From: Archaeoglobi archaeon
GTDB taxonomy: Archaea; Halobacteriota; Archaeoglobi; Archaeoglobales; Archaeoglobaceae
Length of the DNA: 61,848 nt
Assembly (NCBI GenBank): GCA_029259415.1
Contig: JAPDIW010000036.1
Span: 1 to 61,848 of the forward strand
Direction of reading: 5' to 3'
Positions 1-61,848 of this stretch are shown piece by piece. Under the pieces are notes generated by a model. It ran no database searches. It was given only the letters and a program-made list of their open reading frames with translations, and was not told the DNA's origin. A program made the position numbers and the translations under genes. The stretch's first letter is position 1; every line of letters starts with the position of its first letter.

Positions 1-435
1 CTCGAAACAAGAAAGAGGTATGTGAATGAAGTTAAAGGGATTCTGCTGAGACTTAAGAACTCTCTTGATAAGCCAGATCTAAAGAGCAGAATTAAGAAGG
101 CAGAGAAGGCTCTGAGTGAATTTGCTGAGGAGATGGAATCGAAAGGCTACTGGAGGGTTTCTAAGTTCTTCAAAAGGCATATGAAGAGTATTCTTTTGTT
201 TGCCTACAGGAGGCTTGAAGGGATAAGCATTCCCTGGCACAACAACTGGATGGAGAGGTTAATGGGCGAGATAGCGAAGAGGATGAAGAATAAATGGATG
301 TCTTGGAGTGTTAGAGGTGCCAGAAATCTGCTGAATTTGCTGCTGAGAAGGTATGCTGAGAGGGAGAGGTATGAGTCGTTTATTGGGAAGTTGGTTGGTA
401 AGGGTTATATGGTGGAGGTGAAATTCCAAGTATGA
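1..435 (+). CDS. Transposase, C-terminal part (cut by window edge)
   Basis: The frame is open from the first base, so the gene starts outside the window; the first possible internal start is the GTG at 22. The visible residues are rich in Lys and Arg. They contain a segment IPWHNNWMERLMGEIAKRMK followed by SWSVRGARNLL, which looks like the region around the last catalytic Glu of DDE transposases (Asn-x-x-x-Glu-Arg, then a basic helix). No terminal inverted repeat is obvious before the tRNA-Arg gene that begins 47 bases downstream. I cannot name the IS family with confidence. It could be a full element extending to the left or a fragment. Confidence 0.6.
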   Translation, partial: LETRKRYVNEVKGILLRLKNSLDKPDLKSRIKKAEKALSEFAEEMESKGYWRVSKFFKRHMKSILLFAYRRLEGISIPWHNNWMERLMGEIAKRMKNKWMSWSVRGARNLLNLLLRRYAERERYESFIGKLVGKGYMVEVKFQV

Positions 436-481
436 TGAAACAGGGCCAAAATTTTAAATTTCTTTTACTCCTGATTTTAAA

Positions 482-553
482 GCCCCCGTGGGGTAGTGGA
501 TATCCTGGTGGCCTTCGGAGCCACAGACCCGGGTTCGATTCCCGGCGGGGGCA
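482..553 (+). tRNA. tRNA-Arg (anticodon TCG)
   Basis: A complete cloverleaf can be folded by eye. The acceptor stem is GCCCCCG with CGGGGGC. The anticodon stem is GTGGC with GCCAC around the loop CTTCGGA (anticodon TCG). The T arm is CCGGG-TTCGATT-CCCGG, and the discriminator is A at 553. There is no intron and no encoded CCA. It reads CGA and, by wobble, other CGN codons. Confidence 0.95.
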
Positions 554-823
554 TCCGATTTTTTGGTTAAATGCCTTTACATGGCCATTTTCCCTTTTGT
601 GGTCATTTTTCTAGGAAATTATAAATCCCATTCTATAATCCTTATATATGAAAAAAAATACCTTTCTTAAAAGGTATGAGTAACGAGACAAGGACACAGA
701 TCGTTTCTAAAGCTAATTGAAAATTTGATGGGAGTTGGGCAGACTTCCGGATCTGAAGGATTTCAAAAGCCATATATCCTCAAAAACTCTTTTGGAAAGA
801 TGGGTTTAGTCGTGTCTATTTTT

Positions 824-840
824 CGCGAAATTCTTAAATA
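824..840 (+). promoter_or_regulatory. Archaeal BRE/TATA promoter
   Basis: CGCGAAA followed directly by TTCTTAAATA is a good BRE plus TATA box. It lies about 25 bases before the small reading frame at 864, the usual archaeal spacing to a start site at about 862. This is why that tiny frame is taken seriously. Confidence 0.5.
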
Positions 841-863
841 GTTTTTTGAGGAGAATATAAACA

Positions 864-950
864 ATGGATCTGCTTTCGATGCTTATAGCAATACCACAAT
901 TCATTGTTGCTTTGCTCCAGTTAATTGACATTATTAAAAAAATTGAGTAA
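864..950 (+). CDS. Tiny hydrophobic peptide (28 aa)
   Basis: The reading frame encodes a 28-residue peptide beginning MDLLSMLIAIPQFIVALL and ending with a short charged tail (KKIE). It is essentially one membrane helix. GAGGAG at 849-854 is placed well as a ribosome binding site, and a BRE/TATA box lies just upstream. I do not recognise a family. One-helix peptides of this kind are sometimes type I-like toxins or small membrane-protein regulators, but nothing here shows function. It is the only gene-like object in the stretch 554-1103; the rest is AT-rich and otherwise empty to the eye. Confidence 0.35.
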   Translation: MDLLSMLIAIPQFIVALLQLIDIIKKIE

Positions 951-1103
951 ACCACAACGATAATAAGCCTTGACCCATAAACTTAAGTATACTAACATTT
1001 TGTTACTAAGCAAATTTATTTACATAAACCACGTGATTCTACGTTTCCAAACTTCAAAATACAACCCACAAAAATTTTTTATTAATACCACCAATTCTGG
1101 AAC

Positions 1104-2447
1104 ATGAAAACGTTGATACTTGCAGGTGGTAAGGGGACTAGGCTCTGGCCTCTTAGTAGAGAACTCATGCCGAAGCAGTTCATCAAGCTCTTCTCCGAAT
1201 CTCTATTTCAGAAAACAGTTAGAAGGGCTCTTTATCACTCTTCACCTGATGAGGTTTATGTGATTACTAATAAAGAGTACCGCTTCAGGGTTCTAGATGA
1301 TCTGGAGGATCTGGGCGTAAAACTACCGGAAGAGAACGTGATTCTGGAGCCTGAAGCAAAGAACACACTTCCTGCTATCTGTCTCGGCATTAAAGTCGCG
1401 GGAGATGGGAAGTTTGCGGTGTTGCCATCGGACCACCTCATTGAGGCAGATGAAGAATACCTGAGAGCTTTCAGGATTGCTGAGAAGCTCTCCGACAGCC
1501 ACCTCATAACCTTCGGTATCACCCCCACAAAACCACACACGGGTTACGGATACATCAAGCCGGGAAAAAAGCTCGATGGCGGCTTTGAGGTTGAGCAGTT
1601 CAAGGAGAAACCTTCAGCGGAGCTTGCTGAGGAGTACGTCTCAAAAGGCTACTTCTGGAACAGCGGGATGTTTGTCTTCGACTCCAAAATATTCGTAGAA
1701 GAGGTGGAAAAGCACGCTCCCGAATTCATGAAAGTGTTTGAAGAGGGTGAGAAAGCATACGGGCACGTTCCAGAAGCTTCAATTGACTACGCAATTCTCG
1801 AGAAGTCTGAGAGGGTTGCTGTGGTGCCGATCAACACCTTCTGGAGCGACCTCGGGAACTTCGACTCGATTTATGAGGTGATGGAGAAGGACGATGAGGG
1901 GAATGCAATCAAGAGCGACGACTGCATCGCAATCGATTCTAAAAACAACCTCGCAATCACCCAGCGCCTCACGGCCTTGATAGGCGTGGAGGATTCCATT
2001 ATCATTGACACCGATGACGCACTACTAATTGCTAAAAGAGGAGAGGCGGAGAAAGTCAGAGAGGTATACAAACTGCTGGCAGAGAGGAATGACAAGGTGG
2101 TTGAAGTCCACAGAACCGCCTACAGGCCATGGGGATTCTATACAGTGCTTGAGGAGAACACGGGCTACAAGATAAAAAGGATAACCGTGAAGCCGGGAAA
2201 GAGGCTCAGCCTGCAGAGGCACTACCACAGGAGCGAGCACTGGGTTGTGGTGAAGGGAACTGCGAGAATAATAGTGGATGGTAAAGAGGTTCTGCTTAGA
2301 AGCGGGGAGAGCACCTTCGTCCCTGCGGGGGCGATTCACAGAATCGAGAACCCCGGAAAAGTTCCTCTCGAAGTTATAGAGATACAGATAGGGGAATATC
2401 TTGAGGAAGACGATATAGAGAGGTTCGAGGACGATTTTGGAAGGTGA
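1104..2447 (+). CDS. manC: Mannose-1-phosphate guanylyltransferase / mannose-6-phosphate isomerase
   Basis: This 447-residue protein makes GDP-mannose from mannose 1-phosphate and GTP, and by family also interconverts fructose and mannose 6-phosphates. The product is used for glycosylation and surface polysaccharide. The N-terminal nucleotidyltransferase domain shows the signature LAGGKGTRLWPLSRE (about residues 5-20) followed by PKQF. A hinge leads to a C-terminal cupin domain (from about residue 340) with RPWGFY, PGKRLSLQRHYHRSEHW and a PAGAIHRI motif that binds the isomerase metal. Length matches the bifunctional type II family. The ATG at 1104 is the only start before the signature. It stands alone, with no operon partner. 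Confidence 0.93.
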   Translation: MKTLILAGGKGTRLWPLSRELMPKQFIKLFSESLFQKTVRRALYHSSPDEVYVITNKEYRFRVLDDLEDLGVKLPEENVILEPEAKNTLPAICLGIKVAGDGKFAVLPSDHLIEADEEYLRAFRIAEKLSDSHLITFGITPTKPHTGYGYIKPGKKLDGGFEVEQFKEKPSAELAEEYVSKGYFWNSGMFVFDSKIFVEEVEKHAPEFMKVFEEGEKAYGHVPEASIDYAILEKSERVAVVPINTFWSDLGNFDSIYEVMEKDDEGNAIKSDDCIAIDSKNNLAITQRLTALIGVEDSIIIDTDDALLIAKRGEAEKVREVYKLLAERNDKVVEVHRTAYRPWGFYTVLEENTGYKIKRITVKPGKRLSLQRHYHRSEHWVVVKGTARIIVDGKEVLLRSGESTFVPAGAIHRIENPGKVPLEVIEIQIGEYLEEDDIERFEDDFGR

Positions 2448-2561
2448 TGGTGGGTTTATTTCAGCTTCCCATTACTCTTAAAGTGAAAATTTTTCACCTT
2501 TCAGCAGGCTGAATCGAAAGTGTTATATACCCGTTATGGTTATAATAATAATGCTAATGCC

Positions 2562-2579
2562 GGGCCACTCAGGTGGTCC
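2562..2579 (+). promoter_or_regulatory. Stem-loop in the pilin 5' leader
   Basis: GGGCCAC, loop TCAG, GTGGTCC forms a 7-bp stem with one G-T pair, 21 bases before the pilin start. A TATA-like TTATATA lies at about 2523-2529. The hairpin ends just before the AGGAGGTG ribosome binding site, so it could affect translation or mRNA stability. That is inference. Confidence 0.35.
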
Positions 2580-2600
2580 AGAAGTGCAGGAGGTGGTTAG

Positions 2601-2966
2601 ATGGTAAGGAGAATGGATGAGAAAGGTGTGTCGCCAGTGATCGGCGTTATACTGATGGTGGCAATAACCGTTATACTGGCGGCGGTTATAGCGAGCTTTG
2701 TGTTCGGGTTGGGTTCAAACGTTCCGCAGCAGAAGACTCCGGGTGTTTTAGCTGAGAGGGTTGACAGCGATACTGTTAAGTTTACGCTGACTAGCTGGGG
2801 CGGAGCAAGTAATATTACAGCCTGTGAATTTAACGGTACATCTTGTACCGACGGCACGTTCACCGACATAGGTGATACAATAGAATGTGATGCAACTTAT
2901 GGCTCACATACTTTGGTCTGCATGGTCGATGGTGTAAAACAGATTGTCTGGAAAGGATCGATTTAA
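2601..2966 (+). CDS. Type IV pilin-like protein (archaeal pilin N-terminus)
   Basis: This 121-residue secreted protein has a short basic leader (MVRRMDEKG) ending just before VSPVIGVILMVAITVILAAVI. That is the class III signal and hydrophobic helix of archaeal pilins, cut by a prepilin peptidase so the helix packs into a pilus core. The C-terminal 80 residues are beta-rich with four cysteines (CEFNGTSC, ECDA, VCMV) that could form two disulfides. AGGAGGTGG at 2589-2597 supports the start at 2601; Met5 at 2613 is an alternative. No pilus assembly ATPase is nearby, so it is a solitary pilin that would use machinery encoded elsewhere. Confidence 0.85.
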   Translation: MVRRMDEKGVSPVIGVILMVAITVILAAVIASFVFGLGSNVPQQKTPGVLAERVDSDTVKFTLTSWGGASNITACEFNGTSCTDGTFTDIGDTIECDATYGSHTLVCMVDGVKQIVWKGSI

Positions 2967-3046
2967 TATTGAGATTTTAACTATTTTTTAATTTAGACCT
3001 TTCTAGTTGAAATCCGGTGACTTTTTGCCCAAAGGCTCTTACGAAG

Positions 3047-3118
3047 TCGCCTCGTCTAAACATCTCCCAAACCCACAACCAGCGAAACCTATTTCTATTT
3101 CCAGACAGAACATAAAAC
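3047..3118 (+). repeat. Conserved toxin-antitoxin leader, copy 1
   Basis: A segment of about 70 bases with CTCGTCTAAACATCTCCCAA, then CGAAACCTATTTCTATTT, ending at the antitoxin ATG. CGAAA plus the following AT-rich block is a likely BRE/TATA promoter. Close copies precede the antitoxins at 6640, 8922 and 9609, showing that promoter and gene were duplicated together. Confidence 0.7.
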
Positions 3119-3313
3119 ATGCCAAAGATAATCGAAGCCGTTTACGAGAACGGAGTGTTCAAACCTCTCCAGAAGGTTGATCTGAAGGAGGGGGAGAGAG
3201 TAAAACTAAAGGTTGAAGAGATGAGCGTAGTTGACTGTGTATTCGGAATATTAAAGGGAAAGGATACGTTAAAAGCTCTGAGGGAGCTTGAAGATGAGTG
3301 GGGTTTTTGTTGA
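3119..3313 (+). CDS. DUF104 (VapB-type) antitoxin
   Basis: A 64-residue protein of the archaeal DUF104 family, paired with the overlapping PIN toxin. The N-terminal half is the conserved beta-barrel-like core: [17 protein letters not shown], then [16 protein letters not shown]. The C-terminal half (from about residue 36) differs from the sister antitoxins of this array and should be the toxin-binding tail. By family it would neutralise the toxin and repress its own promoter. It overlaps the toxin by about 20 bases, implying translational coupling. Confidence 0.88.
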
Positions 3314-3725
3314 TTCTTCAGTGTTCTTAAAAATTCTTGAAGGGGACGAAACGGCGAAGAAATTGTTTGTATCTCTTTATCAAAAGGAAAAGCTTTATCG
3401 CAATGCCATCGTATACAGCGAGGTCATATACGTTTGGATTAAGCTTGTAACCGGCAAGAAAAGCTTTGAATTGAAGAAAATGCCCGATAGCGTTAGGGAG
3501 ATATGTTCGGAAATCGGAAATATAAAGGCATTTCTGGACTTGGCCAAATCTTTGCCGTTATCTGCAGAAATCGAAGATCTTGCTGAAGAGATGATACAAA
3601 AATATGGTCTCCTACCAAACGATGCTTTAATAGCAGCAACATGCAAACACTACGGCATCAGAAAGATAGCAACCTTCGATGAAGACTTTAAGCGTGTAGA
3701 TTTTCTCGAAGTTGTTGAGATTTAG
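3294..3725 (+). CDS. PIN-domain (VapC-type) toxin
   Basis: A PIN-domain ribonuclease of about 143 residues. The first acidic motif is in [12 protein letters not shown], a middle Glu is in YSEVIYVW, and the last acidic cluster is in [12 protein letters not shown] followed by ATFDEDF. These Asp and Glu residues bind the catalytic metal. ATG 3294 is chosen; TTG 3288 is possible. The last ~38 residues are almost identical to the toxins ending at 4660, 7267 and 10249, while the middle is different. Free toxin would cleave RNA and stop growth; the DUF104 partner upstream should block it. Confidence 0.88.
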
Positions 3726-3744
3726 ACTTGCTCAACATTCTCAT

Positions 3745-3838
3745 CTCCGACAGAACCCTTAGCTACTTCAGCCCCTACGACATCCACTTCTGCCTGCCCC
3801 TGCTGGATCGGCTTATCGGTTTTCCGATCTGGCTGAAA
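3745..3838. repeat. Array repeat, copy A
   Basis: A segment of about 95 bases starting CTCCGACAGAACCC and ending CTGGCTGAAA. Related copies sit at 6439, 7285, 7976, 9403 and 10259, usually just after a toxin gene. No start, stop or RNA fold explains it. It may be the remains of a gene carried with each cassette. Confidence 0.65.
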
Positions 3839-4002
3839 TCTCTGCAATTTTAAACCTTTAAACCAAAACCCAACAGCTCAACGAAAACTTTTTAACTGAG
3901 TTTTCTACTGCACGTCAAAATCGCTTAGCCGTGAGTGGTTTTAGACCTTGTAAGAACTTGGTTTCCCGAAACTTATTTTTAATCTCAGGTTTACAAAACA
4001 AT

Positions 4003-4227
4003 ATGTCAAAGGTTATCGATGTGGTTTACGAAAACGGTGTGTTCAAGCCTCTCGGAAAAGTAAACTTGCCGGAAAAGGTGAAACTGAAAATCAAAATTGA
4101 GGAAAGTGGAATCGTTACCGAAGATTTTCTCCAGGAGCTAAGAAAAAAACTTGCGAAGCTACCAAAATCGAAAGTGGATTTGAGAAAACTTGATGAGATA
4201 TACTATGAGGGAAAACTGCTTCGTTGA
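4003..4227 (+). CDS. DUF104 (VapB-type) antitoxin, divergent
   Basis: A 74-residue member of the DUF104 family that is more diverged than its neighbours: [20 protein letters not shown] then PEKVKLKIKIEESG. The start at 4003 is chosen because it matches the family's first residue; a longer frame from 3931 has no family support. The tail is basic (LRKKLAKLPKSK) and reads into the toxin gene, overlapping its start. It lacks the strongly conserved leader seen upstream of other copies, so it may be an older member of the array. Confidence 0.85.
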   Translation: MSKVIDVVYENGVFKPLGKVNLPEKVKLKIKIEESGIVTEDFLQELRKKLAKLPKSKVDLRKLDEIYYEGKLLR

Positions 4228-4660
4228 CACGTCGACAATTCTCAAAGTCATAATTGAGAATGAAGTGGAGCTTCTGGAGGGACTGAGTAAGTACGTTTTG
4301 CACACGTCAACCAATGTTTTGGAGGAGGCAAGTTTCAAGATTATCGTTGCCAGCGTCTTAGGAGAGCTGAATGTTGAAAGAACTAATTTTTTCAAAATTA
4401 AAGAGGAGTTTGAAAGAGGCATCGCTGAGAAAATTATAATTGACAGGCTGCATGTTCTGAACTTTCTAAAGAGTAGATTCGTTGTTCTGCCGGTGGATGA
4501 CACTATTTTCGATCTTTCAAAAGAGATCGTAGAGAAATACAAGCTTCTCCCAAACGACGCCTTAATAGCAGCAACCTGCAAGCACTACAGCATAAAGAAG
4601 ATAGCAACATTCGATGATGACTTTAAGCGGGTGAATTTTCTTGAAGTGGTTGAGGTTTAG
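4205..4660 (+). CDS. PIN-domain (VapC-type) toxin
   Basis: A toxin of about 151 residues starting MRENCFVDTSTILKVI; further in-frame ATGs lie at 4190 and 4193. The first Asp is in FVDTS, a Glu in NVLEEASF, and the last acidic cluster in [12 protein letters not shown] and ATFDDDF. The C-terminal 38 residues are near-identical to those of the toxins at 3294, 6812 and 9785, but the first ~110 residues are unrelated by eye beyond the PIN motifs. It overlaps its antitoxin by about 23 bases. Confidence 0.87.
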   Translation: MRENCFVDTSTILKVIIENEVELLEGLSKYVLHTSTNVLEEASFKIIVASVLGELNVERTNFFKIKEEFERGIAEKIIIDRLHVLNFLKSRFVVLPVDDTIFDLSKEIVEKYKLLPNDALIAATCKHYSIKKIATFDDDFKRVNFLEVVEV

Positions 4661-4741
4661 ATTTTCCTGTTGTTAACCCTACAATGCTTCTATCCAGCCA
4701 CAGTGTTTGTTGAACTTCTGATCTATCCAAAAACTGAAAAC

Positions 4742-5476
4742 TCAAGCAAACACCCTCTCCTCAAGCTTCCTAACTCTCCTCACCAAATCTTCTATGATCT
4801 CCTGCCTCGATCTCAACGCCACGATCTCCGCCTTCAGCTCTCCAAGTTCTCTCGTGTTCTCCCCCAGTCTTGTGGACAGGATGTCTATCCTTTTATTTGT
4901 TTCGTCTATTCTTATAGTTAGCTCTCCCCTTACACTGTCTATCCTTGCAATCAGATCCTCTCTTACGTCGTCTATCCTCTCAGTCAGTTCTCCCCTTACG
5001 CCATCAATTCTCTTATTCGTCTCATCAATCTTAGTACTCAACTCTTCTCTCACGCTGTCTATTCTCTTGTTTGTTTCGTCTATCCTTGCCGTTAACTCCT
5101 CTCTCACGTCATCAATCCTCCTGTTTGTCTCATCCACTCTTGCCGTTAGCTCCTCTCTAACAGAATCAATCCTATTGTTTGTTTCATCAATCCTTGCAGT
5201 TAACTCTTCTCTCACAGCATCAATTCTCACACTCAGCTCTTCTCTAACCGCATCAATCTTCGCATCCAAGCTGTCCATTCTCCTTTCCAGATCCATCCTC
5301 CTCTCCAAACCATCCATCCTTCTCTCGATGGAATCCAGCCTCTTGTTCATTGTATCAAGGGCAACCCTGAAACCCTCCAACTGCCCCCTGACCTCCGCCT
5401 TGAACTCCCTGAACTCATCCCTTATCGACCCAACAACGAGATCCCTGACCTTCTCTGCTACTTGCTGTGCATCCAT
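4742..5476 (-). CDS. Long coiled-coil protein with 18-residue repeats
   Basis: This 244-residue protein is almost entirely coiled coil. An N-terminal helix (MDAQQVAEKVRDLVVG) is followed by FREFKAEVRGQLEGF. Then come about eight units close to EELTARIDETNKRIDDVR, 18 residues each (7 + 11 periodicity). The C-terminal cap is LRSRQEIIEDLVRRVRKLEE. A shorter paralog with the same ends lies at 8194-8736. There are no membrane segments or catalytic motifs. It lies opposite in strand to the toxin-antitoxin genes around it. The function is unknown; a scaffold or multimerising role is inference. Confidence 0.8.
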   Translation of the reverse strand: MDAQQVAEKVRDLVVGSIRDEFREFKAEVRGQLEGFRVALDTMNKRLDSIERRMDGLERRMDLERRMDSLDAKIDAVREELSVRIDAVREELTARIDETNNRIDSVREELTARVDETNRRIDDVREELTARIDETNKRIDSVREELSTKIDETNKRIDGVRGELTERIDDVREDLIARIDSVRGELTIRIDETNKRIDILSTRLGENTRELGELKAEIVALRSRQEIIEDLVRRVRKLEERVFA

Positions 5477-5630
5477 ACTCTTAGTTTTTGAGGATTCTAT
5501 TTATTGGTTTCGGGTGTGTTGACTTTCAGTTGTTAGTACTATCCTTATAAGCTGAAGGGTTTGTATTAAGTTTCGTAAAATCACAGCCTGCCAGCGAAAC
5601 CCTTTTCTGTGTCTAAACTCAATTACAAAC

Positions 5631-5816
5631 ATGCCTAAGATCATAGAAGCCGTATACGAGAACGGAGTGTTTAAACCCCTTGAAAAAGTTAACCTGAAGG
5701 AGGGAGAGAAAATTAAGTTAAGATTAGAAGAGGAAGGGATAGCAGACATCATCAAGAGATATGGCAGAAAAGTAAACCACGATGCCTTAGGAGAATTTCT
5801 TAAGGAGAGGAGATGA
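5631..5816 (+). CDS. DUF104 (VapB-type) antitoxin
   Basis: A 61-residue DUF104 protein: [34 protein letters not shown], then a basic tail [22 protein letters not shown] that should wrap the toxin. Its stop overlaps the toxin start in an ATGA, so the two are translationally coupled. The pair is closely related to the damaged cassette at 8922-9198, which keeps the antitoxin but only the end of the toxin. Confidence 0.88.
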
Positions 5817-6250
5817 CTGTTGTTGACACCTCTGTGTTCGTTGATGCACTGTTCAGATTCAATGAAGAGAGATCTTCAGTAGCGGGAAGTGTGTTTGAAG
5901 TTTTACAGGAGCATAGAATTACGATTTTAGAGCCGGAAGTATTCAAAATAGAACTAATTGGGCAACTTGTCAGGAGGATGCCAAAACAGGAAGCAATCAC
6001 ATTATACGAAGAGATCGTAGACAGGATAAATTTTGTCGAATTTAAAGTTCTGAACGAAATAGCATTTTCAGTATGTTTTGAAACTGGATGTAGAGCAATT
6101 GATTCATATTTCATCGCAGCGGCAAAATTGACAAACTCAATTCTCGTAACTAACGACAAATTTATGGTTGAGAACGCTAAAAAGGTTGGAACTAAGGCAT
6201 ATTATCTTATAGAAGAATTTAACGATCTGATGGAGACGTTTCCGGAATAA
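5813..6250 (+). CDS. PIN-domain (VapC-type) toxin, second lineage
   Basis: A 145-residue PIN ribonuclease. The first Asp is in [13 protein letters not shown], a Glu in [12 protein letters not shown], and the last acidic residues in [14 protein letters not shown] and LVTNDKFM. Unlike the other toxins of the array it does not end in the shared [12 protein letters not shown] block, so it is a distinct PIN lineage with a similar antitoxin core. The start is fixed by the ATGA overlap with the antitoxin. A fragment of a near copy survives at 9062-9198. Confidence 0.88.
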
Positions 6251-6520
6251 AGTCAAAATGGGGACTTCTACCTTCTCCTGTCTTAACAACCCCAGTTCTG
6301 GTGTGGATCACTTCTCCAACCTGATTTACCTCTCTGATACTCTCCGAGCCTTATCGCTTCCTCTCGCATTCTCCTGACCGGTTGAGCAATGCAAATGCAG
6401 ACGTTCTCTCCCTCAATCCTGCCCGTCATCCTCCTACCCTCCGACAGAACCCTCGGCCACTTCAGCCCCTACGACATCCACTTCTGCCTGCCCCTCCTCA
6501 ACCGGCTTATCGAGCTTCTT
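6251..6520. repeat. Duplicated intergenic segment (copy 1), probable gene remnant
   Basis: This stretch after the toxin matches 9199-9490 closely, including CTTAACAACCCC, TGGTGTGGATCACTTCTCC and the array repeat (here 6439-6532). On the minus strand the second copy keeps a short open stretch reading EYQRGVSQVGEVIHTRVG, while this copy is frameshifted. That suggests a decayed small gene rather than random spacer. I cannot identify the family. Confidence 0.5.
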
Positions 6521-6639
6521 GTCTGGCTGAAAGGTGTGATTTTTGCGTTAAGGCTTCTTAGGTTAAAGTCACCTCGTCTGAACATCTCCCAAACCCAAAA
6601 CCAACGAAATCTATTTCTATTTACGAAAGAACTTAAACT
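6521..6639 (+). repeat. Conserved toxin-antitoxin leader, copy 2
   Basis: Starting at the end of the array repeat (TCTGGCTGAAAGGTGTGA), this ~119-base block runs through CATCTCCCAAACCC and CTATTTCTATTTAC to the antitoxin ATG. It is nearly identical to 8812-8921. It should hold the promoter of the pair. Confidence 0.7.
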
Positions 6640-6840
6640 ATGCCAAAGATAATCGAGGCTGTTTACGAGAATGGTGTGTTCAAACCCCTCCAGAAGGTTA
6701 ACCTCAAGGAGGGGGAGAAAGTCAGACTCGTGGTTAGGGAGAACGTAGACAATTTAAGGGGAAAATACGGAAGAAGAAAAGTCGATATGATGAAACTTAG
6801 GGACGAGGTTCATGACAGAAGAGACCATTTTTCTCGATAG
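6640..6840 (+). CDS. DUF104 (VapB-type) antitoxin
   Basis: A 66-residue DUF104 protein with the invariant core [20 protein letters not shown] and [10 protein letters not shown], then a unique tail [27 protein letters not shown]. The tail overlaps the start of the toxin by 29 bases. The core is almost residue-for-residue that of the antitoxins at 3119 and 9609; only the tail differs, as expected if each tail is matched to its own toxin. Confidence 0.88.
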
Positions 6841-7267
6841 CTCTGCATTCATAGCTTTTTTCGTAAATGGAATTGATGTATTCAGAAATCTCGGAAACTG
6901 TAGACTTGTAACATCCACAAACGTAGTTGAAGAGGTTGCGTACATCCTCGTAAAAGAGAGTGCTAAGGAGAGAACGAATATCGAGAAACACTATGACCTG
7001 CTTCATTTTCTCCGAAGTAACTCTGATCTCGTATCAAAAATTTCCCAGGAGGTGACCTCGGATATCTCTACCATTTTAGATGTCTTCGACATAGTCGTGT
7101 TCCCTCCTGCGAGTTTTGCGGAGATGTTCGAGGTTATGACATCCTACGGACTGCTGCCCAACGATGCTTTAATCGCTGCCACCTGCAAGCATTATGACAT
7201 CAAGAAAATAGCAACCTTCGACGATGACTTCAAGAGGGTAGACTTTCTTGAAGTAGTTGAAGTTTGA
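6812..7267 (+). CDS. PIN-domain (VapC-type) toxin
   Basis: A 151-residue PIN ribonuclease: [14 protein letters not shown] carries the first Asp, [13 protein letters not shown] the Glu, and [12 protein letters not shown] with [10 protein letters not shown] the last acidic cluster. The start ATG overlaps the antitoxin. The C-terminal 38 residues belong to the shared block found in three other toxins here. The N-terminal part is its own. Followed by array repeat copy C. Confidence 0.88.
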
Positions 7268-7284
7268 TTGCCATTAAGTCCAAT

Positions 7285-7376
7285 CTCCGACAGAACCCTC
7301 GGCTACTTCAACCCCTACGACATCCACTCCTCCCTGCTCCTCAACCGGCTCATCGAGCTCCTCGTGTGGCTGAAGA
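7285..7376. repeat. Array repeat, copy C
   Basis: CTCCGACAGAACCCTCGGCT, then CCTACGACATCCACTCC, CCTCAACCGGCTCATCGAGC and GTGTGGCTGAA. This is one of the best-preserved copies of the array repeat, again directly after a toxin stop codon. Confidence 0.65.
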
Positions 7377-7493
7377 GTTAATAATGAGATTACTCAATTG
7401 AAACATGAGCTTTAAATCAAAACCTCCCGGGAAGGTTCTTAAGCTAAATTTTGAAGCAGAAAGATTTTACTACTTTCGTAATCAAACTTCAAT

Positions 7494-7709
7494 ATGAAAT
7501 TTACTATTGTGGTAGAGAGGGATGAGGATGGATACTACGTCGCCAAGGTACCCTCCCTGCCCGGCTGCCATACACAGGCGAAAAGCCTTGACGAGCTAAT
7601 GGAAAGGGTTAAAGAGGCTATTGAACTCTACTTGGATGTTGAGAAGGATGTTGAGGTCGGAGAGTTCGTAGGGGTGCAAGTTATTGAAGTTGAAACCGGT
7701 GAAAGCTGA
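7494..7709 (+). CDS. hicB: HicB-type antitoxin
   Basis: A 71-residue single-domain HicB/UPF0150 protein: MKFTIVVERDEDGYYVAKVP, then LPGCHTQAKSLDELMERVKEA and a strand at the end (VGVQVIEVETG). The GxxxxAxVPxLPGC pattern is the family hallmark. It folds like a degenerate RNase H and neutralises HicA. There is no DNA-binding extension. It overlaps the HicA gene, giving antitoxin-first order. It is a different toxin-antitoxin family sitting within the DUF104-PIN array. Confidence 0.88.
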   Translation: MKFTIVVERDEDGYYVAKVPSLPGCHTQAKSLDELMERVKEAIELYLDVEKDVEVGEFVGVQVIEVETGES

Positions 7710-7914
7710 AAAGGTCATAAAAGTTTTGGTCAAACTTGGATTCACAGTCGTTCGACAGAGAGGTAGTCATGTCATACTGAAACATCCTGACGGTAGAGTT
7801 ACAGTCGTACCTGTTCACCAAGGTGAGGAACTGGGAAGGGGAATTCTTAGGGAAATCATAAAAGATGCGGGAATTGATAAGATCGAGTTTTTAGAGTTGC
7901 TGAAAAAAGTGTAG
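7684..7914 (+). CDS. hicA: HicA-type mRNA interferase toxin
   Basis: A 76-residue HicA/YcfA protein with a double-stranded RNA-binding-like fold. KLGFTVVRQRGSHVILKHPDG contains the catalytic His (GSHVILKH), followed by VVPVHQGEELGRGILREIIKDAG. The length is typical. The start is TTG at 7684 or TTG at 7690; both overlap hicB, so translation is probably coupled. It would cleave mRNA when HicB is lost. Confidence 0.87.
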   Translation: MKLKPVKAEKVIKVLVKLGFTVVRQRGSHVILKHPDGRVTVVPVHQGEELGRGILREIIKDAGIDKIEFLELLKKV

Positions 7915-7975
7915 TTTAAATCGTACGTTCGTTAAACGCAATCATATCCTTGCAAGCATTATGGTTAGACATTTA

Positions 7976-8047
7976 CCGACAGAATTCTTGACTACTTCTC
8001 TCCATACGACATTCGTCTCTGCTTACCCCTCCTCAACCGGCTCATAT
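7976..8047. repeat. Array repeat, copy D (diverged)
   Basis: ACCGACAGAATTCTTGACTA to CCTCAACCGGCTCAT. The most diverged full-length copy, following the HicBA pair. The remaining sequence between 7915 and 8193 shows no gene. Confidence 0.5.
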
Positions 8048-8193
8048 CTTCTGATATCGCTAAAAAACCTGTCCTAATAACATCCTGCAGAACCTATTCC
8101 CAATGCTTTAAGGAAAGGAATAGCTGTTAAGACCTTTTATTTATATGGTTACATGCTTATTCGGACAACTCCCTCGCTAAAAACATGAAAAAC

Positions 8194-8736
8194 TCAAGCA
8201 AAAACCTTCTCCTCAAGCTTCCTGACTCTTCTGACAAGATCCTCTATTATCTCCTGCCTCGATCTCAGTGCTGCAATCTCTGCCTTCAGTTCTCCAAGCT
8301 CTCTTGTGTTCTCTTCGATTCTTGTGGAGAAGATGTCTATTCTTTTGTTAGTCTCATCTATTCTTGCCGTCAGCTCTTCTCTTACATAATCAATCCTTTT
8401 ATTTGTCTCATCCATTCTCGCTGTTAGCTCCTCCCTAACAGAATCGATCCTTGCCGTTAACTCTTTTCTTACGTCATCAATCTTCTTGTTAGTCTCATCT
8501 ATTCTTGCCGTCAGCTCCTCTCTCACATCATCTATCCTTTTATTGGTCTCATCTATTCTTCTCTCCAGAGAATCCATTCTCCTCTCTATGGCGTCCATCC
8601 TCTCGTTCATCGTCTCAATAGCGACCCTGAAACCCTCCAGCTGTCCCCTAACTTCAGCCTTGAACTCTCTGAACTCCTCCCTCATCGCCCCCATTATCAG
8701 GTCTCTGACCTTCTCTGCTATCTGCTGTGCATCCAT
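8194..8736 (-). CDS. Coiled-coil protein, short paralog
   Basis: A 180-residue paralog of the coiled-coil protein at 4742-5476, with the same N-terminus (MDAQQIAEKVRDLIMGAMRE), the same FREFKAEVRGQLEGF block and the same C-terminal cap. It has fewer of the 18-residue units (EELTARIDETNKRIDDVR type), so the two differ mainly in repeat number. Antisense to the surrounding toxin-antitoxin genes. The function is unknown. Confidence 0.8.
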   Translation of the reverse strand: MDAQQIAEKVRDLIMGAMREEFREFKAEVRGQLEGFRVAIETMNERMDAIERRMDSLERRIDETNKRIDDVREELTARIDETNKKIDDVRKELTARIDSVREELTARMDETNKRIDYVREELTARIDETNKRIDIFSTRIEENTRELGELKAEIAALRSRQEIIEDLVRRVRKLEEKVFA

Positions 8737-8811
8737 AAATCTAATTTTCAGGGATTTTATTTATCGTTTTCGTTGAATGAGACTGTCCAACCAGACACTC
8801 TCTTCTGGCTG

Positions 8812-8921
8812 AAAGGTGTGATTTTTGCGTTAAGGCTTCTTAGGTTAAAGTCACCTCGTCTGAACATCTCCCAAACCCAAAACCAACGAGACCTATTTCT
8901 ATTTACGAGAGAACTTAAAAC
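8812..8921 (+). repeat. Conserved toxin-antitoxin leader, copy 3
   Basis: Nearly identical to 6521-6639, from TCTGGCTGAAAGGTGTGA through CTATTTCTATTTACGA to the antitoxin ATG. It starts abruptly inside what is elsewhere the array repeat, marking a recombination breakpoint next to the coiled-coil gene. Confidence 0.7.
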
Positions 8922-9104
8922 ATGCCAAAGATAATCGATGCCATTTACGAGAACGGAGTTTTCAAACCCCTCCAGAAGGTTGATCTGAAGGAGGGGGAGA
9001 GGATTAGATTGAGACTGGAAGAAGAGGGGATGGCAGATATAATCAGAAGAAGGAGTAGAAAATCGCAGCAGCAAAAAGTTGACAAACTCAATTCTCGTAA
9101 CTAA
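8922..9104 (+). CDS. Orphan DUF104 antitoxin fused to toxin-derived sequence
   Basis: A 60-residue frame with an intact DUF104 core ([34 protein letters not shown]). Its last ~15 residues come from out-of-frame reading of toxin sequence: after RRRSRK the DNA jumps into the equivalent of toxin position ~6117 in the cassette at 5631-6250. The cognate toxin is therefore gone. It may still bind DNA or serve as a decoy antitoxin, or it may be dead. Confidence 0.75.
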
Positions 9105-9198
9105 CGACAAATTTATGGTTGAGAACGCTAAAAAGGTAACTAAGGCGTATTATCTTATAGAAGAATTTAACGATCTGATGGAGACGTTTCCGTAATAA
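9062..9198 (+). pseudogene. PIN toxin remnant (C-terminal part only)
   Basis: TCGCAGCAGCAAAA, TTGACAAACTCAATTCTCGT and onward match bases ~6115-6250 of the toxin at 5813, including [14 protein letters not shown] and [15 protein letters not shown]. One three-base deletion is visible (GGTTGGAAC became GGTAAC). The first two thirds of the toxin, with its catalytic Asp, are missing. This is a deletion derivative of a duplicated cassette. Confidence 0.85.
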
Positions 9199-9498
9199 AG
9201 TCAAAGAATAAAGTCAAAATAGGATTTCTACCTCCCCTATCTTAACAACCCCAACTCTGGTGTGGATCACTTCTCCAACCTGACTTACGCCTCTCTGATA
9301 CTCAGCAGCCTTACTAATCCTGCTCACATTCTTTGACCGGTTTAGCAATAACACAAAAGCAGACGTTCTCTCCCTATCAGTCCTACCAGTCATTCTCCTG
9401 ACCTCCGACAGAACCCTCGGCTACTTCAACCCCTACGACATCCACTTTCCTTCCTGCCCTCCTCAACCGGCTTATCGAGCTTCTCGTGTGGCTGAAAG
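9199..9498. repeat. Duplicated intergenic segment (copy 2) with array repeat copy E
   Basis: Matches 6251-6520. The minus strand keeps about 50 open codons ending at about 9215, including AAEYQRGVSQVGEVIHTRVG. The array repeat occupies 9403-9498. Probably the remains of a third, unidentified small gene of the cassette. Confidence 0.5.
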
Positions 9499-9537
9499 GT
9501 GTATGAAGTTTGTATTAAGGCCTTCTTGGGGCTAAAG

Positions 9538-9608
9538 TCGCCTGTCTAAGCATCTCCCAAACCCACAACCGGCGAAACCTATTTCAATTTACAGACAGAA
9601 CTTAAACT
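9538..9608 (+). repeat. Conserved toxin-antitoxin leader, copy 4
   Basis: GCCTGTCTAAGCATCTCCCA, then GGCGAAACCTATTTCAATTT and the antitoxin ATG. The CGAAA plus AT-rich block is again positioned as BRE/TATA. Confidence 0.65.
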
Positions 9609-9803
9609 ATGCCAAAGATAATCGAAGCCGTCTATGAGAACGGAGTATTCAAGCCCCTTCAGAAGGTTGACCTCAAGGAGGGGGAGAGAGTAAAGTTAAA
9701 AGTGGAAAAAGACAAAAAAGAGATTTTGGAAAACTACAGAGGATTGTTTGGAAAATCGAGTGTAAAAGAGTTGCAAACACTTGAATGGGAGGCATTTATG
9801 TGA
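9609..9803 (+). CDS. DUF104 (VapB-type) antitoxin
   Basis: A 64-residue DUF104 protein with the invariant core ([32 protein letters not shown]) and a unique tail [28 protein letters not shown]. It overlaps the toxin start. Core identity to the antitoxin at 3119 is nearly complete up to residue 34, then stops abruptly. Confidence 0.88.
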
Positions 9804-10249
9804 TACTTCTCGACACCAACGTGTTCTATAACTTCCTATTTGAGACTGAGCTTACCGATAAGGCTACAAGGATACTTGAAATGGACGAAGAATTCTGCAC
9901 GACATTCACCGTGCTTAACGAAGTCGTGTATATAATCTCAAGAAAATTGGCTGAAAGAAAGTATGGTATTCGATCTTACTACGATTTTAGGTCACTGATT
10001 GCCAGTGAAGGTTATAACTTCTGTTCTCAGGAGATAGAAAGTCTGATGAGGCTCTTTGAGGATTTAAAAATAAATGTGCTTAACGACTGTCAAGATGTAG
10101 ACGAAGTATGCACAATCATGAGAACACACAAACTCCTCCCAAACGACGCCTTAATAGCAGCAACATGCAAGCATTATGGCATCAAGAAAATAGCAACCTT
10201 CGATGATGACTTCAGGATGGTTGACTTTCTCGAGGTGGTTGAGATTTAG
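9785..10249 (+). CDS. PIN-domain (VapC-type) toxin
   Basis: A 154-residue PIN ribonuclease: [15 protein letters not shown] holds the first Asp, [11 protein letters not shown] the Glu, and [12 protein letters not shown] with [10 protein letters not shown] the last cluster. The start may be ATG 9785 or GTG 9800; the latter begins right at the first strand and overlaps the antitoxin stop. The last 38 residues are the shared block. Confidence 0.87.
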
Positions 10250-10258
10250 ACTCCCAAC

Positions 10259-10320
10259 CTCTGACAGAACCCTCGACCCCCCGCCTCTCTCAACTGGCTC
10301 ATCGATCTGTTCTGGCTGAA
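10259..10320. repeat. Array repeat, copy F (shortened)
   Basis: CTCTGACAGAACCCTCGACC to TCTGGCTGAA, with an internal deletion. It closes the toxin-antitoxin array on the right. Confidence 0.5.
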
Positions 10321-10477
10321 ATCACTCCCTATCAGGCTTTTTTGAGGAAGTTACTGCTGAAAGAGTCTTTGAGTATAGAAAAGTGTGGTTGTTTTAGGAG
10401 TAAAAAATATTTTGGAATACTGCGCCAAATTCAAGCTTCAGTCAACTTTAAATATAATTGATGATGGTTTTAACTTC

Positions 10478-12007
10478 ATGAGGAAAATTTACTTCTTATT
10501 CATCTTACTTGTTATATTGCTCCCAATTGTTCTACCAACGGTTTTGCTCTTCTTTTACCCTTCAACGACGGTGCTTGAGGTTGCTAAGCTAAGCTCACCA
10601 CCAAACGAGAATTCAAACCCGTTTGCAGATGAGCCACCAGCAAACCCCTTTCTGGATAGTGTATGGGCAGAGAGCCACAGAAACAGCTACTGTCAGGCAA
10701 GTTCCCCCTTTAATGCACCCTGTCATCCGGAAAAGCTGAAATTTCAGTTCCTGCTCCTCTACGACCTGCCAATAACAATAGCCTTTTCAAAGCCATATCC
10801 GGACGGAAAGAGAGTAGCATGGGTCTCTACTGTCGGCTTTACTGGCAAAATAGCGAAGATAGACCTGGAAAACTTTACCGTGATTGATGAAGTTAAGCCT
10901 GAGAAGCACGAAATGGGAATCAGCGGGGCTTACAGCATTCTCTCAAATTACACCTTCTTCGTGCCAAAGCTGGACAGGATTGAAGCCTACGGTGACAGAG
11001 TTGCCGGAAACAGGTTGTCGAAGATAGAGCTGAAGAGGGTTTTTGAAATTCCTGAAAGTGCTCTGTGTGATAGCGATGAAAAAATTGTTGGAATTACGAT
11101 GACCTACGACGGGATGATAGCCTTTGCAACCAGCCATGCAACAGTCGGAGTTGTTTCGCAGGATTTCGAAAAGTATGATGTGTTCCACATAGGAAACTGC
11201 TCTGAGAGGGTTTCGAACTCCATCGCTGCGGACGAGAATGGCGGGATTTACGTTGTGACGGATAAGGCGATGTACAGGATAAACTGGGATGGTGAGAAGC
11301 TCACTCTCGGCTGGAGAGCGGAGTACATGACTGGCAGCCAGATGGCGGGGAGGCTCGGAAAGGGTTCCGGATCAACCCCCTCGCTGATGAACTGTGGAGA
11401 TGACAGGTTTGTGGTGATAACTGACGGGCAGAAGCTGATGCGCATGGTTCTCTTCTGGAGAGACGAGATTCCTGAGGACTGGAAAGGGCTGGAGGGGAAA
11501 GACAGGAGAATTGCTGCAGAAGTTCCCGTAACTTTCGGTTTTGAGACGGATGAAAGTTATTCAGAGCAGTCGGTTCTCGTCAGAAGCTGTTCGGCAGTGA
11601 TAACAAACAATAGGCTCGGCTTGAGGATACTCGATTTGCTTCCCGAGAGATTTCAGCCATTCTCCATGCTTGTTTCCAACCTTCCCGGCGTAGCTCCATA
11701 CGGAGTTGAGAAGTTTGTATGGGATGGCGAGAGCAGGGAGCTGAGAAAAGCGTGGGCAAATAAAGATGTTAGCTTTCCGAACGCCATACCAACAATGAGT
11801 GCCAAAACCAACCTTTTCTATGCAATAGGGCAGAGAGGTGGATTCTGGACGCTTGAGGCGGTAAACTGGGAGAGCGGTGAGAGTGTGTGGTACGCTAAGG
11901 TCTCTCCGCTTCCCGCACACAACAGCTTTTACGCTGCGACCGAGATAGGGCCAGATGGCTGCATCTACAGCGGAACCTTGTGGGGGATTATGAGGTTTTG
12001 TGAATGA
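10478..12007 (+). CDS. Membrane-anchored beta-propeller protein of unknown function
   Basis: A protein of about 509 residues with an uncleaved N-terminal anchor (MRKIYFLFILLVILLPIVLP). A short Pro/Asn-rich linker and a large extracytoplasmic domain follow. Repeated strand-turn-strand units such as DENGGIYVVTDKAMYRINWD and GPDGCIYSGTLWG are typical of PQQ/YVTN-like propellers. The ATG at 10478 is chosen because it starts the signal; the frame is open to 10385 without family support. Several cysteines (YCQASS, APCH) lie just after the anchor. No enzyme motif is recognised. It is transcribed alone, before the fprA operon. Confidence 0.72.
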   Translation: MRKIYFLFILLVILLPIVLPTVLLFFYPSTTVLEVAKLSSPPNENSNPFADEPPANPFLDSVWAESHRNSYCQASSPFNAPCHPEKLKFQFLLLYDLPITIAFSKPYPDGKRVAWVSTVGFTGKIAKIDLENFTVIDEVKPEKHEMGISGAYSILSNYTFFVPKLDRIEAYGDRVAGNRLSKIELKRVFEIPESALCDSDEKIVGITMTYDGMIAFATSHATVGVVSQDFEKYDVFHIGNCSERVSNSIAADENGGIYVVTDKAMYRINWDGEKLTLGWRAEYMTGSQMAGRLGKGSGSTPSLMNCGDDRFVVITDGQKLMRMVLFWRDEIPEDWKGLEGKDRRIAAEVPVTFGFETDESYSEQSVLVRSCSAVITNNRLGLRILDLLPERFQPFSMLVSNLPGVAPYGVEKFVWDGESRELRKAWANKDVSFPNAIPTMSAKTNLFYAIGQRGGFWTLEAVNWESGESVWYAKVSPLPAHNSFYAATEIGPDGCIYSGTLWGIMRFCE

Positions 12008-12091
12008 CTTACTCCTAATAAGTCTTAAGCGATATTTATAATTTCGAAAATCGTAAGAAGGAGATTTATACTTTTAGGTCGAATTTCTAAC

Positions 12092-13261
12092 ATGAAACCG
12101 GTAGAAATTAAGGACAACGTGTTTTGGGTTGGGGCGATAGACTGGAACGAAAGAGATTTCCACAATTTTCTGACGAGAAGAGGGCTTACTTACAACTCCT
12201 ACCTGATAATGGACGAGAAAATCACTCTAATTGATACGGTAAAGCACAAATTCGTGAAGGAGTCTATGGAGAGGATAAAGAAGGTCGTTGACCCCTCAGA
12301 AATCGACTACGTTGTTGTGAACCACATTGAGCCAGATCATTCGAGTGGTTTGCCCGACACAATGAAAATCGCCAAGAACGCCACAATTCTGTGCTCTCAA
12401 AGAGCAAAAGACGGAATCTGCAAGTACTACGACTGCGAGGGGTGGGACATTAGGGTCGTCAAAGGTGGAGATGAGGTCAAGATTGGCAAAAGAACGCTAA
12501 CGTTCATCGACATGACAATGCTCCACTGGCCTGACAGCATGGCGACCTATCTTAAGGAGGATAAGCTTCTATTCTCCAACGACGCCTTCGGACAGCATAT
12601 TGCCAGCGAGGAAAGGTTTGATGAAGAGCTTGGCTTGGAGGAGGCGATAAGCTGGACAAAACTTTACTACGCCAACATCCTCATGCCCCTCGCCGGCCTG
12701 ATAAAAAAGAAGCTCTCCGAAATCCAGAGTTCTGGATTGGAGATAGAAATGATAGCTCCAAGCCACGGAGTAATCTGGAAGAATCCGGGCAGGATTGTAG
12801 AAGCATACTCAAAGTGGGCGAACTTCGAGAGCGGGAACAAGGTTGTTGTTGTGTTCGACACAATGTGGCATTCAACTGAGAAACTTGCCGAGGCAATTGC
12901 CGATGGAGCGGGCAGTGAAGGAGCGGAAGTCAGGCTTTTCCATATCAGAAAAGACCCGTGGGCGGATATTGTGACAGAAATACTGGATGCAAAAGCCGTT
13001 GCGATAGGCTCTCCGACGATTCACAACGGCCTGTTCCCACCAGTTGCCGGCTTTCTGACTTACCTCAAAGGGCTGAAGCCTCAGAACAAGAAGGGACTTG
13101 CATTCGGCTCATACGGCTGGAACGGCAACGCTGTTAAGGAGATTCAGAAAATTCTGGAAGAGCTGAAGTTCGAAACGCTTGAACCACTGATGGTCAAGTT
13201 CAGACCGACTGAGGAGGAGTTGCAGAAGGCCTTTGAGCTTGGAGCGGAGCTGGCGAGATGA
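12092..13261 (+). CDS. fprA: Flavo-diiron protein (FprA-type oxygen/NO reductase)
   Basis: A 389-residue soluble protein that reduces O2 (or NO) to water (or N2O) at a di-iron site, protecting an anaerobe. The N-terminal metallo-beta-lactamase domain shows the iron ligands in VVNHIEPDHSSGLP and later HWPDSMATY and NDAFGQH, with a distal His in APSHGVIWKNP. The C-terminal flavodoxin domain starts at about residue 250 (KVVVVFDTMWHSTEKLAEAI) and binds FMN. It heads a three-gene flavoprotein operon and overlaps the next gene in an ATGA. In A. fulgidus this gene order (flavo-diiron, Isf, AfpA) is known. Confidence 0.93.
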   Translation: MKPVEIKDNVFWVGAIDWNERDFHNFLTRRGLTYNSYLIMDEKITLIDTVKHKFVKESMERIKKVVDPSEIDYVVVNHIEPDHSSGLPDTMKIAKNATILCSQRAKDGICKYYDCEGWDIRVVKGGDEVKIGKRTLTFIDMTMLHWPDSMATYLKEDKLLFSNDAFGQHIASEERFDEELGLEEAISWTKLYYANILMPLAGLIKKKLSEIQSSGLEIEMIAPSHGVIWKNPGRIVEAYSKWANFESGNKVVVVFDTMWHSTEKLAEAIADGAGSEGAEVRLFHIRKDPWADIVTEILDAKAVAIGSPTIHNGLFPPVAGFLTYLKGLKPQNKKGLAFGSYGWNGNAVKEIQKILEELKFETLEPLMVKFRPTEEELQKAFELGAELAR

Positions 13262-13845
13262 TACTCGGCATTTCGGGGAGCCCGAGAAAGAAAGCAACTG
13301 AATACGTGCTCACAGAAGCTCTGAGAATGCTCGAAGAGCGGGGTTTTGAAACCGAATTTTTTACAGTTAGGGGGAAGCAGATTAGCCCCTGCCAGCACTG
13401 CGATTACTGCCTGAGACACAAGAAGTGCAGAATTGAGGACGACATGCAGGAACTCTATGGAATGCTGGGAGAAGCGAGAGGGATAGTGATGGCCACTCCT
13501 GTCTACAACGGTGGGGTGAGCGCGCAGATAAAGGCGGTAATGGACCGCTGCAGGGCTCTGGTTGCAGCAGACTACGACTTCTTTCGCGGAAAGGTTGGGA
13601 TGGCGATTGCAGTCGGGGGAGACAGGATAGGTGGGCAGGAGTTTGCCATACAGCAGATTCTGACCTTCTACATCCTCAACGGTATTATTCCCGTTAGTGG
13701 GGGGTCATTTGGAGCAAACCTTGGCGCGACATTCTGGAGCAAGGATACGCTGGATGGAGTTAAGGAGGACGAGGAGGGGTTCAGGAGTTTGAGGAAAACC
13801 GTCAAAAGATTTGCCGAAATGCTGAAAATGCTGGAAGGTGTTTAA
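13258..13845 (+). CDS. isf: Iron-sulfur flavoprotein (Isf)
   Basis: A 195-residue NADPH-dependent FMN reductase-like protein with a compact cysteine motif CQHCDYCLRHKKC (about residues 44-56) that binds one [4Fe-4S] cluster next to FMN. The N-terminus LGISGSPRKKATEYVL is the flavodoxin-like phosphate loop, and ATPVYNGGVSAQIKAVMDR is the family flavin-binding stretch. It passes electrons between ferredoxin and acceptors in anaerobes and probably supplies the upstream flavo-diiron protein. It overlaps both neighbours, so the three are translated together. Confidence 0.92.
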   Translation: MILGISGSPRKKATEYVLTEALRMLEERGFETEFFTVRGKQISPCQHCDYCLRHKKCRIEDDMQELYGMLGEARGIVMATPVYNGGVSAQIKAVMDRCRALVAADYDFFRGKVGMAIAVGGDRIGGQEFAIQQILTFYILNGIIPVSGGSFGANLGATFWSKDTLDGVKEDEEGFRSLRKTVKRFAEMLKMLEGV

Positions 13846-13846
13846 T

Positions 13847-14419
13847 ATGGGAGAGAAAAAGAAGAGGGTTGCCTGGGGGGTTACCGGAAGTGGAGACAGG
13901 CTGCCAGAGACCGTTGAGGTGATGAAAGATATAAGTAGGAGATATCCAGACGTTGAGATAGCGGTTTATCTATCAAAGGCCGGAGAAGAGGTTGTTAAGT
14001 ACTACAAGCTGATGAAAGACTTGAAGGAGACCTTTGGGTCTGTGAGGGTTGAGATTGACGCCAACAAACCATTCTTAGCAGGACAGATTCAGGTCGGGAG
14101 GTATGAGTTTCTGCTGATTGCTCCTGCAACCTCAAATACCGTTGCAAAGATTGCGATGGGCATTGCTGACACTCTTCTGACAAATGCGGCAATAATGGGT
14201 CTCAAGGCCTACGTTCCCCTCTATATCATGCCATCCGACTACAAAGAAGGAGAGGTGGTAACGAAGCTACCCAACGGCAGGGATTTGAGGATAAGGGTGA
14301 GAAAAGAGGATGTTGAGCACGTGAGAAGGCTCGCTCAAATGGATGGCGTTACGATGCTAGAAAAGCCCGAGGACATTTACGATGTGTTCAGGAAGCACTT
14401 TGGAGAGCCCAAACTATAG
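13847..14419 (+). CDS. afpA: Archaeoflavoprotein AfpA
   Basis: A flavoprotein of about 190 residues in the HFCD/dihydromethanopterin-reductase-like superfamily: VAWGVTGSGDRLPETVEVM is the flavin phosphate loop, and LLIAPATSNTVAKIAMGIADTLLTNAA is the family hallmark. In A. fulgidus AfpA takes electrons from ferredoxin. ATG 13847 sits after GGAAGGTG; an upstream GTG at 13838 overlaps isf. Third gene of the fprA operon, so it is likely part of the same oxygen-detoxification electron chain. Confidence 0.9.
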   Translation: MGEKKKRVAWGVTGSGDRLPETVEVMKDISRRYPDVEIAVYLSKAGEEVVKYYKLMKDLKETFGSVRVEIDANKPFLAGQIQVGRYEFLLIAPATSNTVAKIAMGIADTLLTNAAIMGLKAYVPLYIMPSDYKEGEVVTKLPNGRDLRIRVRKEDVEHVRRLAQMDGVTMLEKPEDIYDVFRKHFGEPKL

Positions 14420-14470
14420 CACTTGGTTTGCATTCTCACCTTAACTTCAACGGGTTAAAAGCTCAAGGGT

Positions 14471-15022
14471 CTATAGGAGGACATCTGTAACGAATCCTTC
14501 CGGGATGACACGTTCCTTTAACCCTTCAGAATGGATGACGGCAAATCCTGTGGAATCTTCAAAGTTCAATCCACCATGAGCACCTCTGTAGTGGAAATCT
14601 GGAATTCATAGCCTTTTTTAGCAGTAACTACGAAGTCCCCCGCATCTTTCGTTGAACATCAATCCCAAAACTCTTTCAAAAGCCTTTGGATATTCGGCTC
14701 CAAATTCATACTCTTCGAGACTGAAAACGTCGCTTTCATCTGACACAAACACTTCGTTGCCCCTCCGGAAGAATATGAATTCCACGCTTTCTATATCACA
14801 AAGAGCCTCAAAGATTTTCTCCTGTTGTTCGGTAAGGGTGTAAATATGAGCCATCCTTGGCCCGCTTTGCGCCACGACGACTTCAGCTTTTTTCTTGGTT
14901 TTCATCTCGTACTCATCCGGATCCAAATTCGTTAGAGCATTTAGCCCTCTTCCCTCGAACTCTAAGGTCAAGTCCATGTGGTCCTTCTTTTCAATTCCGA
15001 GCATGCTCCGTCCGTGGTCCAT
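14471..15022 (-). pseudogene. Alkaline-phosphatase-superfamily protein, truncated and frameshifted
   Basis: Reading the minus strand, the frame from 15022 runs to NERCGG and then hits a stop at 14618. Removing one G from the GGGGG run (14638-14642) restores CGDFVVTAKKGYEF. A second frame change then gives PDFHYRGAHGGLNFEDSTGF and a C-terminal helix ending at a TAG at 14471-14473. The HGG motif followed by an acidic strand is the C-terminal metal-binding end of type I phosphodiesterases, phosphoglycerate mutases and alkaline phosphatases. The N-terminal two thirds, with the nucleophile, are missing. So this is a dead 3' fragment; one frameshift could be a sequencing error, but two plus truncation cannot. 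Confidence 0.7.
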
Positions 15023-15094
15023 TTATAAAGCTTACATTGGTTATGTCTCCACGTTGATTATGTTTTTACTCATATTGCTTCTTCACCATAAACC

Positions 15095-15373
15095 TCATAA
15101 ATCCTTTGTAGAATCTTTCATACAAGCGGGGGTTGCCGAGCGGACAAAGGCGCAGGATTCAGGGTCCTGTCCCGTAGGGGTTCGAGGGTTCGAATCCCTC
15201 CCCCCGCACTGCGTATAACCGTTTTTTAGAACTGCCAGATACTGTCTGAGCTGAATTTCCAGAAAAGCCGACAGGTTGATGCCTATTGTTTTTGCTGCGT
15301 CCACCAGATTTTTATCCACTGTTAGGGTTAATTTTGTCTTGTTGGTCTTCTGCCTTGGCATAATTTTATTCAT
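15095..15373 (-). CDS. Ribbon-helix-helix (CcdA-like) protein reading into tRNA-Leu
   Basis: The first ~55 residues are a convincing ribbon-helix-helix antitoxin or repressor: KTKLTLTVDKNLVDAAKTIG then NLSAFLEIQLRQYLAVL. The frame then runs antisense through the whole tRNA-Leu gene, giving the characteristic false tail CGGRDSNPRTPTGQDPE. The body is real; the tail is created by joining the gene to the tRNA, as happens when an integrative element inserts at a tRNA 3' end. The start is ATG 15373 or 15361. No partner toxin is apparent. Confidence 0.65.
   Translation of the reverse strand: MNKIMPRQKTNKTKLTLTVDKNLVDAAKTIGINLSAFLEIQLRQYLAVLKNGYTQCGGRDSNPRTPTGQDPESCAFVRSATPACMKDSTKDL
15126..15208 (+). 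tRNA. tRNA-Leu (anticodon CAG)
   Basis: The acceptor stem is GCGGGGG with CCCCCGC. The anticodon stem is CAGGA with TCCTG around TTCAGGG (anticodon CAG). There is a long variable arm typical of class II tRNAs. The T arm is GAGGG-TTCGAAT-CCCTC, and the discriminator is A at 15208. No intron. Everything from its 3' end to about 21.5 kb has the character of an integrated element. Confidence 0.95.
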
Positions 15374-15607
15374 ACGTATTTATTGATAAACCTTGCCATC
15401 CTAAGGCAGAGAGGCTTAGGGTGTCATCATACAAATAACTTAAAAACATTACAATCACTTAAAAAATATATAACTCTGCAATATTCTAACTCCCACCTGA
15501 TTCTGAAAAATATATCATCACACTTCTTTTGAGACCTTATAAACGGTTCAATCCATTTCGTTAGGAATCCACCCAAATACCGTTCTGCAAATTCAACGCG
15601 TTCCTTG

Positions 15608-16015
15608 TTAAACGTCTGTGGTCTGATTTTTTTTCGGACGGTATTGGGGATTTAGATACTTCGACACACCTTCCAAATCTTTTTTGAGGCTCTCTTCATC
15701 ATTGTATTCTCCGTTATGATGTTTATATAGGATAAGAAACAAACCATCATAAACGAAGTAATAGGCAGAAATTCCTTTTATTCTTTCTACAGGGTCTTTT
15801 TTGTATAGCCTGGCGACATCTGAAACATTAAAGCGTGTCATTCGTTCCAATAATCCTTTTAAATCAGCTTCCTCCATGCCCTTTTCCCTAATAAGATTGA
15901 ATAGGTAATTTTTATAAAGTTTGTTTGTTTCTTGTATTCGCTTTGCAATTCCTAAGATTTTGTTGATCTCTTTCTGATTGATGTTTGTAATCTCATTCAA
16001 TACCCCTATTGTCAA
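15608..16015 (-). CDS. Uncharacterised protein, element 1
   Basis: A 135-residue protein, Lys/Glu-rich and mostly helical by eye (NQKEINKILGIAKRIQETNK, EEADLKGLLERMTRF), with a central YYFVYDGLFLILYKHH strand region. I recognise no family. It is the last of three leftward genes downstream of a winged-helix regulator (16355-16696), so it is probably under that regulator. The 234 bases between this gene and the RHH gene to its left show nothing. Confidence 0.6.
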   Translation of the reverse strand: MTIGVLNEITNINQKEINKILGIAKRIQETNKLYKNYLFNLIREKGMEEADLKGLLERMTRFNVSDVARLYKKDPVERIKGISAYYFVYDGLFLILYKHHNGEYNDEESLKKDLEGVSKYLNPQYRPKKNQTTDV

Positions 16016-16055
16016 GATGTCCTCTAAAGCATTGCAAATGTCAAATTCTCCAACG

Positions 16056-16358
16056 TCATATTTCAGCTTTGATAAACAGGCTATACGAATGAAATGGCAG
16101 AATTACACGTTTATCATAATGGCAAACCTCATGGAATAGCTTAATTTCCTCTTCTTTACTGTAATCCCCTGATTTTAGCTTTTCATAATCTTTTGTTCGT
16201 ATAACATACCTTCCGTTTTCAAAGCCTGTCTCATATCCATGCTTTTGGTCATCTCTCGGTGGTAAAACAGGAAATCTGAAATCTCCACAGTCTGTGTGGG
16301 CTATAACTTCCATCTTCTCGTGGTTGAATTCTGTGGATTTAAGAATGAACGGCTTCAT
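16056..16358 (-). CDS. Uncharacterised small protein, element 1
   Basis: A 100-residue protein overlapping the winged-helix gene upstream by 4 bases, hence coupled. It contains VIAHTDCGDFRFPVLPPR and a middle KDYEKLKSGDYSKEEE. There are no membrane segments. The overlap and shared direction suggest a regulator-effector pair, but no toxin fold can be named. Function unknown. Confidence 0.6.
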   Translation of the reverse strand: MKPFILKSTEFNHEKMEVIAHTDCGDFRFPVLPPRDDQKHGYETGFENGRYVIRTKDYEKLKSGDYSKEEEIKLFHEVCHYDKRVILPFHSYSLFIKAEI

Positions 16359-16696
16359 GATTGTTTTCTCTGTTTTAGGCGTTCTATTAACTCGTTTAGT
16401 AATTGCTCAGCTTCCTCAGGGTCGAATTCCATGAGGGCCATATAGTGGTTTTCCATTTCCTTTTCAACTTCTTTTACTCCTTTATCTGTCACAGAATAAT
16501 AGGCAACTGGTGGTCGAGAATTCGGATCTATTTCTCTTGAGATGAATCCTTCTTGCTCTAAAACTTTTAAAACCCTGCTTAGTGTTCCTGAAGTTGCTGG
16601 AAAGTCTTCTAAAATTTGATTATATCTCGCTCGGTTCCCATTTTTCAGAATTATCCTGAGAGTTACAGCCCCATACTTCCTTATTAGTGGATCCAT
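16355..16696 (-). CDS. Winged-helix transcriptional regulator (HxlR/PadR/MarR-like)
   Basis: A 113-residue DNA-binding protein. The N-terminal helices (LIRKYGAVTLRIIL) lead into a winged helix: ARYNQILEDFPATSGTLSRVLKVLEQEGFI, with the wing DPNSRPPVAYYSVTDKG and a C-terminal dimerisation helix (EEAEQLLNELIERL). It faces the RHH gene at 16794 across a palindromic intergenic region and probably binds there. It heads the leftward operon of the element. Confidence 0.85.
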   Translation of the reverse strand: MDPLIRKYGAVTLRIILKNGNRARYNQILEDFPATSGTLSRVLKVLEQEGFISREIDPNSRPPVAYYSVTDKGVKEVEKEMENHYMALMEFDPEEAEQLLNELIERLKQRKQS

Positions 16697-16718
16697 GTTC
16701 CACCTCCATTAAGTTCTT

Positions 16719-16768
16719 ACAACATTGTGGCGAAACCTTTATATAACTTTATCGCAACATAATGTTGT
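16719..16768. promoter_or_regulatory. Divergent promoter with palindromic operator
   Basis: ACAACATT at 16719-16726 is repeated inverted as AATGTTGT at 16761-16768; GGCGA (16729-16733) and TCGC (16752-16755) extend the symmetry. Between the arms lies the TATA-like TTTATATAA. The arms flank the core promoter in the gap between the leftward winged-helix gene and the rightward RHH gene. This is the geometry expected for an operator bound by one of these two regulators. Confidence 0.65.
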
Positions 16769-16793
16769 TAAGAAAAAATGTTGGCGAGCATCT

Positions 16794-16961
16794 ATGAACA
16801 TAGTTCGAAAATTCGTGAGCCTTCCACCAGCATACATCGAGAAAATCCACGCAATAAAGCAGGAGTTGGGAGTTTCAAGTGATTCTGAGGTTATCAGAAG
16901 AGCGATTGACGCTTACGCTGAAGATTTAGGTTTAAAAATTAAAAACTCAGGAGGTGGATGA
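16794..16961 (+). CDS. Ribbon-helix-helix (CopG-like) protein
   Basis: A 55-residue protein: MNIVRKFVSLPPAYIEKI gives the strand and first helix, and ELGVSSDSEVIRRAIDAYAEDLG the second helix. ATG 16794 is preferred over an upstream in-frame ATG at 16725, which lies inside the operator. The stop overlaps the next gene. Likely a copy-control or autoregulatory protein of the element. Confidence 0.75.
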   Translation: MNIVRKFVSLPPAYIEKIHAIKQELGVSSDSEVIRRAIDAYAEDLGLKIKNSGGG

Positions 16962-17202
16962 GTTGCAGACCGCCACACCTCGTAAACTTTCCCCTAAAAG
17001 AAATAAGAGAGTGAATTTATATAAAAGTTACGATTCTAATAAGAGAAAGTTGGTCACATTCAACTCAAATGGGGCGATCTACTTTCCGAAACTCATTCGA
17101 GAAATCTTCAAAGGATATTATTTCACAATTGAAGTTTCCGAAGGCAAGATTGTCTTGGATCCAGTTAAGATAGGCGATTTTCCAGAGGGGGTGCAGGGAT
17201 GA
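16954..17202 (+). CDS. AbrB/SpoVT-like small protein
   Basis: An 82-residue basic protein. The segment KLVTFNSNGAIYFPKLIREI followed by YYFTIEVSEGKIVLDPVK looks like a swapped-hairpin AbrB domain. The N-terminal 30 residues are basic and perhaps disordered. The start is GTG 16954 or TTG 16963; GGAGGTG at 16950-16956 favours the latter. It overlaps the primase gene downstream, so it lies in the replication operon. Confidence 0.6.
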   Translation: MDELQTATPRKLSPKRNKRVNLYKSYDSNKRKLVTFNSNGAIYFPKLIREIFKGYYFTIEVSEGKIVLDPVKIGDFPEGVQG

Positions 17203-19201
17203 ACAGACTCGAGAGTCTTCTCCAGTTTCTGAACAAACCAGATACATGGATCGAGATAAGGCTCATTAGTAAAGGGAGATCTATTCCCAAATTCTACGAA
17301 GGAGTAAATGAGCTGATCGCCGATTATGACTTCCTAAAATCACAGAATGAAAATGGCTTTAACGTTTATTACGGCATACTTCCACGCAAGAGCAAACCTG
17401 ATAGTGGTGGAGGAAGTAAAGAGCATGTCATAGACAAAGCTGACCGGCTCTGGCTCGATGTTGACGTTTTCTCAGTCAAGAGGCCTGAAGAGTATGAAAA
17501 TCTCACAGATGAGGAGATCAAGGCGAGAGTTCTTGAGAAATACGAGGAAGCAAGAAGATCCTCGAGTCAAGAGATATCCACATAACAGTCTGTGTTTACT
17601 CAGGCAGAGGTTTTCAGCCTATAATCAGGCTCAACAAGGAGATTCCAAAGGAGGAAATTGAAGAGCTGAATAAGGTTCTGATCAAGTTCTTGAGAGATCA
17701 CGGTTTTAAGGTTGACAATGCCTGGGATTGTGCCAGAGTTCTTAGACTGCCAGGCTTCTATAATGTCAAGGACAACAGAAGGCTTCTGGCCGAGTTGATT
17801 GAGCTTAACGACAATGTCACAGATGTGGAGGTTATAAGAAGGCTCAAAGAAGAGCTGGAGGAGTCAAAGGAAGAGGAAGAGAGGCCTAAGATTGATGGCG
17901 AGGCCAAGTTTGTTAATGATCTCGGCATACACCTTGACACGATAAGGAAGGTTGACAGAAAACTCGATGAGCTTCTGGAAGTCATTGAACATCCGGACTA
18001 TGACTCACCTTCCGAGGCTGACATGGCCTGTGCCTCCAGACTGCATTACTGGCGATTTAGTGAGCCACAGATTGTAGAGATCCTTAGAAGCTACAGATAC
18101 AGGGAGAAGCTGGAGCGTGATGACTACATTGAGCTTACTCTCTCAAAAGTGGAAAGAAGTGGAGAGCAGTTCAATCCTGCCAAGAATCCCAAGCTATTCC
18201 TGAAGTTGTGTGACATCCAAAATCCCCACAGTGGGGGTAATGAGTTCCGAGTGTTCTATGATGATAAGCAAAAAATTATACCTTCAAAACCTCGGAACAC
18301 TCGGAACACACAGGACACTAAGGACACTCAGAACAACACTACAAAGTCATCACTTTTTGAACCCGACTGTGTTCAGAGGGCCAGAGGAATACCTGATCCA
18401 CAAGCTCTGAAAGTAATATTAGCGTGGCAAAAGAAGAGAAGAATTCCTGAAGACAAGAGAGCCGAATTCATTGATTCATTTATAGCGGCACATAACCTGA
18501 ACCTCTCCATAAGCGAGTATTCAGAGTTGTGGAAGGTTCCAGAATTCACCTGTAATTATGTTCAAGAGCTCGGCCTATGTGTTGGAGAAGGTTGCAGGAT
18601 GAAGCTGCCTCCAGCAGAGAGGCTTATCCTCGACACAGAGAGTGTGGTAATTTTCCACTCGAGTGGAGAGATGGATGTTAAGGTTGCAGGAAAGAGAAAG
18701 ATCATTCCTTTAAAGAAGTTTTTCAGGAAGCAGAAAAGTGAGGTGATAATAAACTCAGCTATCTTTGATGAAGTCTTTCTTGAATGCTATCTTTTGCCTC
18801 CTAATCCACCTTTCTCGGAAGAAGATGCTTTTAGAGTTTACCAAGCATGGCTTGAAATCGCCGACCACGTGAAAACACCAGTAGATGTGGAGAGTGGGCT
18901 TGAATCCACAATAATCGAGATTTTGACAACAAAGAGGGATTACTATTCCTTAGACCTGCTGAAAGAAAAGAAAGTACCACCAAAACGTGGGTTCTTCCTG
19001 GAGGATGGTGTGATCTACGTTGAATCAGAGCTTTTCAAGGAGCTTCTTGAGGAGGCCGGCATAAAGGACCGTAAAGAGAAGGTGGCAAAGGCCATCCAGA
19101 GACTTCTTGCAGGACCTTCAAAGAGAATGAGAGTTGGAAATGAGTTGCGTTACTTCTGGCGTTTCAACCTGCAAGCCATCCAGGCTATTTTGAGGAGATG
19201 A
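17199..19201 (+). pseudogene. Primase-polymerase with PriL-like cysteine domain, frameshifted
   Basis: Two frames make one protein of about 667 residues. The first (17199-17585) ends soon after the archaeo-eukaryotic primase motif RLWLDVDVF. Shifting frame at about 17560 continues as ILESRDIHITVCVYSGRGFQ, then DNAWDCARVLRLPGFYNVKD, the second half of the primase active site. The C-terminal half has FEPDCVQRARG, then TCNYVQELGLCVGEGCRM: four cysteines spaced as in the iron-sulfur C-terminal domain of PriL. A PrimS fold fused to a PriL-like domain is the plan of PolpTN2 of plasmid pTN2. The family copies DNA de novo. As read here the gene is broken by one base. The DNA after the stop also reads DDWEPEVIEDIESSEIAELI in another frame, hinting at a second shift near 19195. 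Confidence 0.75.
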
Positions 19202-19276
19202 CTGGGAGCCAGAAGTGATTGAGGACATTGAGAGCTCGGAGATTGCCGAGCTGATACCTGCAGGAGGTGATGAAGG

Positions 19277-20848
19277 ATGGCAGATTTAGTTAAACTCTAC
19301 GGTCCACCAGGCACCGGAAAGACCACGTGGCTGATCAACAAACTGAAAGAGACCGTTGATGGAGAGAACGTGAAAATCCAGGATGTCATGTTCATCAGCT
19401 TCTCAAACTCTGCTATAAATGAGGCCTGTGAGAGAATCAGAGTTGATAAAGGAGGTGTGGTCACACCATACTTTAGGATACTCCACGGCCTTTGCTTGAG
19501 TTGGCTCACAAAGCAGAGCCCTGGCCTTCGGTATATCGTTGAGACAATGCAGGCTTATGACTTCATTGAAGGTCTTCAGGCCAAGTTCTGTCAGGACCTC
19601 GGCATCCCATACATCAAGGGTGATGATGGCTCGGAAGCTCTCGGCAACCGGATTTTCACGCTGTGGACAAGGACCATAGGTGAACACTACCCAAAGAAGA
19701 GAGATGCTCAGGCCTGCCTCGATTTGCTGTATAAGGTGAATAACGAGGCTGGCCACGTTATTGAGCTGTGGTTAAAGACCAAGGAGAAAACAGGAATCAT
19801 AGACTTCAATGACATGCTTATCGAGGCCTATGAGGATGATATCTTCATTGATGCCAAGGTTGGCTTTATCGATGAGGTTCAGGACTTCAACTCCCTTGAG
19901 TTTGAGATCGCTAAGAAGTTGATAGAGGGCCTTGATGTTGCCTACCTTGCAGGTGATGATGATCAGGCCATTTATGGCTGGAAGGGAGCACGGCCTGAGT
20001 TCTTCCTTAACTTCAAGGGTGAGGAACACGTTCTCCCCAAGTCGTGGAGAGTCCCATCTGAGATCTGGAAGCTTGCAGGAGGCATAATCAGCCAGGTCAA
20101 AACCCGGAAGGAAAAAACCATTATACCGGCCTTCAATGGTGGAGGCTGGAATATCCTTAAGAGAATGTCCTTTGATGAGATTGTCAGAACTGCTGCCATT
20201 CTGTCAAGAAGGCATCCTGACAAAACGGTTTTCCTGCTTTTCAGGACAAATAAGATGGTTTACTACGCTGAGAGGATTCTCATCTCCCTGAGAGTTCCGT
20301 TCAAGAAGCTCAAGGGTGAGTCTCCTTGGGATAAGGAAATCCTCACAGCTTGGAATGTAGTTGCAAAGCTGCGTGGAAAACAACCGCTCAACATACAGGA
20401 AAAGTTCTGGCTGATTGAAAACCTTCGAGAGGAGATCCTTCCACAACACCTCAAGGAGGGTGCTCTTAAATCTCTGGCTGAGGGAGGGCTTCCGATCCAG
20501 TTCTTTGAAGTTTTGCAGTCAAAGGGTGATCCGATCAACCTCATCAACTTCAGAAGCAAGAGGACTGCAAAGATCGTTCAGGATGCCTATCACCCGGTTG
20601 TGGAGGAAAAGATCAACCTCTACGTTGACACAATCCATGCATCCAAGGGAAAGGAAGCTGATATTGTTGTTCTTGCCGATGCAATCACCCAGAATATCGC
20701 ATCAGAGCTGAGAAACGGAGGAAGGGAGAGTGAATTAAGGCTGTTTTATGTAGGGGTCACGAGAGCCAAGAATTTCGTTATTGTGGCCCCTCTTTACAAG
20801 TTCAGGCCCTTCCTGACTCAGGAGGTGGTAGCCTGTGCTCATGTCTGA
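19277..20848 (+). CDS. Superfamily 1 (UvrD/Rep-like) DNA helicase
   Basis: A 523-residue helicase with all major motifs: Walker A GPPGTGKTTWLINKL (residues ~10-24), motif Ia MFISFSNSAINEACERI, Walker B VGFIDEVQDFNSLE, motif III LAGDDDQAIYGWKGA, motif IV region VLPKSWRVPSEIW, motif V TIHASKGKEADIVVL and motif VI RLFYVGVTRAKN. It is shorter than UvrD, with reduced 1B/2B insertions. It follows the primase-polymerase gene with its start inside a likely C-terminal extension of that frame. The pair helicase plus PolpTN2-like primase defines pTN2-type plasmids. Unlike the primase, this gene is intact. Confidence 0.9.
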   Translation: MADLVKLYGPPGTGKTTWLINKLKETVDGENVKIQDVMFISFSNSAINEACERIRVDKGGVVTPYFRILHGLCLSWLTKQSPGLRYIVETMQAYDFIEGLQAKFCQDLGIPYIKGDDGSEALGNRIFTLWTRTIGEHYPKKRDAQACLDLLYKVNNEAGHVIELWLKTKEKTGIIDFNDMLIEAYEDDIFIDAKVGFIDEVQDFNSLEFEIAKKLIEGLDVAYLAGDDDQAIYGWKGARPEFFLNFKGEEHVLPKSWRVPSEIWKLAGGIISQVKTRKEKTIIPAFNGGGWNILKRMSFDEIVRTAAILSRRHPDKTVFLLFRTNKMVYYAERILISLRVPFKKLKGESPWDKEILTAWNVVAKLRGKQPLNIQEKFWLIENLREEILPQHLKEGALKSLAEGGLPIQFFEVLQSKGDPINLINFRSKRTAKIVQDAYHPVVEEKINLYVDTIHASKGKEADIVVLADAITQNIASELRNGGRESELRLFYVGVTRAKNFVIVAPLYKFRPFLTQEVVACAHV

Positions 20849-20858
20849 CCTTTCACGG

Positions 20859-20875
20859 TCCTCCTTCACGGAGGA
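20859..20875 (+). terminator. Stem-loop after the helicase gene
   Basis: TCCTCC, loop TTCAC, GGAGGA, followed by AAAATAAAAA. It is a perfect 6-bp stem 10 bases after the helicase stop and just before the ribosome binding site of the next gene. It could be a terminator-like or RNA-processing element. Confidence 0.35.
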
Positions 20876-20897
20876 AAAATAAAAAGGAGGTGGCAGA

Positions 20898-21071
20898 ATG
20901 TTGGGAGAAGTGGAAGAAGTTTTGAAGGAGTTTTGTGAGTGGTCGGGAAGAGATAGAGAGGAGTACATCCAGCAAGCAGTTTTCGAGAGGCTGAAAGGAG
21001 ATTTGGAGGAGATAGCGAGCTACAACATTCCAAGGGCTAAAGAAATGCTTGGAAAACTTTTGGAGGCTTGA
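20898..21071 (+). CDS. Small helical protein, element 1
   Basis: A 57-residue acidic helical protein (VEEVLKEFCEWSGRDREEYI, AKEMLGKLLEA). AAGGAGGTGG at 20884-20893 is an excellent ribosome binding site for ATG 20898. Its end overlaps the TTG that could start the next gene. Family unknown. Confidence 0.7.
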   Translation: MLGEVEEVLKEFCEWSGRDREEYIQQAVFERLKGDLEEIASYNIPRAKEMLGKLLEA

Positions 21072-21073
21072 AA

Positions 21074-21430
21074 ATGCTGTTGCCCATTGATGAGAGCCTC
21101 AAGGAATGGATAGAGATCGCAGTTGAGTATAAAGTGAAAATAAAGAGATTCAAACAAGGACTCTACCAGATTAGCGATTTAGATCGCATACCGGTTTATC
21201 CGGAGATCCTTGGACGTGCAACAATCGAGGAGGTCTGCAACCTCATCAAGCCATCCGTTCTGTGGATGAATAAGAGGGGATTCGACAAAGAGGATATTGC
21301 TGAGAAGGTCGGAGAGGTTTACGGAATCAACCCGAAACATGCTAAGGTGTTGGTTGAGCGAATTCTTGGAGAACTCGAAAGTAAGGAGGTTGAGGAGGAG
21401 ATTGATATGATGGAGTTTGTGGAGGGGTGA
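21074..21430 (+). CDS. Uncharacterised protein, element 1
   Basis: A protein of about 118 residues: LLPIDESLKEWIEIAVEYKV at the start, then helical NLIKPSVLWMNKRGFDKEDI and AKVLVERILGELESKEVEEE. The middle looks like a small helix-turn-helix (KEDIAEKVGEVYGINPKHAK), but this is tentative. The start is ATG 21074 or TTG 21068. It lies in the helicase operon. Confidence 0.6.
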   Translation: MLLPIDESLKEWIEIAVEYKVKIKRFKQGLYQISDLDRIPVYPEILGRATIEEVCNLIKPSVLWMNKRGFDKEDIAEKVGEVYGINPKHAKVLVERILGELESKEVEEEIDMMEFVEG

Positions 21431-21540
21431 TGGAGATGGGTTATTTGCTTTTAAAATGTGATGTTGGAAAGCCAAATAACAGGATCGAACTGGAAAAGCT
21501 CTTAAGAGGTCAGAGATGGGAGGTTAAGAATCTCGATCTT
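21427..21540 (+). pseudogene. Element gene cut at the right end of element 1
   Basis: The frame begins MMEMGYLLLKCDVGKPNNRI and stays plausible through LEKLLRGQRWEV, then runs into sequence that belongs to a different gene on the other strand. The ATGA overlap with the upstream gene shows it was part of the operon. Only about 35 residues of the original protein remain. Confidence 0.55.
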
Positions 21541-21885
21541 AAATCCTTCAATAGTTACACCATCCGCCGTTATGGTGATAACGTTGCTTCTCCCACCTGC
21601 ATCGAGGATCGGCCTTCCTTTACCGGTATTAACTCCGCATACAGTGACCTGCTTTTTTATCACTACATTTTCGTAGTAAGTTCCGCTATAAACTTCGATA
21701 ACGTCTCCAGGATTTGCATTATCAACTGCAGTTTGGACACTTGCGTAGTCGCATCCAGAAGGGCATACAGTTACTGTCGCAGCTTGTAGTGGAACTGCCA
21801 GCGCAACAAAGATTGTCAAAAACATGTGTATCTGTAAAACCAGTCCGTTTTTAAGTACTCCAGCTGAGCGCATTATACCCTCCAT
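21502..21885 (-). pseudogene. Truncated NosD-like beta-helix surface protein
   Basis: A signal peptide (LQIHMFLTIFVALAVPLQAA) is followed by VCPSGCDYASVQTAVDNANPGDVIEVYSGTYYENV, the classic start of archaeal parallel beta-helix (NosD/PbH1) proteins. VTVCGVN and GVTIEGFKI come next, then the frame collapses at about 21535. A normal member is hundreds of residues longer. The 5' end and promoter side look intact, so the break is where element 1 joins. Confidence 0.8.
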
Positions 21886-22156
21886 TTAACTAGCAGTTGA
21901 ATCAATAAATAAAAAAACAACCCATATATAGATAGCGCTTACTTAGGTAACCTTAGTTTGGTATCCCACGAGTTCTTCAAGCTTAACTCCGGATCTCACC
22001 AAGTGGGTATCGGAGTGAAAAGATAGGGAAGTCCAGGACTGATAACATCCAATCATCTGGTACATCAAAAGAAGAAGATTCTTGACCGGAAACTGCAGAA
22101 CATTAGGAGTTTATAAAGTCAAAATTTCAGACACATTTGAACCTCGGATTTAAAAA
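21886..22156. other. Intergenic chromosomal remnant between the two elements
   Basis: It holds the presumed promoter of the truncated surface protein at its left and otherwise no gene. If element 2 inserted upstream of ftr, the last ~100 bases here are the displaced ancestral upstream region of ftr. Confidence 0.3.
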
Positions 22157-22186
22157 ATAAAAAGATTTAGCTTTAACATATGTTAA
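22157..22186. other. Left attachment site of element 2 (attL)
   Basis: The 13-base core ATAAAAAGATTTA (22157-22169) recurs exactly at 30183-30195. Just inside the element, CTTTAACATATGTTAA (22171-22186) is the inverted partner of TTAACTTAAGTTAAAG (30167-30182) with 14 of 16 matches. Together they form a typical recombinase arm-core-arm site when the ends are joined. Confidence 0.75.
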
Positions 22187-22220
22187 CAATAACTACTTAT
22201 ACCTTGAAGAAAAATTTTAT

Positions 22221-23417
22221 ATGATGAAAACGTTTGAAGAAGTAGATAAATGGCTGACGGAAAACTTCTCTAATAAGAGCACAAAGAATGTGTATTCCAA
22301 CAGTCTAAGGAAATTCTTTGAGTTCGTTGGAATGACTGACAAAGAGTACCTGCAGCAGACAGATAGAGACAGGTTTGCAAGAGACCTTAAGGCATTTATC
22401 GAGGCCAATGCTTACAGAGCACCTAAAAGCCTTAACGTTATGGTAGCAGCAGTAAAGAGCTTCTTTGCTGACCACGGAATCAGGATAGATGAGAGTGAGT
22501 GGAAAAAGATAAAAAGAAGACTCTTACCTCCACCCAGAGAATTAACTGTTGATACTGCAGGGAAACACGACGAATGGAGGAGAATACTGTCCCACATGGA
22601 CATTAAAGGACGCTCTCTATTCCTCTTCTTACTGAGCACAGGATGTAGAATTGGAGAAACCCTACAACTTAAAGTGAGCGACTTGGACTTGAACGCAGAC
22701 CCACCAAGAGCATACATTAGACCAACATACACCAAAGGTGGTTACGGTGGTAGGGTTGTATTTATGAGCTACGAAGCAAGAGACGCGATAAAGGAATGGT
22801 TGAGAGTTAAAGAGAAGACCCTAAAGAGGGTAAGCCCACAACTCTCCTCCCAAGTGTGGGATGACGATAAGGTATGGCCGATGGACCCAACTAATGCTTG
22901 GAGAATCCTGAATGATGCACTAAAAAAGACAGGACTTGATGATAGAGACCCCACCACTGGAAGATACAGAATCCACATCCACAGCACAAGGAAGTTCTTT
23001 AGAAGCAATATTGGATTAGATGATGCCTTGGTGCATGCTTTAATGGGACATGAAGGATACTTGGACAGAAGCTACCTAAGAACTGACCCAGATCGTGCAG
23101 CAGAAGAGTATAAGGCAAACATGCATAGAGTTACAATCTTTGAGAGACAAACACTTGACAAAGTTGAGTTGATAAAGGCATTTGCCCGAAGTTTAGGTAT
23201 AGAGAATATCGACATCAAGATTGCAAGAATACTCGAAGAGCATCCAGAGATGGACGAAGAGCAAGTTATAGGGAAGTTGATAAGACAGGAATTAGCAATA
23301 AAGCAAACAAACAACAAGCAAAGGAAGCTTATAACGGAGGAGGAGCTACCACACTACCTAAACGATGGGTGGGAGATAGAGCACGTAATTAACAACAAGA
23401 TCGTGGTGGCAAAATGA
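22221..23417 (+). CDS. int: Tyrosine-family integrase
   Basis: A 398-residue site-specific recombinase. The N-terminal SAM-like DNA-binding domain (residues ~1-95) includes NKSTKNVYSNSLRKFFEFVG. The catalytic domain has Arg I in LLSTGCRIGETLQLKVSDLD, the Lys strand in TYTKGGYGGRVVF, the H-x-x-R box HIHSTRKFF, the second His in ALMGHEGYLDRSYLR and the nucleophile Tyr in the same stretch (YLDRSYLRTD). A C-terminal ~90-residue extension is unusual. It lies 34 bases inside attL, so it serves this element. It is not split, unlike SSV-type integrases. Confidence 0.93.
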   Translation: MMKTFEEVDKWLTENFSNKSTKNVYSNSLRKFFEFVGMTDKEYLQQTDRDRFARDLKAFIEANAYRAPKSLNVMVAAVKSFFADHGIRIDESEWKKIKRRLLPPPRELTVDTAGKHDEWRRILSHMDIKGRSLFLFLLSTGCRIGETLQLKVSDLDLNADPPRAYIRPTYTKGGYGGRVVFMSYEARDAIKEWLRVKEKTLKRVSPQLSSQVWDDDKVWPMDPTNAWRILNDALKKTGLDDRDPTTGRYRIHIHSTRKFFRSNIGLDDALVHALMGHEGYLDRSYLRTDPDRAAEEYKANMHRVTIFERQTLDKVELIKAFARSLGIENIDIKIARILEEHPEMDEEQVIGKLIRQELAIKQTNNKQRKLITEEELPHYLNDGWEIEHVINNKIVVAK

Positions 23418-23800
23418 ACCTCTTTAATTTTTTTGACTACCTAAAGCAGGCTCTACATTTACCTGAAGAAACCGAGCTAAAGTGGATACCCACAGATAAC
23501 TGCAAATATCGAGGAATGGTCAGCAAAGATGGCAAGACCATCTTTATTTTTGACCCAGACGAAGAGGAGGCAAAGGAAACACTAATCCACGAAGCCATCG
23601 AGCTTTTAATTGTCAGGCTGGCACAGTGTATCGTTAATCCTGAGGTTGCAAGAAGTGAGAAGGAGCTATACAACCTTAAAGAGGCTGCGGTGGAAGTGAT
23701 ACGGCAACTGATTACAGAAGAGGCTGTTATTAAGCAGGGGAGCATTAACGAGCTAATCAGGTTGTTGAAACAAGCAGGAAGAGAGGATTTGATAGAGTAA
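23414..23800 (+). CDS. Uncharacterised protein with HExxE-like motif
   Basis: A 128-residue protein overlapping the integrase by 4 bases (ATGA). KDGKTIFIFDPDEEEAKETL is followed by IHEAIELLIVRLAQ. The HEAIE helix after a beta-rich segment resembles the metal-binding helix of small zincin-like proteins, but a third ligand is not evident. Function unknown; coupling with int suggests a role in mobility or its control. Confidence 0.6.
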   Translation: MNLFNFFDYLKQALHLPEETELKWIPTDNCKYRGMVSKDGKTIFIFDPDEEEAKETLIHEAIELLIVRLAQCIVNPEVARSEKELYNLKEAAVEVIRQLITEEAVIKQGSINELIRLLKQAGREDLIE

Positions 23801-24064
23801 CTACATTTTCAGGTTCTTGATGAATTTTAAACCTTTTTCTGTAATTTTAACTCTGTACGATGCCACTCCTGATGCACTTTCCTCTTTGTCCACTTTTATA
23901 ATCTCAACAAAATTTAGAAGTTCTAAAAAATTACAGTTCTTTTTTACAGTCTCATAGTTCGTTTTGATAATTTTCGAAAGACGGTAGTAGGTGTAAACCT
24001 TCCCATCTGATAGTACTTTCAGGAGTTCGATTTTCTTTTTATCGCTCGTTAATAGTTCAGTCAT
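23801..24064 (-). CDS. Winged-helix DNA-binding protein
   Basis: An 87-residue protein: KIELLKVLSDGKVYTYYRLSKIIKTNYETVKKNC is a clear helix-turn-helix, and SYRVKITEKGLKFI the wing and final helix. It points left, converging on the integrase operon with its stop directly abutting the previous gene. Likely an element regulator. Confidence 0.75.
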   Translation of the reverse strand: MTELLTSDKKKIELLKVLSDGKVYTYYRLSKIIKTNYETVKKNCNFLELLNFVEIIKVDKEESASGVASYRVKITEKGLKFIKNLKM

Positions 24065-24126
24065 ATTGTAGTGGATACAACAATATCAAAAGGCTTATAA
24101 TGAGTAATTCAGAAATTTGTAGTAAA

Positions 24127-24144
24127 CACCACAAAATGGTGGTG
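24127..24144 (+). promoter_or_regulatory. Hairpin covering the lipoprotein ribosome binding site
   Basis: CACCAC, loop AAAATG, GTGGTG. The right arm is the GGTGGTG Shine-Dalgarno of the ATG at 24150, so the stem would mask it. Similar GGTGG hairpins occur at 25180-25195 and 25561-25576 in the same element. Confidence 0.4.
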
Positions 24145-24149
24145 AAAAT

Positions 24150-25136
24150 ATGAAAAGGGGTATACTCGTGCTGATTGCCACAGCCATTCTTTTAAGTGGA
24201 TGTGCCCAAACACCTGCGATAGAAAAACCAACTGCAAGGGTTGACGACATAAATGTAGAAGGTGTTGATTACAAAGTGGGAAAGGGTCTCACTCTTTACC
24301 TAACGGTAAGGGTTACAGTGGATAACCCAAACCCTGTCGGAGCACACTTGGATAAAATTGTGTATGATATATATTTGGTCAGAGGTGAGGAAAAATACTT
24401 AGGTCACGGAGAAAAGTCAAATTTTGATATCAGAAAGCAAGGATTAACAGCTATTGAGATTCCAACTACCATCGAGGTTGACTGGAGCACCGCACAGGAA
24501 ATAATATCGTCTCTCCGTGAGTATGGACATATTGTCTTAAAAGTTAGTGGCTCAGCATACATCGACTTTAAGGTTACAACATTCGAAATACCATTTGAAG
24601 AAGGTAAGGTCGTAGTGTTTACTATTCCAGAAAGCCAAGTGGTAGATAGAACGCCTGTAGTAGAAAGAACACCTATAGTGGAGAGAACCCCCTTAATAGA
24701 GCGTACACCAATAATAGAACGCACAACTACGATTGTACCCACCACACCGACAACATATTACACACCATCCGAAGAGGAGCTAACTGAAAGACTTCAGATA
24801 ATCATCAATCCCAAACCCGCCAGAGTAGGAGAAGTTGTGACCATAAAAGTCGTCAAAGGAGACGGTACACCAGTTTCAGGGGCTTATGTTGGTTATATCG
24901 ATGCGGTCAGAGCTGCAGCACTCGGTTATGCAGTAACCCAATTAACTGGTGATATTCGACTAGCCATAAAAGTTGCAATGCAGTATGCTGAGCGATTAGA
25001 GCCCACAAACACTCAAGGTGTAACAACTGCAACATTCGACAAAGCGAGTGAGTATGTCATTGTAGCTTGGAAAGGTGTAGGTACTGGTGGAGCTGAATCG
25101 CTGCTTGTAAAACCCAAATTGTCTATTAGACGCTAA
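24150..25136 (+). CDS. Lipoprotein with LEA14/WHy-like domain and VERTP repeats
   Basis: A 328-residue exported lipoprotein. The signal ends in ILLSGCAQ (lipobox Cys 18). A LEA14/WHy-type beta domain follows (VRVTVDNPNPVGAHLDKIVY, YGHIVLKVSGSAYIDFKV). A linker of five degenerate ERTP units comes next (VDRTPVVERTPIVERTPLIE, residues ~170-195) with a Thr-rich stretch. The C-terminal domain resembles a surface Ig-like fold (INPKPARVGEVVTIKVVKGD, PVSGAYVGYIDAV). A surface protein carried by a mobile element could act in attachment, exclusion or virion structure; none is proven. Confidence 0.75.
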   Translation: MKRGILVLIATAILLSGCAQTPAIEKPTARVDDINVEGVDYKVGKGLTLYLTVRVTVDNPNPVGAHLDKIVYDIYLVRGEEKYLGHGEKSNFDIRKQGLTAIEIPTTIEVDWSTAQEIISSLREYGHIVLKVSGSAYIDFKVTTFEIPFEEGKVVVFTIPESQVVDRTPVVERTPIVERTPLIERTPIIERTTTIVPTTPTTYYTPSEEELTERLQIIINPKPARVGEVVTIKVVKGDGTPVSGAYVGYIDAVRAAALGYAVTQLTGDIRLAIKVAMQYAERLEPTNTQGVTTATFDKASEYVIVAWKGVGTGGAESLLVKPKLSIRR

Positions 25137-25179
25137 ATTAACACTCCTATTCTAAATTTTTCAGTGTAACCCCTCCCCC

Positions 25180-25195
25180 ACCACCACATGGTGGT
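25180..25195 (+). promoter_or_regulatory. Short inverted repeat before the zinc-finger gene
   Basis: ACCAC, CACATG, GTGGT, lying in a C-rich stretch between the lipoprotein and the zinc-finger gene. Another member of the element's GGTGG hairpin set. Confidence 0.3.
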
Positions 25196-25252
25196 TAGTG
25201 TAAACCCCCAGAAAAGGTTTATTCCCAATCTGAAATACACCTATGTGTTGAA

Positions 25253-25426
25253 ATGTGCCTATACGAAAAGTATTTAGCCATACATAAACACATAAGTTAT
25301 ATGAGACAGTGCTGGTATTGTGGTAAATGGTTTAAGAATAAACAGGCACTTAGAGGACACTTAGGCCACTGTAAGGTGAGGATGCAAGAAGGCAAGTTCA
25401 GGTTTGGAAAGTACGCTAAAAAATGA
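25253..25426 (+). CDS. Single C2H2 zinc-finger protein (57 aa)
   Basis: A 57-residue basic protein. CWYCGKWFKNKQALRGHLGH is a textbook C2H2 finger (C-x2-C, hydrophobic core F and L, H-x3-H/C with HLGHC), followed by a Lys/Arg-rich tail. Such tiny zinc fingers are common in archaeal viruses and plasmids as DNA-binding regulators. It is too short for most gene finders. Confidence 0.8.
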   Translation: MCLYEKYLAIHKHISYMRQCWYCGKWFKNKQALRGHLGHCKVRMQEGKFRFGKYAKK

Positions 25427-25560
25427 ATAAAAATCGAAAGAAACTATCAGAAAAATTGTCGAAAACTTGTGGTTATAACTTGTGTGGTGGAGGGTTAATA
25501 AAACTTAGAAAAGTTAAAGTTAGGAGAAGCTTAATAGAAGGATATTTTTGAACTCACAAC

Positions 25561-25576
25561 CCACCTCTCTAGGTGG
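25561..25576 (+). promoter_or_regulatory. Hairpin at the start of the 25582 gene
   Basis: CCACCT, loop CTCT, AGGTGG. It is a perfect 6-bp stem whose right arm supplies the AGGTGG ribosome binding site for ATG 25582. Confidence 0.4.
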
Positions 25577-25581
25577 TGGAG

Positions 25582-26160
25582 ATGTATAGGAGATCCGTTC
25601 ATCGTGAAGTGGTAGATGAAGTTGTAAGAACTCTTAGAAATCGAGGGTATGTTGTAAAGACGGAAGCTTGGGCAAGCACCTCCTTGGGCTACAGGAGTAA
25701 CTCTCTTTGGCGTGAATACGATCTTGAAGAATGGTATAGAAGTTTTAGCTCCAATGTTGCAAATATGCTTCTCGGGAGCAACAGCCCTTGGATAAGTTTA
25801 CACAATCCCGAGTTTCAAACAAGACTGGATGTAGTGGGACTGTACTACGCTGATCTCGAACGAGTTCCTTTACATACCTTCTTCGTTAGAAAAGATCCGA
25901 AAGAGGTGGCGTTGAGAACTATACTAGTAGAAATTGAACACCGACATTCTCTCGAGGAAGCGGTGGAAAGAATCAGAGGCTACCCTGCTGGAAAGAAGAT
26001 TATAGTTTGGACGCGCGGTAGTAGTGGGGGAGTGCTTGACGACATCCCTATATTAATAGCGAGAAACGAGGGATTTGGATGGTATATTACCGGACTTCTT
26101 GAAATTTTAGATGAACACGCAAGGGAAGTGAGTTCTCTAAGAGAGAATAAGGAGGTCTGA
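25582..26160 (+). CDS. Possible PD-(D/E)XK-fold protein of element 2
   Basis: A protein of about 192 residues starting MYRRSVHREVVDEVVRTLRN. An Asp in RLDVVGLYYADLE and then TILVEIEHRHSLEEAVERIR, KKIIVWTRG follow the order of restriction-endonuclease-like folds (Asp, then E-x-E/K strand, then helix and strand). The usual E-x-K is E-x-E here, so catalysis is uncertain. ATG 25582 is chosen because AGGTGG precedes it; two in-frame GTGs lie just upstream. Confidence 0.5.
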   Translation: MYRRSVHREVVDEVVRTLRNRGYVVKTEAWASTSLGYRSNSLWREYDLEEWYRSFSSNVANMLLGSNSPWISLHNPEFQTRLDVVGLYYADLERVPLHTFFVRKDPKEVALRTILVEIEHRHSLEEAVERIRGYPAGKKIIVWTRGSSGGVLDDIPILIARNEGFGWYITGLLEILDEHAREVSSLRENKEV

Positions 26161-26297
26161 AAATGTCTTTAACGTGAGTTAAAAACGATGGATGGAGAGG
26201 AGACTTCGCTTAATTTTTAGGTTGTAAACTGTTTATGTTTTTCGACGTGGGTTGAATAAGTTGATTTAACTCCTATATAGGAGATTAAAATTCGCTA

Positions 26298-26589
26298 AAC
26301 TTTTTTAGTTAAAAAAGTTCGATTCCTTAGTATCCTGATTCGGAACAATAACTACTGGAGAAGGAATAATACTTTCTTTTCTTACGTTAAAAAAGTAAGT
26401 TAAAAAAGTGTAAAAGGAATATTTTATACAAATGTGTGTATGTTTTGTTACTTCTTTAACACTGTAAAGTTAGTAAAGTTAAAAAAGAAAGTAAGTGTAA
26501 AACCATGCAACATGCTTTATTTGCCAAACCAAGTCACTTTCGTCTTTTTTTCGTGCAGTTAAAAAAGTGGTTAAAAAAGTTAAAAAAGT
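26298..26589. repeat. Iteron-like repeats GTTAAAAAAGT, candidate replication origin
   Basis: Direct copies of GTTAAAAAAGT lie at 26308, 26386, 26399, 26558, 26570 and 26579, with a near copy at 26478. An inverted copy (26298) makes a 21-base palindrome with the first. Gaps of 78, 79 and 80 bases separate the groups. The block lies directly beyond the 3' end of the replication-type gene and fills almost the whole 26161-26588 gap. Confidence 0.7.
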
Positions 26590-27806
26590 CACTCGACAGC
26601 AACGTATATCAGTCTACGCCTACCTGCTGTTGGTTCAACTTCCTTCTTTATTTTACCACTAGGCAACAGGTAGTGCTCAATTATGTCGTCTAACTGATTG
26701 GCTGGTATTTTTGCCTTTTGGAGGAGTTCACTCCGTCCTATTTTGCCTTCCTTCCTGATGATGTCGTAAACAAACTCTGCCTGCACCTCAACAGACCTTA
26801 TTGGTTCCTCTCTGGTAAGCTTTTCTTTCTTCCACTCCAACACAAGTCTCTGGAAATTGTCCCAGTATTTTTCGATCTTCTTTTCAACCCACTCAACATG
26901 ATGGTCGAGAATCGTAGGTTCTGGTGGTTTATTGTTTGGATTCTGCAACATGTAATCAATACACTTCTCGTCAGCAATCGAGCGTAACATAGCCAGCTTT
27001 ATTGCCTTCTCGACGAAGTCCTGTCTGTAAGATGCTTCCAAGTTTTTACCTCTCTCCACTAACTTCACAGCATCCTCGGTGTATTTATTCATCAATTCTG
27101 GTAGTTTCTTAGACACGGAGACAACAAGTTCAATCTTAGTTAGTAGGTTCAGCTTTTCTAACAGGTCTGATGGTAGATCTTCTGATATATTAGGTTCTAA
27201 GTCATCATCGCTCCATTTTTTATGTTCTCCATTCCACAAGGTATAGAGGAACCTGTTGCCAAGACCTTGCATAAAGTATTCAGGTTTCATAACCTTGTAT
27301 AGGTAATCTGTGCTTGTCCCAATCAGGTTCACGTAAAATCCCTGTGCCACCTCAAGCTTTTCTTTTCGTGTGTATCTTCGCTGGACGAAACCATCGTAAA
27401 GCTGGCTCAGGAATTCCATCATATCAGGAAGGTAATCTTTGCCTTTAAGGAAGACACTAAATTCGTCTCTGATAATAACTCCACGTTTCTGTGTCTTGCT
27501 CAGACATTCTACTAATCCCTCGAAAGAGAAACTCGTAGGTAAAAACAGGTCTATGTTGTGGTTTTCCTTAAAGTAATTAAGGACTGGGATGTAAAATGCT
27601 TTTAAAGGTAAAGTCTTGAACGCAATCCTGCTAGCTCCTATATACAGGAACCATAGGTTAGGTCGGATTTTTCCCTGTCTGGTGTATAGGTGTGCATTAT
27701 AGCTAAACGTAGAGACCATACTTATAGCTATATCCTCTGCCCAGTCTTTGCTTACTGTTAGTCCACGGTCAAGTATGTAGTTCCTGATCTCTTCGATCAG
27801 ATTCAT
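26589..27806 (-). CDS. Replication ATPase-like protein with degenerate P-loop
   Basis: A protein of about 405 residues. FLYIGASRIAFKTLPLKAF sits where a P-loop should be, but reads G-A-S-R-I-A-F-K-T. RGVIIRDEFSVFLKG has the look of a Walker B, and LIGTSTDYLYKVM of a sensor strand. The layout resembles DUF3987-type primase/helicase C-terminal proteins. The C-terminal ~90 residues form a winged helix (YDIIRKEGKIGRSELLQKAK). ATG 27806 follows GGAAGGTGG. With the iterons at its 3' end it is the best candidate for the element's replication initiator. Confidence 0.55.
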   Translation of the reverse strand: MNLIEEIRNYILDRGLTVSKDWAEDIAISMVSTFSYNAHLYTRQGKIRPNLWFLYIGASRIAFKTLPLKAFYIPVLNYFKENHNIDLFLPTSFSFEGLVECLSKTQKRGVIIRDEFSVFLKGKDYLPDMMEFLSQLYDGFVQRRYTRKEKLEVAQGFYVNLIGTSTDYLYKVMKPEYFMQGLGNRFLYTLWNGEHKKWSDDDLEPNISEDLPSDLLEKLNLLTKIELVVSVSKKLPELMNKYTEDAVKLVERGKNLEASYRQDFVEKAIKLAMLRSIADEKCIDYMLQNPNNKPPEPTILDHHVEWVEKKIEKYWDNFQRLVLEWKKEKLTREEPIRSVEVQAEFVYDIIRKEGKIGRSELLQKAKIPANQLDDIIEHYLLPSGKIKKEVEPTAGRRRLIYVAVE

Positions 27807-27978
27807 TGTTACCACCTTCCTTTTTCCTTATCAGTAGTCCACCGTCTCTCTCCTCGAATTCTACTTCGTCTCCCGGTTTCCAGTCCTTCAGTGCTACCCA
27901 ACCATACGGCAGGGTAACTGCTACGGATCCACCAATTCGAAACAACTTCCGCTTCATATTTAAACTTAAGTTAAACAT
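27769..27978 (-). CDS. AbrB-family DNA-binding protein
   Basis: A 69-residue protein: MKRKLFRIGGSVAVTLPYGW, then WKPGDEVEFEERDGGLLIRKK. This is a standard swapped-hairpin AbrB domain. It overlaps the start of the replication gene by 38 bases, so the two are co-transcribed; it may autoregulate the pair. The start is ATG 27978 or 27957. Confidence 0.8.
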   Translation of the reverse strand: MFNLSLNMKRKLFRIGGSVAVTLPYGWVALKDWKPGDEVEFEERDGGLLIRKKEGGNNESDRRDQELHT

Positions 27979-28059
27979 GCTACATAAACTTTTCCTCTGG
28001 TAATAAAGTTAATCTCTACAGAGAAAACTATTATATACTATTAGGTTTTTATTTTTTAT

Positions 28060-28290
28060 ATGAGCGATGTAGAGGAACTGGAGGATGTGCTGAAGAGAGG
28101 AGCTCGGTCGCAAATAGCTCTGTTTCTCATACTCAGTGGTGGCGAGCCCAGAACCAAAGAAGAGATAGTTGAAGCAACGGGACTCAGTGAGTTTACAGTC
28201 AATCGAGAGATGTCGTATCTGCACGTAAACCATCCTGACTGGTTTGAGCGAGTTGCTCCTAAGACATATCGGTTTAAGAGGGTGATGTGA
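28060..28290 (+). CDS. Helix-turn-helix protein, first gene of the rightward operon
   Basis: A 76-residue protein: RSQIALFLILSGGEPRTKEEIVEATGLSEFTVNREMSYL is a winged-helix core. It is divergent from the AbrB/replication pair and heads a run of eight closely packed genes to 30141. A TATA-like TTATATACTATTAG lies just upstream. Confidence 0.75.
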   Translation: MSDVEELEDVLKRGARSQIALFLILSGGEPRTKEEIVEATGLSEFTVNREMSYLHVNHPDWFERVAPKTYRFKRVM

Positions 28291-28401
28291 ATGTTTGTTG
28301 TGGAAATTGTGAGGGATCTGGGTAGAAGGTTAGATGCTGTCAGGGAAGGGATTAGAGAACTTAAAGAGTTTAACAAAAAGGTTTGTGAGGAGGTGATGTA
28401 G
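28291..28401 (+). CDS. 36-residue protein, element 2
   Basis: It starts at the base after the previous stop. A single amphipathic helix: MFVVEIVRDLGRRLDAVREG and IRELKEFNKKVCEEVM. It ends 1 base before the next ATG. Tight packing is the main support. Confidence 0.5.
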   Translation: MFVVEIVRDLGRRLDAVREGIRELKEFNKKVCEEVM

Positions 28402-28402
28402 T

Positions 28403-28771
28403 ATGCCTTTAGGTGTGCCTGGAAGAAGGTTGTTGGTGGGAGCTGGAGCGTTGGGTATTGGTTATGTCCTTAGTGGTATGGTGGGAAGCAGAGTAACAGT
28501 AAGCGGTAGGAGATTGCAGGGTTATCCTACAATTGGAAGCATAAGGGAGAGACTACGTGATAGATTTGGCAGAGAACAACCTGAAGAGTCACCTGTGGAG
28601 GCTAAGAAAAGAGAGCTGAGGAGGAGGATAGAGGCAATAATGGATCCAAACAAGTTGCCAAGACCAACTGAGGCAACAAAGAACGAGCTGTTGGAAATGC
28701 TTGAGGAAGGGAGAATACAGGAGGTCGAGCAGATAGTTAGGTCTTACGAAAGGAGACAAGCTTCGAGGTGA
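28403..28771 (+). CDS. Small protein with one hydrophobic segment, element 2
   Basis: A 122-residue protein with a Gly-rich hydrophobic N-terminus (RLLVGAGALGIGYVLSGMVG). A basic, helical C-terminal two thirds follows (EAKKRELRRRIEAIMDPNKL, ELLEMLEEGRIQEVEQIV). GGAGGTG lies just upstream. The plan of one membrane helix plus a charged domain fits a virion or envelope-associated protein, but no family is recognised. Confidence 0.6.
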   Translation: MPLGVPGRRLLVGAGALGIGYVLSGMVGSRVTVSGRRLQGYPTIGSIRERLRDRFGREQPEESPVEAKKRELRRRIEAIMDPNKLPRPTEATKNELLEMLEEGRIQEVEQIVRSYERRQASR

Positions 28772-28776
28772 GAGTA

Positions 28777-28929
28777 ATGCCTGTCAGAATTAACAGCACT
28801 GGCAGAAAACCTCTAATTCAGTTCTACGAACGATGTGGACGAGTACCAATAGCAGAGTTCGACAACTACGAGGATGCTTTCAAGTGGCTGTGCAAGTATT
28901 TAGACATAAGAATAGAAGAAGTCTTCTAA
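28777..28929 (+). CDS. 50-residue protein, element 2
   Basis: MPVRINSTGRKPLIQFYERC, then VPIAEFDNYEDAFKWLCKYL. It is a compact alpha/beta protein by eye, 5 bases after the previous gene and 5 before the next. Unknown family. Confidence 0.55.
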   Translation: MPVRINSTGRKPLIQFYERCGRVPIAEFDNYEDAFKWLCKYLDIRIEEVF

Positions 28930-28934
28930 CGAGC

Positions 28935-29165
28935 ATGATTCACGTAACTGGGGTTCAGCTAATACCAACAGAAGATAGAAAGCTTATCGGGAGGTTTGAG
29001 GTTTACACAAGCGAGTTCAAAGTTAGGGCTGGCTTCAAAGTTACAGATAAGGGCATCGAAATCATTTTTCCGAAAGGAGTGACACCTCGTCCTCCTGCAG
29101 ACAGAGAGATTGTGAAGCAGTTAAGGGACGATATAGAGAGGAAACTTAGGTGGGGCGATTTCTGA
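28935..29165 (+). CDS. SpoVG-like small protein
   Basis: A 76-residue protein: MIHVTGVQLIPTEDRKLIGR, FEVYTSEFKVRAGFKVTDKG, IEIIFPKGVTPRPPADREIV. The order of strands, the FP motif and the terminal helix with Arg-x-x-I resemble the SpoVG nucleic-acid-binding fold. ATG 28935 is chosen over an upstream ATG because the preceding gene ends at 28929. Its stop overlaps the next start (TGATG). Confidence 0.5.
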   Translation: MIHVTGVQLIPTEDRKLIGRFEVYTSEFKVRAGFKVTDKGIEIIFPKGVTPRPPADREIVKQLRDDIERKLRWGDF

Positions 29166-29668
29166 TGTCAGAGAGAATAATTGAGGAGCTGAGGAAGCTA
29201 AACAGAACACTCGAGCGATTGTTAGCTTACTCTACAGTCAGCCCTGATTACTGGGAAGTGAAGCTTATTGACGTTGATACACCAATCAGTATAGCTCCAA
29301 GAGGCAGTAAAGTTGTAGTGGACGAACAAGAGGTTGGAAGAGTATTTGCTATTGTTGCCTCAGTCAACAACAAAGATGCAGTGGTTGAGGTGCAGATTGA
29401 TGACACCATTGCAAGAAACAGCATTCAGGGATTGTATAATGCTGGGATGACAAGCTTTAACCCCTCTACCTTCTGGCTGGCAAAGTATGATGAAGCAAAT
29501 GACAGTTATGTGGCTGCATACACACCTGTCCCTTGGAGGGACTACCACCGACGAGTAAAGGTTACGGTTTATGCACCTTCTAACTCGGCAGTTAGCTTCA
29601 CTTACCTGATTTACCGCTACAGGTTCAGAGAACAACTTTTAAGGGGCAAACATGGTTCAGGTTGGTAA
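29165..29668 (+). CDS. Beta-rich protein, candidate virion/structural component
   Basis: A 167-residue protein. A short N-terminal helix (ERIIEELRKLNRTLERLLAY) is followed by an all-beta domain: IDVDTPISIAPRGSKVVVDE, RVFAIVASVNNKDAVVEVQI, YHRRVKVTVYAPSNSAVSFT. A helical leader plus beta sandwich is common in viral capsid-decoration and tail proteins. No family can be named. It is the largest gene of the rightward operon. Confidence 0.5.
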   Translation: MSERIIEELRKLNRTLERLLAYSTVSPDYWEVKLIDVDTPISIAPRGSKVVVDEQEVGRVFAIVASVNNKDAVVEVQIDDTIARNSIQGLYNAGMTSFNPSTFWLAKYDEANDSYVAAYTPVPWRDYHRRVKVTVYAPSNSAVSFTYLIYRYRFREQLLRGKHGSGW

Positions 29669-29831
29669 AAGGGCAAAAAAGACTGCAGATTTCCTCGACA
29701 GACATGGGATTAAGGTAATTTCGCAACTTGACTGTATTAACTGTTCTGAACGGAGCGATTTCGAGGAGTGTAAGTATTTCAAGTATGTCTATGGTCTGCC
29801 TACCTGTATGCGGAAAGTTAAGGTAAAGTAG
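29652..29831 (+). CDS. 59-residue cysteine-containing protein
   Basis: It overlaps the previous gene by 17 bases. CINCSERSDFEECKYFKYVY and LPTCMRK give four cysteines that could bind zinc or iron. Basic N-terminus. Unknown function. Confidence 0.6.
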   Translation: MVQVGKRAKKTADFLDRHGIKVISQLDCINCSERSDFEECKYFKYVYGLPTCMRKVKVK

Positions 29832-29832
29832 T

Positions 29833-30141
29833 ATGTCGGAGAAGTTACCTTCTACAATGGTTAAACGGGACAGCAAGATTAACGACCTTGTTACGTGGGT
29901 TATTGCTCGTCTTGAAGAGTTTGGTGCATGTGAACTTGAAGCTGTGGGGACAGCAGTCTTAACTTTATGTCACGTTATTGCACGGTTGCAGAAATGGGAA
30001 ATACCGTTTGATTACACCTGCAAGATAGGGTATGTCTGGAAGAACGAACACAGTATTAAACCTTGCCTCCGTGTCAGGCTGTGGGCGAAAGAGAGATTCT
30101 GGGATACAGTTAAAGATAGCACAATTGAGAGAGAAAAATAA
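29833..30141 (+). CDS. Uncharacterised protein, last gene of element 2
   Basis: A 102-residue protein: KINDLVTWVIARLEEFGACE, LEAVGTAVLTLCHVIARLQK, then FDYTCKIGYVWKN and VRLWAKERFWDTV. It looks like two helices and a small beta sheet. It starts 1 base after the previous stop. It may be an accessory DNA-binding or dimeric protein of the ssh10/Alba size class, but this is not shown. Confidence 0.55.
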   Translation: MSEKLPSTMVKRDSKINDLVTWVIARLEEFGACELEAVGTAVLTLCHVIARLQKWEIPFDYTCKIGYVWKNEHSIKPCLRVRLWAKERFWDTVKDSTIEREK

Positions 30142-30166
30142 ATTTTTTTGTATCCAAATGTTATTT

Positions 30167-30195
30167 TTAACTTAAGTTAAAGATAAAAAGATTTA
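30167..30195. other. Right attachment site of element 2 (attR)
   Basis: The arm TTAACTTAAGTTAAAG (30167-30182) abuts the core ATAAAAAGATTTA (30183-30195). Core-to-core distance is 8,026 bases. The site lies 34 bases before the ftr start codon, so integration replaced everything upstream of the immediate ftr promoter. Confidence 0.75.
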
Positions 30196-30229
30196 AATCG
30201 CTACATTCTGACAAAAAGCAGGTGATAGA

Positions 30230-31123
30230 ATGAAGGTGAATGGTGTTGAAGTTGAGGAAACTTTTGCTGAGGCCTTTGACATAAAAATTGCAAGGGTTTT
30301 GATAACGGGCTACGACTATTACTGGGCCTGGGTAGCTGCAAACGAGGCCACGGGGTTCGGTACGTCGGTTATTATGTGCCCCGCCGAAGCTGGAATCGAG
30401 ATTAAGGCAAAACCGTCTGAAACCCCCGACGGGAGACCGGGTTACTACATTCAAATCTGCCACATGAGCAAGAAGGGGCTTGAAGAGCAGCTTCTGGCCA
30501 GACTTGGCCAGTGTGTTCTTACCGCACCCACTACTGCAGTCTTCAACGGTCTGCCAGATGCCGAGGAGAAGTTTGACACGGGATTCAAGCTCAAGTTCTT
30601 CGCCGACGGATACGAGAAGGAATTAGAGGTTGGAGGAAGGAAGTGCTGGGCAGTCCCCATGATGGAGGGAGACTTTATAATCGAGAACGATATCGGATAT
30701 ACCAACGGCATTGCGGGAGGAAACTTCTTCATAATGGCTGAAACTCAGCCATCTGCTCTTGCAGCTGCAAAGGCTGCAGTAGATGCGATAAGCGACGTTG
30801 AGGGTGCGATTACACCATTCCCAGGTGGAATTGTTGCTTCTGGTTCAAAGGTTGGGGCAAACAAGTACAAGTTCCTGAAGGCCTCAACAAACGAAAAGTT
30901 CGCTCCGAGCATAAGGGATCAGGTTGAAGGAACGCAGATTCCAGAAGGCGTGAAGGCAGTCTACGAGATCGTCATCAATGGATTGAATGCTGATGCAATC
31001 AAGGAAGCCACGAAGGTTGGAATACTGGCAGCGACGAAGATTCCGGGAGTTGTAAAGATTACAGCCGGAAACTACGGTGGAAAGCTCGGAAAGCACATCA
31101 TAAACCTGAACGAACTCTTTTAA
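30230..31123 (+). CDS. ftr: Formylmethanofuran:tetrahydromethanopterin formyltransferase
   Basis: A 297-residue cytoplasmic enzyme that moves the formyl group between methanofuran and tetrahydromethanopterin, in the C1 (reverse methanogenesis) pathway that Archaeoglobus uses to oxidise acetyl groups. The full-length family pattern is visible: FAEAFDIKIARVLITGYDYY, TGFGTSVIMCPAEAGIE, RPGYYIQICHMSKKGLEEQL and a C-terminal repeat of the fold (TPFPGGIVASGSKVG). AGGTGAT precedes the ATG. It lies immediately downstream of element 2, so its promoter context may have changed. Confidence 0.96.
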   Translation: MKVNGVEVEETFAEAFDIKIARVLITGYDYYWAWVAANEATGFGTSVIMCPAEAGIEIKAKPSETPDGRPGYYIQICHMSKKGLEEQLLARLGQCVLTAPTTAVFNGLPDAEEKFDTGFKLKFFADGYEKELEVGGRKCWAVPMMEGDFIIENDIGYTNGIAGGNFFIMAETQPSALAAAKAAVDAISDVEGAITPFPGGIVASGSKVGANKYKFLKASTNEKFAPSIRDQVEGTQIPEGVKAVYEIVINGLNADAIKEATKVGILAATKIPGVVKITAGNYGGKLGKHIINLNELF

Positions 31124-31134
31124 ATTTTTATTTT

Positions 31135-31884
31135 ATGAGAACAATTTTAACTTTTTCCGGTCTCGACCCTTCTGGTGGTGCAGGGCTGCATGCTGATATA
31201 AAAACTGCTAAGGCAATCGGGCTCTATCCCGCCTCAATCGTAACATCACTGACGGTTCAAAACACCTGTGAGGTCAAGACGGCAGTTCCCGTCGACACCG
31301 AAATTATCAGAAAGCAGATTGAGGCCATTGTGGATGATGTGAAAATTGATTGTGTAAAAACAGGGCTCATCTCTTCTGCTGAGGTTGCGAAGGTTGTTGC
31401 AGAGAAAATTGCAAAGCTCGATGCACCAAAAGTCCTTGACCCGGTAATTTTCGCAGGTGCTGGGGGAAAAATAGGGAGTGTCGAGGGCTACAGAATGCTC
31501 CTGAAATTCGTGGATGTTGTAACTCCAAATCTGACAGAGGCACGGAGTCTCGCTTCCGCTGAGGAGGTAAAGAACACTTTTGAAGAGGCCAAAGATATAG
31601 CTTTAGAAATAAACGAAAAGTACGGCTGCAATGTGGTGATTACGGGAGGCGAGCTGGGGGGCAGGGATGTAGTCTGCGAGAATGGTTCAATCTACACCGT
31701 AACTGCAGAGTTCTCACCTGTGAATATCCACGGAACCGGTTGCGTCTACAGCACAGCCTTGGCGTGCTACCTGGGATTGGGAAACTCGCTGGAAAATGCG
31801 GTTAGAAGGGCAAGAATTTTCGTCCTTGAGAGCGTTAAAAAAGCTTTGAGGCCCGGAAGGTGTTTTCCGGTAGTTAACCCCTAG
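31135..31884 (+). CDS. thiD: Hydroxymethylpyrimidine/phosphomethylpyrimidine kinase
   Basis: A 249-residue ribokinase-fold enzyme that phosphorylates HMP and HMP-P in thiamine synthesis. The N-terminal FSGLDPSGGAGLHADIKTAK is the substrate-binding motif; VVTPNLTEARSL and the anion-hole NIHGTGCVYSTALACYLG near residue 205 are family hallmarks. It lacks the archaeal C-terminal ThiN fusion. It starts 11 bases after ftr and is probably co-transcribed. Confidence 0.94.
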   Translation: MRTILTFSGLDPSGGAGLHADIKTAKAIGLYPASIVTSLTVQNTCEVKTAVPVDTEIIRKQIEAIVDDVKIDCVKTGLISSAEVAKVVAEKIAKLDAPKVLDPVIFAGAGGKIGSVEGYRMLLKFVDVVTPNLTEARSLASAEEVKNTFEEAKDIALEINEKYGCNVVITGGELGGRDVVCENGSIYTVTAEFSPVNIHGTGCVYSTALACYLGLGNSLENAVRRARIFVLESVKKALRPGRCFPVVNP

Positions 31885-32645
31885 AACAGAATTCTCTCCA
31901 AATCGTCTCCCCCGTAGAAGATTTCCTGAATCGCATCGTAGATGTCTTCCATTCCATAGCCAGTCAAAGCAGAAGCGGGAATTAGCGGTCTGAATAGGCC
32001 AGCGTCTTTCAGCAGGAGGAAAAGTTCTAGATTTAGAGTTTTCCGCTCCAAATCAAGGCTGTCGTAAAGGGTTTCGGGATCAACACTCCACTCTACAATC
32101 TTTTGAAGTTCCCTCTCAGTCAGCAGGTCAGATTTCGAGAGGACGAGTATCTGCGGTATTTCAAGCCTGAAAACGGCTGATGAGGCCATAAACAGCATCG
32201 AAAGAAAACCGGAAGGTGTTTTTGATACTACAGGATCAAAGAGGTAAACCATAACACTTCTTTCAGGGTCGAGTGCATTTACGAGTATTCTGCTGCTCTC
32301 TCTGAGAGTAAAAAGCTCCAGCTGGCCGGGTGTGTCAATCAAAATGTATTCCGATGATGAAAGCTGAATCTCGTCCTTGATGTCATCAACCAGAGTTGAT
32401 ATCAGGTCTGCGCCAATTATCTGAGCCCCGTTTGGCCCCACATTATACCTGCCCATGATGTCTTCGAGAGTGAACCACTCCCTGACGTCAATGTCTGCTG
32501 AATATGGTAGAAAATCTGCCCCGGGGTCAAGATTCACGGTCAAATAATCGAGCTTTTTCAAATCAAACCAGTCTGCTACAGCTTTGGTCATGTAGGTTTT
32601 TCCAGAACCGGCAGTTCCTGTAAAGTAGATAAAAATCTGCTCCAT
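31881..32645 (-). CDS. GPN-loop GTPase
   Basis: A 254-residue P-loop GTPase of the GPN (Npa3/Gro1/XAB1-related) family. The P-loop is FTGTAGSGKTYMTKAVADW, the G3 motif is LIDTPGQLELF, the diagnostic loop is NVGPNGAQ, and NKxD is represented by LSKSDLL. In eukaryotes relatives help assemble RNA polymerase; the archaeal role is open. It converges on thiD with a 4-base overlap. Confidence 0.93.
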   Translation of the reverse strand: MEQIFIYFTGTAGSGKTYMTKAVADWFDLKKLDYLTVNLDPGADFLPYSADIDVREWFTLEDIMGRYNVGPNGAQIIGADLISTLVDDIKDEIQLSSSEYILIDTPGQLELFTLRESSRILVNALDPERSVMVYLFDPVVSKTPSGFLSMLFMASSAVFRLEIPQILVLSKSDLLTERELQKIVEWSVDPETLYDSLDLERKTLNLELFLLLKDAGLFRPLIPASALTGYGMEDIYDAIQEIFYGGDDLERILF

Positions 32646-32652
32646 GAAAAAA

Positions 32653-32901
32653 CTAAGCGTCAGGGTTCAAAACTTCTACCCTGTACTTCGTCTTCAACCC
32701 CTGAATATACCTCTTTGCATCGGCTATAAAGGGGCAGTAGCTCGGACAGCCTTCTCCCTTAACCCCCTGGATGCGACAGTTTACGCTGTTGGTACAGTCA
32801 ATAACCTCAATTTCGCCTCCGTTCACGTAAACGATAGCAACATGTCTTCTGTTCTTCACCTGTAGTATTTTTGGCTGTGCAGTAACCATCGTTTTAATCA
32901 T
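32653..32901 (-). CDS. Small cysteine-rich protein
   Basis: A protein of about 82 residues starting MIKTMVTAQPKILQVKNRRH. IEVIDCTNSVNCRIQ and GCPSYCPFIADAKRYI provide four cysteines likely to hold zinc or an iron-sulfur cluster. The open frame extends upstream to 33144 but that part is antisense to the HIT gene and is rejected. It lies 7 bases upstream of the GPN GTPase, same strand. Confidence 0.7.
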   Translation of the reverse strand: MIKTMVTAQPKILQVKNRRHVAIVYVNGGEIEVIDCTNSVNCRIQGVKGEGCPSYCPFIADAKRYIQGLKTKYRVEVLNPDA

Positions 32902-32953
32902 GAGTATTTTCGCATAAAAATTTTTCCGTTTTTCACGTTTTACGTAAAAAAAT

Positions 32954-33460
32954 TCACTGTTTATGAAATACTGGGTATAACTTCTCGTAAGTCTCCTCCA
33001 AAGCCTCTGGGATGATCTGAACATCCGCAAGAACTGGCATGAATGAAGTGTCCCCATTCCACCTCGGCACAACGTGGATGTGGAGATGTGCGGCAATTCC
33101 AGCTCCTGCAACTTTGCCGATGTTAACTCCCACATTGAAACCATCCGGATTCATCGCTTCTCTGATGGCCTTAATTGAGAGCTTGACGAGCTTCATGGAC
33201 TCAATCATTTCCTCTTCCGTCATATCCTCGACGGACGGAATGTGGCGGTAGGGGTTTACCATCACATGGCCAGGGTTGTAGGGATTGCGGTTCATTATGA
33301 CGTAGCAGGTTTCACCCCTGTAGAGTATTAAGTTCTCCTTGTCTTTATTTTCCTTTGGAGCGGTGCAGAAGACGCACTCTTTCGGTTTTGGGGCAAGGAC
33401 GTACCTTATCCTCCAAGGAGCGAAGATTCTTTCCATGGATGACGACATTTTTTGAGGCAT
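32954..33460 (-). CDS. HIT-family nucleotide hydrolase
   Basis: A protein of about 168 residues. IFAPWRIRYV at the start and CVFCTAP are typical of the archaeal/bacterial Ap4A-phosphorylase-like HIT branch; NRNPYNPGHVMVNPYRHI and the triad HLHIHVVPRW near residue 135 define the family. Hydrolyses or transfers nucleoside phosphates. The start is ATG 33460, or internal ATGs a few codons later. Confidence 0.93.
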   Translation of the reverse strand: MPQKMSSSMERIFAPWRIRYVLAPKPKECVFCTAPKENKDKENLILYRGETCYVIMNRNPYNPGHVMVNPYRHIPSVEDMTEEEMIESMKLVKLSIKAIREAMNPDGFNVGVNIGKVAGAGIAAHLHIHVVPRWNGDTSFMPVLADVQIIPEALEETYEKLYPVFHKQ

Positions 33461-33605
33461 AAATATTTTGTTTGTAAGCAGGCAAGATACGTGTCACCGT
33501 TTTAGTTAAAATCGAAGCTCGTTTTTTGAACGGAGTTCTGAAAAATCCGAAGGTTGCAAACCAATCGAATAAAAAAACTTTTATCCAAAAAAACATAGAC
33601 AAGAT

Positions 33606-34313
33606 GTGTTTGGCTACCACGACGTTGAGGGATTTCAGACTGAGATAGGCGAATACAGGATAAAAACGGAAAAGGCTGGTCCTTTTTACCAATATATTAG
33701 GGAGAACGGCGACAAAATTGAGAAGGGACTTTCAGTCGATAAGGGGAGGCTGATTATAAATCCAGTCGAGCCGGTTAACATGCCTAAAAACATTACCAAC
33801 TTCCTGCAAATCAAGTTCACCAAACCATTTTTTGCGGAACCAAAATCGGCGGTAGAGGTTTACGCCACCTTTCCGGTTGAGATAGCTGTCTTTATTGCGG
33901 CTAAAAAGAGCGTAGGGATTGTCGACATCTTCTCGCTCCAGAAACCAAAATACACGCTCTACGGGAATCCGAGAGACGGGACAATTTGCCGATACTGGGA
34001 GAGCGACCTTTATTCAGAAATTCCGCAGGTTGACAAATACAGAGAAGGCATAATCAAGTTAAGAATTGTGAACAGCGACAGTGAGTGGATTGAAATTAGC
34101 AACGCTGTTTTCGACGTTTACGGAATGAAGATATACTATGATGAGGAGATGGTTTACTCCTCAGCCTCTATTAACATAGTCTCACCAAAGGTTGCAGAAA
34201 CGAGGTTCATCGAGCAACCTCTGAAGGAGAAGATGAGGAAGGCTTTGGAACTCTACACCGCGAGGAGAATTGCCGTAACTGCTTTAAAATTCGTAATGGA
34301 GTGGGGATTATGA
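33606..34313 (+). CDS. DUF432 protein
   Basis: A 235-residue protein of the archaeal DUF432 family, almost always beside a small-conductance mechanosensitive channel, as here. FPVEIAVFIAAKKSVGIVDI and the beta-rich middle are visible. The C-terminus is helical (LKEKMRKALELYTARRIA). GTG start at 33606. The stop overlaps the channel start (ATGA), so the two proteins are made together and may act together at the membrane. Its function is not established. Confidence 0.85.
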   Translation: MFGYHDVEGFQTEIGEYRIKTEKAGPFYQYIRENGDKIEKGLSVDKGRLIINPVEPVNMPKNITNFLQIKFTKPFFAEPKSAVEVYATFPVEIAVFIAAKKSVGIVDIFSLQKPKYTLYGNPRDGTICRYWESDLYSEIPQVDKYREGIIKLRIVNSDSEWIEISNAVFDVYGMKIYYDEEMVYSSASINIVSPKVAETRFIEQPLKEKMRKALELYTARRIAVTALKFVMEWGL

Positions 34314-35152
34314 TTGATATTTTAAATTACAAGCTCTACGGAGACGTTACGGTTTACGATGTTATAGTCGTCATCGTAGTGATGGCTTTCGCCACAATAA
34401 TAGCAAAGTTGGTCACAACCAACCTCAGAAGAACCCTTATAGACAAAATGAAGAGAGATCAGCTTGAACTGATGCTCAAAGTCATTTACTTCGGGATAAT
34501 TTTCATCGCTTTCATTGCCGTTCTGCCAGCGTTAGGTCTTGACCTTTCAGGTTTACTGGTTGCGGGTGGGATTACCGGAATAGTTCTCGGTTTTGCCAGC
34601 CAGAGTGTTGTCGCAAACCTCGTTTCCGGGATTTTTCTTATCTCGGAGAAGCCGATAAAGATTGGAGATCAGGTTAACATTGACGGAGTTGCGGGTTTTG
34701 TTGAGGATGTGAACATTCTCTCCACAATCATCCGAACCTACGATGGCCTTTATGTCAGAATTCCAAACGAAAAGGTGTTCACTTCTAACATAACCAACTA
34801 CGTGGCCCACATAGCGAGAAGGTTTGAGTATGTGATAGGGATAAGGTACAGCGACGATGCCGAGAAGGCGATTGAAATCATAAAGAGGCTGATTGAGGAC
34901 CATCCCTTCGCCCTTAAAAATCCTGAGCCGCAGGTTTTCGTTGACAGCCTTGGTGATAACAGTGTAAATATCGTTGTGAAGATATGGGCGCCGTCAACAG
35001 AGTGGTATAGCGTAAAAATGGAACTCTTATGGAACATAAAGACCGAGCTTGAAAAGAATGGGATTGAGATTCCGTTCCCGCAGCGTGTGATTTGGTTTGC
35101 GAACGAGTTGAGGGCGAATGTTGAGGGTAAGGAAGAGGGACGGGAGGCTTGA
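34310..35152 (+). CDS. mscS: Small-conductance mechanosensitive channel (MscS family)
   Basis: A protein of about 280 residues with three membrane helices (VIVVIVVMAFATIIAKLV, LKVIYFGIIFIAFIAVLP, then the Gly/Ala-rich pore helix LVAGGITGIVLGFASQSVVA). The MscS beta domain follows (KPIKIGDQVNIDGVAGFVED) with the conserved VRIPNEKVF. It opens on osmotic down-shock to release solutes. ATG 34310 is chosen for the ATGA overlap with DUF432. It overlaps the nuclease gene downstream by 35 bases. Confidence 0.94.
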   Translation: MIDILNYKLYGDVTVYDVIVVIVVMAFATIIAKLVTTNLRRTLIDKMKRDQLELMLKVIYFGIIFIAFIAVLPALGLDLSGLLVAGGITGIVLGFASQSVVANLVSGIFLISEKPIKIGDQVNIDGVAGFVEDVNILSTIIRTYDGLYVRIPNEKVFTSNITNYVAHIARRFEYVIGIRYSDDAEKAIEIIKRLIEDHPFALKNPEPQVFVDSLGDNSVNIVVKIWAPSTEWYSVKMELLWNIKTELEKNGIEIPFPQRVIWFANELRANVEGKEEGREA

Positions 35153-35915
35153 GGAGTTCAGCAAGGCCAAGATTATAAGAACCTGCCTGAGGGCTGGAGC
35201 GAGCAAGAGAGTTGCTGAGAGGGTTGCAGATGAGGTTGAGAGGAGAATATACGATGGAATAAGCACTGACGAGGTTCTCGAACTCGTAATTGAGCTTTTG
35301 CTGAAGCATGAGTATCCAAAAGCGGAGAGATACGACCTTAAGCGCTCCCTGCTTCGTCTTGGTCCTTCCGGGTTCGGCTTCGAGAAGTTTGTTGCTAGAC
35401 TGCTCGAAGAGTACGGCTTCAAAACGGAGACAAATGTAATCATTCAGGGCAAGTGCGTTGAGCAGGAAATTGATGTTGTAGCTGAGAAGGGCAGAGAGAA
35501 GTATATGATAGAGTGCAAGTTCCACAACCAGCCAATCTACACTGGATTAAAGGAGGCCATGTACACGTGTGCACGATTTCTTGATGTCGAAGGATACGGC
35601 TTCACGCAGCCATGGATTTTCACGAACACCAAGTTTTCAGAAGAGGCAAAGAGGTATGCGAGCTGCATGGGGATAAGGCTGACCGGCTGGAATTATCCTG
35701 TGAATGAGGGGATAGAGGTGCTGCTTGAGTCAAGAGGACTTTATCCCGTCACCATTCTGAGAATAGACAAATACATTCTTGATGCCGTCGTTAATGCCGG
35801 GCTGGTTTTTTGCAGGGATATAGTGAAAGCCGGAGAGTCCAGGCTGAGGGCGCTTGGATTCAGCAAAAATGAGGCAAGGAGGCTCGTAGAGGAGGCGAAA
35901 AAGGTAATTTCTTAG
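35118..35915 (+). CDS. ATP-cone / Mrr-like nuclease / HhH protein
   Basis: A 265-residue three-part protein. Residues 1-80 look like an ATP-cone (MLRVRKRDGRLEEFSKAKII). Residues 95-200 are a restriction-endonuclease-like core with FGFEKFVARLLEEYG, the catalytic EIDVVAEKG and the E-x-K strand MIECKFHN. Residues 210-265 include a helix-hairpin-helix-like DNA-binding tail (KAGESRLRALGFSKNEARRL). It matches my memory of the A. fulgidus structural-genomics protein AF1548. The 35-base overlap with mscS suggests a shared transcript. Confidence 0.85.
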   Translation: MLRVRKRDGRLEEFSKAKIIRTCLRAGASKRVAERVADEVERRIYDGISTDEVLELVIELLLKHEYPKAERYDLKRSLLRLGPSGFGFEKFVARLLEEYGFKTETNVIIQGKCVEQEIDVVAEKGREKYMIECKFHNQPIYTGLKEAMYTCARFLDVEGYGFTQPWIFTNTKFSEEAKRYASCMGIRLTGWNYPVNEGIEVLLESRGLYPVTILRIDKYILDAVVNAGLVFCRDIVKAGESRLRALGFSKNEARRLVEEAKKVIS

Positions 35916-36036
35916 AGAGTGATGATGAAGATACAAGAAAGAATTTTTAATTTTATAATTTTCCTAGTTTTTTGTTTTAATTCTTATTCTAACAATTTTT
36001 TAGAAAACCTATTAACCTTCGTGCCAAAAATGAAAT

Positions 36037-36573
36037 GTGGAGAGACAGTTTGTAAGGGGATTTATTGACGGAGCGCTTTCGGTGCTTGGTGTCGTTATCG
36101 GTGCATCGGGAGGGCAGCTTGAGATAATAATCTCCGCCGGAATAGGTGGCGGAATTGCTAACGGTATTTCGAATGTGTTTGGCGCTTTTACAGCCGAGCG
36201 GGTGGAGGAAGAGCAGGAATTTCGAGAACTCGAAAAATTTATGCTCGCTGAGTTGAGGGAAACCGAACTCTACAGAAAAGTTAGAAAGAGAGTGATACTT
36301 AGAGGTGTTGTTGACGGTCTATCCACAATTCTGGGAAGTGTCGTGCCCGTAATACCTTTCGTATTTGCTTATTTTCTGAATTTCTCAGTTAATCTTGCCC
36401 TGTTTGCATCTATGGCGCTTACCGCAGTATCACTCGGCATCTTAGGATTGTATTTTGGGAAAATTTCAAAAGAGAATCTTGTAGTTTCAGCAGTAAAAAT
36501 GGTTCTTATGGGTGTTACAATCGCAATTGTTTCAATAGCAATTGAGAAGGGCATTCATGCTGTCTTCAAATAA
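36037..36573 (+). CDS. VIT1/CCC1-like membrane protein
   Basis: A 178-residue protein. FVRGFIDGALSVLGVVIGAS resembles the first helix of vacuolar iron transporters, with a later repeat RGVVDGLSTILGSVVPVIPF. A charged loop (ERVEEEQEFRELEKF) lies between, as in the VIT cytoplasmic metal-binding domain but shorter. About five membrane segments. GTG start at 36037. Probable Fe2+/Mn2+ transporter by family. Confidence 0.75.
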   Translation: MERQFVRGFIDGALSVLGVVIGASGGQLEIIISAGIGGGIANGISNVFGAFTAERVEEEQEFRELEKFMLAELRETELYRKVRKRVILRGVVDGLSTILGSVVPVIPFVFAYFLNFSVNLALFASMALTAVSLGILGLYFGKISKENLVVSAVKMVLMGVTIAIVSIAIEKGIHAVFK

Positions 36574-36665
36574 ATTTTTTGGCAAGCTAGCTTTAAAGCC
36601 GAAATTGGATTAACGAATTTAAATAACGTAAGAGGGGTTAGCCTTTACTTTGCAGAAAATAAAAA

Positions 36666-36953
36666 TCAATCCTGCTCGGTCTTCACAGATTCCACAATAA
36701 TCTTCCCCGCCACAACCTCATCCACGCTATGAATAACTCCCCCAAGGTCTTCAATTACAGCCTTTATCTGCTCGTAATCGAGGTTGTCCCCCAGAATTGT
36801 AATTTTTATGTTCTCTGTAGCCTGATCAATTTCTGAAAGGTGGATGTTCACACCATCCACGTTCTCAAGCTCGCTGAGCTTAAGAGCAAAAATTATTGTT
36901 TTCGGCTCATGGGGCTTTAACACATCAAGCACGAGTCTTCTCAAGCCCTTCAC
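36666..36953 (-). CDS. DUF211 protein
   Basis: A 95-residue protein of the archaeal DUF211 family (ferredoxin-like fold): MKGLRRLVLDVLKPHEPKTI, GVNIHLSEIDQATENIKITI and EDLGGVIHSVDEVVAGK. By family it forms oligomeric rings; its role is unknown. Stand-alone, divergent from the PHP gene. Confidence 0.88.
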   Translation of the reverse strand: MKGLRRLVLDVLKPHEPKTIIFALKLSELENVDGVNIHLSEIDQATENIKITILGDNLDYEQIKAVIEDLGGVIHSVDEVVAGKIIVESVKTEQD

Positions 36954-36990
36954 AGTAAAAGCTTAATAACTCCTTATTTAACATTTTTGC

Positions 36991-37632
36991 ATGTTCGATT
37001 TGCACGTCCATTCCGTTTTCAGTGACGGAGAACTGATTCCTTCCGAAATTGCCAGAAGAATGTATGCGGCCGGCAACAGGGGGTTTGCCATAACCGACCA
37101 TGCAGACTTCACCAACATCCCCGACATCTTAGCCAAGCTGCTAAGGATTAAGGAGCACATGGAAATGTACGAGGCGAAGTTTCTTGTTGGTGTCGAAATC
37201 ACACATGTCCCGCCCAGTCTCATCGGTAAAGCTGTTGAACTTGCCTGGAAAGAGGGGGCTGAAATTGTTGTTGTGCATGGAGAAACGATAGCAGAACCGG
37301 TAAAGGAGGGGACGAACCTTGCCGCGCTTAATGAGGAGATAAACATCCTCGCCCATCCGGGACTTATGAAAGAGGAGGAGGCAGAGCTGGCAAAGGAGAA
37401 CGGAATCTACATCGAGATTTCAGCCAGAAGGGGGCACTGCCTTGGCAATGGACTGGTGAGCAGGCTCGCAGAAAAATACGGCTTCCAGCTTGTTATAAAC
37501 ACTGACATGCACTCTCCAGCAGATATAATAAACGATTCCGCTGCCGAGAAAATTCTGAGGGGAGCCGGAGTTGAGGACTGGAAAAAAGTGATGGAAAACA
37601 ACGAGAAGCTTTTCAAAAAGCTCAGAAAATAG
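36991..37632 (+). CDS. PHP-domain phosphoesterase
   Basis: A 213-residue PHP protein: FDLHVHSVFSDGELIPSEIA (HxH ligands), GFAITDHADFTNIP (second motif), VGVEITHVPP, ILAHPGLM and a final NTDMHSP. All metal ligands of the family appear present. Related to histidinol phosphatase and RNase P p30-like proteins. The substrate is not known. It converges on the prenyl synthase with an 11-base overlap. Confidence 0.87.
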   Translation: MFDLHVHSVFSDGELIPSEIARRMYAAGNRGFAITDHADFTNIPDILAKLLRIKEHMEMYEAKFLVGVEITHVPPSLIGKAVELAWKEGAEIVVVHGETIAEPVKEGTNLAALNEEINILAHPGLMKEEEAELAKENGIYIEISARRGHCLGNGLVSRLAEKYGFQLVINTDMHSPADIINDSAAEKILRGAGVEDWKKVMENNEKLFKKLRK

Positions 37633-38500
37633 CTTTCTTTTCCGCCTTTCTTCTTATCATCTCATAGGTCATGAAATCTACGATTTTTCTGAGTTTCTCC
37701 TTCTCCCTGCAGTCCTCAAAATAGTCCAAAGACCTTAGGCTTTTCTCAACAAACGTGCTTATCCTCTCCATGACCTTATTTACACCTTCTTTCCGTCCGT
37801 ACTTCTCCTCGTAGATCTGGGGAAGTGTTCTTGATTCAAACACTGAGTGCTTGTCATCCAGAAGTCGAAGATACTCAAGAAGGTCGTCAACAATTTGATA
37901 GGCTATCCCCAGATTTAAGCCATAGTCGAAGAGCTTCTGAGCTGCAATTCTGTCGTCGCAGACTATCTTGCACGCACTTCTTGCTGAATAAGCGAAAAGC
38001 GCTGCAGTCTTCTTCTCGATGCACTCAAAATAGTCCTTCTCAGCGAATTCCTCTTTGATGCTGTAGATATCCAAAACCTCCCCCTCGGACATCATCATTC
38101 CGACATTTGAGAAGTCTCTGATTATCTCCTCTCCATACTCCGATGTCAATTCTACCGCCTTCGAAATTAGCCAGTCTCCGAGAACTATGGCAAGAGAGAT
38201 GTCGTACTTTTTGTGCAGAGCTTCTCTCTTCCTCCTCTTCTCAGCCTTGTCGATGACGTCATCATGAACCAGGCTAGCTGTGTGAATTAATTCAACTGAC
38301 AAAGCGAGTTTCATCACATCTGAATAATTACCACCACAAAGCTTAGATGAAATAAGAACGATAACAGGCCTGCTCCTCTTACCTCCCGCGGTTATTGCAT
38401 AGGCAAGACCTTTTTTTATTTTCGGAGTGGCTTCTACCGTTTCAACAAACTTCCTCAGGTTTTCCTCAAAAACCCTGTATTCCTCCCAGGTATCAATCAC
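37622..38500 (-). CDS. Isoprenyl diphosphate synthase
   Basis: A 292-residue all-helical enzyme that condenses isopentenyl diphosphate with allylic diphosphates for archaeal lipids or quinone tails. The first Asp-rich motif is LVHDDVIDKAEKRRKREALH; the second is YQIVDDLLEYL, with Glu in place of the usual last Asp. The N-terminal KRSRPVIVLISSKLCGG is typical. Chain length cannot be told with confidence. Confidence 0.92.
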   Translation of the reverse strand: MIDTWEEYRVFEENLRKFVETVEATPKIKKGLAYAITAGGKRSRPVIVLISSKLCGGNYSDVMKLALSVELIHTASLVHDDVIDKAEKRRKREALHKKYDISLAIVLGDWLISKAVELTSEYGEEIIRDFSNVGMMMSEGEVLDIYSIKEEFAEKDYFECIEKKTAALFAYSARSACKIVCDDRIAAQKLFDYGLNLGIAYQIVDDLLEYLRLLDDKHSVFESRTLPQIYEEKYGRKEGVNKVMERISTFVEKSLRSLDYFEDCREKEKLRKIVDFMTYEMIRRKAEKKAIF

Positions 38501-38573
38501 TCAGGTTATTTCATGGTGTTGAACTTATAACATTTTCGAGATTTTTATCTCTTTCAAGTTCCAGAAATTTCGC

Positions 38574-39368
38574 TCAATCCCTCCAAGCAATGAGGACTCC
38601 AACCAGAATCATCGCTCCTCCAATAAGCTGGTTTAATGTGAGTACTTCTCCAAAATAAAGATATCCAACAAGACCGGCACAGAGAGGCTCGATGAGTGCA
38701 AGAATCGGTGCCCTCTGAACCTTGACGTACTTCATCCCATACGAGAACAAAAGGAATGGTATCGCCGTAGGAACTATGCCGAGTCCAACCGCCCACAGAA
38801 TGCTTTTCACCTTGCCAAAAAGAACGAAGTAGGGTAAAAGTGCAGCTGAACCCAGTCCCAGATTGTAGAAGTTTATCCTGAACGGAGAGTGCTTTTTTCT
38901 TGCTTCTTTTGATAAAACGAAAACGAGGGCATAGCTGAAACCTGAGACGATTCCAAAAATGATACCGGGAGTTAGCTCGGCATACGGTGTGAGCATGAGA
39001 TAAAGACCTGCCAGGCCCAGTGGAAGGGCCAAGAGCGTTTTTGTTTCGACCTTCTCTCCCATCAGCACGGAAATAGGGACAACATACACGGGCGCCATGT
39101 AAAGCAGAAGAGCCGCCATCGCGACCTCTACATTCTGTATTGCTGTAATATAGGATGCAATTGTGGTGAAATTGAAGAATGCAAGTGCAAGTAAAATTCG
39201 GTCTGGTGGAGCTATGTCCTTCAAACAGAATGGTAGAATTACGAGAAAACCGAAGAGGAGCCTCAGAAATGTGATGGAGAGGGCATCTCCACCAGTATTT
39301 CTGACGAATATCGCCACTGTCCCCATGAGAATTGCAGAAAGAACTATTGACACCTCTCCATATCGCAT
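38574..39368 (-). CDS. EamA/DMT-superfamily exporter
   Basis: A 264-residue membrane protein with about ten helices in two EamA repeats (VSIVLSAILMGTVAIFVRNT at the start of the first, FGIVSGFSYALVFVLSKEAR at the start of the second, ILALIEPLCAGLVGYLYFGE near the end). The Pro/Glu motif ALIEP is characteristic. Substrate unknown; relatives export metabolites or amino acids. Confidence 0.9.
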   Translation of the reverse strand: MRYGEVSIVLSAILMGTVAIFVRNTGGDALSITFLRLLFGFLVILPFCLKDIAPPDRILLALAFFNFTTIASYITAIQNVEVAMAALLLYMAPVYVVPISVLMGEKVETKTLLALPLGLAGLYLMLTPYAELTPGIIFGIVSGFSYALVFVLSKEARKKHSPFRINFYNLGLGSAALLPYFVLFGKVKSILWAVGLGIVPTAIPFLLFSYGMKYVKVQRAPILALIEPLCAGLVGYLYFGEVLTLNQLIGGAMILVGVLIAWRD

Positions 39369-39415
39369 AGCTTCTGCATCAACTCACTTTTAAAAAACCT
39401 TGGCCTACTCACTTT

Positions 39416-40066
39416 GTGGACCTTGGTATCTGCAAAAGATGCGGCGAGTTCGAAGGAAGGTGTGAGTGCGGAAAGGGTGAGGTTCTCATAAAGTCCGAAG
39501 ACAGAAAGAAGGTTAGCAAGTTTTTGAGCGGTTTGCTGAGACATTTTGCAAGAGATTTTGGAATAGCACTTGATGAGGATGGCTGGGCGGAGATTAAAGA
39601 TGTGCTGAAGGTTCTGAAAGAGCGATATGGCGTTGGAAGAAAGCAGGTTGAACTTATAGTCAAGTTCGATCCAAAGAAAAGATTCGAGATTAAGAACGGG
39701 CGAATAAGGGCGAGATACGGACACAGCATTGAAGTCAGAACGGACTGGAGTGAAGAGGGAGAGATTCCCAAAAAACTCTATCACGCAACCTCCCCCAAGA
39801 ACCTCGGTCCAATCCTCAAATCCGGACTTCTGCCTATGAAGAGAAGGGAGGTGCACATGTGTTCCACCCCATCAGAAGCAATTGAGGTCGGAAAGAGGCA
39901 TTCAAGCAACCCCGTACTGTTAGAAATTGACGCTGAAGGGTTGATGAAGAAGGGAATAAAGGTGAGGAAAAAGGGTAAAGTTTACACTGCCGATTTTGTG
40001 CCTCCTGAGTTCGTGAGGGTGGCCAGTTTTGACCGGAATTCACCAAACCCGGCAAAAGGTTATTAG
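39416..40066 (+). CDS. kptA: RNA 2'-phosphotransferase (Tpt1/KptA)
   Basis: A 216-residue enzyme that removes an RNA 2'-phosphate using NAD+. An N-terminal zinc-ribbon-like CKRCGEFEGRCECGKG (residues 7-22) precedes the family core: KVSKFLSGLLRHFARDFGI, ARYGHSIEV (catalytic RYGHS), LYHATSPKNLGPILKSGL and HMCSTPSEAIEVGKRH. GTG start at 39416. In archaea the biological substrate is uncertain. Confidence 0.92.
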   Translation: MDLGICKRCGEFEGRCECGKGEVLIKSEDRKKVSKFLSGLLRHFARDFGIALDEDGWAEIKDVLKVLKERYGVGRKQVELIVKFDPKKRFEIKNGRIRARYGHSIEVRTDWSEEGEIPKKLYHATSPKNLGPILKSGLLPMKRREVHMCSTPSEAIEVGKRHSSNPVLLEIDAEGLMKKGIKVRKKGKVYTADFVPPEFVRVASFDRNSPNPAKGY

Positions 40067-40087
40067 TCTAAGCTGATAATAAAAAGC

Positions 40088-40990
40088 ATGTACGATGTCG
40101 CAATAATCGGTGGAGGACCTGCAGGATTGACTGCTGCGCTTTATTCAGCAAGATATGGTCTCAAAACAGTATTCTTTGAGAGTGTTGACCCCGTATCACA
40201 GTTATCCCTCGCTGCCAAAATTGAAAACTATCCCGGTTTTGAGGGCAGCGGAATGGAGCTGCTGGAAAAAATGAAGGAGCAGGCTGTAAAGGCCGGAGCC
40301 GAGTGGAAGCTTGAGAGGGTGGAAAAGGTCGAGAGGGGCGGCGAAACTTTCACAGTCATAGCAGAGGGGGGAGAGTACGAGGCAAGGGCAATAATAGTCG
40401 CAACTGGAGGAAAGCACAAGGAAGCCGGAGTTGAGGGTGAAAGTGCCTTTGTTGGAAGGGGGGTTAGCTACTGCGCCACGTGCGACGGAAACTTTTTCAG
40501 GGGAAAGAAGGTCGTAGTTTACGGGAGCGGGAAGGAGGCCATAGAGGATGCGATCTATCTGCACGACATAGGCTGTGATGTTACAATTGTTTCCAGAACA
40601 CCCTCGTTCAGGGCAGAAAAGGCTCTGGTAGAGGAGGTGGAGAAGAGGGGAATTCCGGTTCACTACAGCACCACCATCAGAAAGATAGTCGGCTCAGGAA
40701 AAGTTGAGAAAGTTGTTGCTTACAACAGGGAGAGAAAGGAAGAGTTCGAAATTGAGGCTGACGGTATTTTTGTCGCAATAGGCATGCGTCCCGCAACGGA
40801 TGTTGTGGCTGACCTCGGAGTTGAGAGAGACTCAATGGGATACATAAAAGTGGATAAGGAGCAAAAAACGAATGTCGAGGGCGTTTTTGCTGCCGGAGAC
40901 TGCTGCGACAATCCGCTTAAGCAGGTGGTCACCGCATGCGGTGATGGTGCTGTTGCGGCATACTCAGCGTATAAGTACTTGACCTCCTGA
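40088..40990 (+). CDS. trxB: Thioredoxin reductase-like flavoprotein
   Basis: A 300-residue FAD/NAD(P)H enzyme. FAD-binding IGGGPAGLTAALYSARYG, redox-active CATCDGNFF (about residue 132), a nucleotide-binding VYGSGKEAIEDAIYLHDIG in the second Rossmann domain, and the C-terminal FAD motif GVFAAGDCCDN. The second Rossmann motif G-x-G-x-x-A lacks the basic residues usual for NADPH, so NADH use is possible. It reduces thioredoxin-like proteins. Lies 21 bases after kptA. Confidence 0.92.
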   Translation: MYDVAIIGGGPAGLTAALYSARYGLKTVFFESVDPVSQLSLAAKIENYPGFEGSGMELLEKMKEQAVKAGAEWKLERVEKVERGGETFTVIAEGGEYEARAIIVATGGKHKEAGVEGESAFVGRGVSYCATCDGNFFRGKKVVVYGSGKEAIEDAIYLHDIGCDVTIVSRTPSFRAEKALVEEVEKRGIPVHYSTTIRKIVGSGKVEKVVAYNRERKEEFEIEADGIFVAIGMRPATDVVADLGVERDSMGYIKVDKEQKTNVEGVFAAGDCCDNPLKQVVTACGDGAVAAYSAYKYLTS

Positions 40991-41498
40991 CCCCTTTGTT
41001 TCCTGTGGAACACCGGAATAATACCAGAGGTGTGAAAGTCTAATCGAATTCTTTCGGAGATTTTTTCTTTTTAGCATGGGGGTGAAGAGGAATGGTTTTT
41101 CTCATCTTAAAGTGGTGTTTGGAAGTCGTATCTTCGTTGCGTTCACAGAAGATGTACAGAACATTAATTTTTGAGCTACCTCATAGGTAAGTTAAACTGC
41201 GGGAATGTCCAAAACCACCCTAAAAAGCTTAAAATGTAACTAAACACTAACACGGATTAACCAAAAATTGTACAGCGTTTACAAAATTTAGTCGAGACCA
41301 AAAAATAATGTGTCCGCAATCAGTGAATCTAACAAACTACAAAAGAAATCAACAATTCCATATATAAAATTTTAATGACCTATAGTTTTTCACAATTCAA
41401 CTTGGCTTTTCTCCTTAACAAACTAAAGGTTCTAAATTACCTATGAGTAACAATCAAGGAAAAAGCTTATTAATGACTTTAACCACTTCTTTTATAAA
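40991..41498. other. Gene-free AT-rich region before the smc operon
   Basis: No gene is seen in these 508 bases. CATAGGTAA (41182-41190) recurs inverted as TTACCTATG (41437-41445). The right part is AT-rich, with TTTTATAAAATG just before the next gene. The region is where the smc operon promoter must lie. Confidence 0.3.
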
Positions 41499-42002
41499 AT
41501 GTCGGAAAGAGACATATTAATAGAGAGGCTCGAAAGGAAGCTTGCCGAGAAGGAGAGAGAGTTGACGGAGCTGAGAAGAATGAACAGAGAGGAACTTGAG
41601 AAGATAAAGAGGGAAATCACAGAGGAAGTTAAAGAGGAGGTTATAAGAGATGTCCAGAAACTTCTCCAAAACTCGCAGATTGAAAAACTATCAGAAGTTG
41701 AATCCAGAATCGTCGAACTTAGGAAGGCGATGGAGAGCATAATAACCGAACTGGCCTACGTAAAAGGAGAGATAAGGGACTTGCTGGAAAAGAAGGACAG
41801 CAAGAAAGATAAGAGAGAAATTGTTGAAGAGCAAATACAGAAGGCCAAAGTTTTCGAGAACGAGCCTTTATATCTGCCTGAGAAGGAGGAAGTTGAGGAA
41901 GGGAAGATTGGCAGAAGAGAAGAGCACGAAATAATCGTGCCTGAAAAGAAGAAGGAAGAGAAAACTGATGATGGAGAGGATGGTTTAATAGTATGCGATT
42001 AG
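41499..42002 (+). CDS. Coiled-coil protein upstream of smc
   Basis: A 167-residue protein, coiled coil for the first ~110 residues (LIERLERKLAEKERELTELR, EVKEEVIRDVQKLLQNSQIE), then a charged flexible tail ending DGEDGLIVCD. One base separates it from smc. It may be an SMC partner, but no family is recognised. Confidence 0.75.
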   Translation: MSERDILIERLERKLAEKERELTELRRMNREELEKIKREITEEVKEEVIRDVQKLLQNSQIEKLSEVESRIVELRKAMESIITELAYVKGEIRDLLEKKDSKKDKREIVEEQIQKAKVFENEPLYLPEKEEVEEGKIGRREEHEIIVPEKKKEEKTDDGEDGLIVCD

Positions 42003-42003
42003 G

Positions 42004-45000
42004 ATGCACATCGAGAAAATACGGCTGAAAAATTTCAAATCCTTCGGCAAAAAGGCCGAAATTCCGTTTTTCAAGGGATTTACCGTTATCACCGGACCCA
42101 ACGGGAGTGGAAAGTCGAACATAATCGACTCCATTCTCTTCTGCCTTGGCCTTTCAACTTCAACAAAGCAGCTAAGAGCTGAAAGGCTCACTGATCTCGT
42201 CCACAACGGAAAGAGTGAGGCTGAAGTCACCATTCTATTCTCAGAGAATGGAAGGAAGTATGAAGTTGCAAGGAAAGTGAAGATCACAGAAAAGGGGTAT
42301 TACAGCTACTACTACCTCAACGGGAGAAGTGTCAGCCTCTCAGAAATTCACAACTTCCTATCGCAGTTTGGAATTTACAGCGATGCCTACAACGTGGTGA
42401 TGCAGGGTGATGTGACGAGAATAATCGAGATGTCACCATTCCAGAGAAGGAAAATAATAGATGACGTTGCAGGCATTTCGGAATTCGATGAAAAGAAAGA
42501 GAAGGCCTTGGAAGAGCTCGAGAGGGTTAGAGAGAGCATAGAGAAACTTGAGGCAGTTATTGCAGAAGTCAATGACAGACTGCAAACTCTCGAGAGGGAC
42601 AGGAACGAGGCCATAAGATATAAGGAGATCCTCAGCAGAAAAGAAGAGTATGAGAGTTATCTCAAAGCGCACAACTACCTCACTGCCGTCAAGGGAAAAG
42701 AGAGGGTTGAAAGGGAGCTTGAAAGACTTGAAAGGCAGAGAGATGAACTCACAAGGAGAATACCGGAAATAAACGCAAAAATAGCTGAGCTGAATGAGAA
42801 AGTTAACGAGCTTGCCACAAAAATTTCTGAGCTTGGAGATGAAAGATCAGCGGAAATACAGTCGAGAATTCTCGAACTCAGTTCTGAGCTTGAATCCATA
42901 AGGAGAGCTGAAAGATTCTACCTTGACGAGGCTAAAAGACTTGAAGAAGAATCAGTGAAGGTAATCGCGGAAATTTCTAAAATAAAGGAGGACGTGGAGA
43001 GCATAGACGCAGAGCTTGAAGAGTATGCCATAAAGAGGATACAGGTAGGAGAGATTGTTGATGAGCTCGCTGCTAAAATGGAATTGCTGAAGCTAAAACT
43101 TGAAGAAGTTGACAGGGAGCACAGAGATCTAAGAGATAAGCTTGTCAGCAAGAAGGAGGAGCTTGAAAGGCACAAGGAGAGGAGAGGAGAGGTTTTAAGG
43201 GAAAGGGACAAGCTCGTTGAGCTTATCAGGAGAATAGATATAGATGTGGAAGACATTAAAAACGAGATTTCTTCGATCGAATTTAGACTCAAAGAGCTTG
43301 AGGACGAGAAGAAGAGTAATCAGGAAGAATTGTGGAGATATGAGGAGGAGTTGCTTAACGCTAAAAAGAGGCTCGGTTCTGCGGACAAGAAACTCTTTGA
43401 ACTGAGGTCACAGATATCCGACGTGGAGGAAGATCTGAAGAGAGCGGAGCTTGAGCTTGCGAAGGTGAAGGCGACGCTGTCCACCTTAAGGACGTACTCC
43501 AAGCCTGTTGAACTTCTACTGGACGCTAGAAACAGGAGAGAGCTTCCTGGGATTTTTGGCACGGTGGCACAGCTTGGGGAGGTGGATGAAGAGTACGTAA
43601 CGGCTATTGAGGCTGCTGCCGGAAATGCACTGCAGTTTATTGTAGTTGAAACTGAAGATGATGCTGTTACTGCAATAAACTACCTGAAGGCCGTTAGAGG
43701 AGGAAGGGCGAGCTTCATCCCTCTCAGGAGAATTAAGAACTTCAAACTGAACCTAGACAAGTCCATTTTGAGAGAAGATGGTGTTATAGATTACGCAGTA
43801 AATCTTGTCAAATGCGAAAAGAAGTTTCAGCCTGTTTTCAAGTTCGTTTTGAGAGATACAGTCGTGGTAGACAAAATCGAGACGGCCAAAAGGTTAATGG
43901 ATAAAGGCTTCAGATTCGTCACTCTCGAGGGAGACCTTGTCGAGAAATCCGGCCTGATGACCGGAGGAAGTTCGGAGAGAAGAGGTATCCTCGTTTCGAG
44001 AGAGCTGATGGAGAAGGAGAGAGTACTTTCCGACAGAATCTACGAACTTCAGAAAAAGAAGGATGGACTTTTTGCCGAACTCAACAGAGCGGAGAGTCTG
44101 AGGAAGCAGTACAAGGATGAAGTGGAGAGGCTCGCGGGCATGATCAACGAGTTAAGGAACAGAAAGAGTCTACTTGAAGAGAAAATAAAAACGGAGAGCA
44201 GTAGAATTGAGGAACTAAAGGAGAAGACACAGCAGAAAACGAGAGAAAAGGAGGAGTACATAAGCTCGCTCAAGGGGTACAATGGGATGCTGAAAGAACT
44301 GGAAAAGACTGTTGGTGAGCTGGAAACTGAAATAGAGGAAATTGAAAAGAAGCTCAGGGGGAGTGAAGTGCCAAAAATCATAGAGGAGCTTGACAGGATA
44401 AAGGAAGAGCACCAGAGGAACAAGGAGATTTTGATCTCAATAGAGAAGAAAATTGAAAGCCTTGAATTCAAAAAGGAGCAGCTCGAAAGCAGTATGCAGG
44501 AAAAGCAGGTTTACTTGGATGAGATAAGGGACAGAATCGAGGAGATCAAGAACACGGTTGAAGAGGGGAAAGTGAGAGCTGAGGAGATAAACTCCGAACT
44601 CGAGCAGCTCAGGAAAGAAGAGAAAGAGATAGGGAAAGAGCTCAAAGGACTGAGGAAGGAGAGAGATGAACTACTAAAGCAGATGAGGGCTGCGGAAGAG
44701 GAGAAGAGGAGAATTGAGGCTGAGATAGACAGGCTTGTGGAGAGGATAAAACTTCAAAATGAGAGGTTGGCGATGGCCGAGTCAGAGATTGCTGAGATAG
44801 GCGAGGTTGAGGTTCCTGAAAACCTACCACCGCTTGAAGAGGTTCAGATGGTGCTTCGAGCAATTGATGAGGAACTTTCAAAGTTTGGAGACGTCAACCT
44901 GAAAGCAATTCAGGAGTATGAAGAAGTTAAAGCGAGAAGAGACGAGATGGTTGAGAAGAAAATGGTGCTTGAAAAGGAGAGGGCAGACATTCTGGAGAAA

Positions 45001-45474
45001 ATTGAGAGATACGAGAGAATGAAAAGAGAGATCTTCTTTGAAGTATTCACAGCCATAAACAGAAACTTTGCGGAAATTATAAGAGAACTCACGAACGGTG
45101 AGGGGGAGCTATACCTTGACAGCGACGATCCTTTCAACAGCGGACTTTACATTAAGGTCAAGCCAAACAACAAACCTGTCCAGAAGCTTGAATCTATGAG
45201 CGGTGGAGAGAAGAGCCTTGTAGCACTTGCTTTAATCTTCGCCATCCAGATGTACAAGCCAGCTCCTTTCTACGCCTTTGATGAGGTCGACATGTTCCTC
45301 GACGGCGTGAATGTGGGAAGAGTGGCAAAGATGATAAAGAAGAGGTCGAAAGATGCGCAGTTTATAGTTGTCTCATTAAGAAAGCCCATGTTGGAGCAGG
45401 CTGACGCGATAGTTGGAATAACTCTCGGGAGGGATAACGTATCACAGGTGACGGGAATCAAGCTGAAGACCTGA
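42004..45474 (+). CDS. smc: Chromosome segregation ATPase SMC
   Basis: An 1156-residue SMC protein that forms the condensin ring for chromosome folding and segregation. Head N-terminal half: IRLKNFKSFGKKAEIPF and Walker A VITGPNGSGKSNIIDSILF. Coiled coil to about residue 480. The hinge (~490-650) has ELPGIFGTVAQLGEVDEEYV and GLMTGGSSERRG. Second coiled coil, then signature ESMSGGEKSLVALALIFAIQ and Walker B PFYAFDEVDMFLD. Full length for the family. Its stop overlaps the probable CTG start of scpA. Confidence 0.96.
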   Translation: MHIEKIRLKNFKSFGKKAEIPFFKGFTVITGPNGSGKSNIIDSILFCLGLSTSTKQLRAERLTDLVHNGKSEAEVTILFSENGRKYEVARKVKITEKGYYSYYYLNGRSVSLSEIHNFLSQFGIYSDAYNVVMQGDVTRIIEMSPFQRRKIIDDVAGISEFDEKKEKALEELERVRESIEKLEAVIAEVNDRLQTLERDRNEAIRYKEILSRKEEYESYLKAHNYLTAVKGKERVERELERLERQRDELTRRIPEINAKIAELNEKVNELATKISELGDERSAEIQSRILELSSELESIRRAERFYLDEAKRLEEESVKVIAEISKIKEDVESIDAELEEYAIKRIQVGEIVDELAAKMELLKLKLEEVDREHRDLRDKLVSKKEELERHKERRGEVLRERDKLVELIRRIDIDVEDIKNEISSIEFRLKELEDEKKSNQEELWRYEEELLNAKKRLGSADKKLFELRSQISDVEEDLKRAELELAKVKATLSTLRTYSKPVELLLDARNRRELPGIFGTVAQLGEVDEEYVTAIEAAAGNALQFIVVETEDDAVTAINYLKAVRGGRASFIPLRRIKNFKLNLDKSILREDGVIDYAVNLVKCEKKFQPVFKFVLRDTVVVDKIETAKRLMDKGFRFVTLEGDLVEKSGLMTGGSSERRGILVSRELMEKERVLSDRIYELQKKKDGLFAELNRAESLRKQYKDEVERLAGMINELRNRKSLLEEKIKTESSRIEELKEKTQQKTREKEEYISSLKGYNGMLKELEKTVGELETEIEEIEKKLRGSEVPKIIEELDRIKEEHQRNKEILISIEKKIESLEFKKEQLESSMQEKQVYLDEIRDRIEEIKNTVEEGKVRAEEINSELEQLRKEEKEIGKELKGLRKERDELLKQMRAAEEEKRRIEAEIDRLVERIKLQNERLAMAESEIAEIGEVEVPENLPPLEEVQMVLRAIDEELSKFGDVNLKAIQEYEEVKARRDEMVEKKMVLEKERADILEKIERYERMKREIFFEVFTAINRNFAEIIRELTNGEGELYLDSDDPFNSGLYIKVKPNNKPVQKLESMSGGEKSLVALALIFAIQMYKPAPFYAFDEVDMFLDGVNVGRVAKMIKKRSKDAQFIVVSLRKPMLEQADAIVGITLGRDNVSQVTGIKLKT

Positions 45475-46187
45475 GTTTCGAGGATCCAATTGAAATTCTT
45501 ATCGAGATGGCCAAAAGGGGGGAAATTGACCCCTGGAACATCAACGTAGTTGACGTTACAGACAGATTTCTCAAAAGGATTGAGGCTGCGAAAAAGCTTG
45601 ACCTGAGAGTTTCGGGAAGAGTACTGCTTTATGCAGCTATTCTGGTTAGAATGAAGGCGGAAGCCATAACGCTTGAGGCTTTAGGTGAGGGTGAGGAGGA
45701 AGATGGGGTTGACGAGTCATACGAATGCGACTCCTTCTATTTCCTCGATGAGCCTTTAGAGTTTCCGGAAGAGGTTGATGAAGAGATTGATGAGGTTATT
45801 CTTGAAGCTCTCACTTCAATGAGAAGGAGAGTTAGAAAGATAACAACTCTGAAAGACCTGATTGAGGAGCTCAGAAGAGCTGAAGAAGTTGAAAAAAGAA
45901 GGAGAAGACGTAAAAGAAGAGAGAGACAAGAAGATGTTGGTGTAGATGCGGCCCTGAGAGTTCCACATGAGGAGAGTCTTGAAGAAATGATTGCTAAGGT
46001 TGAGATGGAGGTTTTCGAGGCTTTGAGGAAAAGAGATTCTGTAACTCTCTTCTCTCTCGTTAAAAAGTGGGATGTGCCAACCCTTGTCGACTACTACGTC
46101 TCGATTTTGCACTTGGCCTTCAGAAAAAAAGTCGAAATAAGGCAAGAGGAGTTTTACGGAGATGTTGAGATTCAGAAGTTGAGCTGA
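45471..46187 (+). CDS. scpA: Segregation and condensation protein ScpA (probable CTG start)
   Basis: The kleisin of the SMC-ScpAB condensin. Family N-terminus: SFEDPIEILIEMAKRGEIDP, then WNINVVDVTDRFLKRI, RVSGRVLLYAAILVRMKAEA; the C-terminal winged helix is EMIAKVEMEVFEALRKRDSV to the end. The only standard start, ATG 45507, would remove FEDPIEILIE, which is conserved in ScpA. Upstream in frame there is a stop at 45435 and no ATG, GTG or TTG, but CTG at 45471 overlaps the smc stop (CTGA). CTG initiation by coupling is therefore preferred; 45507 is the fallback. Confidence 0.88.
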   Translation: MSFEDPIEILIEMAKRGEIDPWNINVVDVTDRFLKRIEAAKKLDLRVSGRVLLYAAILVRMKAEAITLEALGEGEEEDGVDESYECDSFYFLDEPLEFPEEVDEEIDEVILEALTSMRRRVRKITTLKDLIEELRRAEEVEKRRRRRKRRERQEDVGVDAALRVPHEESLEEMIAKVEMEVFEALRKRDSVTLFSLVKKWDVPTLVDYYVSILHLAFRKKVEIRQEEFYGDVEIQKLS

Positions 46188-46287
46188 TGCTGATTAACGT
46201 ATGTTCTCTTACTATTTACTCAAAATTATGAGAAAATAAGAAATAAAATGAAGTAAGTTTTTAAAGCAGAACGTAATATTAATTCCA

Positions 46288-46863
46288 ATGACTGAAAGAG
46301 ATACCAAAGAGGAAGTAAAAAGAATAACCGTATCACTCGACGATGAAACTGCAAAAATGCTAGAGGCTTTGGCAAACTCAGACAAGCGCTCGGTTTCCGA
46401 AATAGTGAGGTTCTCAGTCTCGGAATACTACAAGTTAAGAGAAGTTCAGAAATACGTGGATCCTGAATTTGTCGGAAGAATTGTGGACTTGCTATCGGAA
46501 AGTGAACATGTGATGGTTGACGTCAGTCTTTGGGCGACCATACTGGAGGAGCTAAACAGAACCGCAAATGAGGAATTCTGGGAGTACGTCGGAAAAATAG
46601 GGAGAGAATACGGTTTCCAGCTTAAAGTAAAGGGGTTGAACGATATTTTTGAAGTTCTGAAATACATGGAATGCCTCAACTGGTACCATGTGAAAGCCTC
46701 CTCCTCCAACACCTACACACTTATCTTAACTGTAAGAGCTGAAGTAAAATTGCTCTCTATATTTCTCCAGAATCTCTTTAATGCACTTGAAAAACCAGTA
46801 GAACTAATAGAGGGTGTAAGAAAAATCATAGTCATTGATAAAACCAACGGAAAAGAACTTTAA
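46288..46863 (+). CDS. Ribbon-helix-helix regulator with ligand-type domain, paralog 1
   Basis: A 191-residue regulator. The RHH domain is EVKRITVSLDDETAKMLEAL and SVSEIVRFSVSEYYKLR (residues 8-50). The C-terminal ~135 residues are an alpha/beta domain (HVMVDVSLWATILEELNRTA, YGFQLKVKGLNDIFEVLKYM, IFLQNLFNALEKPVELI) of unknown ligand. It is nearly the same protein as 52916-53518. It lies next to a Usp-TauE operon, which it may control. Confidence 0.85.
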   Translation: MTERDTKEEVKRITVSLDDETAKMLEALANSDKRSVSEIVRFSVSEYYKLREVQKYVDPEFVGRIVDLLSESEHVMVDVSLWATILEELNRTANEEFWEYVGKIGREYGFQLKVKGLNDIFEVLKYMECLNWYHVKASSSNTYTLILTVRAEVKLLSIFLQNLFNALEKPVELIEGVRKIIVIDKTNGKEL

Positions 46864-46885
46864 AAACTTTTTAACACATAATTAG

Positions 46886-47452
46886 CTAACCAACTCTCAA
46901 AATGATGTTCCTCTCACTTATATTTTTAATCTCAACCTTTATGCCAAGTGCTTCAGATAGCCCCCTCAGAAAACTTACAATATACTTTTGAAGCTCGGGG
47001 TCTGGCAGGGTTAGGAAATAGCAGTTTTCCGATTCTGACCTTAGTTTAAACCAGTTTTTAAGTTCAAAACGCTTCAATATCTCCTCAAAATTGTCTATCC
47101 CAACGCTTTTGTAATAGGATCCATGTTTATAGCCGTCCTTTTCTGCAATCTTGCAAAACTTTTCCGAATTCCCGTCAAGATTCTTCAATAGCAAGACCAC
47201 CGTTTCTAAGTCTACGATTAGATGGGAACCATCCATCAGTTCTTGGACAATTTTTTCTAGATCAGACAAATCTGACTTCTCACCCATTTCATGCTGGAAG
47301 TAATGCATTATAGACAGCCTTATAATATCGGATATTCTCAGATGTTTTTTCTGCATGAGCGTGTTCAAAGCTTCAAACGTCTTTCCGTCAAGCAGGACTG
47401 ATACTCTTCTGAACATCCTTCCATCTGAGGTTGTTTCATAAGAATCCGTCAT
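46886..47452 (-). CDS. Ribbon-helix-helix regulator, divergent paralog 3
   Basis: A 188-residue relative with the same plan: RRVSVLLDGKTFEALNTLMQ and RISDIIRLSIMHYFQ for the RHH, then HLIVDLETVVLLLKNLDGNS, DNFEEILKRFELKNWFKLRS and SFLRGLSEALGIKVEI. Clearly homologous but low in identity to the two near-twins. It faces the Usp-TauE operon from a divergent position across a 300-base AT-rich promoter region. Confidence 0.82.
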   Translation of the reverse strand: MTDSYETTSDGRMFRRVSVLLDGKTFEALNTLMQKKHLRISDIIRLSIMHYFQHEMGEKSDLSDLEKIVQELMDGSHLIVDLETVVLLLKNLDGNSEKFCKIAEKDGYKHGSYYKSVGIDNFEEILKRFELKNWFKLRSESENCYFLTLPDPELQKYIVSFLRGLSEALGIKVEIKNISERNIILRVG

Positions 47453-47757
47453 CGTTCATTCCACCCCATACATGTTCTTACATTGTACCATTCTTTCCCA
47501 TATACTTAAAATTTCCGAAATTTTATTAAAGAATAAATCATAATGATATGAAGAAATATGATTTCGTATCATTTTTCTCCAACCTTTGTCAAAATGTCCA
47601 AGTCACCATATCTTGGATGAAATATGCAAGTGGAAGAACAAAACTGCTACAATGTAATAGGAATATTACAATATATTAAATTAATTTAATTATGATGAAA
47701 AAATATATATATGAGAAGGGACAGAAGATTACATGTGTTGCAACGGTGGTGGTGTGT

Positions 47758-48225
47758 ATGATTGATGTTGAAAAGAGCGTAAAAAGTGGGAACACAAGAC
47801 TTCCCGGGATATCAAGAATACTGCTTGTTCTGAGAAACGACGTCGACAATCTTAAAGCTGTTGACTATGTTGCCAATCTTGCAAGGGCAGACTCCAAGGT
47901 GTACGTTCTTTACGTTGTAGATGTTGAGCCAATTCCAATGGATGACAAGGTGGAGAGGGAGTTCTACGGAAAGCTCAGAAGGGAGGGGAAGGAAATAGTG
48001 GAGGACGCGATTAACAGACTCAGAAGTGCCGGAATTGACGCTGAATTCTACGATATGCATATTGGCATAGCTGCCGAGAAAATACTGAAAGTCGAGAAGG
48101 AGCTTGCACCTGACATAATAGTTATGGGCGTAAGAGGGCTGTCGACGTTCAAGAAGATGTTCCTGGGGAGCATTTCAGAAGAGGTTACGAAGAATGCCAG
48201 AACGCCTGTTCTACTCGTAAAATAA
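47758..48225 (+). CDS. Universal stress protein (UspA family)
   Basis: A protein of about 155 residues. RILLVLRNDVDNLKAVDYVA begins the Rossmann-like fold, DIIVMGVRGLSTFKKMFLGS (G-x2-G-x9-G-S type) is the ATP-binding end, and RTPVLLVK the last strand. GGTGGTG before ATG 47758 favours this start over one at 47692. It is 25 bases before a TauE exporter and likely co-regulated with it. Confidence 0.88.
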   Translation: MIDVEKSVKSGNTRLPGISRILLVLRNDVDNLKAVDYVANLARADSKVYVLYVVDVEPIPMDDKVEREFYGKLRREGKEIVEDAINRLRSAGIDAEFYDMHIGIAAEKILKVEKELAPDIIVMGVRGLSTFKKMFLGSISEEVTKNARTPVLLVK

Positions 48226-48250
48226 TTTTTTAAAGGGGAGGTGTGTTAAG

Positions 48251-49678
48251 ATGGCTTCATTCGCACAGGGCGGGGCGGCGATGACACCAGATATGTTCAT
48301 AAACATTGGTTTCTACGAAGCTGCATTCCTGCTTGCCTTGGGGTTCTTTGGAGGGACTTTGAGCGGTTTTATCGGTAGCGGTGGTGCATTTGTACTCACA
48401 CCGGGTATGATGTCAATTGGAACTCCAGGGCCGGTAGCTGTTGCATCGAATATGTGTCACAAGTTCCCCAAAGCAATGATTGGGGCTTGGAGGAGATGGA
48501 AGCTCAAACAGTTAGACCCCAAACTGGCGTTGTTGATGGCGGTCTCTGCGATTGTAGGTGTTCAGGTTGGCATTCAGGTTCAGAAATACATTCTCGAATT
48601 GCTGGGGCCAACTGGGACCAATCTTTATGTGAGTTTTGCATTCCTCGTAGTTTTGCCAATAGTTGCAGCGATGTGTCTTAGGGATGTCTTTAAGGCAAAA
48701 AAGCTTGGGATTGAGGACACTGAACCGCAGTTTGCCAAGAAGCTTGAGGAGAAATTCAGACTTCCCCCGATGATTGAGTTCAAGATTGCGGGAAGAAAGC
48801 AGTCAGCCTGGCTTACGATACCTCTCGGTTTCGGCACCGGATTCCTGGCTGCAACAATAGCTGTTGGAGGGTTCATTGGAGTTCCCGCGATGATCTATGT
48901 TATTGGGGCTCCAAGCACTGTGGCAAGTGCAACAGAACTTGGGATTGCATTTATCATGGGCTCAACTGGAACGTTTTCTTGGATCTACCTGCTTGGAGCT
49001 GTTGATTTCAGACTGACCACTTTGATTCTTGCTACATCTCTCATCGGCGTTCAGATAGGGGCTGTAGGTACAACATACACAAGGCCATATGTCATCAAGC
49101 TCGCAATGGCTGTTGTAATGATTCTTGTCACTCTGAGCAGAGCTTGCGCAGTTCCGGGATACTTGGCAGACCTTGGATGGATCTCGCTCGATCCCGGTTT
49201 GAGGGCTGTGCTTGATTCAATGGTCTTCCCGATAATGGTCATTGCGCTGCTGTCCGTTGCTCCAATAGTCATGTATCCAATGTTCAAGGTTAGAAGAACT
49301 CTCAGGAAGATGGGAGTGCTTGAGCAAGCTACAGAGGCGGCTGAACACAAGCAGAGCGGTCTCGTAAAAAGGATGGTCTTCTTTGGGACATTGACGGGAA
49401 TTAACTACTACTTGCTGTTCAGAGACCCAGCAGCATGGCCAAAGTTTGTAACCTCCATCCCGCATTCAGACCCGTTAACAGCAGTTCTTCTTACTCTTGG
49501 CGTGATATTCTTGGCAATATACTGGTCAATCGTCCATGGCAGCTTTGCACACGCCTTCTTGGACTTCATTAAAATCACCGCTCTCAAGTCTGAGGTTTAT
49601 GAGTTGCTCAAGACAGAAGGGTATGAGGGACTGCAAAAGTTGGGAAGAGTGTCTGCAAGAAGTGTAAGTACAAGATAA
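48251..49678 (+). CDS. TauE/SafE-family sulfite/organosulfonate exporter
   Basis: A 475-residue membrane protein with two TauE/SafE repeats: FFGGTLSGFIGSGGAFVLTP in the first and FGTGFLAATIAVGGFIGVPA in the second, each ending in GVQ(V/I)G helices. A 70-residue charged loop (FKAKKLGIEDTEPQFAKKLE) separates them, with two further C-terminal helices. GGGGAGGTG precedes the ATG. By family it exports sulfite or similar anions, apt for a sulfate reducer. Confidence 0.9.
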   Translation: MASFAQGGAAMTPDMFINIGFYEAAFLLALGFFGGTLSGFIGSGGAFVLTPGMMSIGTPGPVAVASNMCHKFPKAMIGAWRRWKLKQLDPKLALLMAVSAIVGVQVGIQVQKYILELLGPTGTNLYVSFAFLVVLPIVAAMCLRDVFKAKKLGIEDTEPQFAKKLEEKFRLPPMIEFKIAGRKQSAWLTIPLGFGTGFLAATIAVGGFIGVPAMIYVIGAPSTVASATELGIAFIMGSTGTFSWIYLLGAVDFRLTTLILATSLIGVQIGAVGTTYTRPYVIKLAMAVVMILVTLSRACAVPGYLADLGWISLDPGLRAVLDSMVFPIMVIALLSVAPIVMYPMFKVRRTLRKMGVLEQATEAAEHKQSGLVKRMVFFGTLTGINYYLLFRDPAAWPKFVTSIPHSDPLTAVLLTLGVIFLAIYWSIVHGSFAHAFLDFIKITALKSEVYELLKTEGYEGLQKLGRVSARSVSTR

Positions 49679-49679
49679 A

Positions 49680-49850
49680 TCAGAGGGCAACTCTATTTTT
49701 TAATTCCTCCTCGAATCTTTTTTCTATTAGTTTTGCATCAGTCCCTCTTTCAGGTTCGAATATGCACACCGTTTCGTCGGGATCGATGAATCTGGCCAGC
49801 TCTTCAAAATTAATTCTCAAACTTTCCAATATTTTCTTAACTCGGCTCAT
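49680..49850 (-). CDS. Small acidic protein beside TauE, paralog A
   Basis: A 56-residue protein: MSRVKKILESLRINFEELAR, FIDPDETVCIFEPERGTDAK. It shares ELA-x-F-(I/M)-DPD and FEP with the 53-residue protein at 50674-50835. It converges on the exporter gene. Function unknown. Confidence 0.55.
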   Translation of the reverse strand: MSRVKKILESLRINFEELARFIDPDETVCIFEPERGTDAKLIEKRFEEELKNRVAL

Positions 49851-49919
49851 ATTATCACATCTTTCATATCCTTTAATATTTGTACTACGTTTTCTTTTCT
49901 TATTTAAATGTTATGGTAA

Positions 49920-50630
49920 TATATTTGGACCTGTCCACTTAATACAAACACCACCTCAACCGATTGTAGTACAGCATAAACAGCTTGCAGAAAAGATTCC
50001 AGTTTCTAACAGGATTAAAGCAACTAATTGAGCAAAAGAATATCTTTATTCTCTGTTTCAGCAGCTAAACACAGACTCAACCAAACTACGCTCACCGAAA
50101 GGTCTGGTGCTCATATTTCCAAACCAAAATTCTCCAGAGCATCAATCAGCTAGGGAGCTTTATCAACAGCAAATCTCGGCTTGTTCTCGCAGTATTCAAG
50201 CACTTCCTTAATAAATGACCTTGTAGTCAGAAAATTCTTGGTTGTGTAAACCCCCATCAGGATGAACTCGTTTCTCTCAACATCTATTGCTGCGTAGATG
50301 TAGTAACGTTTCTTGTTGGCTTTAACCAACCGTTTCGTCTATCACTACATAGATTTCTTACTTTTTCTCAGTTGTAATCGGTAATCTTTACCCAGCTCCA
50401 GACAGAGGTTTTTGAGACAGGATGTATCTCGGAAAGAATTTTTGCAGTTCTTCTCACCGAGGATGTCTGGATGTATGTTGCTATACCAAGAACTTTAATT
50501 TCGAAGGGTACTTTGTTCCTTTCGAATACTTTAAGCTCCTTAACAATTTCCTTTACTGATTGCATAATTTGGTGTTATGTTTCAGATTTATAAGTTTTGG
50601 TAATGTGGACATGTCCATATATAATCGATA
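49920..50630. mobile_element. Degraded insertion sequence with terminal inverted repeats
   Basis: The left end has ATATATTTGGACCTGTCCAC and the right end, on the other strand, ATATATGGACATGTCCACA. Between them lies a broken transposase on the minus strand. About 0.7 kb overall, inserted between two TauE operons. Confidence 0.65.
50055..50565 (-). pseudogene. Transposase of the IS6/IS240-like type, broken
   Basis: The intact N-terminus reads MQSVKEIVKELKVFERNKVP and RRTAKILSEIHPVSKTSVW (helix-turn-helix). After a stop at 50368 the frame is lost, but pieces of the DDE domain remain in other frames: NKKRYYIYAAIDVERNEFIL, MGVYTTKNFLTTRSFIKEVL and EYCENKPRFAVD. The order and spacing of these pieces are those of archaeal IS6-like transposases. 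Several stops and frameshifts make it inactive. Confidence 0.8.
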
Positions 50631-50673
50631 TCCTCTTGTATGATTTCTTTTCGGTCATAATAAAAAATAACTG

Positions 50674-50835
50674 TTACTTTGATGGTGTTGCCCCTGCCTT
50701 TACACTCTTTTTGAGAACTACCCCCTCCGAGATTATCTCCTCATCACGGATGGGTTCAAAAAGATTATACGTGTCAGGATCCATAAACTCTGCGAGTTCG
50801 TTTAACCAAGCCGTAATTGCTTTTTTCAAACTCAT
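50674..50835 (-). CDS. Small protein at the end of the TauE operon, paralog B
   Basis: A 53-residue protein: MSLKKAITAWLNELAEFMDP, DTYNLFEPIRDEEIISEG. AAGGAGGTG precedes the ATG, and it begins 2 bases after the upstream gene ends, so it is the third gene of the TauE operon. Related to the 56-residue protein at 49680. Unknown function; conservation next to two exporters suggests a partner role. Confidence 0.65.
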   Translation of the reverse strand: MSLKKAITAWLNELAEFMDPDTYNLFEPIRDEEIISEGVVLKKSVKAGATPSK

Positions 50836-50837
50836 TT

Positions 50838-51512
50838 TTACACCTCCTTCTTTTCCTTAGCCCCCTCCATTCTCAATCCCAAACCATCAAACAGGAAGAA
50901 TATTGCAAATCCCCACCATATCGTGTATACAATGTAAAATACCAACAATGCCGTTACGAAGAGAGGCTCTTCACTCACGGATTTTGCCTCTATTCCGTAG
51001 TAATTGTATGCAGGTTCGATCGCCTTTGTTATGACTTCCTCCTCGATGAACAGAGCTTTATCAAACTCTCCGGTTTTCTTGTAGTGTTTTGCGATATCCT
51101 TAAGGGAAACCCACCAATAGTATAGGATTTCTTTGCTTTCAAGCTTGTTTTTGTAGCCTAAATCCGCATCCTCCAAAGCTTTCGCCAGAATCGCACCGAG
51201 ATCACCGTTTATCGCGATAATTCCGTCGGAGTACTTCACGTCGGCACCCGCTTCCGAATAAAGGGTGACGATTTTATTTGCGGTCTCTTCACTCTCCGCT
51301 TTGATCTCAACGCTCATCAGCTCGCCGTTGAACTTTTCGGCTTCCTTAACTATCTCAGGTATGAAGTAGACGGAACCCTTTGAGAGTGAATTGAACGTGT
51401 CGTCTGCGTATTTGAAGAATGTCTCTCCATCCCAAATGGGCATGAGCATTGCCGCAAGTACTCCGAAGAAAGAAACAGCCAACACAATCCCAACTATCAG
51501 ACTTTTTCTCAT
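50838..51512 (-). CDS. Two-helix membrane protein coupled to TauE
   Basis: A protein of about 224 residues: an N-terminal membrane helix (SLIVGIVLAVSFFGVLAAML), a ~150-residue extracytoplasmic domain (SVEIKAESEETANKIVTLYS, GIIAINGDLGAILAKALEDA) and a C-terminal helix (TALLVFYIVYTIWWGFAIFF). AAGGAGGT is 6 bases before the second ATG (51512) and touches the first (51518), so 51512 is preferred. It overlaps the exporter stop. Probably an exporter accessory subunit; no family recognised. Confidence 0.75.
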   Translation of the reverse strand: MRKSLIVGIVLAVSFFGVLAAMLMPIWDGETFFKYADDTFNSLSKGSVYFIPEIVKEAEKFNGELMSVEIKAESEETANKIVTLYSEAGADVKYSDGIIAINGDLGAILAKALEDADLGYKNKLESKEILYYWWVSLKDIAKHYKKTGEFDKALFIEEEVITKAIEPAYNYYGIEAKSVSEEPLFVTALLVFYIVYTIWWGFAIFFLFDGLGLRMEGAKEKKEV

Positions 51513-51514
51513 AG

Positions 51515-52777
51515 TCATACCTCCTTTAACAGTCTAAAGTTTCTGGCAAAGGTCAGAAGAACCCAACCGGCGAAGCTGCCGATTATGATGAAGAAGATTA
51601 CGATACCTATAAGATTTAGCGCTGAGGCAACCATCTTGTCTACGGAAATCACTCCGGCATCCGACAGCTTCTCAGGCAATGCGAAAAGTCTGTTAACAAA
51701 TCCCGCAAGGATGGCTGTAGCGTACAACCCTCTGATTGTGTATCCTCTGACGACTTTTGTGACGAGAGCACCGATCTGTATCCCCGCAAGCGAGCCGACC
51801 AAAAGACCCATAGCGAGCGTATAAAATACAAAACCGTATACTGCATACTGGGTAATCGATGCGTAACCCGCTGTGAAGATTATCTGAAAGATGTTAGTCC
51901 CCACAGTTGTGAATGATGACACGCCCAAAACGTAGACATGCAGCGGGAAAGCTAAGAATCCACCGCCGACACCCATTATCGCACATACAAGTCCTACAAT
52001 GAATCCAACGCCGCACACAGGCCATGCGGAAACACATCTGCCCCCAGGAACTATATTTTCATCAAAATGAATCATTGGGGGGAGTTTAATCGACTGAACC
52101 TTTAGGGCGAGCTTCGTCGTGGTTTCAGCACCATTTCCGTCGAATAGATGGGTTTTCTCAGTAGTAGCAACCTCTCTCAAATTTAGATAATCTTTAAGGG
52201 CGTAGAAACCTAGGAAACCTAAGAGGAAAACGTAAACGAGGCTTATGAAGGCATCACTCATTACGGGATTTGCGTAGTATATTGCCCTGTTTATGTAGCC
52301 TCCGCATGTTGCACCGAGGATTGATCCAATAACAAAAGCAATTGTCAGACCAACGCTGACGTTTCCGAGTTTTTTGTGAACAACCGTCCCCATTATCGCC
52401 TTCGAGAATATGTGGAACATATCCGTTCCCACGGCAAGAATTCCTTGGATTCCTGCACTCATAAGTGCGGGTGTAATGACGAAACCGCCGCCCGCTCCGA
52501 TACAACCGGTGATGAGACCTGCACACAATCCTACGAATACAGAGATTTCAAGAATCTCAAGGGTTGAGAATGCGGGAGCATAAGCATGTTTTCCGCCGAG
52601 AATCGTTGGCAGAGCGGCACTCGCCGAGGGAAGCAGAAGTGCTGGTAAGAACATTAGTATCACTGCTGCGAGTCTTTTTCTATCTTTTAAGACTGCTTGT
52701 GACACTTCGATTTCCCATTTCGCCTGCGCTTGACTCTCTGCGATCAGCAATTTGTATATCTCTTTTACTTTACTCAT
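51515..52777 (-). CDS. TauE/SafE-family sulfite/organosulfonate exporter
   Basis: A 420-residue membrane protein: one N-terminal helix, then TauE repeats with GLITGCIGAGGGFVITPALM and GLVCAIMGVGGGFLAFPLHV. The loop between repeats is charged (VATTEKTHLFDGNGAETTTK). TGGAGGTG precedes ATG 52777. It is a distinct subtype from the exporter at 48251 (about 55 residues shorter, with a different N-terminus). First gene of a three-gene operon. Confidence 0.9.
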   Translation of the reverse strand: MSKVKEIYKLLIAESQAQAKWEIEVSQAVLKDRKRLAAVILMFLPALLLPSASAALPTILGGKHAYAPAFSTLEILEISVFVGLCAGLITGCIGAGGGFVITPALMSAGIQGILAVGTDMFHIFSKAIMGTVVHKKLGNVSVGLTIAFVIGSILGATCGGYINRAIYYANPVMSDAFISLVYVFLLGFLGFYALKDYLNLREVATTEKTHLFDGNGAETTTKLALKVQSIKLPPMIHFDENIVPGGRCVSAWPVCGVGFIVGLVCAIMGVGGGFLAFPLHVYVLGVSSFTTVGTNIFQIIFTAGYASITQYAVYGFVFYTLAMGLLVGSLAGIQIGALVTKVVRGYTIRGLYATAILAGFVNRLFALPEKLSDAGVISVDKMVASALNLIGIVIFFIIIGSFAGWVLLTFARNFRLLKEV

Positions 52778-52915
52778 ATCTCACACCTCCACTTAAATTA
52801 TCTTACTGAACAAGGTGTAGTATGAATTAACTTTATTTATACTTTTCTGAATATTATAGATTAATCGGAAATCATATGAGTTAAGTTTTTAAAACATGAG
52901 GTAATATATCTCGCA

Positions 52916-53518
52916 ATGGCTGAGAAAGACCTCACAAGAGAGGAAGTGAAAAGGATCACAGTATCCCTCGACGATGAGACGGCGAAGATGCTCGAAGAGT
53001 TGGCGAATTCTGACAAACGTTCCGCATCGGAGATCGTTAGATTTGCCGTATCCGAATACTACAAACTGAGAGGTGTTCAGAGGCATGTGGATCCAGATTT
53101 TGTGAGCACAATAATAGATCTGTTGTCAGAAGGGGAGCACATCGTGGTGGATGTCAGTCTCTGGGCTACGATGCTTGAGGGATTAAACAAAAATGCTAAA
53201 GACGAGTTCTGGAGATTTGTAGGAAAAATAGGAAGGGAGTACGGTTTCCAGCTTAAAGTTAAAGGACTCAGCGATGTTTATGATGTCTTGAAATACATGG
53301 AAAGTTTCAACTGGTATAATGTGAAAGTGTCCTCTCCGAATACCTACGTCTTGATTCTGACGGTTAAAGCAGAAGTAAAACTCCTGTCTATATTTTTGCA
53401 GAATCTTTTCAGCGCCTTGGAAACTCCTGTTGAGATAATTGAAGGTGTTAGAAAAATAATAGTCATCGAAAAAATGTTGGATCAAAAATCTGAAATCGTA
53501 AAAAAATATCTTGATTGA
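52916..53518 (+). CDS. Ribbon-helix-helix regulator with ligand-type domain, paralog 2
   Basis: A 200-residue near-twin of 46288-46863: the RHH (EVKRITVSLDDETAKMLEEL, SASEIVRFAVSEYYKLR) is almost identical, as are YGFQLKVKGLSDVYDVLKYM and IFLQNLFSALETPVEII. It is divergent from the TauE operon at 50674-52777, separated by a short AT-rich gap, and probably regulates it. The N-terminus has two extra residues and the C-terminus a nine-residue tail. Confidence 0.86.
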   Translation: MAEKDLTREEVKRITVSLDDETAKMLEELANSDKRSASEIVRFAVSEYYKLRGVQRHVDPDFVSTIIDLLSEGEHIVVDVSLWATMLEGLNKNAKDEFWRFVGKIGREYGFQLKVKGLSDVYDVLKYMESFNWYNVKVSSPNTYVLILTVKAEVKLLSIFLQNLFSALETPVEIIEGVRKIIVIEKMLDQKSEIVKKYLD

Positions 53519-53589
53519 GCCGTAAACTTCATAAGATTTGTGGTTGAAATTCCCAAAAATAGAAATATCTCAAAAGAGTAAGTATTAAA

Positions 53590-53709
53590 ATGAGGGTAGC
53601 TGCCATTGGCGTGGGAAATTTAGGCCTTGCTTTGATAAAGAATGCGGCAAAAAACGTGGAAATCATGCCGTCAGGAGGTGGGCGTTATTGCAACATCGTA
53701 TGCAAGTAG
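53590..53709 (+). pseudogene. Remnant of a Rossmann-type protein (39 codons)
   Basis: MRVAAIGVGNLGLALIKNAA is the first strand and glycine loop of a nucleotide-binding protein, but the frame ends after 39 codons in IMPSGGGRYCNIVCK, which overlaps the ribosome binding site of the DUF22 gene. Probably the N-terminal stub of a lost gene. Confidence 0.5.
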
Positions 53710-54173
53710 ATGTAACTTACTGGAAGGACAAAATTGGGGGAGAAGCAGTCAAGAAATCTGTGAAAGTTGAGCCTTATGGTTACCGTCTAACCAACATTGC
53801 TGAATGGAGAATGTTAGTGGCTGCAGAGAATACTGAGGTTAAAGCATTCGAACCTGCAGTCATCGAAATTGAAAAAGTTGTTGTTCCGAAGAACACGATA
53901 GTATCGCCTCTAAGCATTATGAGGCACGCCTTAGGAACTGTTATTGATGTTTTCCAACCCGGTGAACCCAAAAAAGTTGAAGACGAGAAGATTATAACTC
54001 ATGTAGTATTTCTGCCGGTTATAAGCGGAAGAGTTGAAAAAGGGGAGCTTGTAGGAGTTATAAACATCAGATATGTGAAAACAAGCGCTCTTAAAAGACT
54101 GAAAGAAGCTATCGTGAAGGAGCTGGAGGAGGCCAGGTGGGTCCCGGATAAAGGTGGAATGGTTTTTGAGTAG
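53688..54173 (+). CDS. DUF22 protein
   Basis: A 161-residue archaeal DUF22-type protein: AEWRMLVAAENTEVKAFEPA, VVPKNTIVSPLSIMRHALG, and FLPVISGRVEKGELVGVINI. TTG 53688 is 7 bases after GGAGGTG and is preferred to ATG 53700. It overlaps the reading frame upstream of the Usp gene. Function unknown; the beta-rich core might bind a small molecule. Confidence 0.75.
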   Translation: MQHRMQVDVTYWKDKIGGEAVKKSVKVEPYGYRLTNIAEWRMLVAAENTEVKAFEPAVIEIEKVVVPKNTIVSPLSIMRHALGTVIDVFQPGEPKKVEDEKIITHVVFLPVISGRVEKGELVGVINIRYVKTSALKRLKEAIVKELEEARWVPDKGGMVFE

Positions 54174-54192
54174 GCAACACAAGGGGATTCCT

Positions 54193-54657
54193 ATGACAGA
54201 ACGCAGGAGAATACTCGTCGCAACAGACGGATCTGAGTATGCTAAGAAGGGACTGGAGTATGCGGTTAGTTTAGTTGGGGATGGGGGAGAAATACTGCTG
54301 CTTCATGTTGTTCCGTACGAGTTCGACCCAACGACCTCCTTCTGGAAAACACCTCAAGCTGAAGTATTGGATAAAAAATATCTAAAGAAACTACGTGAGG
54401 AAGCGGAAAAATTACTGGAAGATGAAATTAAGGAGCTTGAAGTCAGGATTGGGAGCATCCCATCTGGAATTAAAATCATACCAGTAGTTGAGTTTGGTGA
54501 ACCGTCCGAAAAGATACTAGAGGTTGCGGAGAAGTCTAAATGTGATCTAATTGTCTTGGGAGTTAGAGGAGGCAGTTCCTGGAAAAAGAAGTTATTGGGA
54601 AGCGTTTCCAATAATGTTTTGGAGCGTGCAAAGATGCCAGTTTTAGTAATCAGATGA
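54193..54657 (+). CDS. Universal stress protein (UspA family)
   Basis: A protein of about 154 residues: RRILVATDGSEYAKKGLEYA, LLLHVVPYEFDP, DLIVLGVRGGSSWKKKLLGS (ATP-binding G-x2-G-x9-G-S type) and KMPVLVIR. ATG 54193 begins the first strand; an upstream frame from 54154 is not needed. Second Usp of the island, 20 bases after DUF22. Confidence 0.9.
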   Translation: MTERRRILVATDGSEYAKKGLEYAVSLVGDGGEILLLHVVPYEFDPTTSFWKTPQAEVLDKKYLKKLREEAEKLLEDEIKELEVRIGSIPSGIKIIPVVEFGEPSEKILEVAEKSKCDLIVLGVRGGSSWKKKLLGSVSNNVLERAKMPVLVIR

Positions 54658-55316
54658 TCCAGAATTGTTGCAGTCTCCATGAATGCAGAAGCTCGCTTAT
54701 GAACACAAAACTTAGTTAGGAATTTATCACAGCACCTGCTAGAGCAATTAGCAGTATTTTCTAACCTCAACAGATTATAACAGCCATCATGCCTAAGGGA
54801 ATAGTGGGAAGAAAAGCGAGAGAAATACTAAAGAAAAAGTAGAGTCTGGACTTCACTAGACTCTACCAGAACGATTACAGGAACCAGAAGATTCAAAAAG
54901 AAAAGCACACCGGTGAACAGCGCACTGCTCTACGCACTCGGACAGAATTGATATTTCAATCGGAAATAGTAGGTTTATTTATAAGAACTAATTGAATTTC
55001 TGAGAAAAATAAAGTTGGAGCAAATCCCAAGAAAAAGGATTGTAATCCACAGGCAATTCAGGATGCAATCGAGAAGGGGGCTAAGTCAAACACTTTTTGA
55101 TTTGTTTAGTCTTCTCCGGATCTGAGTCCAAATGGAAAAACGTTTGAAGAGGCTAAGAAGCTACAGGATAACAAAACTCTTAAATTACGTGATGACAAGG
55201 CAAATGTTGGAAGAAGATGGTCGTTTTGTCGATGCCTTGGACTTTAGCGTATATCCGAATACTCAGGGAAGGGTTCGGAATCTCCACAACGCGTGAATGA
55301 ACACGGGTGGTAAAAC
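54658..55316. other. Decayed sequence, short coding remnants
   Basis: No intact gene. Short readable pieces include MPKGIVGRKAREILKKK followed by a stop at 54840-54842, then LYQNDYRNQKIQKEKHTGEQ in the next stretch, and NPQAIQDAIEKGAKSN near 55060. They look like the worn remains of one or two genes, perhaps mobile, but I cannot identify them. Confidence 0.4.
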
Positions 55317-56012
55317 ATGGCATGTTCGGGTCACACAAAAAGAACCATTCTAACACTACTATCACCCCTTATCACCCACTTTTACATTCCAATTCCGGTT
55401 GTGCTCGTTGGGTTCGCAAGAAGGGACTACCTTCTTTACGTGTTTCTGCCGATTGTTATTGTCGTAACTTTCATTTCCAGCAAAATCAGTTACGGTCCGG
55501 TTACTTTATATCCAACCATCCACTTCACAATTCCTGCGGTTGTTCTATTTACGGTTGTGCTCGTTTCCAGCATCTTTTTTGCAAAATATGACCGGGCGTG
55601 GAGAGTCCTCTTTTTTACGTTGATTTTAATCTCAGTTCTCCACTCTATGACACCTGTCTTCGAGAATCCCTACAGCGGTTCTGGATGTAATGAATTCACC
55701 GTCAATTTCTTGGACTCCAGAACTGTGTATTGTATATCTGTGAATTCTGCTACACTTCCCGGAAACGCAACGTACTTTCACGTAACTGTTTTTCCGTGGA
55801 ATCCAGTGGTGTGCTGGTTACTCAGACTTACATAGTAGCTCCTAAACTTTAATAGACAATTCCGAGGAAGTTAGTTTCGACGGCAAGGGAGTGTATCACG
55901 CAACATTTTACGCTTGGAATGTCCATAAAGCCATCTTAAAGTTTTGCTACTATCCAGAAACGATTATTGGAACTTTACCGGTGCCTGTTTGTGAGAGCCT
56001 TGAACTTATGTG
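55317..56012 (+). pseudogene. Multi-helix membrane protein, frameshifted
   Basis: The frame from 55317 encodes three to four membrane helices (LLSPLITHFYIPIPVVLVGF, DYLLYVFLPIVIVVTFISS, IHFTIPAVVLFTVVLVSSIF) and an extracellular beta domain (FTVNFLDSRTVYCISVNSAT). It stops at 55835. Beyond it the other frames continue VLVTQTYIVAPKL and then EEVSFDGKGVYHATFYAWNV to a stop at about 56012, clearly the rest of the same domain. At least two frame changes. Unknown family. Confidence 0.6.
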
Positions 56013-56093
56013 AACTTCTTTAACTCAAAGTAGTAATGTTACAAAAGATATCTAACGCAAGAATTTTATTTCTAACCGAAATTATATCTATTG

Positions 56094-56569
56094 ATGAGAA
56101 AAAGATTCGTAAAAATATATGCAGTAGTTTTTCTTACTGCAATAGCTGTCCTCGCCTTGCTGAACCTGTGCAATACAGGTGGAAACTACAGAGCAGTAAT
56201 TTACTACGAAAAAACAAAAGAAGGGTACGTTTTAAAGGGTGTGGAGATTTACCAAAGTCTGCGAGAGCTTCTGGGTATCACAGCGTTGAACTTGTCGCAA
56301 AATCTCCCCCTCTGGTGGATTTTGATCCCTCTATCGTAAAGATAGAACGCATTTACTCCTCGTCAGGCGTTCACAGCGTTACTCACGAAGTTCACGTTTA
56401 TTCTGGCAAAATCCTGCTCGAACCGAACACCGAAACACGGGAGTATATCAGCCTTGAAGGTTGTCTAACGGCAAAAGAGCCGATAAAGTTCAAGGTTCTG
56501 CTTTCACCGGTTGAAGGGGGTTGGATTACAAACGTTGACAACGTGAGCATCGTGATATCTTCCACATAG
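56094..56569 (+). pseudogene. Membrane-anchored protein, frameshifted in a C run
   Basis: MRKRFVKIYAVVFLTAIAVL starts a signal/anchor, and the frame continues KTKEGYVLKGVEIYQSLREL before a stop at 56337-56339. In the next frame, from the CCCCC run at about 56307, it continues as LVDFDPSIVKIERIYSSSGV, HVYSGKILLEPNTETREYIS, ending at 56569. One base change joins them. An extracytoplasmic domain of unknown type. Confidence 0.6.
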
Positions 56570-56579
56570 TGTCCGAAAA

Positions 56580-58798
56580 GTCAATTTAAGTGCGGAATCA
56601 GCATTCTCTCTTCCCAGTCCCTCGAATAGCATTCGATTCTTTCAACCTCTAACTCTTTTTTCACAGCCTTGATACTTAATGGAATTGAAACAGTAGGAAT
56701 CATCTCAATTTCCACTTTCCTCTTCTCCACTCCTACGGGGTTTTTAATCTTCGATGTATTCTGCTTGAATTGGTAGTGCAGCTATGTAGATTGTGTCATT
56801 CATTAACGCTATGTCTTCAATTTCTCCGTTTAAAATGTAAAAGCTCATAATTTCGCCGTTTTCATTAAACATGAACAGGACGTAATTGCTGAACCAGGCT
56901 ATGAAATCGCCTTATCCTTTATGATCTTTCCTTCCAGCACGTAAAATTCAGGGTTTGGGTAGGTAACGTTCACCATTTTGGCCCACACCAACTCGCCACT
57001 GGAAGTAAGTTTAGTCAAGAAAGGACAGACTTCGCTAACCAAGCCTGCTGATTGTCAAAGTTAAGTCTCAGAACTCACAGCTTGAGCTGATTTATGCAAC
57101 ACATTTATCCAGAACGACTAAGCTTGTCAGCTCTAACAATCAGATATCCGAGTTCTCACTGCTACCGGATGTAAAATCTGTAAACGATCCTTTCGCATCG
57201 CTTAAAGTTAGATTGCAGGAGTTTAAAGACCAATTGAAACTCGCCACTTCAGCATCTATGTCCGACGTTGTGAGGTTTACAAGATGGGCTGTTATATTTT
57301 GACCTCTAGTAGACCCCGCGCAATAGATAGAGTCATCCAGTACCGTAACAGCTTTCAGCCAACATCCGCTCAACAGTATTCCTTGGGCTTTACCATTCGC
57401 AGGATCGAAGCTCACAAGAAGGCTTTTGCCCTCAGAGCTTCCAACTACGTATATACTTCCGTCCACGTAAATATCCTCAGCCAAACCTATCTGGTTTATG
57501 CGCTTCGCCCAGCGTAGATTGCCGTTGTGATCCAGCAGGAATACAGTGACAAAGTCTTCACTCCAGCCTAAAACGTAGACACCATCTGAATTGACGTGCA
57601 TGGACTCCAGATAGACGTAGCTGTAATCACTTTTGATTCCTTTGACCCACAAAGATTGCCACTTGAGTCGAACTTGTAAATTCTGACATCGTCGAGGACG
57701 TAAACATAATCCCCGAAAGTCTGAATTTTCGTGATAAGCCCAAACGGATATTTACACCAAAGAACCTTATCCGAATCGATTTTCGCTAGAAAATCTCCTC
57801 CAGCAAACACGTATCCTCCACCGCAAGTAACAGCAGCTAAACTCGTAGACCAGTCTTCACTTTCAAATTTCAGTTCCTTAGCCCCATACAAGCTTACCTT
57901 CGTCGCTTATTTTGAGTAGAACACCATTCTTGGAAGTTGCAACAGCAACGTAGGTATCTTCACACCTGCTCACATCCCAGACCCAGTCATCCTCACCACT
58001 ATCCCAAACTTTAGCCCAAAGGATGTCAGTTCCGTTTAATTTTATCACAATAGCGTCTCTGAATTTAGAAGTTGTGATAAAACCGCCGACGAAGGTTTCG
58101 TTCATACTCCAAGCTTCATCACAGCCAATGCCACCGATCGTTCTGTAGGAGATGTTGTATCCGTTAAGACTCAGTTCCTCCGTAACAGATTCGTTCTGAT
58201 TGAAAGCTGAAGGAACCGAGAAGCTAATATCCATCACTATTCGAACGCTTGATCGACCCGAAGACTCTGGAGTCCCGCTTACAACAAATTCAAATCTGTA
58301 TACTCCGGGCTCCAGCTCTAATTCCTTATCCTTCCAGTGAAACGCTATCGGCACTCCTTTTTCGCTGTCAATTTCCGCATGCTCCTTGGTATTCTCCCCA
58401 CTTAAGCTAATGCTTACATTCAGATCATCTAAGTTCTCGCTTAAGATTTTGCCAGGACCAATCGATAAACGTGTGATTTCTTACATGCGTCAATCACCAG
58501 AGTTCTTTTAAGTTCGAAATGTTTGCCCCCTCTCAAGCTGTTCCTCATACTCAACTATGACCCCAAAACTCGGCCATAACATTTCAGCAATGGTGGTGTT
58601 GCTTAGAGGTAAATACGCCTTGGAAGTGTTTACAATTACCTCTCTCACATTTTCGTAAATCGGCCTCCCATAGATTATCGCAGTGGGGATTTTCTCCTCT
58701 ACAATCGTAATCCCGGGTGTTACAGCCTCCTCCTGTTTTTGAACGCAACAAAATCCGATGGTGGCTGCAAGAAGCAATGACAGAAACTCTCTTTTCAT
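56580..58798 (-). pseudogene. Large beta-propeller lipoprotein, multiply frameshifted
   Basis: Reading leftwards: a lipoprotein-like signal MKREFLSLLLAATIGFCCVQ (58798-58508); a binding domain LELEPGVYRFEFVVSGTPES (58354-57878); then propeller blades in two further frames (GGGYVFAGGDFLAKIDSDKV; VYLESMHVNSDGVYVLGWSE, NGNLRWAKRINQIGLAEDIY) to 57140. Scraps of the same type follow down to about 56600 (MVNVTYPNPEFYVLEGKII). Blade phrases of the form D-G-(S/V)-(I/V)-Y-V-(V/L)-G are typical of PQQ/WD-like repeats. At least four frame breaks. Likely once a surface protein of ~700 residues. Confidence 0.75.
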
Positions 58799-59286
58799 AT
58801 CGGCGAATATGAAGGAACTAACTTAAATTTTTTCATTTTATAGCGTTCTGATATACTTCAAACTCGGAGCGATAGCCAAAGTCAAAGAGATGATAAGACC
58901 GACCCAAAGAGAAAAGGATCATAATCCCTAGAAATCAGGATGAATTACCCAAGAGGAGTCAGTAGGCTAAACTTGAATGTCGGCTCTGGTTTACCCCTTT
59001 TCCTCTCCTCCCTCTGAACTTCACCACCAGTTACGACAACAATCATCAAGTAATCCCTTCTGTTCAGCCTTCATGTTATAAACTTCCGATTTTAACTTAT
59101 CTAATTCGATTTTAATGTCGTTTAGTTTTTCCCTCAGCGATTTCTATGTTTTTTTGGCCGAAGTGGTTATTGCCTCTCTTGATCTGAATCTAAATGACTA
59201 GAAAGTTTTTAAAAGGGAAACTCAATAAGCCTCTTTTCCCTGAATCCGGCTTAATCTCCATGGTAGGAGAGAATACGAACACTGAA
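58799..59286. other. Gene-free stretch between propeller pseudogene and hydrolase
   Basis: No intact gene is seen. A minus-strand piece reading EKLNDIKIELDKLKSEVYNM around 59080 may be a coiled-coil remnant. Otherwise nothing. Confidence 0.3.
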
Positions 59287-60126
59287 CTACAGCACCCTAA
59301 CCAAAAACTCCCTCTCCTTTTCATTGCAAAACTCAAAGAGGTCGAGGTAAACGTCGAAGTGGTCTCCCTCCACCTTGACAACCTCAGAATTCTCCGTCAT
59401 CTCTGCGGCCTTCAATGTGGCTTTCGCAGGAGTTATTCCGTCTTTCTCCGCAACGACGTAAAGAACTGGGCACTTGATTAATCTCACTCTGGTTATGGGC
59501 CTGTAACGAACGATACTCAGGGCAATTCTTGCTGGCACTGCATTGAACCACTCCATTCCCTCCGGTATGAGGTAGGAGTACTTATCAGCCTCACGAGAAC
59601 TCATGAACGCAAAACTCCCTTCAGGGCCAAAAATCGGGACGTAGTTAACTCTACCACCAACAGAGAGGATTTTGTCTGCAATACCTGAGAGAGTTAGCCG
59701 CAATACGTTCTTAATTCCGGCAGCTCTTGCAACAGCTAAACCATCGACGAATGGTACCTGAGAAACGACAGCATTAACATCCATTTCTGATGCCAACATC
59801 AGGACATGGCCACCGCTGAACGAGGTCCCCCAGAGGGCAATTCTTTCGTATCCCAAACTTCTGGCAAACTCGATTGCGTTCCTCCAGTCCTCAAGCTGCA
59901 ATTTTATGTCGATTAGCTGCCTTGGCCGACCATCACTTTCGCCAAAAAAGCGGTAGTCGAAAAGCAGAACTCCAAAATCATGCGCGAATTTTTCCGCATA
60001 CGGTATGAGAGACTCTTTAACAGCCCCGAAACCGTGAGCCATCACAACGCATTTGTCTTTACCTTCATAATGAAGAGCTGTAATTTTCATCTTTCCCGAT
60101 TCTATAAAGGTCTTTTGAGGAGTCAT
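59287..60126 (-). CDS. Alpha/beta-hydrolase
   Basis: A 279-residue dienelactone-hydrolase-like enzyme: HG oxyanion strand VVMAHGFGAVKES, DYRFFGESDG, nucleophile elbow WGTSFSGGHVL (Ser near residue 106), acid YVVAEKDGITP and catalytic His GDHFDVYLD. A helical cap includes VPFVDGLAVARAAGI. Substrate unknown; esterase or peptidase activity is possible. Confidence 0.9.
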   Translation of the reverse strand: MTPQKTFIESGKMKITALHYEGKDKCVVMAHGFGAVKESLIPYAEKFAHDFGVLLFDYRFFGESDGRPRQLIDIKLQLEDWRNAIEFARSLGYERIALWGTSFSGGHVLMLASEMDVNAVVSQVPFVDGLAVARAAGIKNVLRLTLSGIADKILSVGGRVNYVPIFGPEGSFAFMSSREADKYSYLIPEGMEWFNAVPARIALSIVRYRPITRVRLIKCPVLYVVAEKDGITPAKATLKAAEMTENSEVVKVEGDHFDVYLDLFEFCNEKEREFLVRVL

Positions 60127-60351
60127 TGGCTTTGTGTAATCCTACATTATTAAAATGTTTACTTTGGGCTGGTTCTGGTCACAGATTACTGAATTATGAC
60201 GGTGAGCTGCTGAGAAGTGATGAGGATGTGTGATGAGGATGCCGCATTCCAGGAAATAAGCTTGATGTGACCAGAATGGAGCCACAGGTTTCGGTATAAA
60301 AAGGTTAAGAACTCAGATTCAGCATTTACCACCAAAAGCGTTTAAACAAAA

Positions 60352-60846
60352 TCACTCAAAGAAGCTCTTCAAAGCCTCCTTAATTTTTTCAGGCTCAGAG
60401 GATTGGAGGCCGAAATACGTAGCAAACTCTTCGGTTGTTGTCAGAATTGTTGACCTTCCTTTTTTCTCCGCTTTGACTAAACCTCTCTCCTGCAATTTCT
60501 TCACGTGGTCGTAGCATTTGTTCCCCCTTATTTTGGCAAGCTTTGCGAGAGTTATCGGCTGCTTTGAAGCTATGACGGCAAGAGTTCTGAGAGTTCCCCT
60601 GTCAAACTCTCTTACAGTATATTTTTCCACGTAATCGGCATACTGTGGCTTAACTCTCATGAGGTACTTTTCTCCAACCTTAATTATCTCGATGGAGGTA
60701 TCGCGGGACTCATAATCATTGATGAGCTCACCAATTGCATTGAGAATTTCGACCTTACCCTTTCCCGTAACCTTTCTAAGCTCTTTAATATCGACAGGTT
60801 CGGATGAAGAAAAGAGGATTGCCTCTATGATTTTTTTTAGTTCCAT
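60352..60846 (-). CDS. scpB: Segregation and condensation protein ScpB
   Basis: A 164-residue tandem winged-helix protein that dimerises and binds the ScpA kleisin: KKIIEAILFSSSEPVDIKEL, FDRGTLRTLAVIASKQPITL and KIRGNKCYDHVKKLQERGLV are family hallmarks. It lies 14 kb from smc-scpA and on the opposite strand, separated by the accessory island. Confidence 0.92.
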   Translation of the reverse strand: MELKKIIEAILFSSSEPVDIKELRKVTGKGKVEILNAIGELINDYESRDTSIEIIKVGEKYLMRVKPQYADYVEKYTVREFDRGTLRTLAVIASKQPITLAKLAKIRGNKCYDHVKKLQERGLVKAEKKGRSTILTTTEEFATYFGLQSSEPEKIKEALKSFFE

Positions 60847-60889
60847 AAATGATTGGAGTTCTCTTATTTTTTAAGTTTTAGCTTGACCA

Positions 60890-61790
60890 GGTGACCTCCC
60901 GAAATAATTTCACTCCTCAAACAACCACCCTGCTATACTCAAAAAACTCTTTCAGTAGGCAACTTCCTCAAAAAAGCCTGATAGGGTGTCTCCAGCTCAT
61001 TAAAATTCAGGCTCATATGTGGCTTTACGTAGTTGTACCAGTGAAAACAAACTCCTCTAAAGAATCAAACAGATGGAGCTTCTGCTCCGTCAGGCCAAAG
61101 CTGTCAATCTTCCCGTTTGTTTGAGGTGGTTTATTCTCGCCAGAATATGTTTTACTCCATTCTTCGCTAAAAACTCCTTGAATCTGTGCTTAGCCTTCTC
61201 TCTTGATTTAGCAGCAACAACTGTTCAAAATCAAGTAAGATTTCATCTGGAACTCCATACTCAGCGAATCCTCTCTAAGCACCTTGGTCGTGTTCTCAGT
61301 TGTTGCTGAATCAAATACTTCGTAACATTATGAAGCGGGAAGTGTCATCCATGAAGACGATTATCCATTAGTCGTTGAGCCTTCTCCAGTCTCTCTGCCA
61401 CAAGGGACATGTAATGGTTCTCTCATATCCACTTCCTTCTCTTCTTCTTGTCCTCCACCAGATTGTGTTTTAACAGGACTTTATAGATAGTGTTATGGGG
61501 AATATGGATGCTGTAGTCCCTTTCTATCAGCTTTTCAAGCGGTACTGGACAGCCTGTATCTCTGGTAGGCTTCTAAGACAATTCTTTCCGTATCTGGATC
61601 TATTTGTTTGGGCTTTCTTCCCGGCTGTCTCAGTTCTATTTTGCCAGTTTCTTCGTAACTACTTCTTCAACTGGTAGATTTTTCTTGTAGTTACTCTCAC
61701 CACTGCTGCTATTTCTTGCTAAGTTCCCTTGTTGAGTTGTCTGATTATCCATCTGATTTTCTTGTTAGTTAGCTTTCTCACAAGAGTTGG
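60890..61790 (-). pseudogene. IS481-like (rve) transposase, degraded
   Basis: On the minus strand, from the right: KKIRWIIRQLNKG with a helix-turn-helix, then DTGCPVPLEKLIERDYSIHI and HNTIYKVLLKHNLVEDKKKR, EFLAKNGVKHILARIN, and the tail FFEEVAY. The sequence around HILARINHLKQTGRLT corresponds to the HPQTNGKIER motif of retroviral-type integrase cores. Many stops and frameshifts; no part could work. It is the left part of a dead element running to near the window edge. Confidence 0.75.
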
Positions 61791-61848
61791 GTTTAGGGTT
61801 GTGAAATAATTTTGACAACATGTTGGAACCCTTTTCAGCAGACCGATG

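Follow-up and report, generated by a model that had tools for sequence, protein, structure and literature searches.

Attachment sites outside tRNA genes form a documented minority in archaea, and a review from 2021 on the tyrosine recombinases of archaea, which lists few of them, asks whether they are dyad-symmetric (PMC8371274). One such case is the Methanothermobacter phage psiM100, with an AT-rich attB located between genes, where transcription of the neighbouring genes was reported to be unaffected (as cited in PMC8371274). The pNOB8-type elements, the SNJ2-type elements and PYG1 keep their own tyrosine integrase intact after integration, with its gene adjoining attL, and the SNJ2-type has a short att core of 13 bp (PMC8371274). 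In Archaeoglobus veneficus, two integrated elements with direct repeats, AvPV1 and ArcVen-P3, target tRNA-Gly and tRNA-Ser through att sites of 27 and 55 nt and measure 17.9 and 9.5 kb, respectively (PMC10919331, PMC4158269).

The locus described here lies in a window of 61,848 nucleotides, the whole stretch of Archaeoglobi DNA that was analysed. We think that it is very probably a plasmid-like integrative element of about 8.03 kb from a heat-loving Archaeoglobus species, whose integrase recombines a symmetric attP with the core promoter of ftr as attB. It is known from one copy, in one window of one draft assembly. A sequence-only reading had proposed a bounded element with arm-core-arm attachment sites, delimited by a 13-base exact direct repeat. 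The repeat was confirmed: ATAAAAAGATTTA occurs in two exact copies (Table 1), when 0.01 would be expected from shuffling, and a genome-wide search of the 1,941,972-bp (1.94-Mb) assembly returned no others. As in other tyrosine-recombinase elements, the repeat is present at both borders and one copy adjoins the integrase, ending 51 nt ahead of its first ATG (22221), while the other ends 34 nt ahead of the ATG of ftr (30230).

Table 1. Attachment sites, genes and repeats of the element, and its host target gene, in window coordinates.
Feature	Position	Strand	Evidence or remark
attL core ATAAAAAGATTTA (A + TAA-AAAGAT-TTA)	22157..22169	+	Two genome copies only
Integrase-side attP arm TTAGCTTTAACATATGTTAACAATAAC	22167..22193	+	Holds 14-bp palindrome 22173-22186
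Tyrosine recombinase (integrase), 398 aa, intact	22221..23417	+	Pfam PF00589 6.5e-15; XerA-type models; PDB 4a8e
128-aa protein, no family	23414..23800	+	4-nt overlap with int; possible Int partner by position only
87-aa wHTH regulator, cargo	23801..24064	-	62-84% identical relatives in other Archaeoglobaceae genomes
328-aa lipoprotein with LEA_2/WHy domain, cargo	24150..25136	+	Pfam PF03168 1.2e-8; relatives in G002, G030
57-aa C2H2 zinc-finger protein	25253..25426	+	Weak matches
195-aa protein without assigned function	25573..26160	+	68% identical relative in G040
Third palindrome TTTAACNNNNGTTAAA	26168..26183	.	Beside putative origin
Putative origin: six exact GTTAAAAAAGT repeats	26308..26589	+	Same strand throughout; AT-rich intergenic
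408-aa DUF3987-type helicase, putative replication protein	26589..27815	-	Pfam PF13148 4.3e-6, slightly below gathering score
AbrB/MazE-type DNA-binding protein, putative switch protein	27769..27978	-	Pfam PF04014 8e-10; TIGR01439/TIGR02609 sub-cut-off
Fourth palindrome TTTAAACTTAAGTTAAACAT	27959..27978	.	Overlaps 5' end of AbrB-like gene
76-aa wHTH protein	28060..28290	+	Weak match, HVO_A0261 N-terminal domain
122-aa protein, no assigned function	28403..28771	+	Hydrophobic N-terminal stretch
53-aa protein, no assigned function	28768..28929	+	
75-aa protein, no assigned function	28938..29165	+	
167-aa protein	29165..29668	+	N-terminal helix + predicted beta-rich region; without relatives found
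59-aa Cys-containing protein, no assigned function	29652..29831	+	
102-aa protein, no assigned function	29833..30141	+	
Int-distal attP arm TTATCTTTAACTTAAGTTAAAAATAAC	30160..30186	-	Holds palindrome 30167-30180
attR core = conserved ftr core promoter	30183..30195	+	ATAAAAAGATTTA then AATCGC; uninterrupted AAAAATAAAAAGATTTAAATC in 7/7 congeners
ftr, formylmethanofuran-tetrahydromethanopterin formyltransferase, host target gene	30230..31123	+	Pfam PF01913/PF02741

The comparison with relatives defines the ftr border. The gene is 95–99% identical across seven congeners, and the uninterrupted region upstream of it, which the earlier reading had proposed to look for, was found on the ftr side in all seven Archaeoglobus relatives examined, with an identical promoter stretch. 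Homology to the window starts at 30178–30179 in six of them, and in G007 a gapped extension reaches 30158. A junction away from the 13-base core, or element genes upstream of ftr in relatives, had been named as grounds against the proposal; the relatives break at the core on this side, and none of those examined carries element genes there. The predicted empty site would read ...AAAAATAAAAAGATTTAAATCGC. As to the target, the claim that it is not a tRNA gene holds, since the ftr core promoter was hit, but calling this unusual overstated a documented archaeal minority (PMC8371274).

The left flank is of a different kind, being formed by rearranged mobile-element debris. An empty site was sought for it, and only scattered fragment matches were returned. 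Because this flank is rearranged and not the ancestral ftr upstream region, the left junction is a predicted one, placed by the logic of the repeat and the arms. The adjacent sequence on this side is what is left of a tRNA-Leu-linked element (15.1–21.5 kb; the tRNA at 15126 was the sole match of an Rfam search), gene order around ftr is scrambled across the genus, and a 109-aa gene found upstream of ftr in five congeners sits on another contig here. Although the integrase is intact, the rearranged flank suggests an old insertion beside decaying elements, so that an element once mobile and now fixed is possible, if doubtful: the main ORFs are open, neither the att arms nor the cores show damage, and a search of the genome found no decayed homologous copy elsewhere.

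The integrase was rightly described as intact beside one core. Its catalytic set R-K-H-R-H-Y is complete (R143, K172, H254, R257, H277 and Y285) and, judged by sequence, it is a member of a broad archaeal tyrosine-recombinase group, the alignment of which took in 23 loci from other archaea; single-sequence searches of viral and genome collections returned no close relatives. The unsplit ORF, the att site outside the gene and the PF00589 domain set it apart from the suicidal integrases of SSV, pTN3 and pT26-2, in which the gene is interrupted by its own att site and carries a Phage_integr_3 domain. Besides matching XerA-type models best, the system resembles XerA/dif in its 11-6-11 core with TAA...TTA at the spacer edges, but this is the element's own recombinase with a C-terminal extension, scoring 71 bits against the XerA equivalog NF040815 (cut-off 220) and thus far below equivalog level, and the target is a promoter, not a dimer-resolution site. 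The likeness to pNOB8-type, SNJ2-type and PYG1 elements lies in the intact integrase adjoining attL and, for the SNJ2-type, in the 13-bp core (PMC8371274); the element differs from them in targeting the core promoter of a protein gene and not a tRNA, in its long inverted-dyad attP and in its gene content. With psiM100 it shares an AT-rich, non-tRNA attB between genes, but psiM100 is a head-tail phage, and the review describes neither symmetric arms nor a promoter as target for it (PMC8371274). With AvPV1 and ArcVen-P3 it has in common the host genus name and integration with direct repeats, but neither the VP4-like spike of the former nor the split SSV-like integrase of the latter was found.

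Gene content had been said to match no known family. The element is indeed undescribed in the collections searched, but its integrase group is broad and several of its genes have relatives in host chromosomes. Therefore, it seems to be a new representative or variant among the small archaeal integrative elements and not a new kind of system. Matches to plasmid and phage records were limited to general recombinases and DUF3987-type 'DNA primases'. The helicase is related to two longer Archaeoglobaceae proteins, of 905 and 826 aa, over their C-terminal part, and the six GTTAAAAAAGT repeats directly adjoining its gene contrast with 0.12 expected. The true start of the AbrB-like gene is perhaps at 27957. 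Relaxase, type IV secretion and VirB4-like families, which would mark a conjugative or mobilisable element, matched none of the ORFs scanned. In a search for defence families, the 122-aa protein matched Cas11a marginally and nothing else was returned, and the four short candidate matches of CRISPR spacers to the element that were checked proved to lie outside repeat arrays.

The block of small co-directional ORFs between 28.4 and 30.1 kb, which includes the hydrophobic-stretch and the beta-rich proteins, could be taken for virion genes too divergent for recognition, and tRNA-targeted Archaeoglobus proviruses do exist (AvPV1, PMC10919331; ArcVen-P3, PMC4158269). We consider such a small provirus quite unlikely. 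Family searches of the element ORFs brought up no structural family of phages and none for capsid, spike or packaging proteins, nor was there any spike-sized gene or family match of the VP4 spike/fusion kind that pleolipoviruses carry. The helicase and the 167-, 195- and 122-aa proteins have no real relatives in viral contigs, the search for the 167- and 122-aa proteins covering 2.9 million of them, and AvPV1 is more than twice as large as these 8 kb. A low-confidence AlphaFold model of the 167-aa protein, made without an alignment (mean pLDDT 54), resembles a Haloarcula hispanica pleomorphic virus 4 protein (E 2.8e-3, prob 1.0), but this best fold match misses E <= 0.001; the model of the 195-aa protein (pLDDT 38) was unusable. 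The single viral-contig match to the latter (L122) looks like a bacterial phage matched by chance and was discarded.

The attachment site of the integrative element is a long dyad. The 14-bp palindromes noticed beforehand, TTAACATATGTTAA (22173) and TTAACTTAAGTTAA (30167), do flank each core inside the element in inverted orientation, and the symmetric recombinase site expected on joining the ends is well supported by the sequence, but its arms are longer than had been seen. Outward from the 6-nt spacer AAAGAT, at the centre of TAA-AAAGAT-TTA, they extend for 27 nt each as an inverted repeat with 23/27 identical positions, and the spacer-adjacent halves GTTAAAGATAA and TTAGCTTTAAC match at 10/11 in an 11-6-11 layout. 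The predicted circular junction would read GTTATTTTTAACTTAAGTTAAAGATAAAAAGATTTAGCTTTAACATATGTTAACAATAAC. When AT-rich 40-mers of the window were paired at random, 9 of 200,000 pairs reached the arm score; the full-length arm pattern, written from these same two arms, had no match in 100 shuffles. The 60-nt attP gives a single-strand fold z of -5.9, and three of the five genome sites of the motif TTTAACNNNNGTTAA fall within the 8-kb element (binomial P = 7e-7).

The same layout recurs in a sister element of 10.2 kb (G009:C22:20033-30252), with a 38% identical integrase, the core TAAAGATAATTA and, at either end, the same inverted arms. When a 25-nt arm from a third integrase locus (G020) was compared with a 32-kb stretch of G009, its two best matches (22/25 and 20/25) fell exactly on the ends of the element and were oppositely oriented, and outside the arms the best match was 17. 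Of the further integrase loci that were scanned, none had an att pair above chance level except G009, where the arms and not the score gave the pair away. From the sister core it is about 31 nt to the start codon of an ATPase-like gene downstream, so that the core is probably also in a promoter. The sequence-only reading had missed this distant sister, the longer dyad and the identity of the target as the ftr core promoter. That core and arms are a coincidence of AT-rich promoters, the 8 kb having arrived by homologous recombination or rearrangement, is highly improbable: the left flank is rearranged, palindromes are common in AT-rich DNA and the best chance pairs at other integrase loci reach core-plus-arm totals of about 14 to 19, but in the same scan the window totals 29.4, the 13-mer is absent elsewhere in the genome and adjoined by the integrase, congener homology is lost sharply at the core, and the sister has the same inverted arms.

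The borders, the symmetry, the uninterrupted target on the ftr side, the intact integrase and the conservation of the sister arms are established at the level of sequence. They are best read as the work of an archaeal tyrosine recombinase of the ordinary sort, whose attP is dyad-symmetric and whose attB is a promoter. The integrase would recombine attP, formed by inverted arms of about 27 nt around TAA-AAAGAT-TTA, with attB AAAAATAAAAAGATTTAAATC, and would presumably also excise the element. As both sites have the 13-bp core in common, integration restores the core of the promoter on the ftr side, and ftr should keep a working promoter, which may be likened to the restoration of tRNA genes by elements that target them. 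Replication of the free form probably starts in the GTTAAAAAAGT region and uses the DUF3987-type helicase. The palindromes at the two arms, near the putative origin and at the AbrB-like gene are probably bound by one small DNA-binding protein of the element, for which the AbrB-like protein is the likeliest candidate; by binding at its own gene as well, it would couple integration, replication and its own synthesis.

A wider proposal, which we regard as tentative and rather unlikely, is that archaeal core promoters serve this integrase group as attB: the TAA-N6-TTA crossover core would come from the BRE/TATA sequence, the element core would rebuild the promoter, and the attP arm would set an operator of the element directly upstream of the host promoter, so that the element could control a central metabolic gene. 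A core-promoter attB fits two elements (n = 2), that of ftr and the sister in G009. In our opinion, the ftr element offers a case that bears on the question of the review (PMC8371274), with a long and clear dyad, a one-side empty target in seven relatives and arms confirmed by a sister. The compact 60-nt attP and the defined attB are suited to in vitro tests at high temperature and might be developed into a tool for integration in Archaeoglobus. Should core promoters prove to be regular targets, the metabolic genes of a host could be rewired by integrated elements and yet stay unbroken.

The borders of the element, its symmetry, its target and the intactness of its enzyme could be established in the window, which is one contig (G000:C5) of an archaeal assembly with 104 contigs and 99% completeness. 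The two 13-mers, the two palindromes, their distances and the intact integrase described in the sequence-only reading were all recovered in a sequence check, and a genome-wide search placed the 13-mer at two places only, the two element borders. The symmetry extends further, into inverted arms of 27 nt each (23/27 identical) flanking a 6-nt spacer: GTTATTTTTAACTTAAGTTAAAGATAA-AAAGAT-TTAGCTTTAACATATGTTAACAATAAC. A single-strand fold of the 60-nt attP lies 5.9 sd below shuffles, a value that serves solely as a measure of symmetry. Its inner 11+6+11 nt, with a 10/11 inverted match, form an arrangement similar to the dif-like sites of XerA recombinases (PMC8371274).

For the target, the ftr locus was compared with that of seven other genomes of the same genus, whose ftr genes are 95–99% identical; ftr and the overall gene content identify the genus as Archaeoglobus. 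The uninterrupted region upstream of ftr that the earlier reading had proposed to seek in relatives does exist: AAAAATAAAAAGATTTAAATC is unbroken in all seven, and its spacing to the ftr start codon is nearly constant, while genes farther upstream vary. Homology with the window starts at 30178–30179, i.e. at the core, in six congeners; in the seventh (G007), a gapped alignment extends 20 nt more, reaching 30158. Judging by position and composition, we infer that AAAAATAAAAAGATTTAAATC is the ftr core promoter (BRE and TATA box). The attR core coincides with it, and therefore the element's core would rebuild the promoter at the right end. Among the congeners (G001–G007) the promoter is invariant although the gene order ahead of it is scrambled, and this region is possibly a rearrangement hot spot.

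The left flank is not the ancestral ftr-upstream one, so the case for the left junction is built from the repeat, the arm and where the integrase lies. Most congeners share a stretch upstream of the promoter (CTTTAAAAATTTTCCAG...) that the window lacks, the 109-aa gene preceding ftr in five congeners lies here on contig C1, and 15.1–21.5 kb of the window is a degenerate element, in which no integrase was found, behind a tRNA-Leu gene. This tRNA-Leu may be an integration hot spot, because the same sequence adjoins integrase hits in other family members (loci L008, L009, L012 and L014–L016). Window positions 20860–21066 are 92% identical to G000:C7:14727–14933, on another contig of the same genome, and further pieces match the congener G004, suggesting several related remnants. 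A short reverse-strand ORF at 21502–21885 resembles the beginning of a NosD/pectate-lyase-type surface protein and seems to be cut off at 21502.

Genes of the element and composition of two other elements
Feature	Location	Remarks
Integrase	element, 22221–23417 (+)	intact
128-aa protein	element	possible partner of integrase, judged by position
wHTH and LEA_2 lipoprotein	element	relatives 56–84% identical in other Archaeoglobaceae
Zinc finger protein	element	
195-aa protein	element	relative in family genome G040
DUF3987-type helicase	element	related to C-terminal part of larger Archaeoglobaceae proteins (905, 826 aa)
AbrB-like protein	element	
Run of small ORFs	element	without relatives in the searches made
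Sister element	G009:C22:20033–30252 (L053:12034 to L054:2353)	integrase; AbrB-like; 678-aa and 342-aa (primase-like) replication proteins; 68-aa membrane protein
Degenerate element behind tRNA-Leu(CAG)	window 15126–21500	AbrB-like (82 aa); broken primase-like ORFs; UvrD-family helicase (PHROG 1967)

No capsid, spike, relaxase or secretion genes were recognised among the element's genes. Six identical copies of the 11-mer GTTAAAAAAGT lie within 26308–26589, immediately adjoining the helicase gene. In the family genome G020 (contig C40), a frame-broken relative of this helicase, with pieces 36–52% identical (L106:498–1831), represents a decayed relative of the replication module. The wHTH87 and LEA_2 lipoprotein genes are divergent neighbours in G030 (C560, L152), beside ferredoxin/heterodisulfide-reductase-like genes; because they stand side by side there, the two may move, or be inherited, together.

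Two other Archaeoglobaceae genomes (JdFR-27 and B5_G16) carry integrases 38–39% identical to the element's. In G009, the 12-bp repeat TAAAGATAATTA borders 10.2 kb with the integrase at its start. When the 25-nt arm beside the G020 integrase was scanned across 32 kb of G009, its top two matches (22/25 and 20/25) were the exact two element ends, in opposite orientation, and all other, non-arm matches were ≤17; we count this as independent evidence that the sites recognised are the inverted arms. In G009 an ATPase-like gene, itself apparently broken there, starts about 31 nt downstream of the core; G011 and G012 conserve the promoter-region sequence of this gene, AATTAATAAT. Given this distance and conservation, the G009 target looks like a core promoter as well. 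Both cores have TAA-N5/6-TTA in common. Members of the wider integrase group occur across archaea, and an att-pair scan recognised no further pair in the other integrase loci scanned.

Of the five genomic places of the motif TTTAACNNNNGTTAA, three fall within the element, a clear concentration, and the element also holds a fourth, degenerate copy at 27960. Each att arm has one of these four sites; the third neighbours the putative origin, and the degenerate one is at the 5' end of the AbrB-like gene. A single dimeric protein, if it bound all four palindromes, would link integrase expression, replication and its own synthesis, the first link being drawn because the int-side palindrome ends 34 nt upstream of int. 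Alternatively, the integrase itself might bind the two arm copies.

The sequence-only reading had put the element forward as the best candidate for an undescribed mobile genetic system. The element at 22157–30195 is indeed real, precisely bounded and integrative, and it is undescribed within the collections searched (55 family genomes, a 394-genome phylum sample, 2.9 million viral contigs, phage and plasmid records and open-licence papers), but it is of a known kind. What is new about it is the promoter-rebuilding target together with the long dyad.
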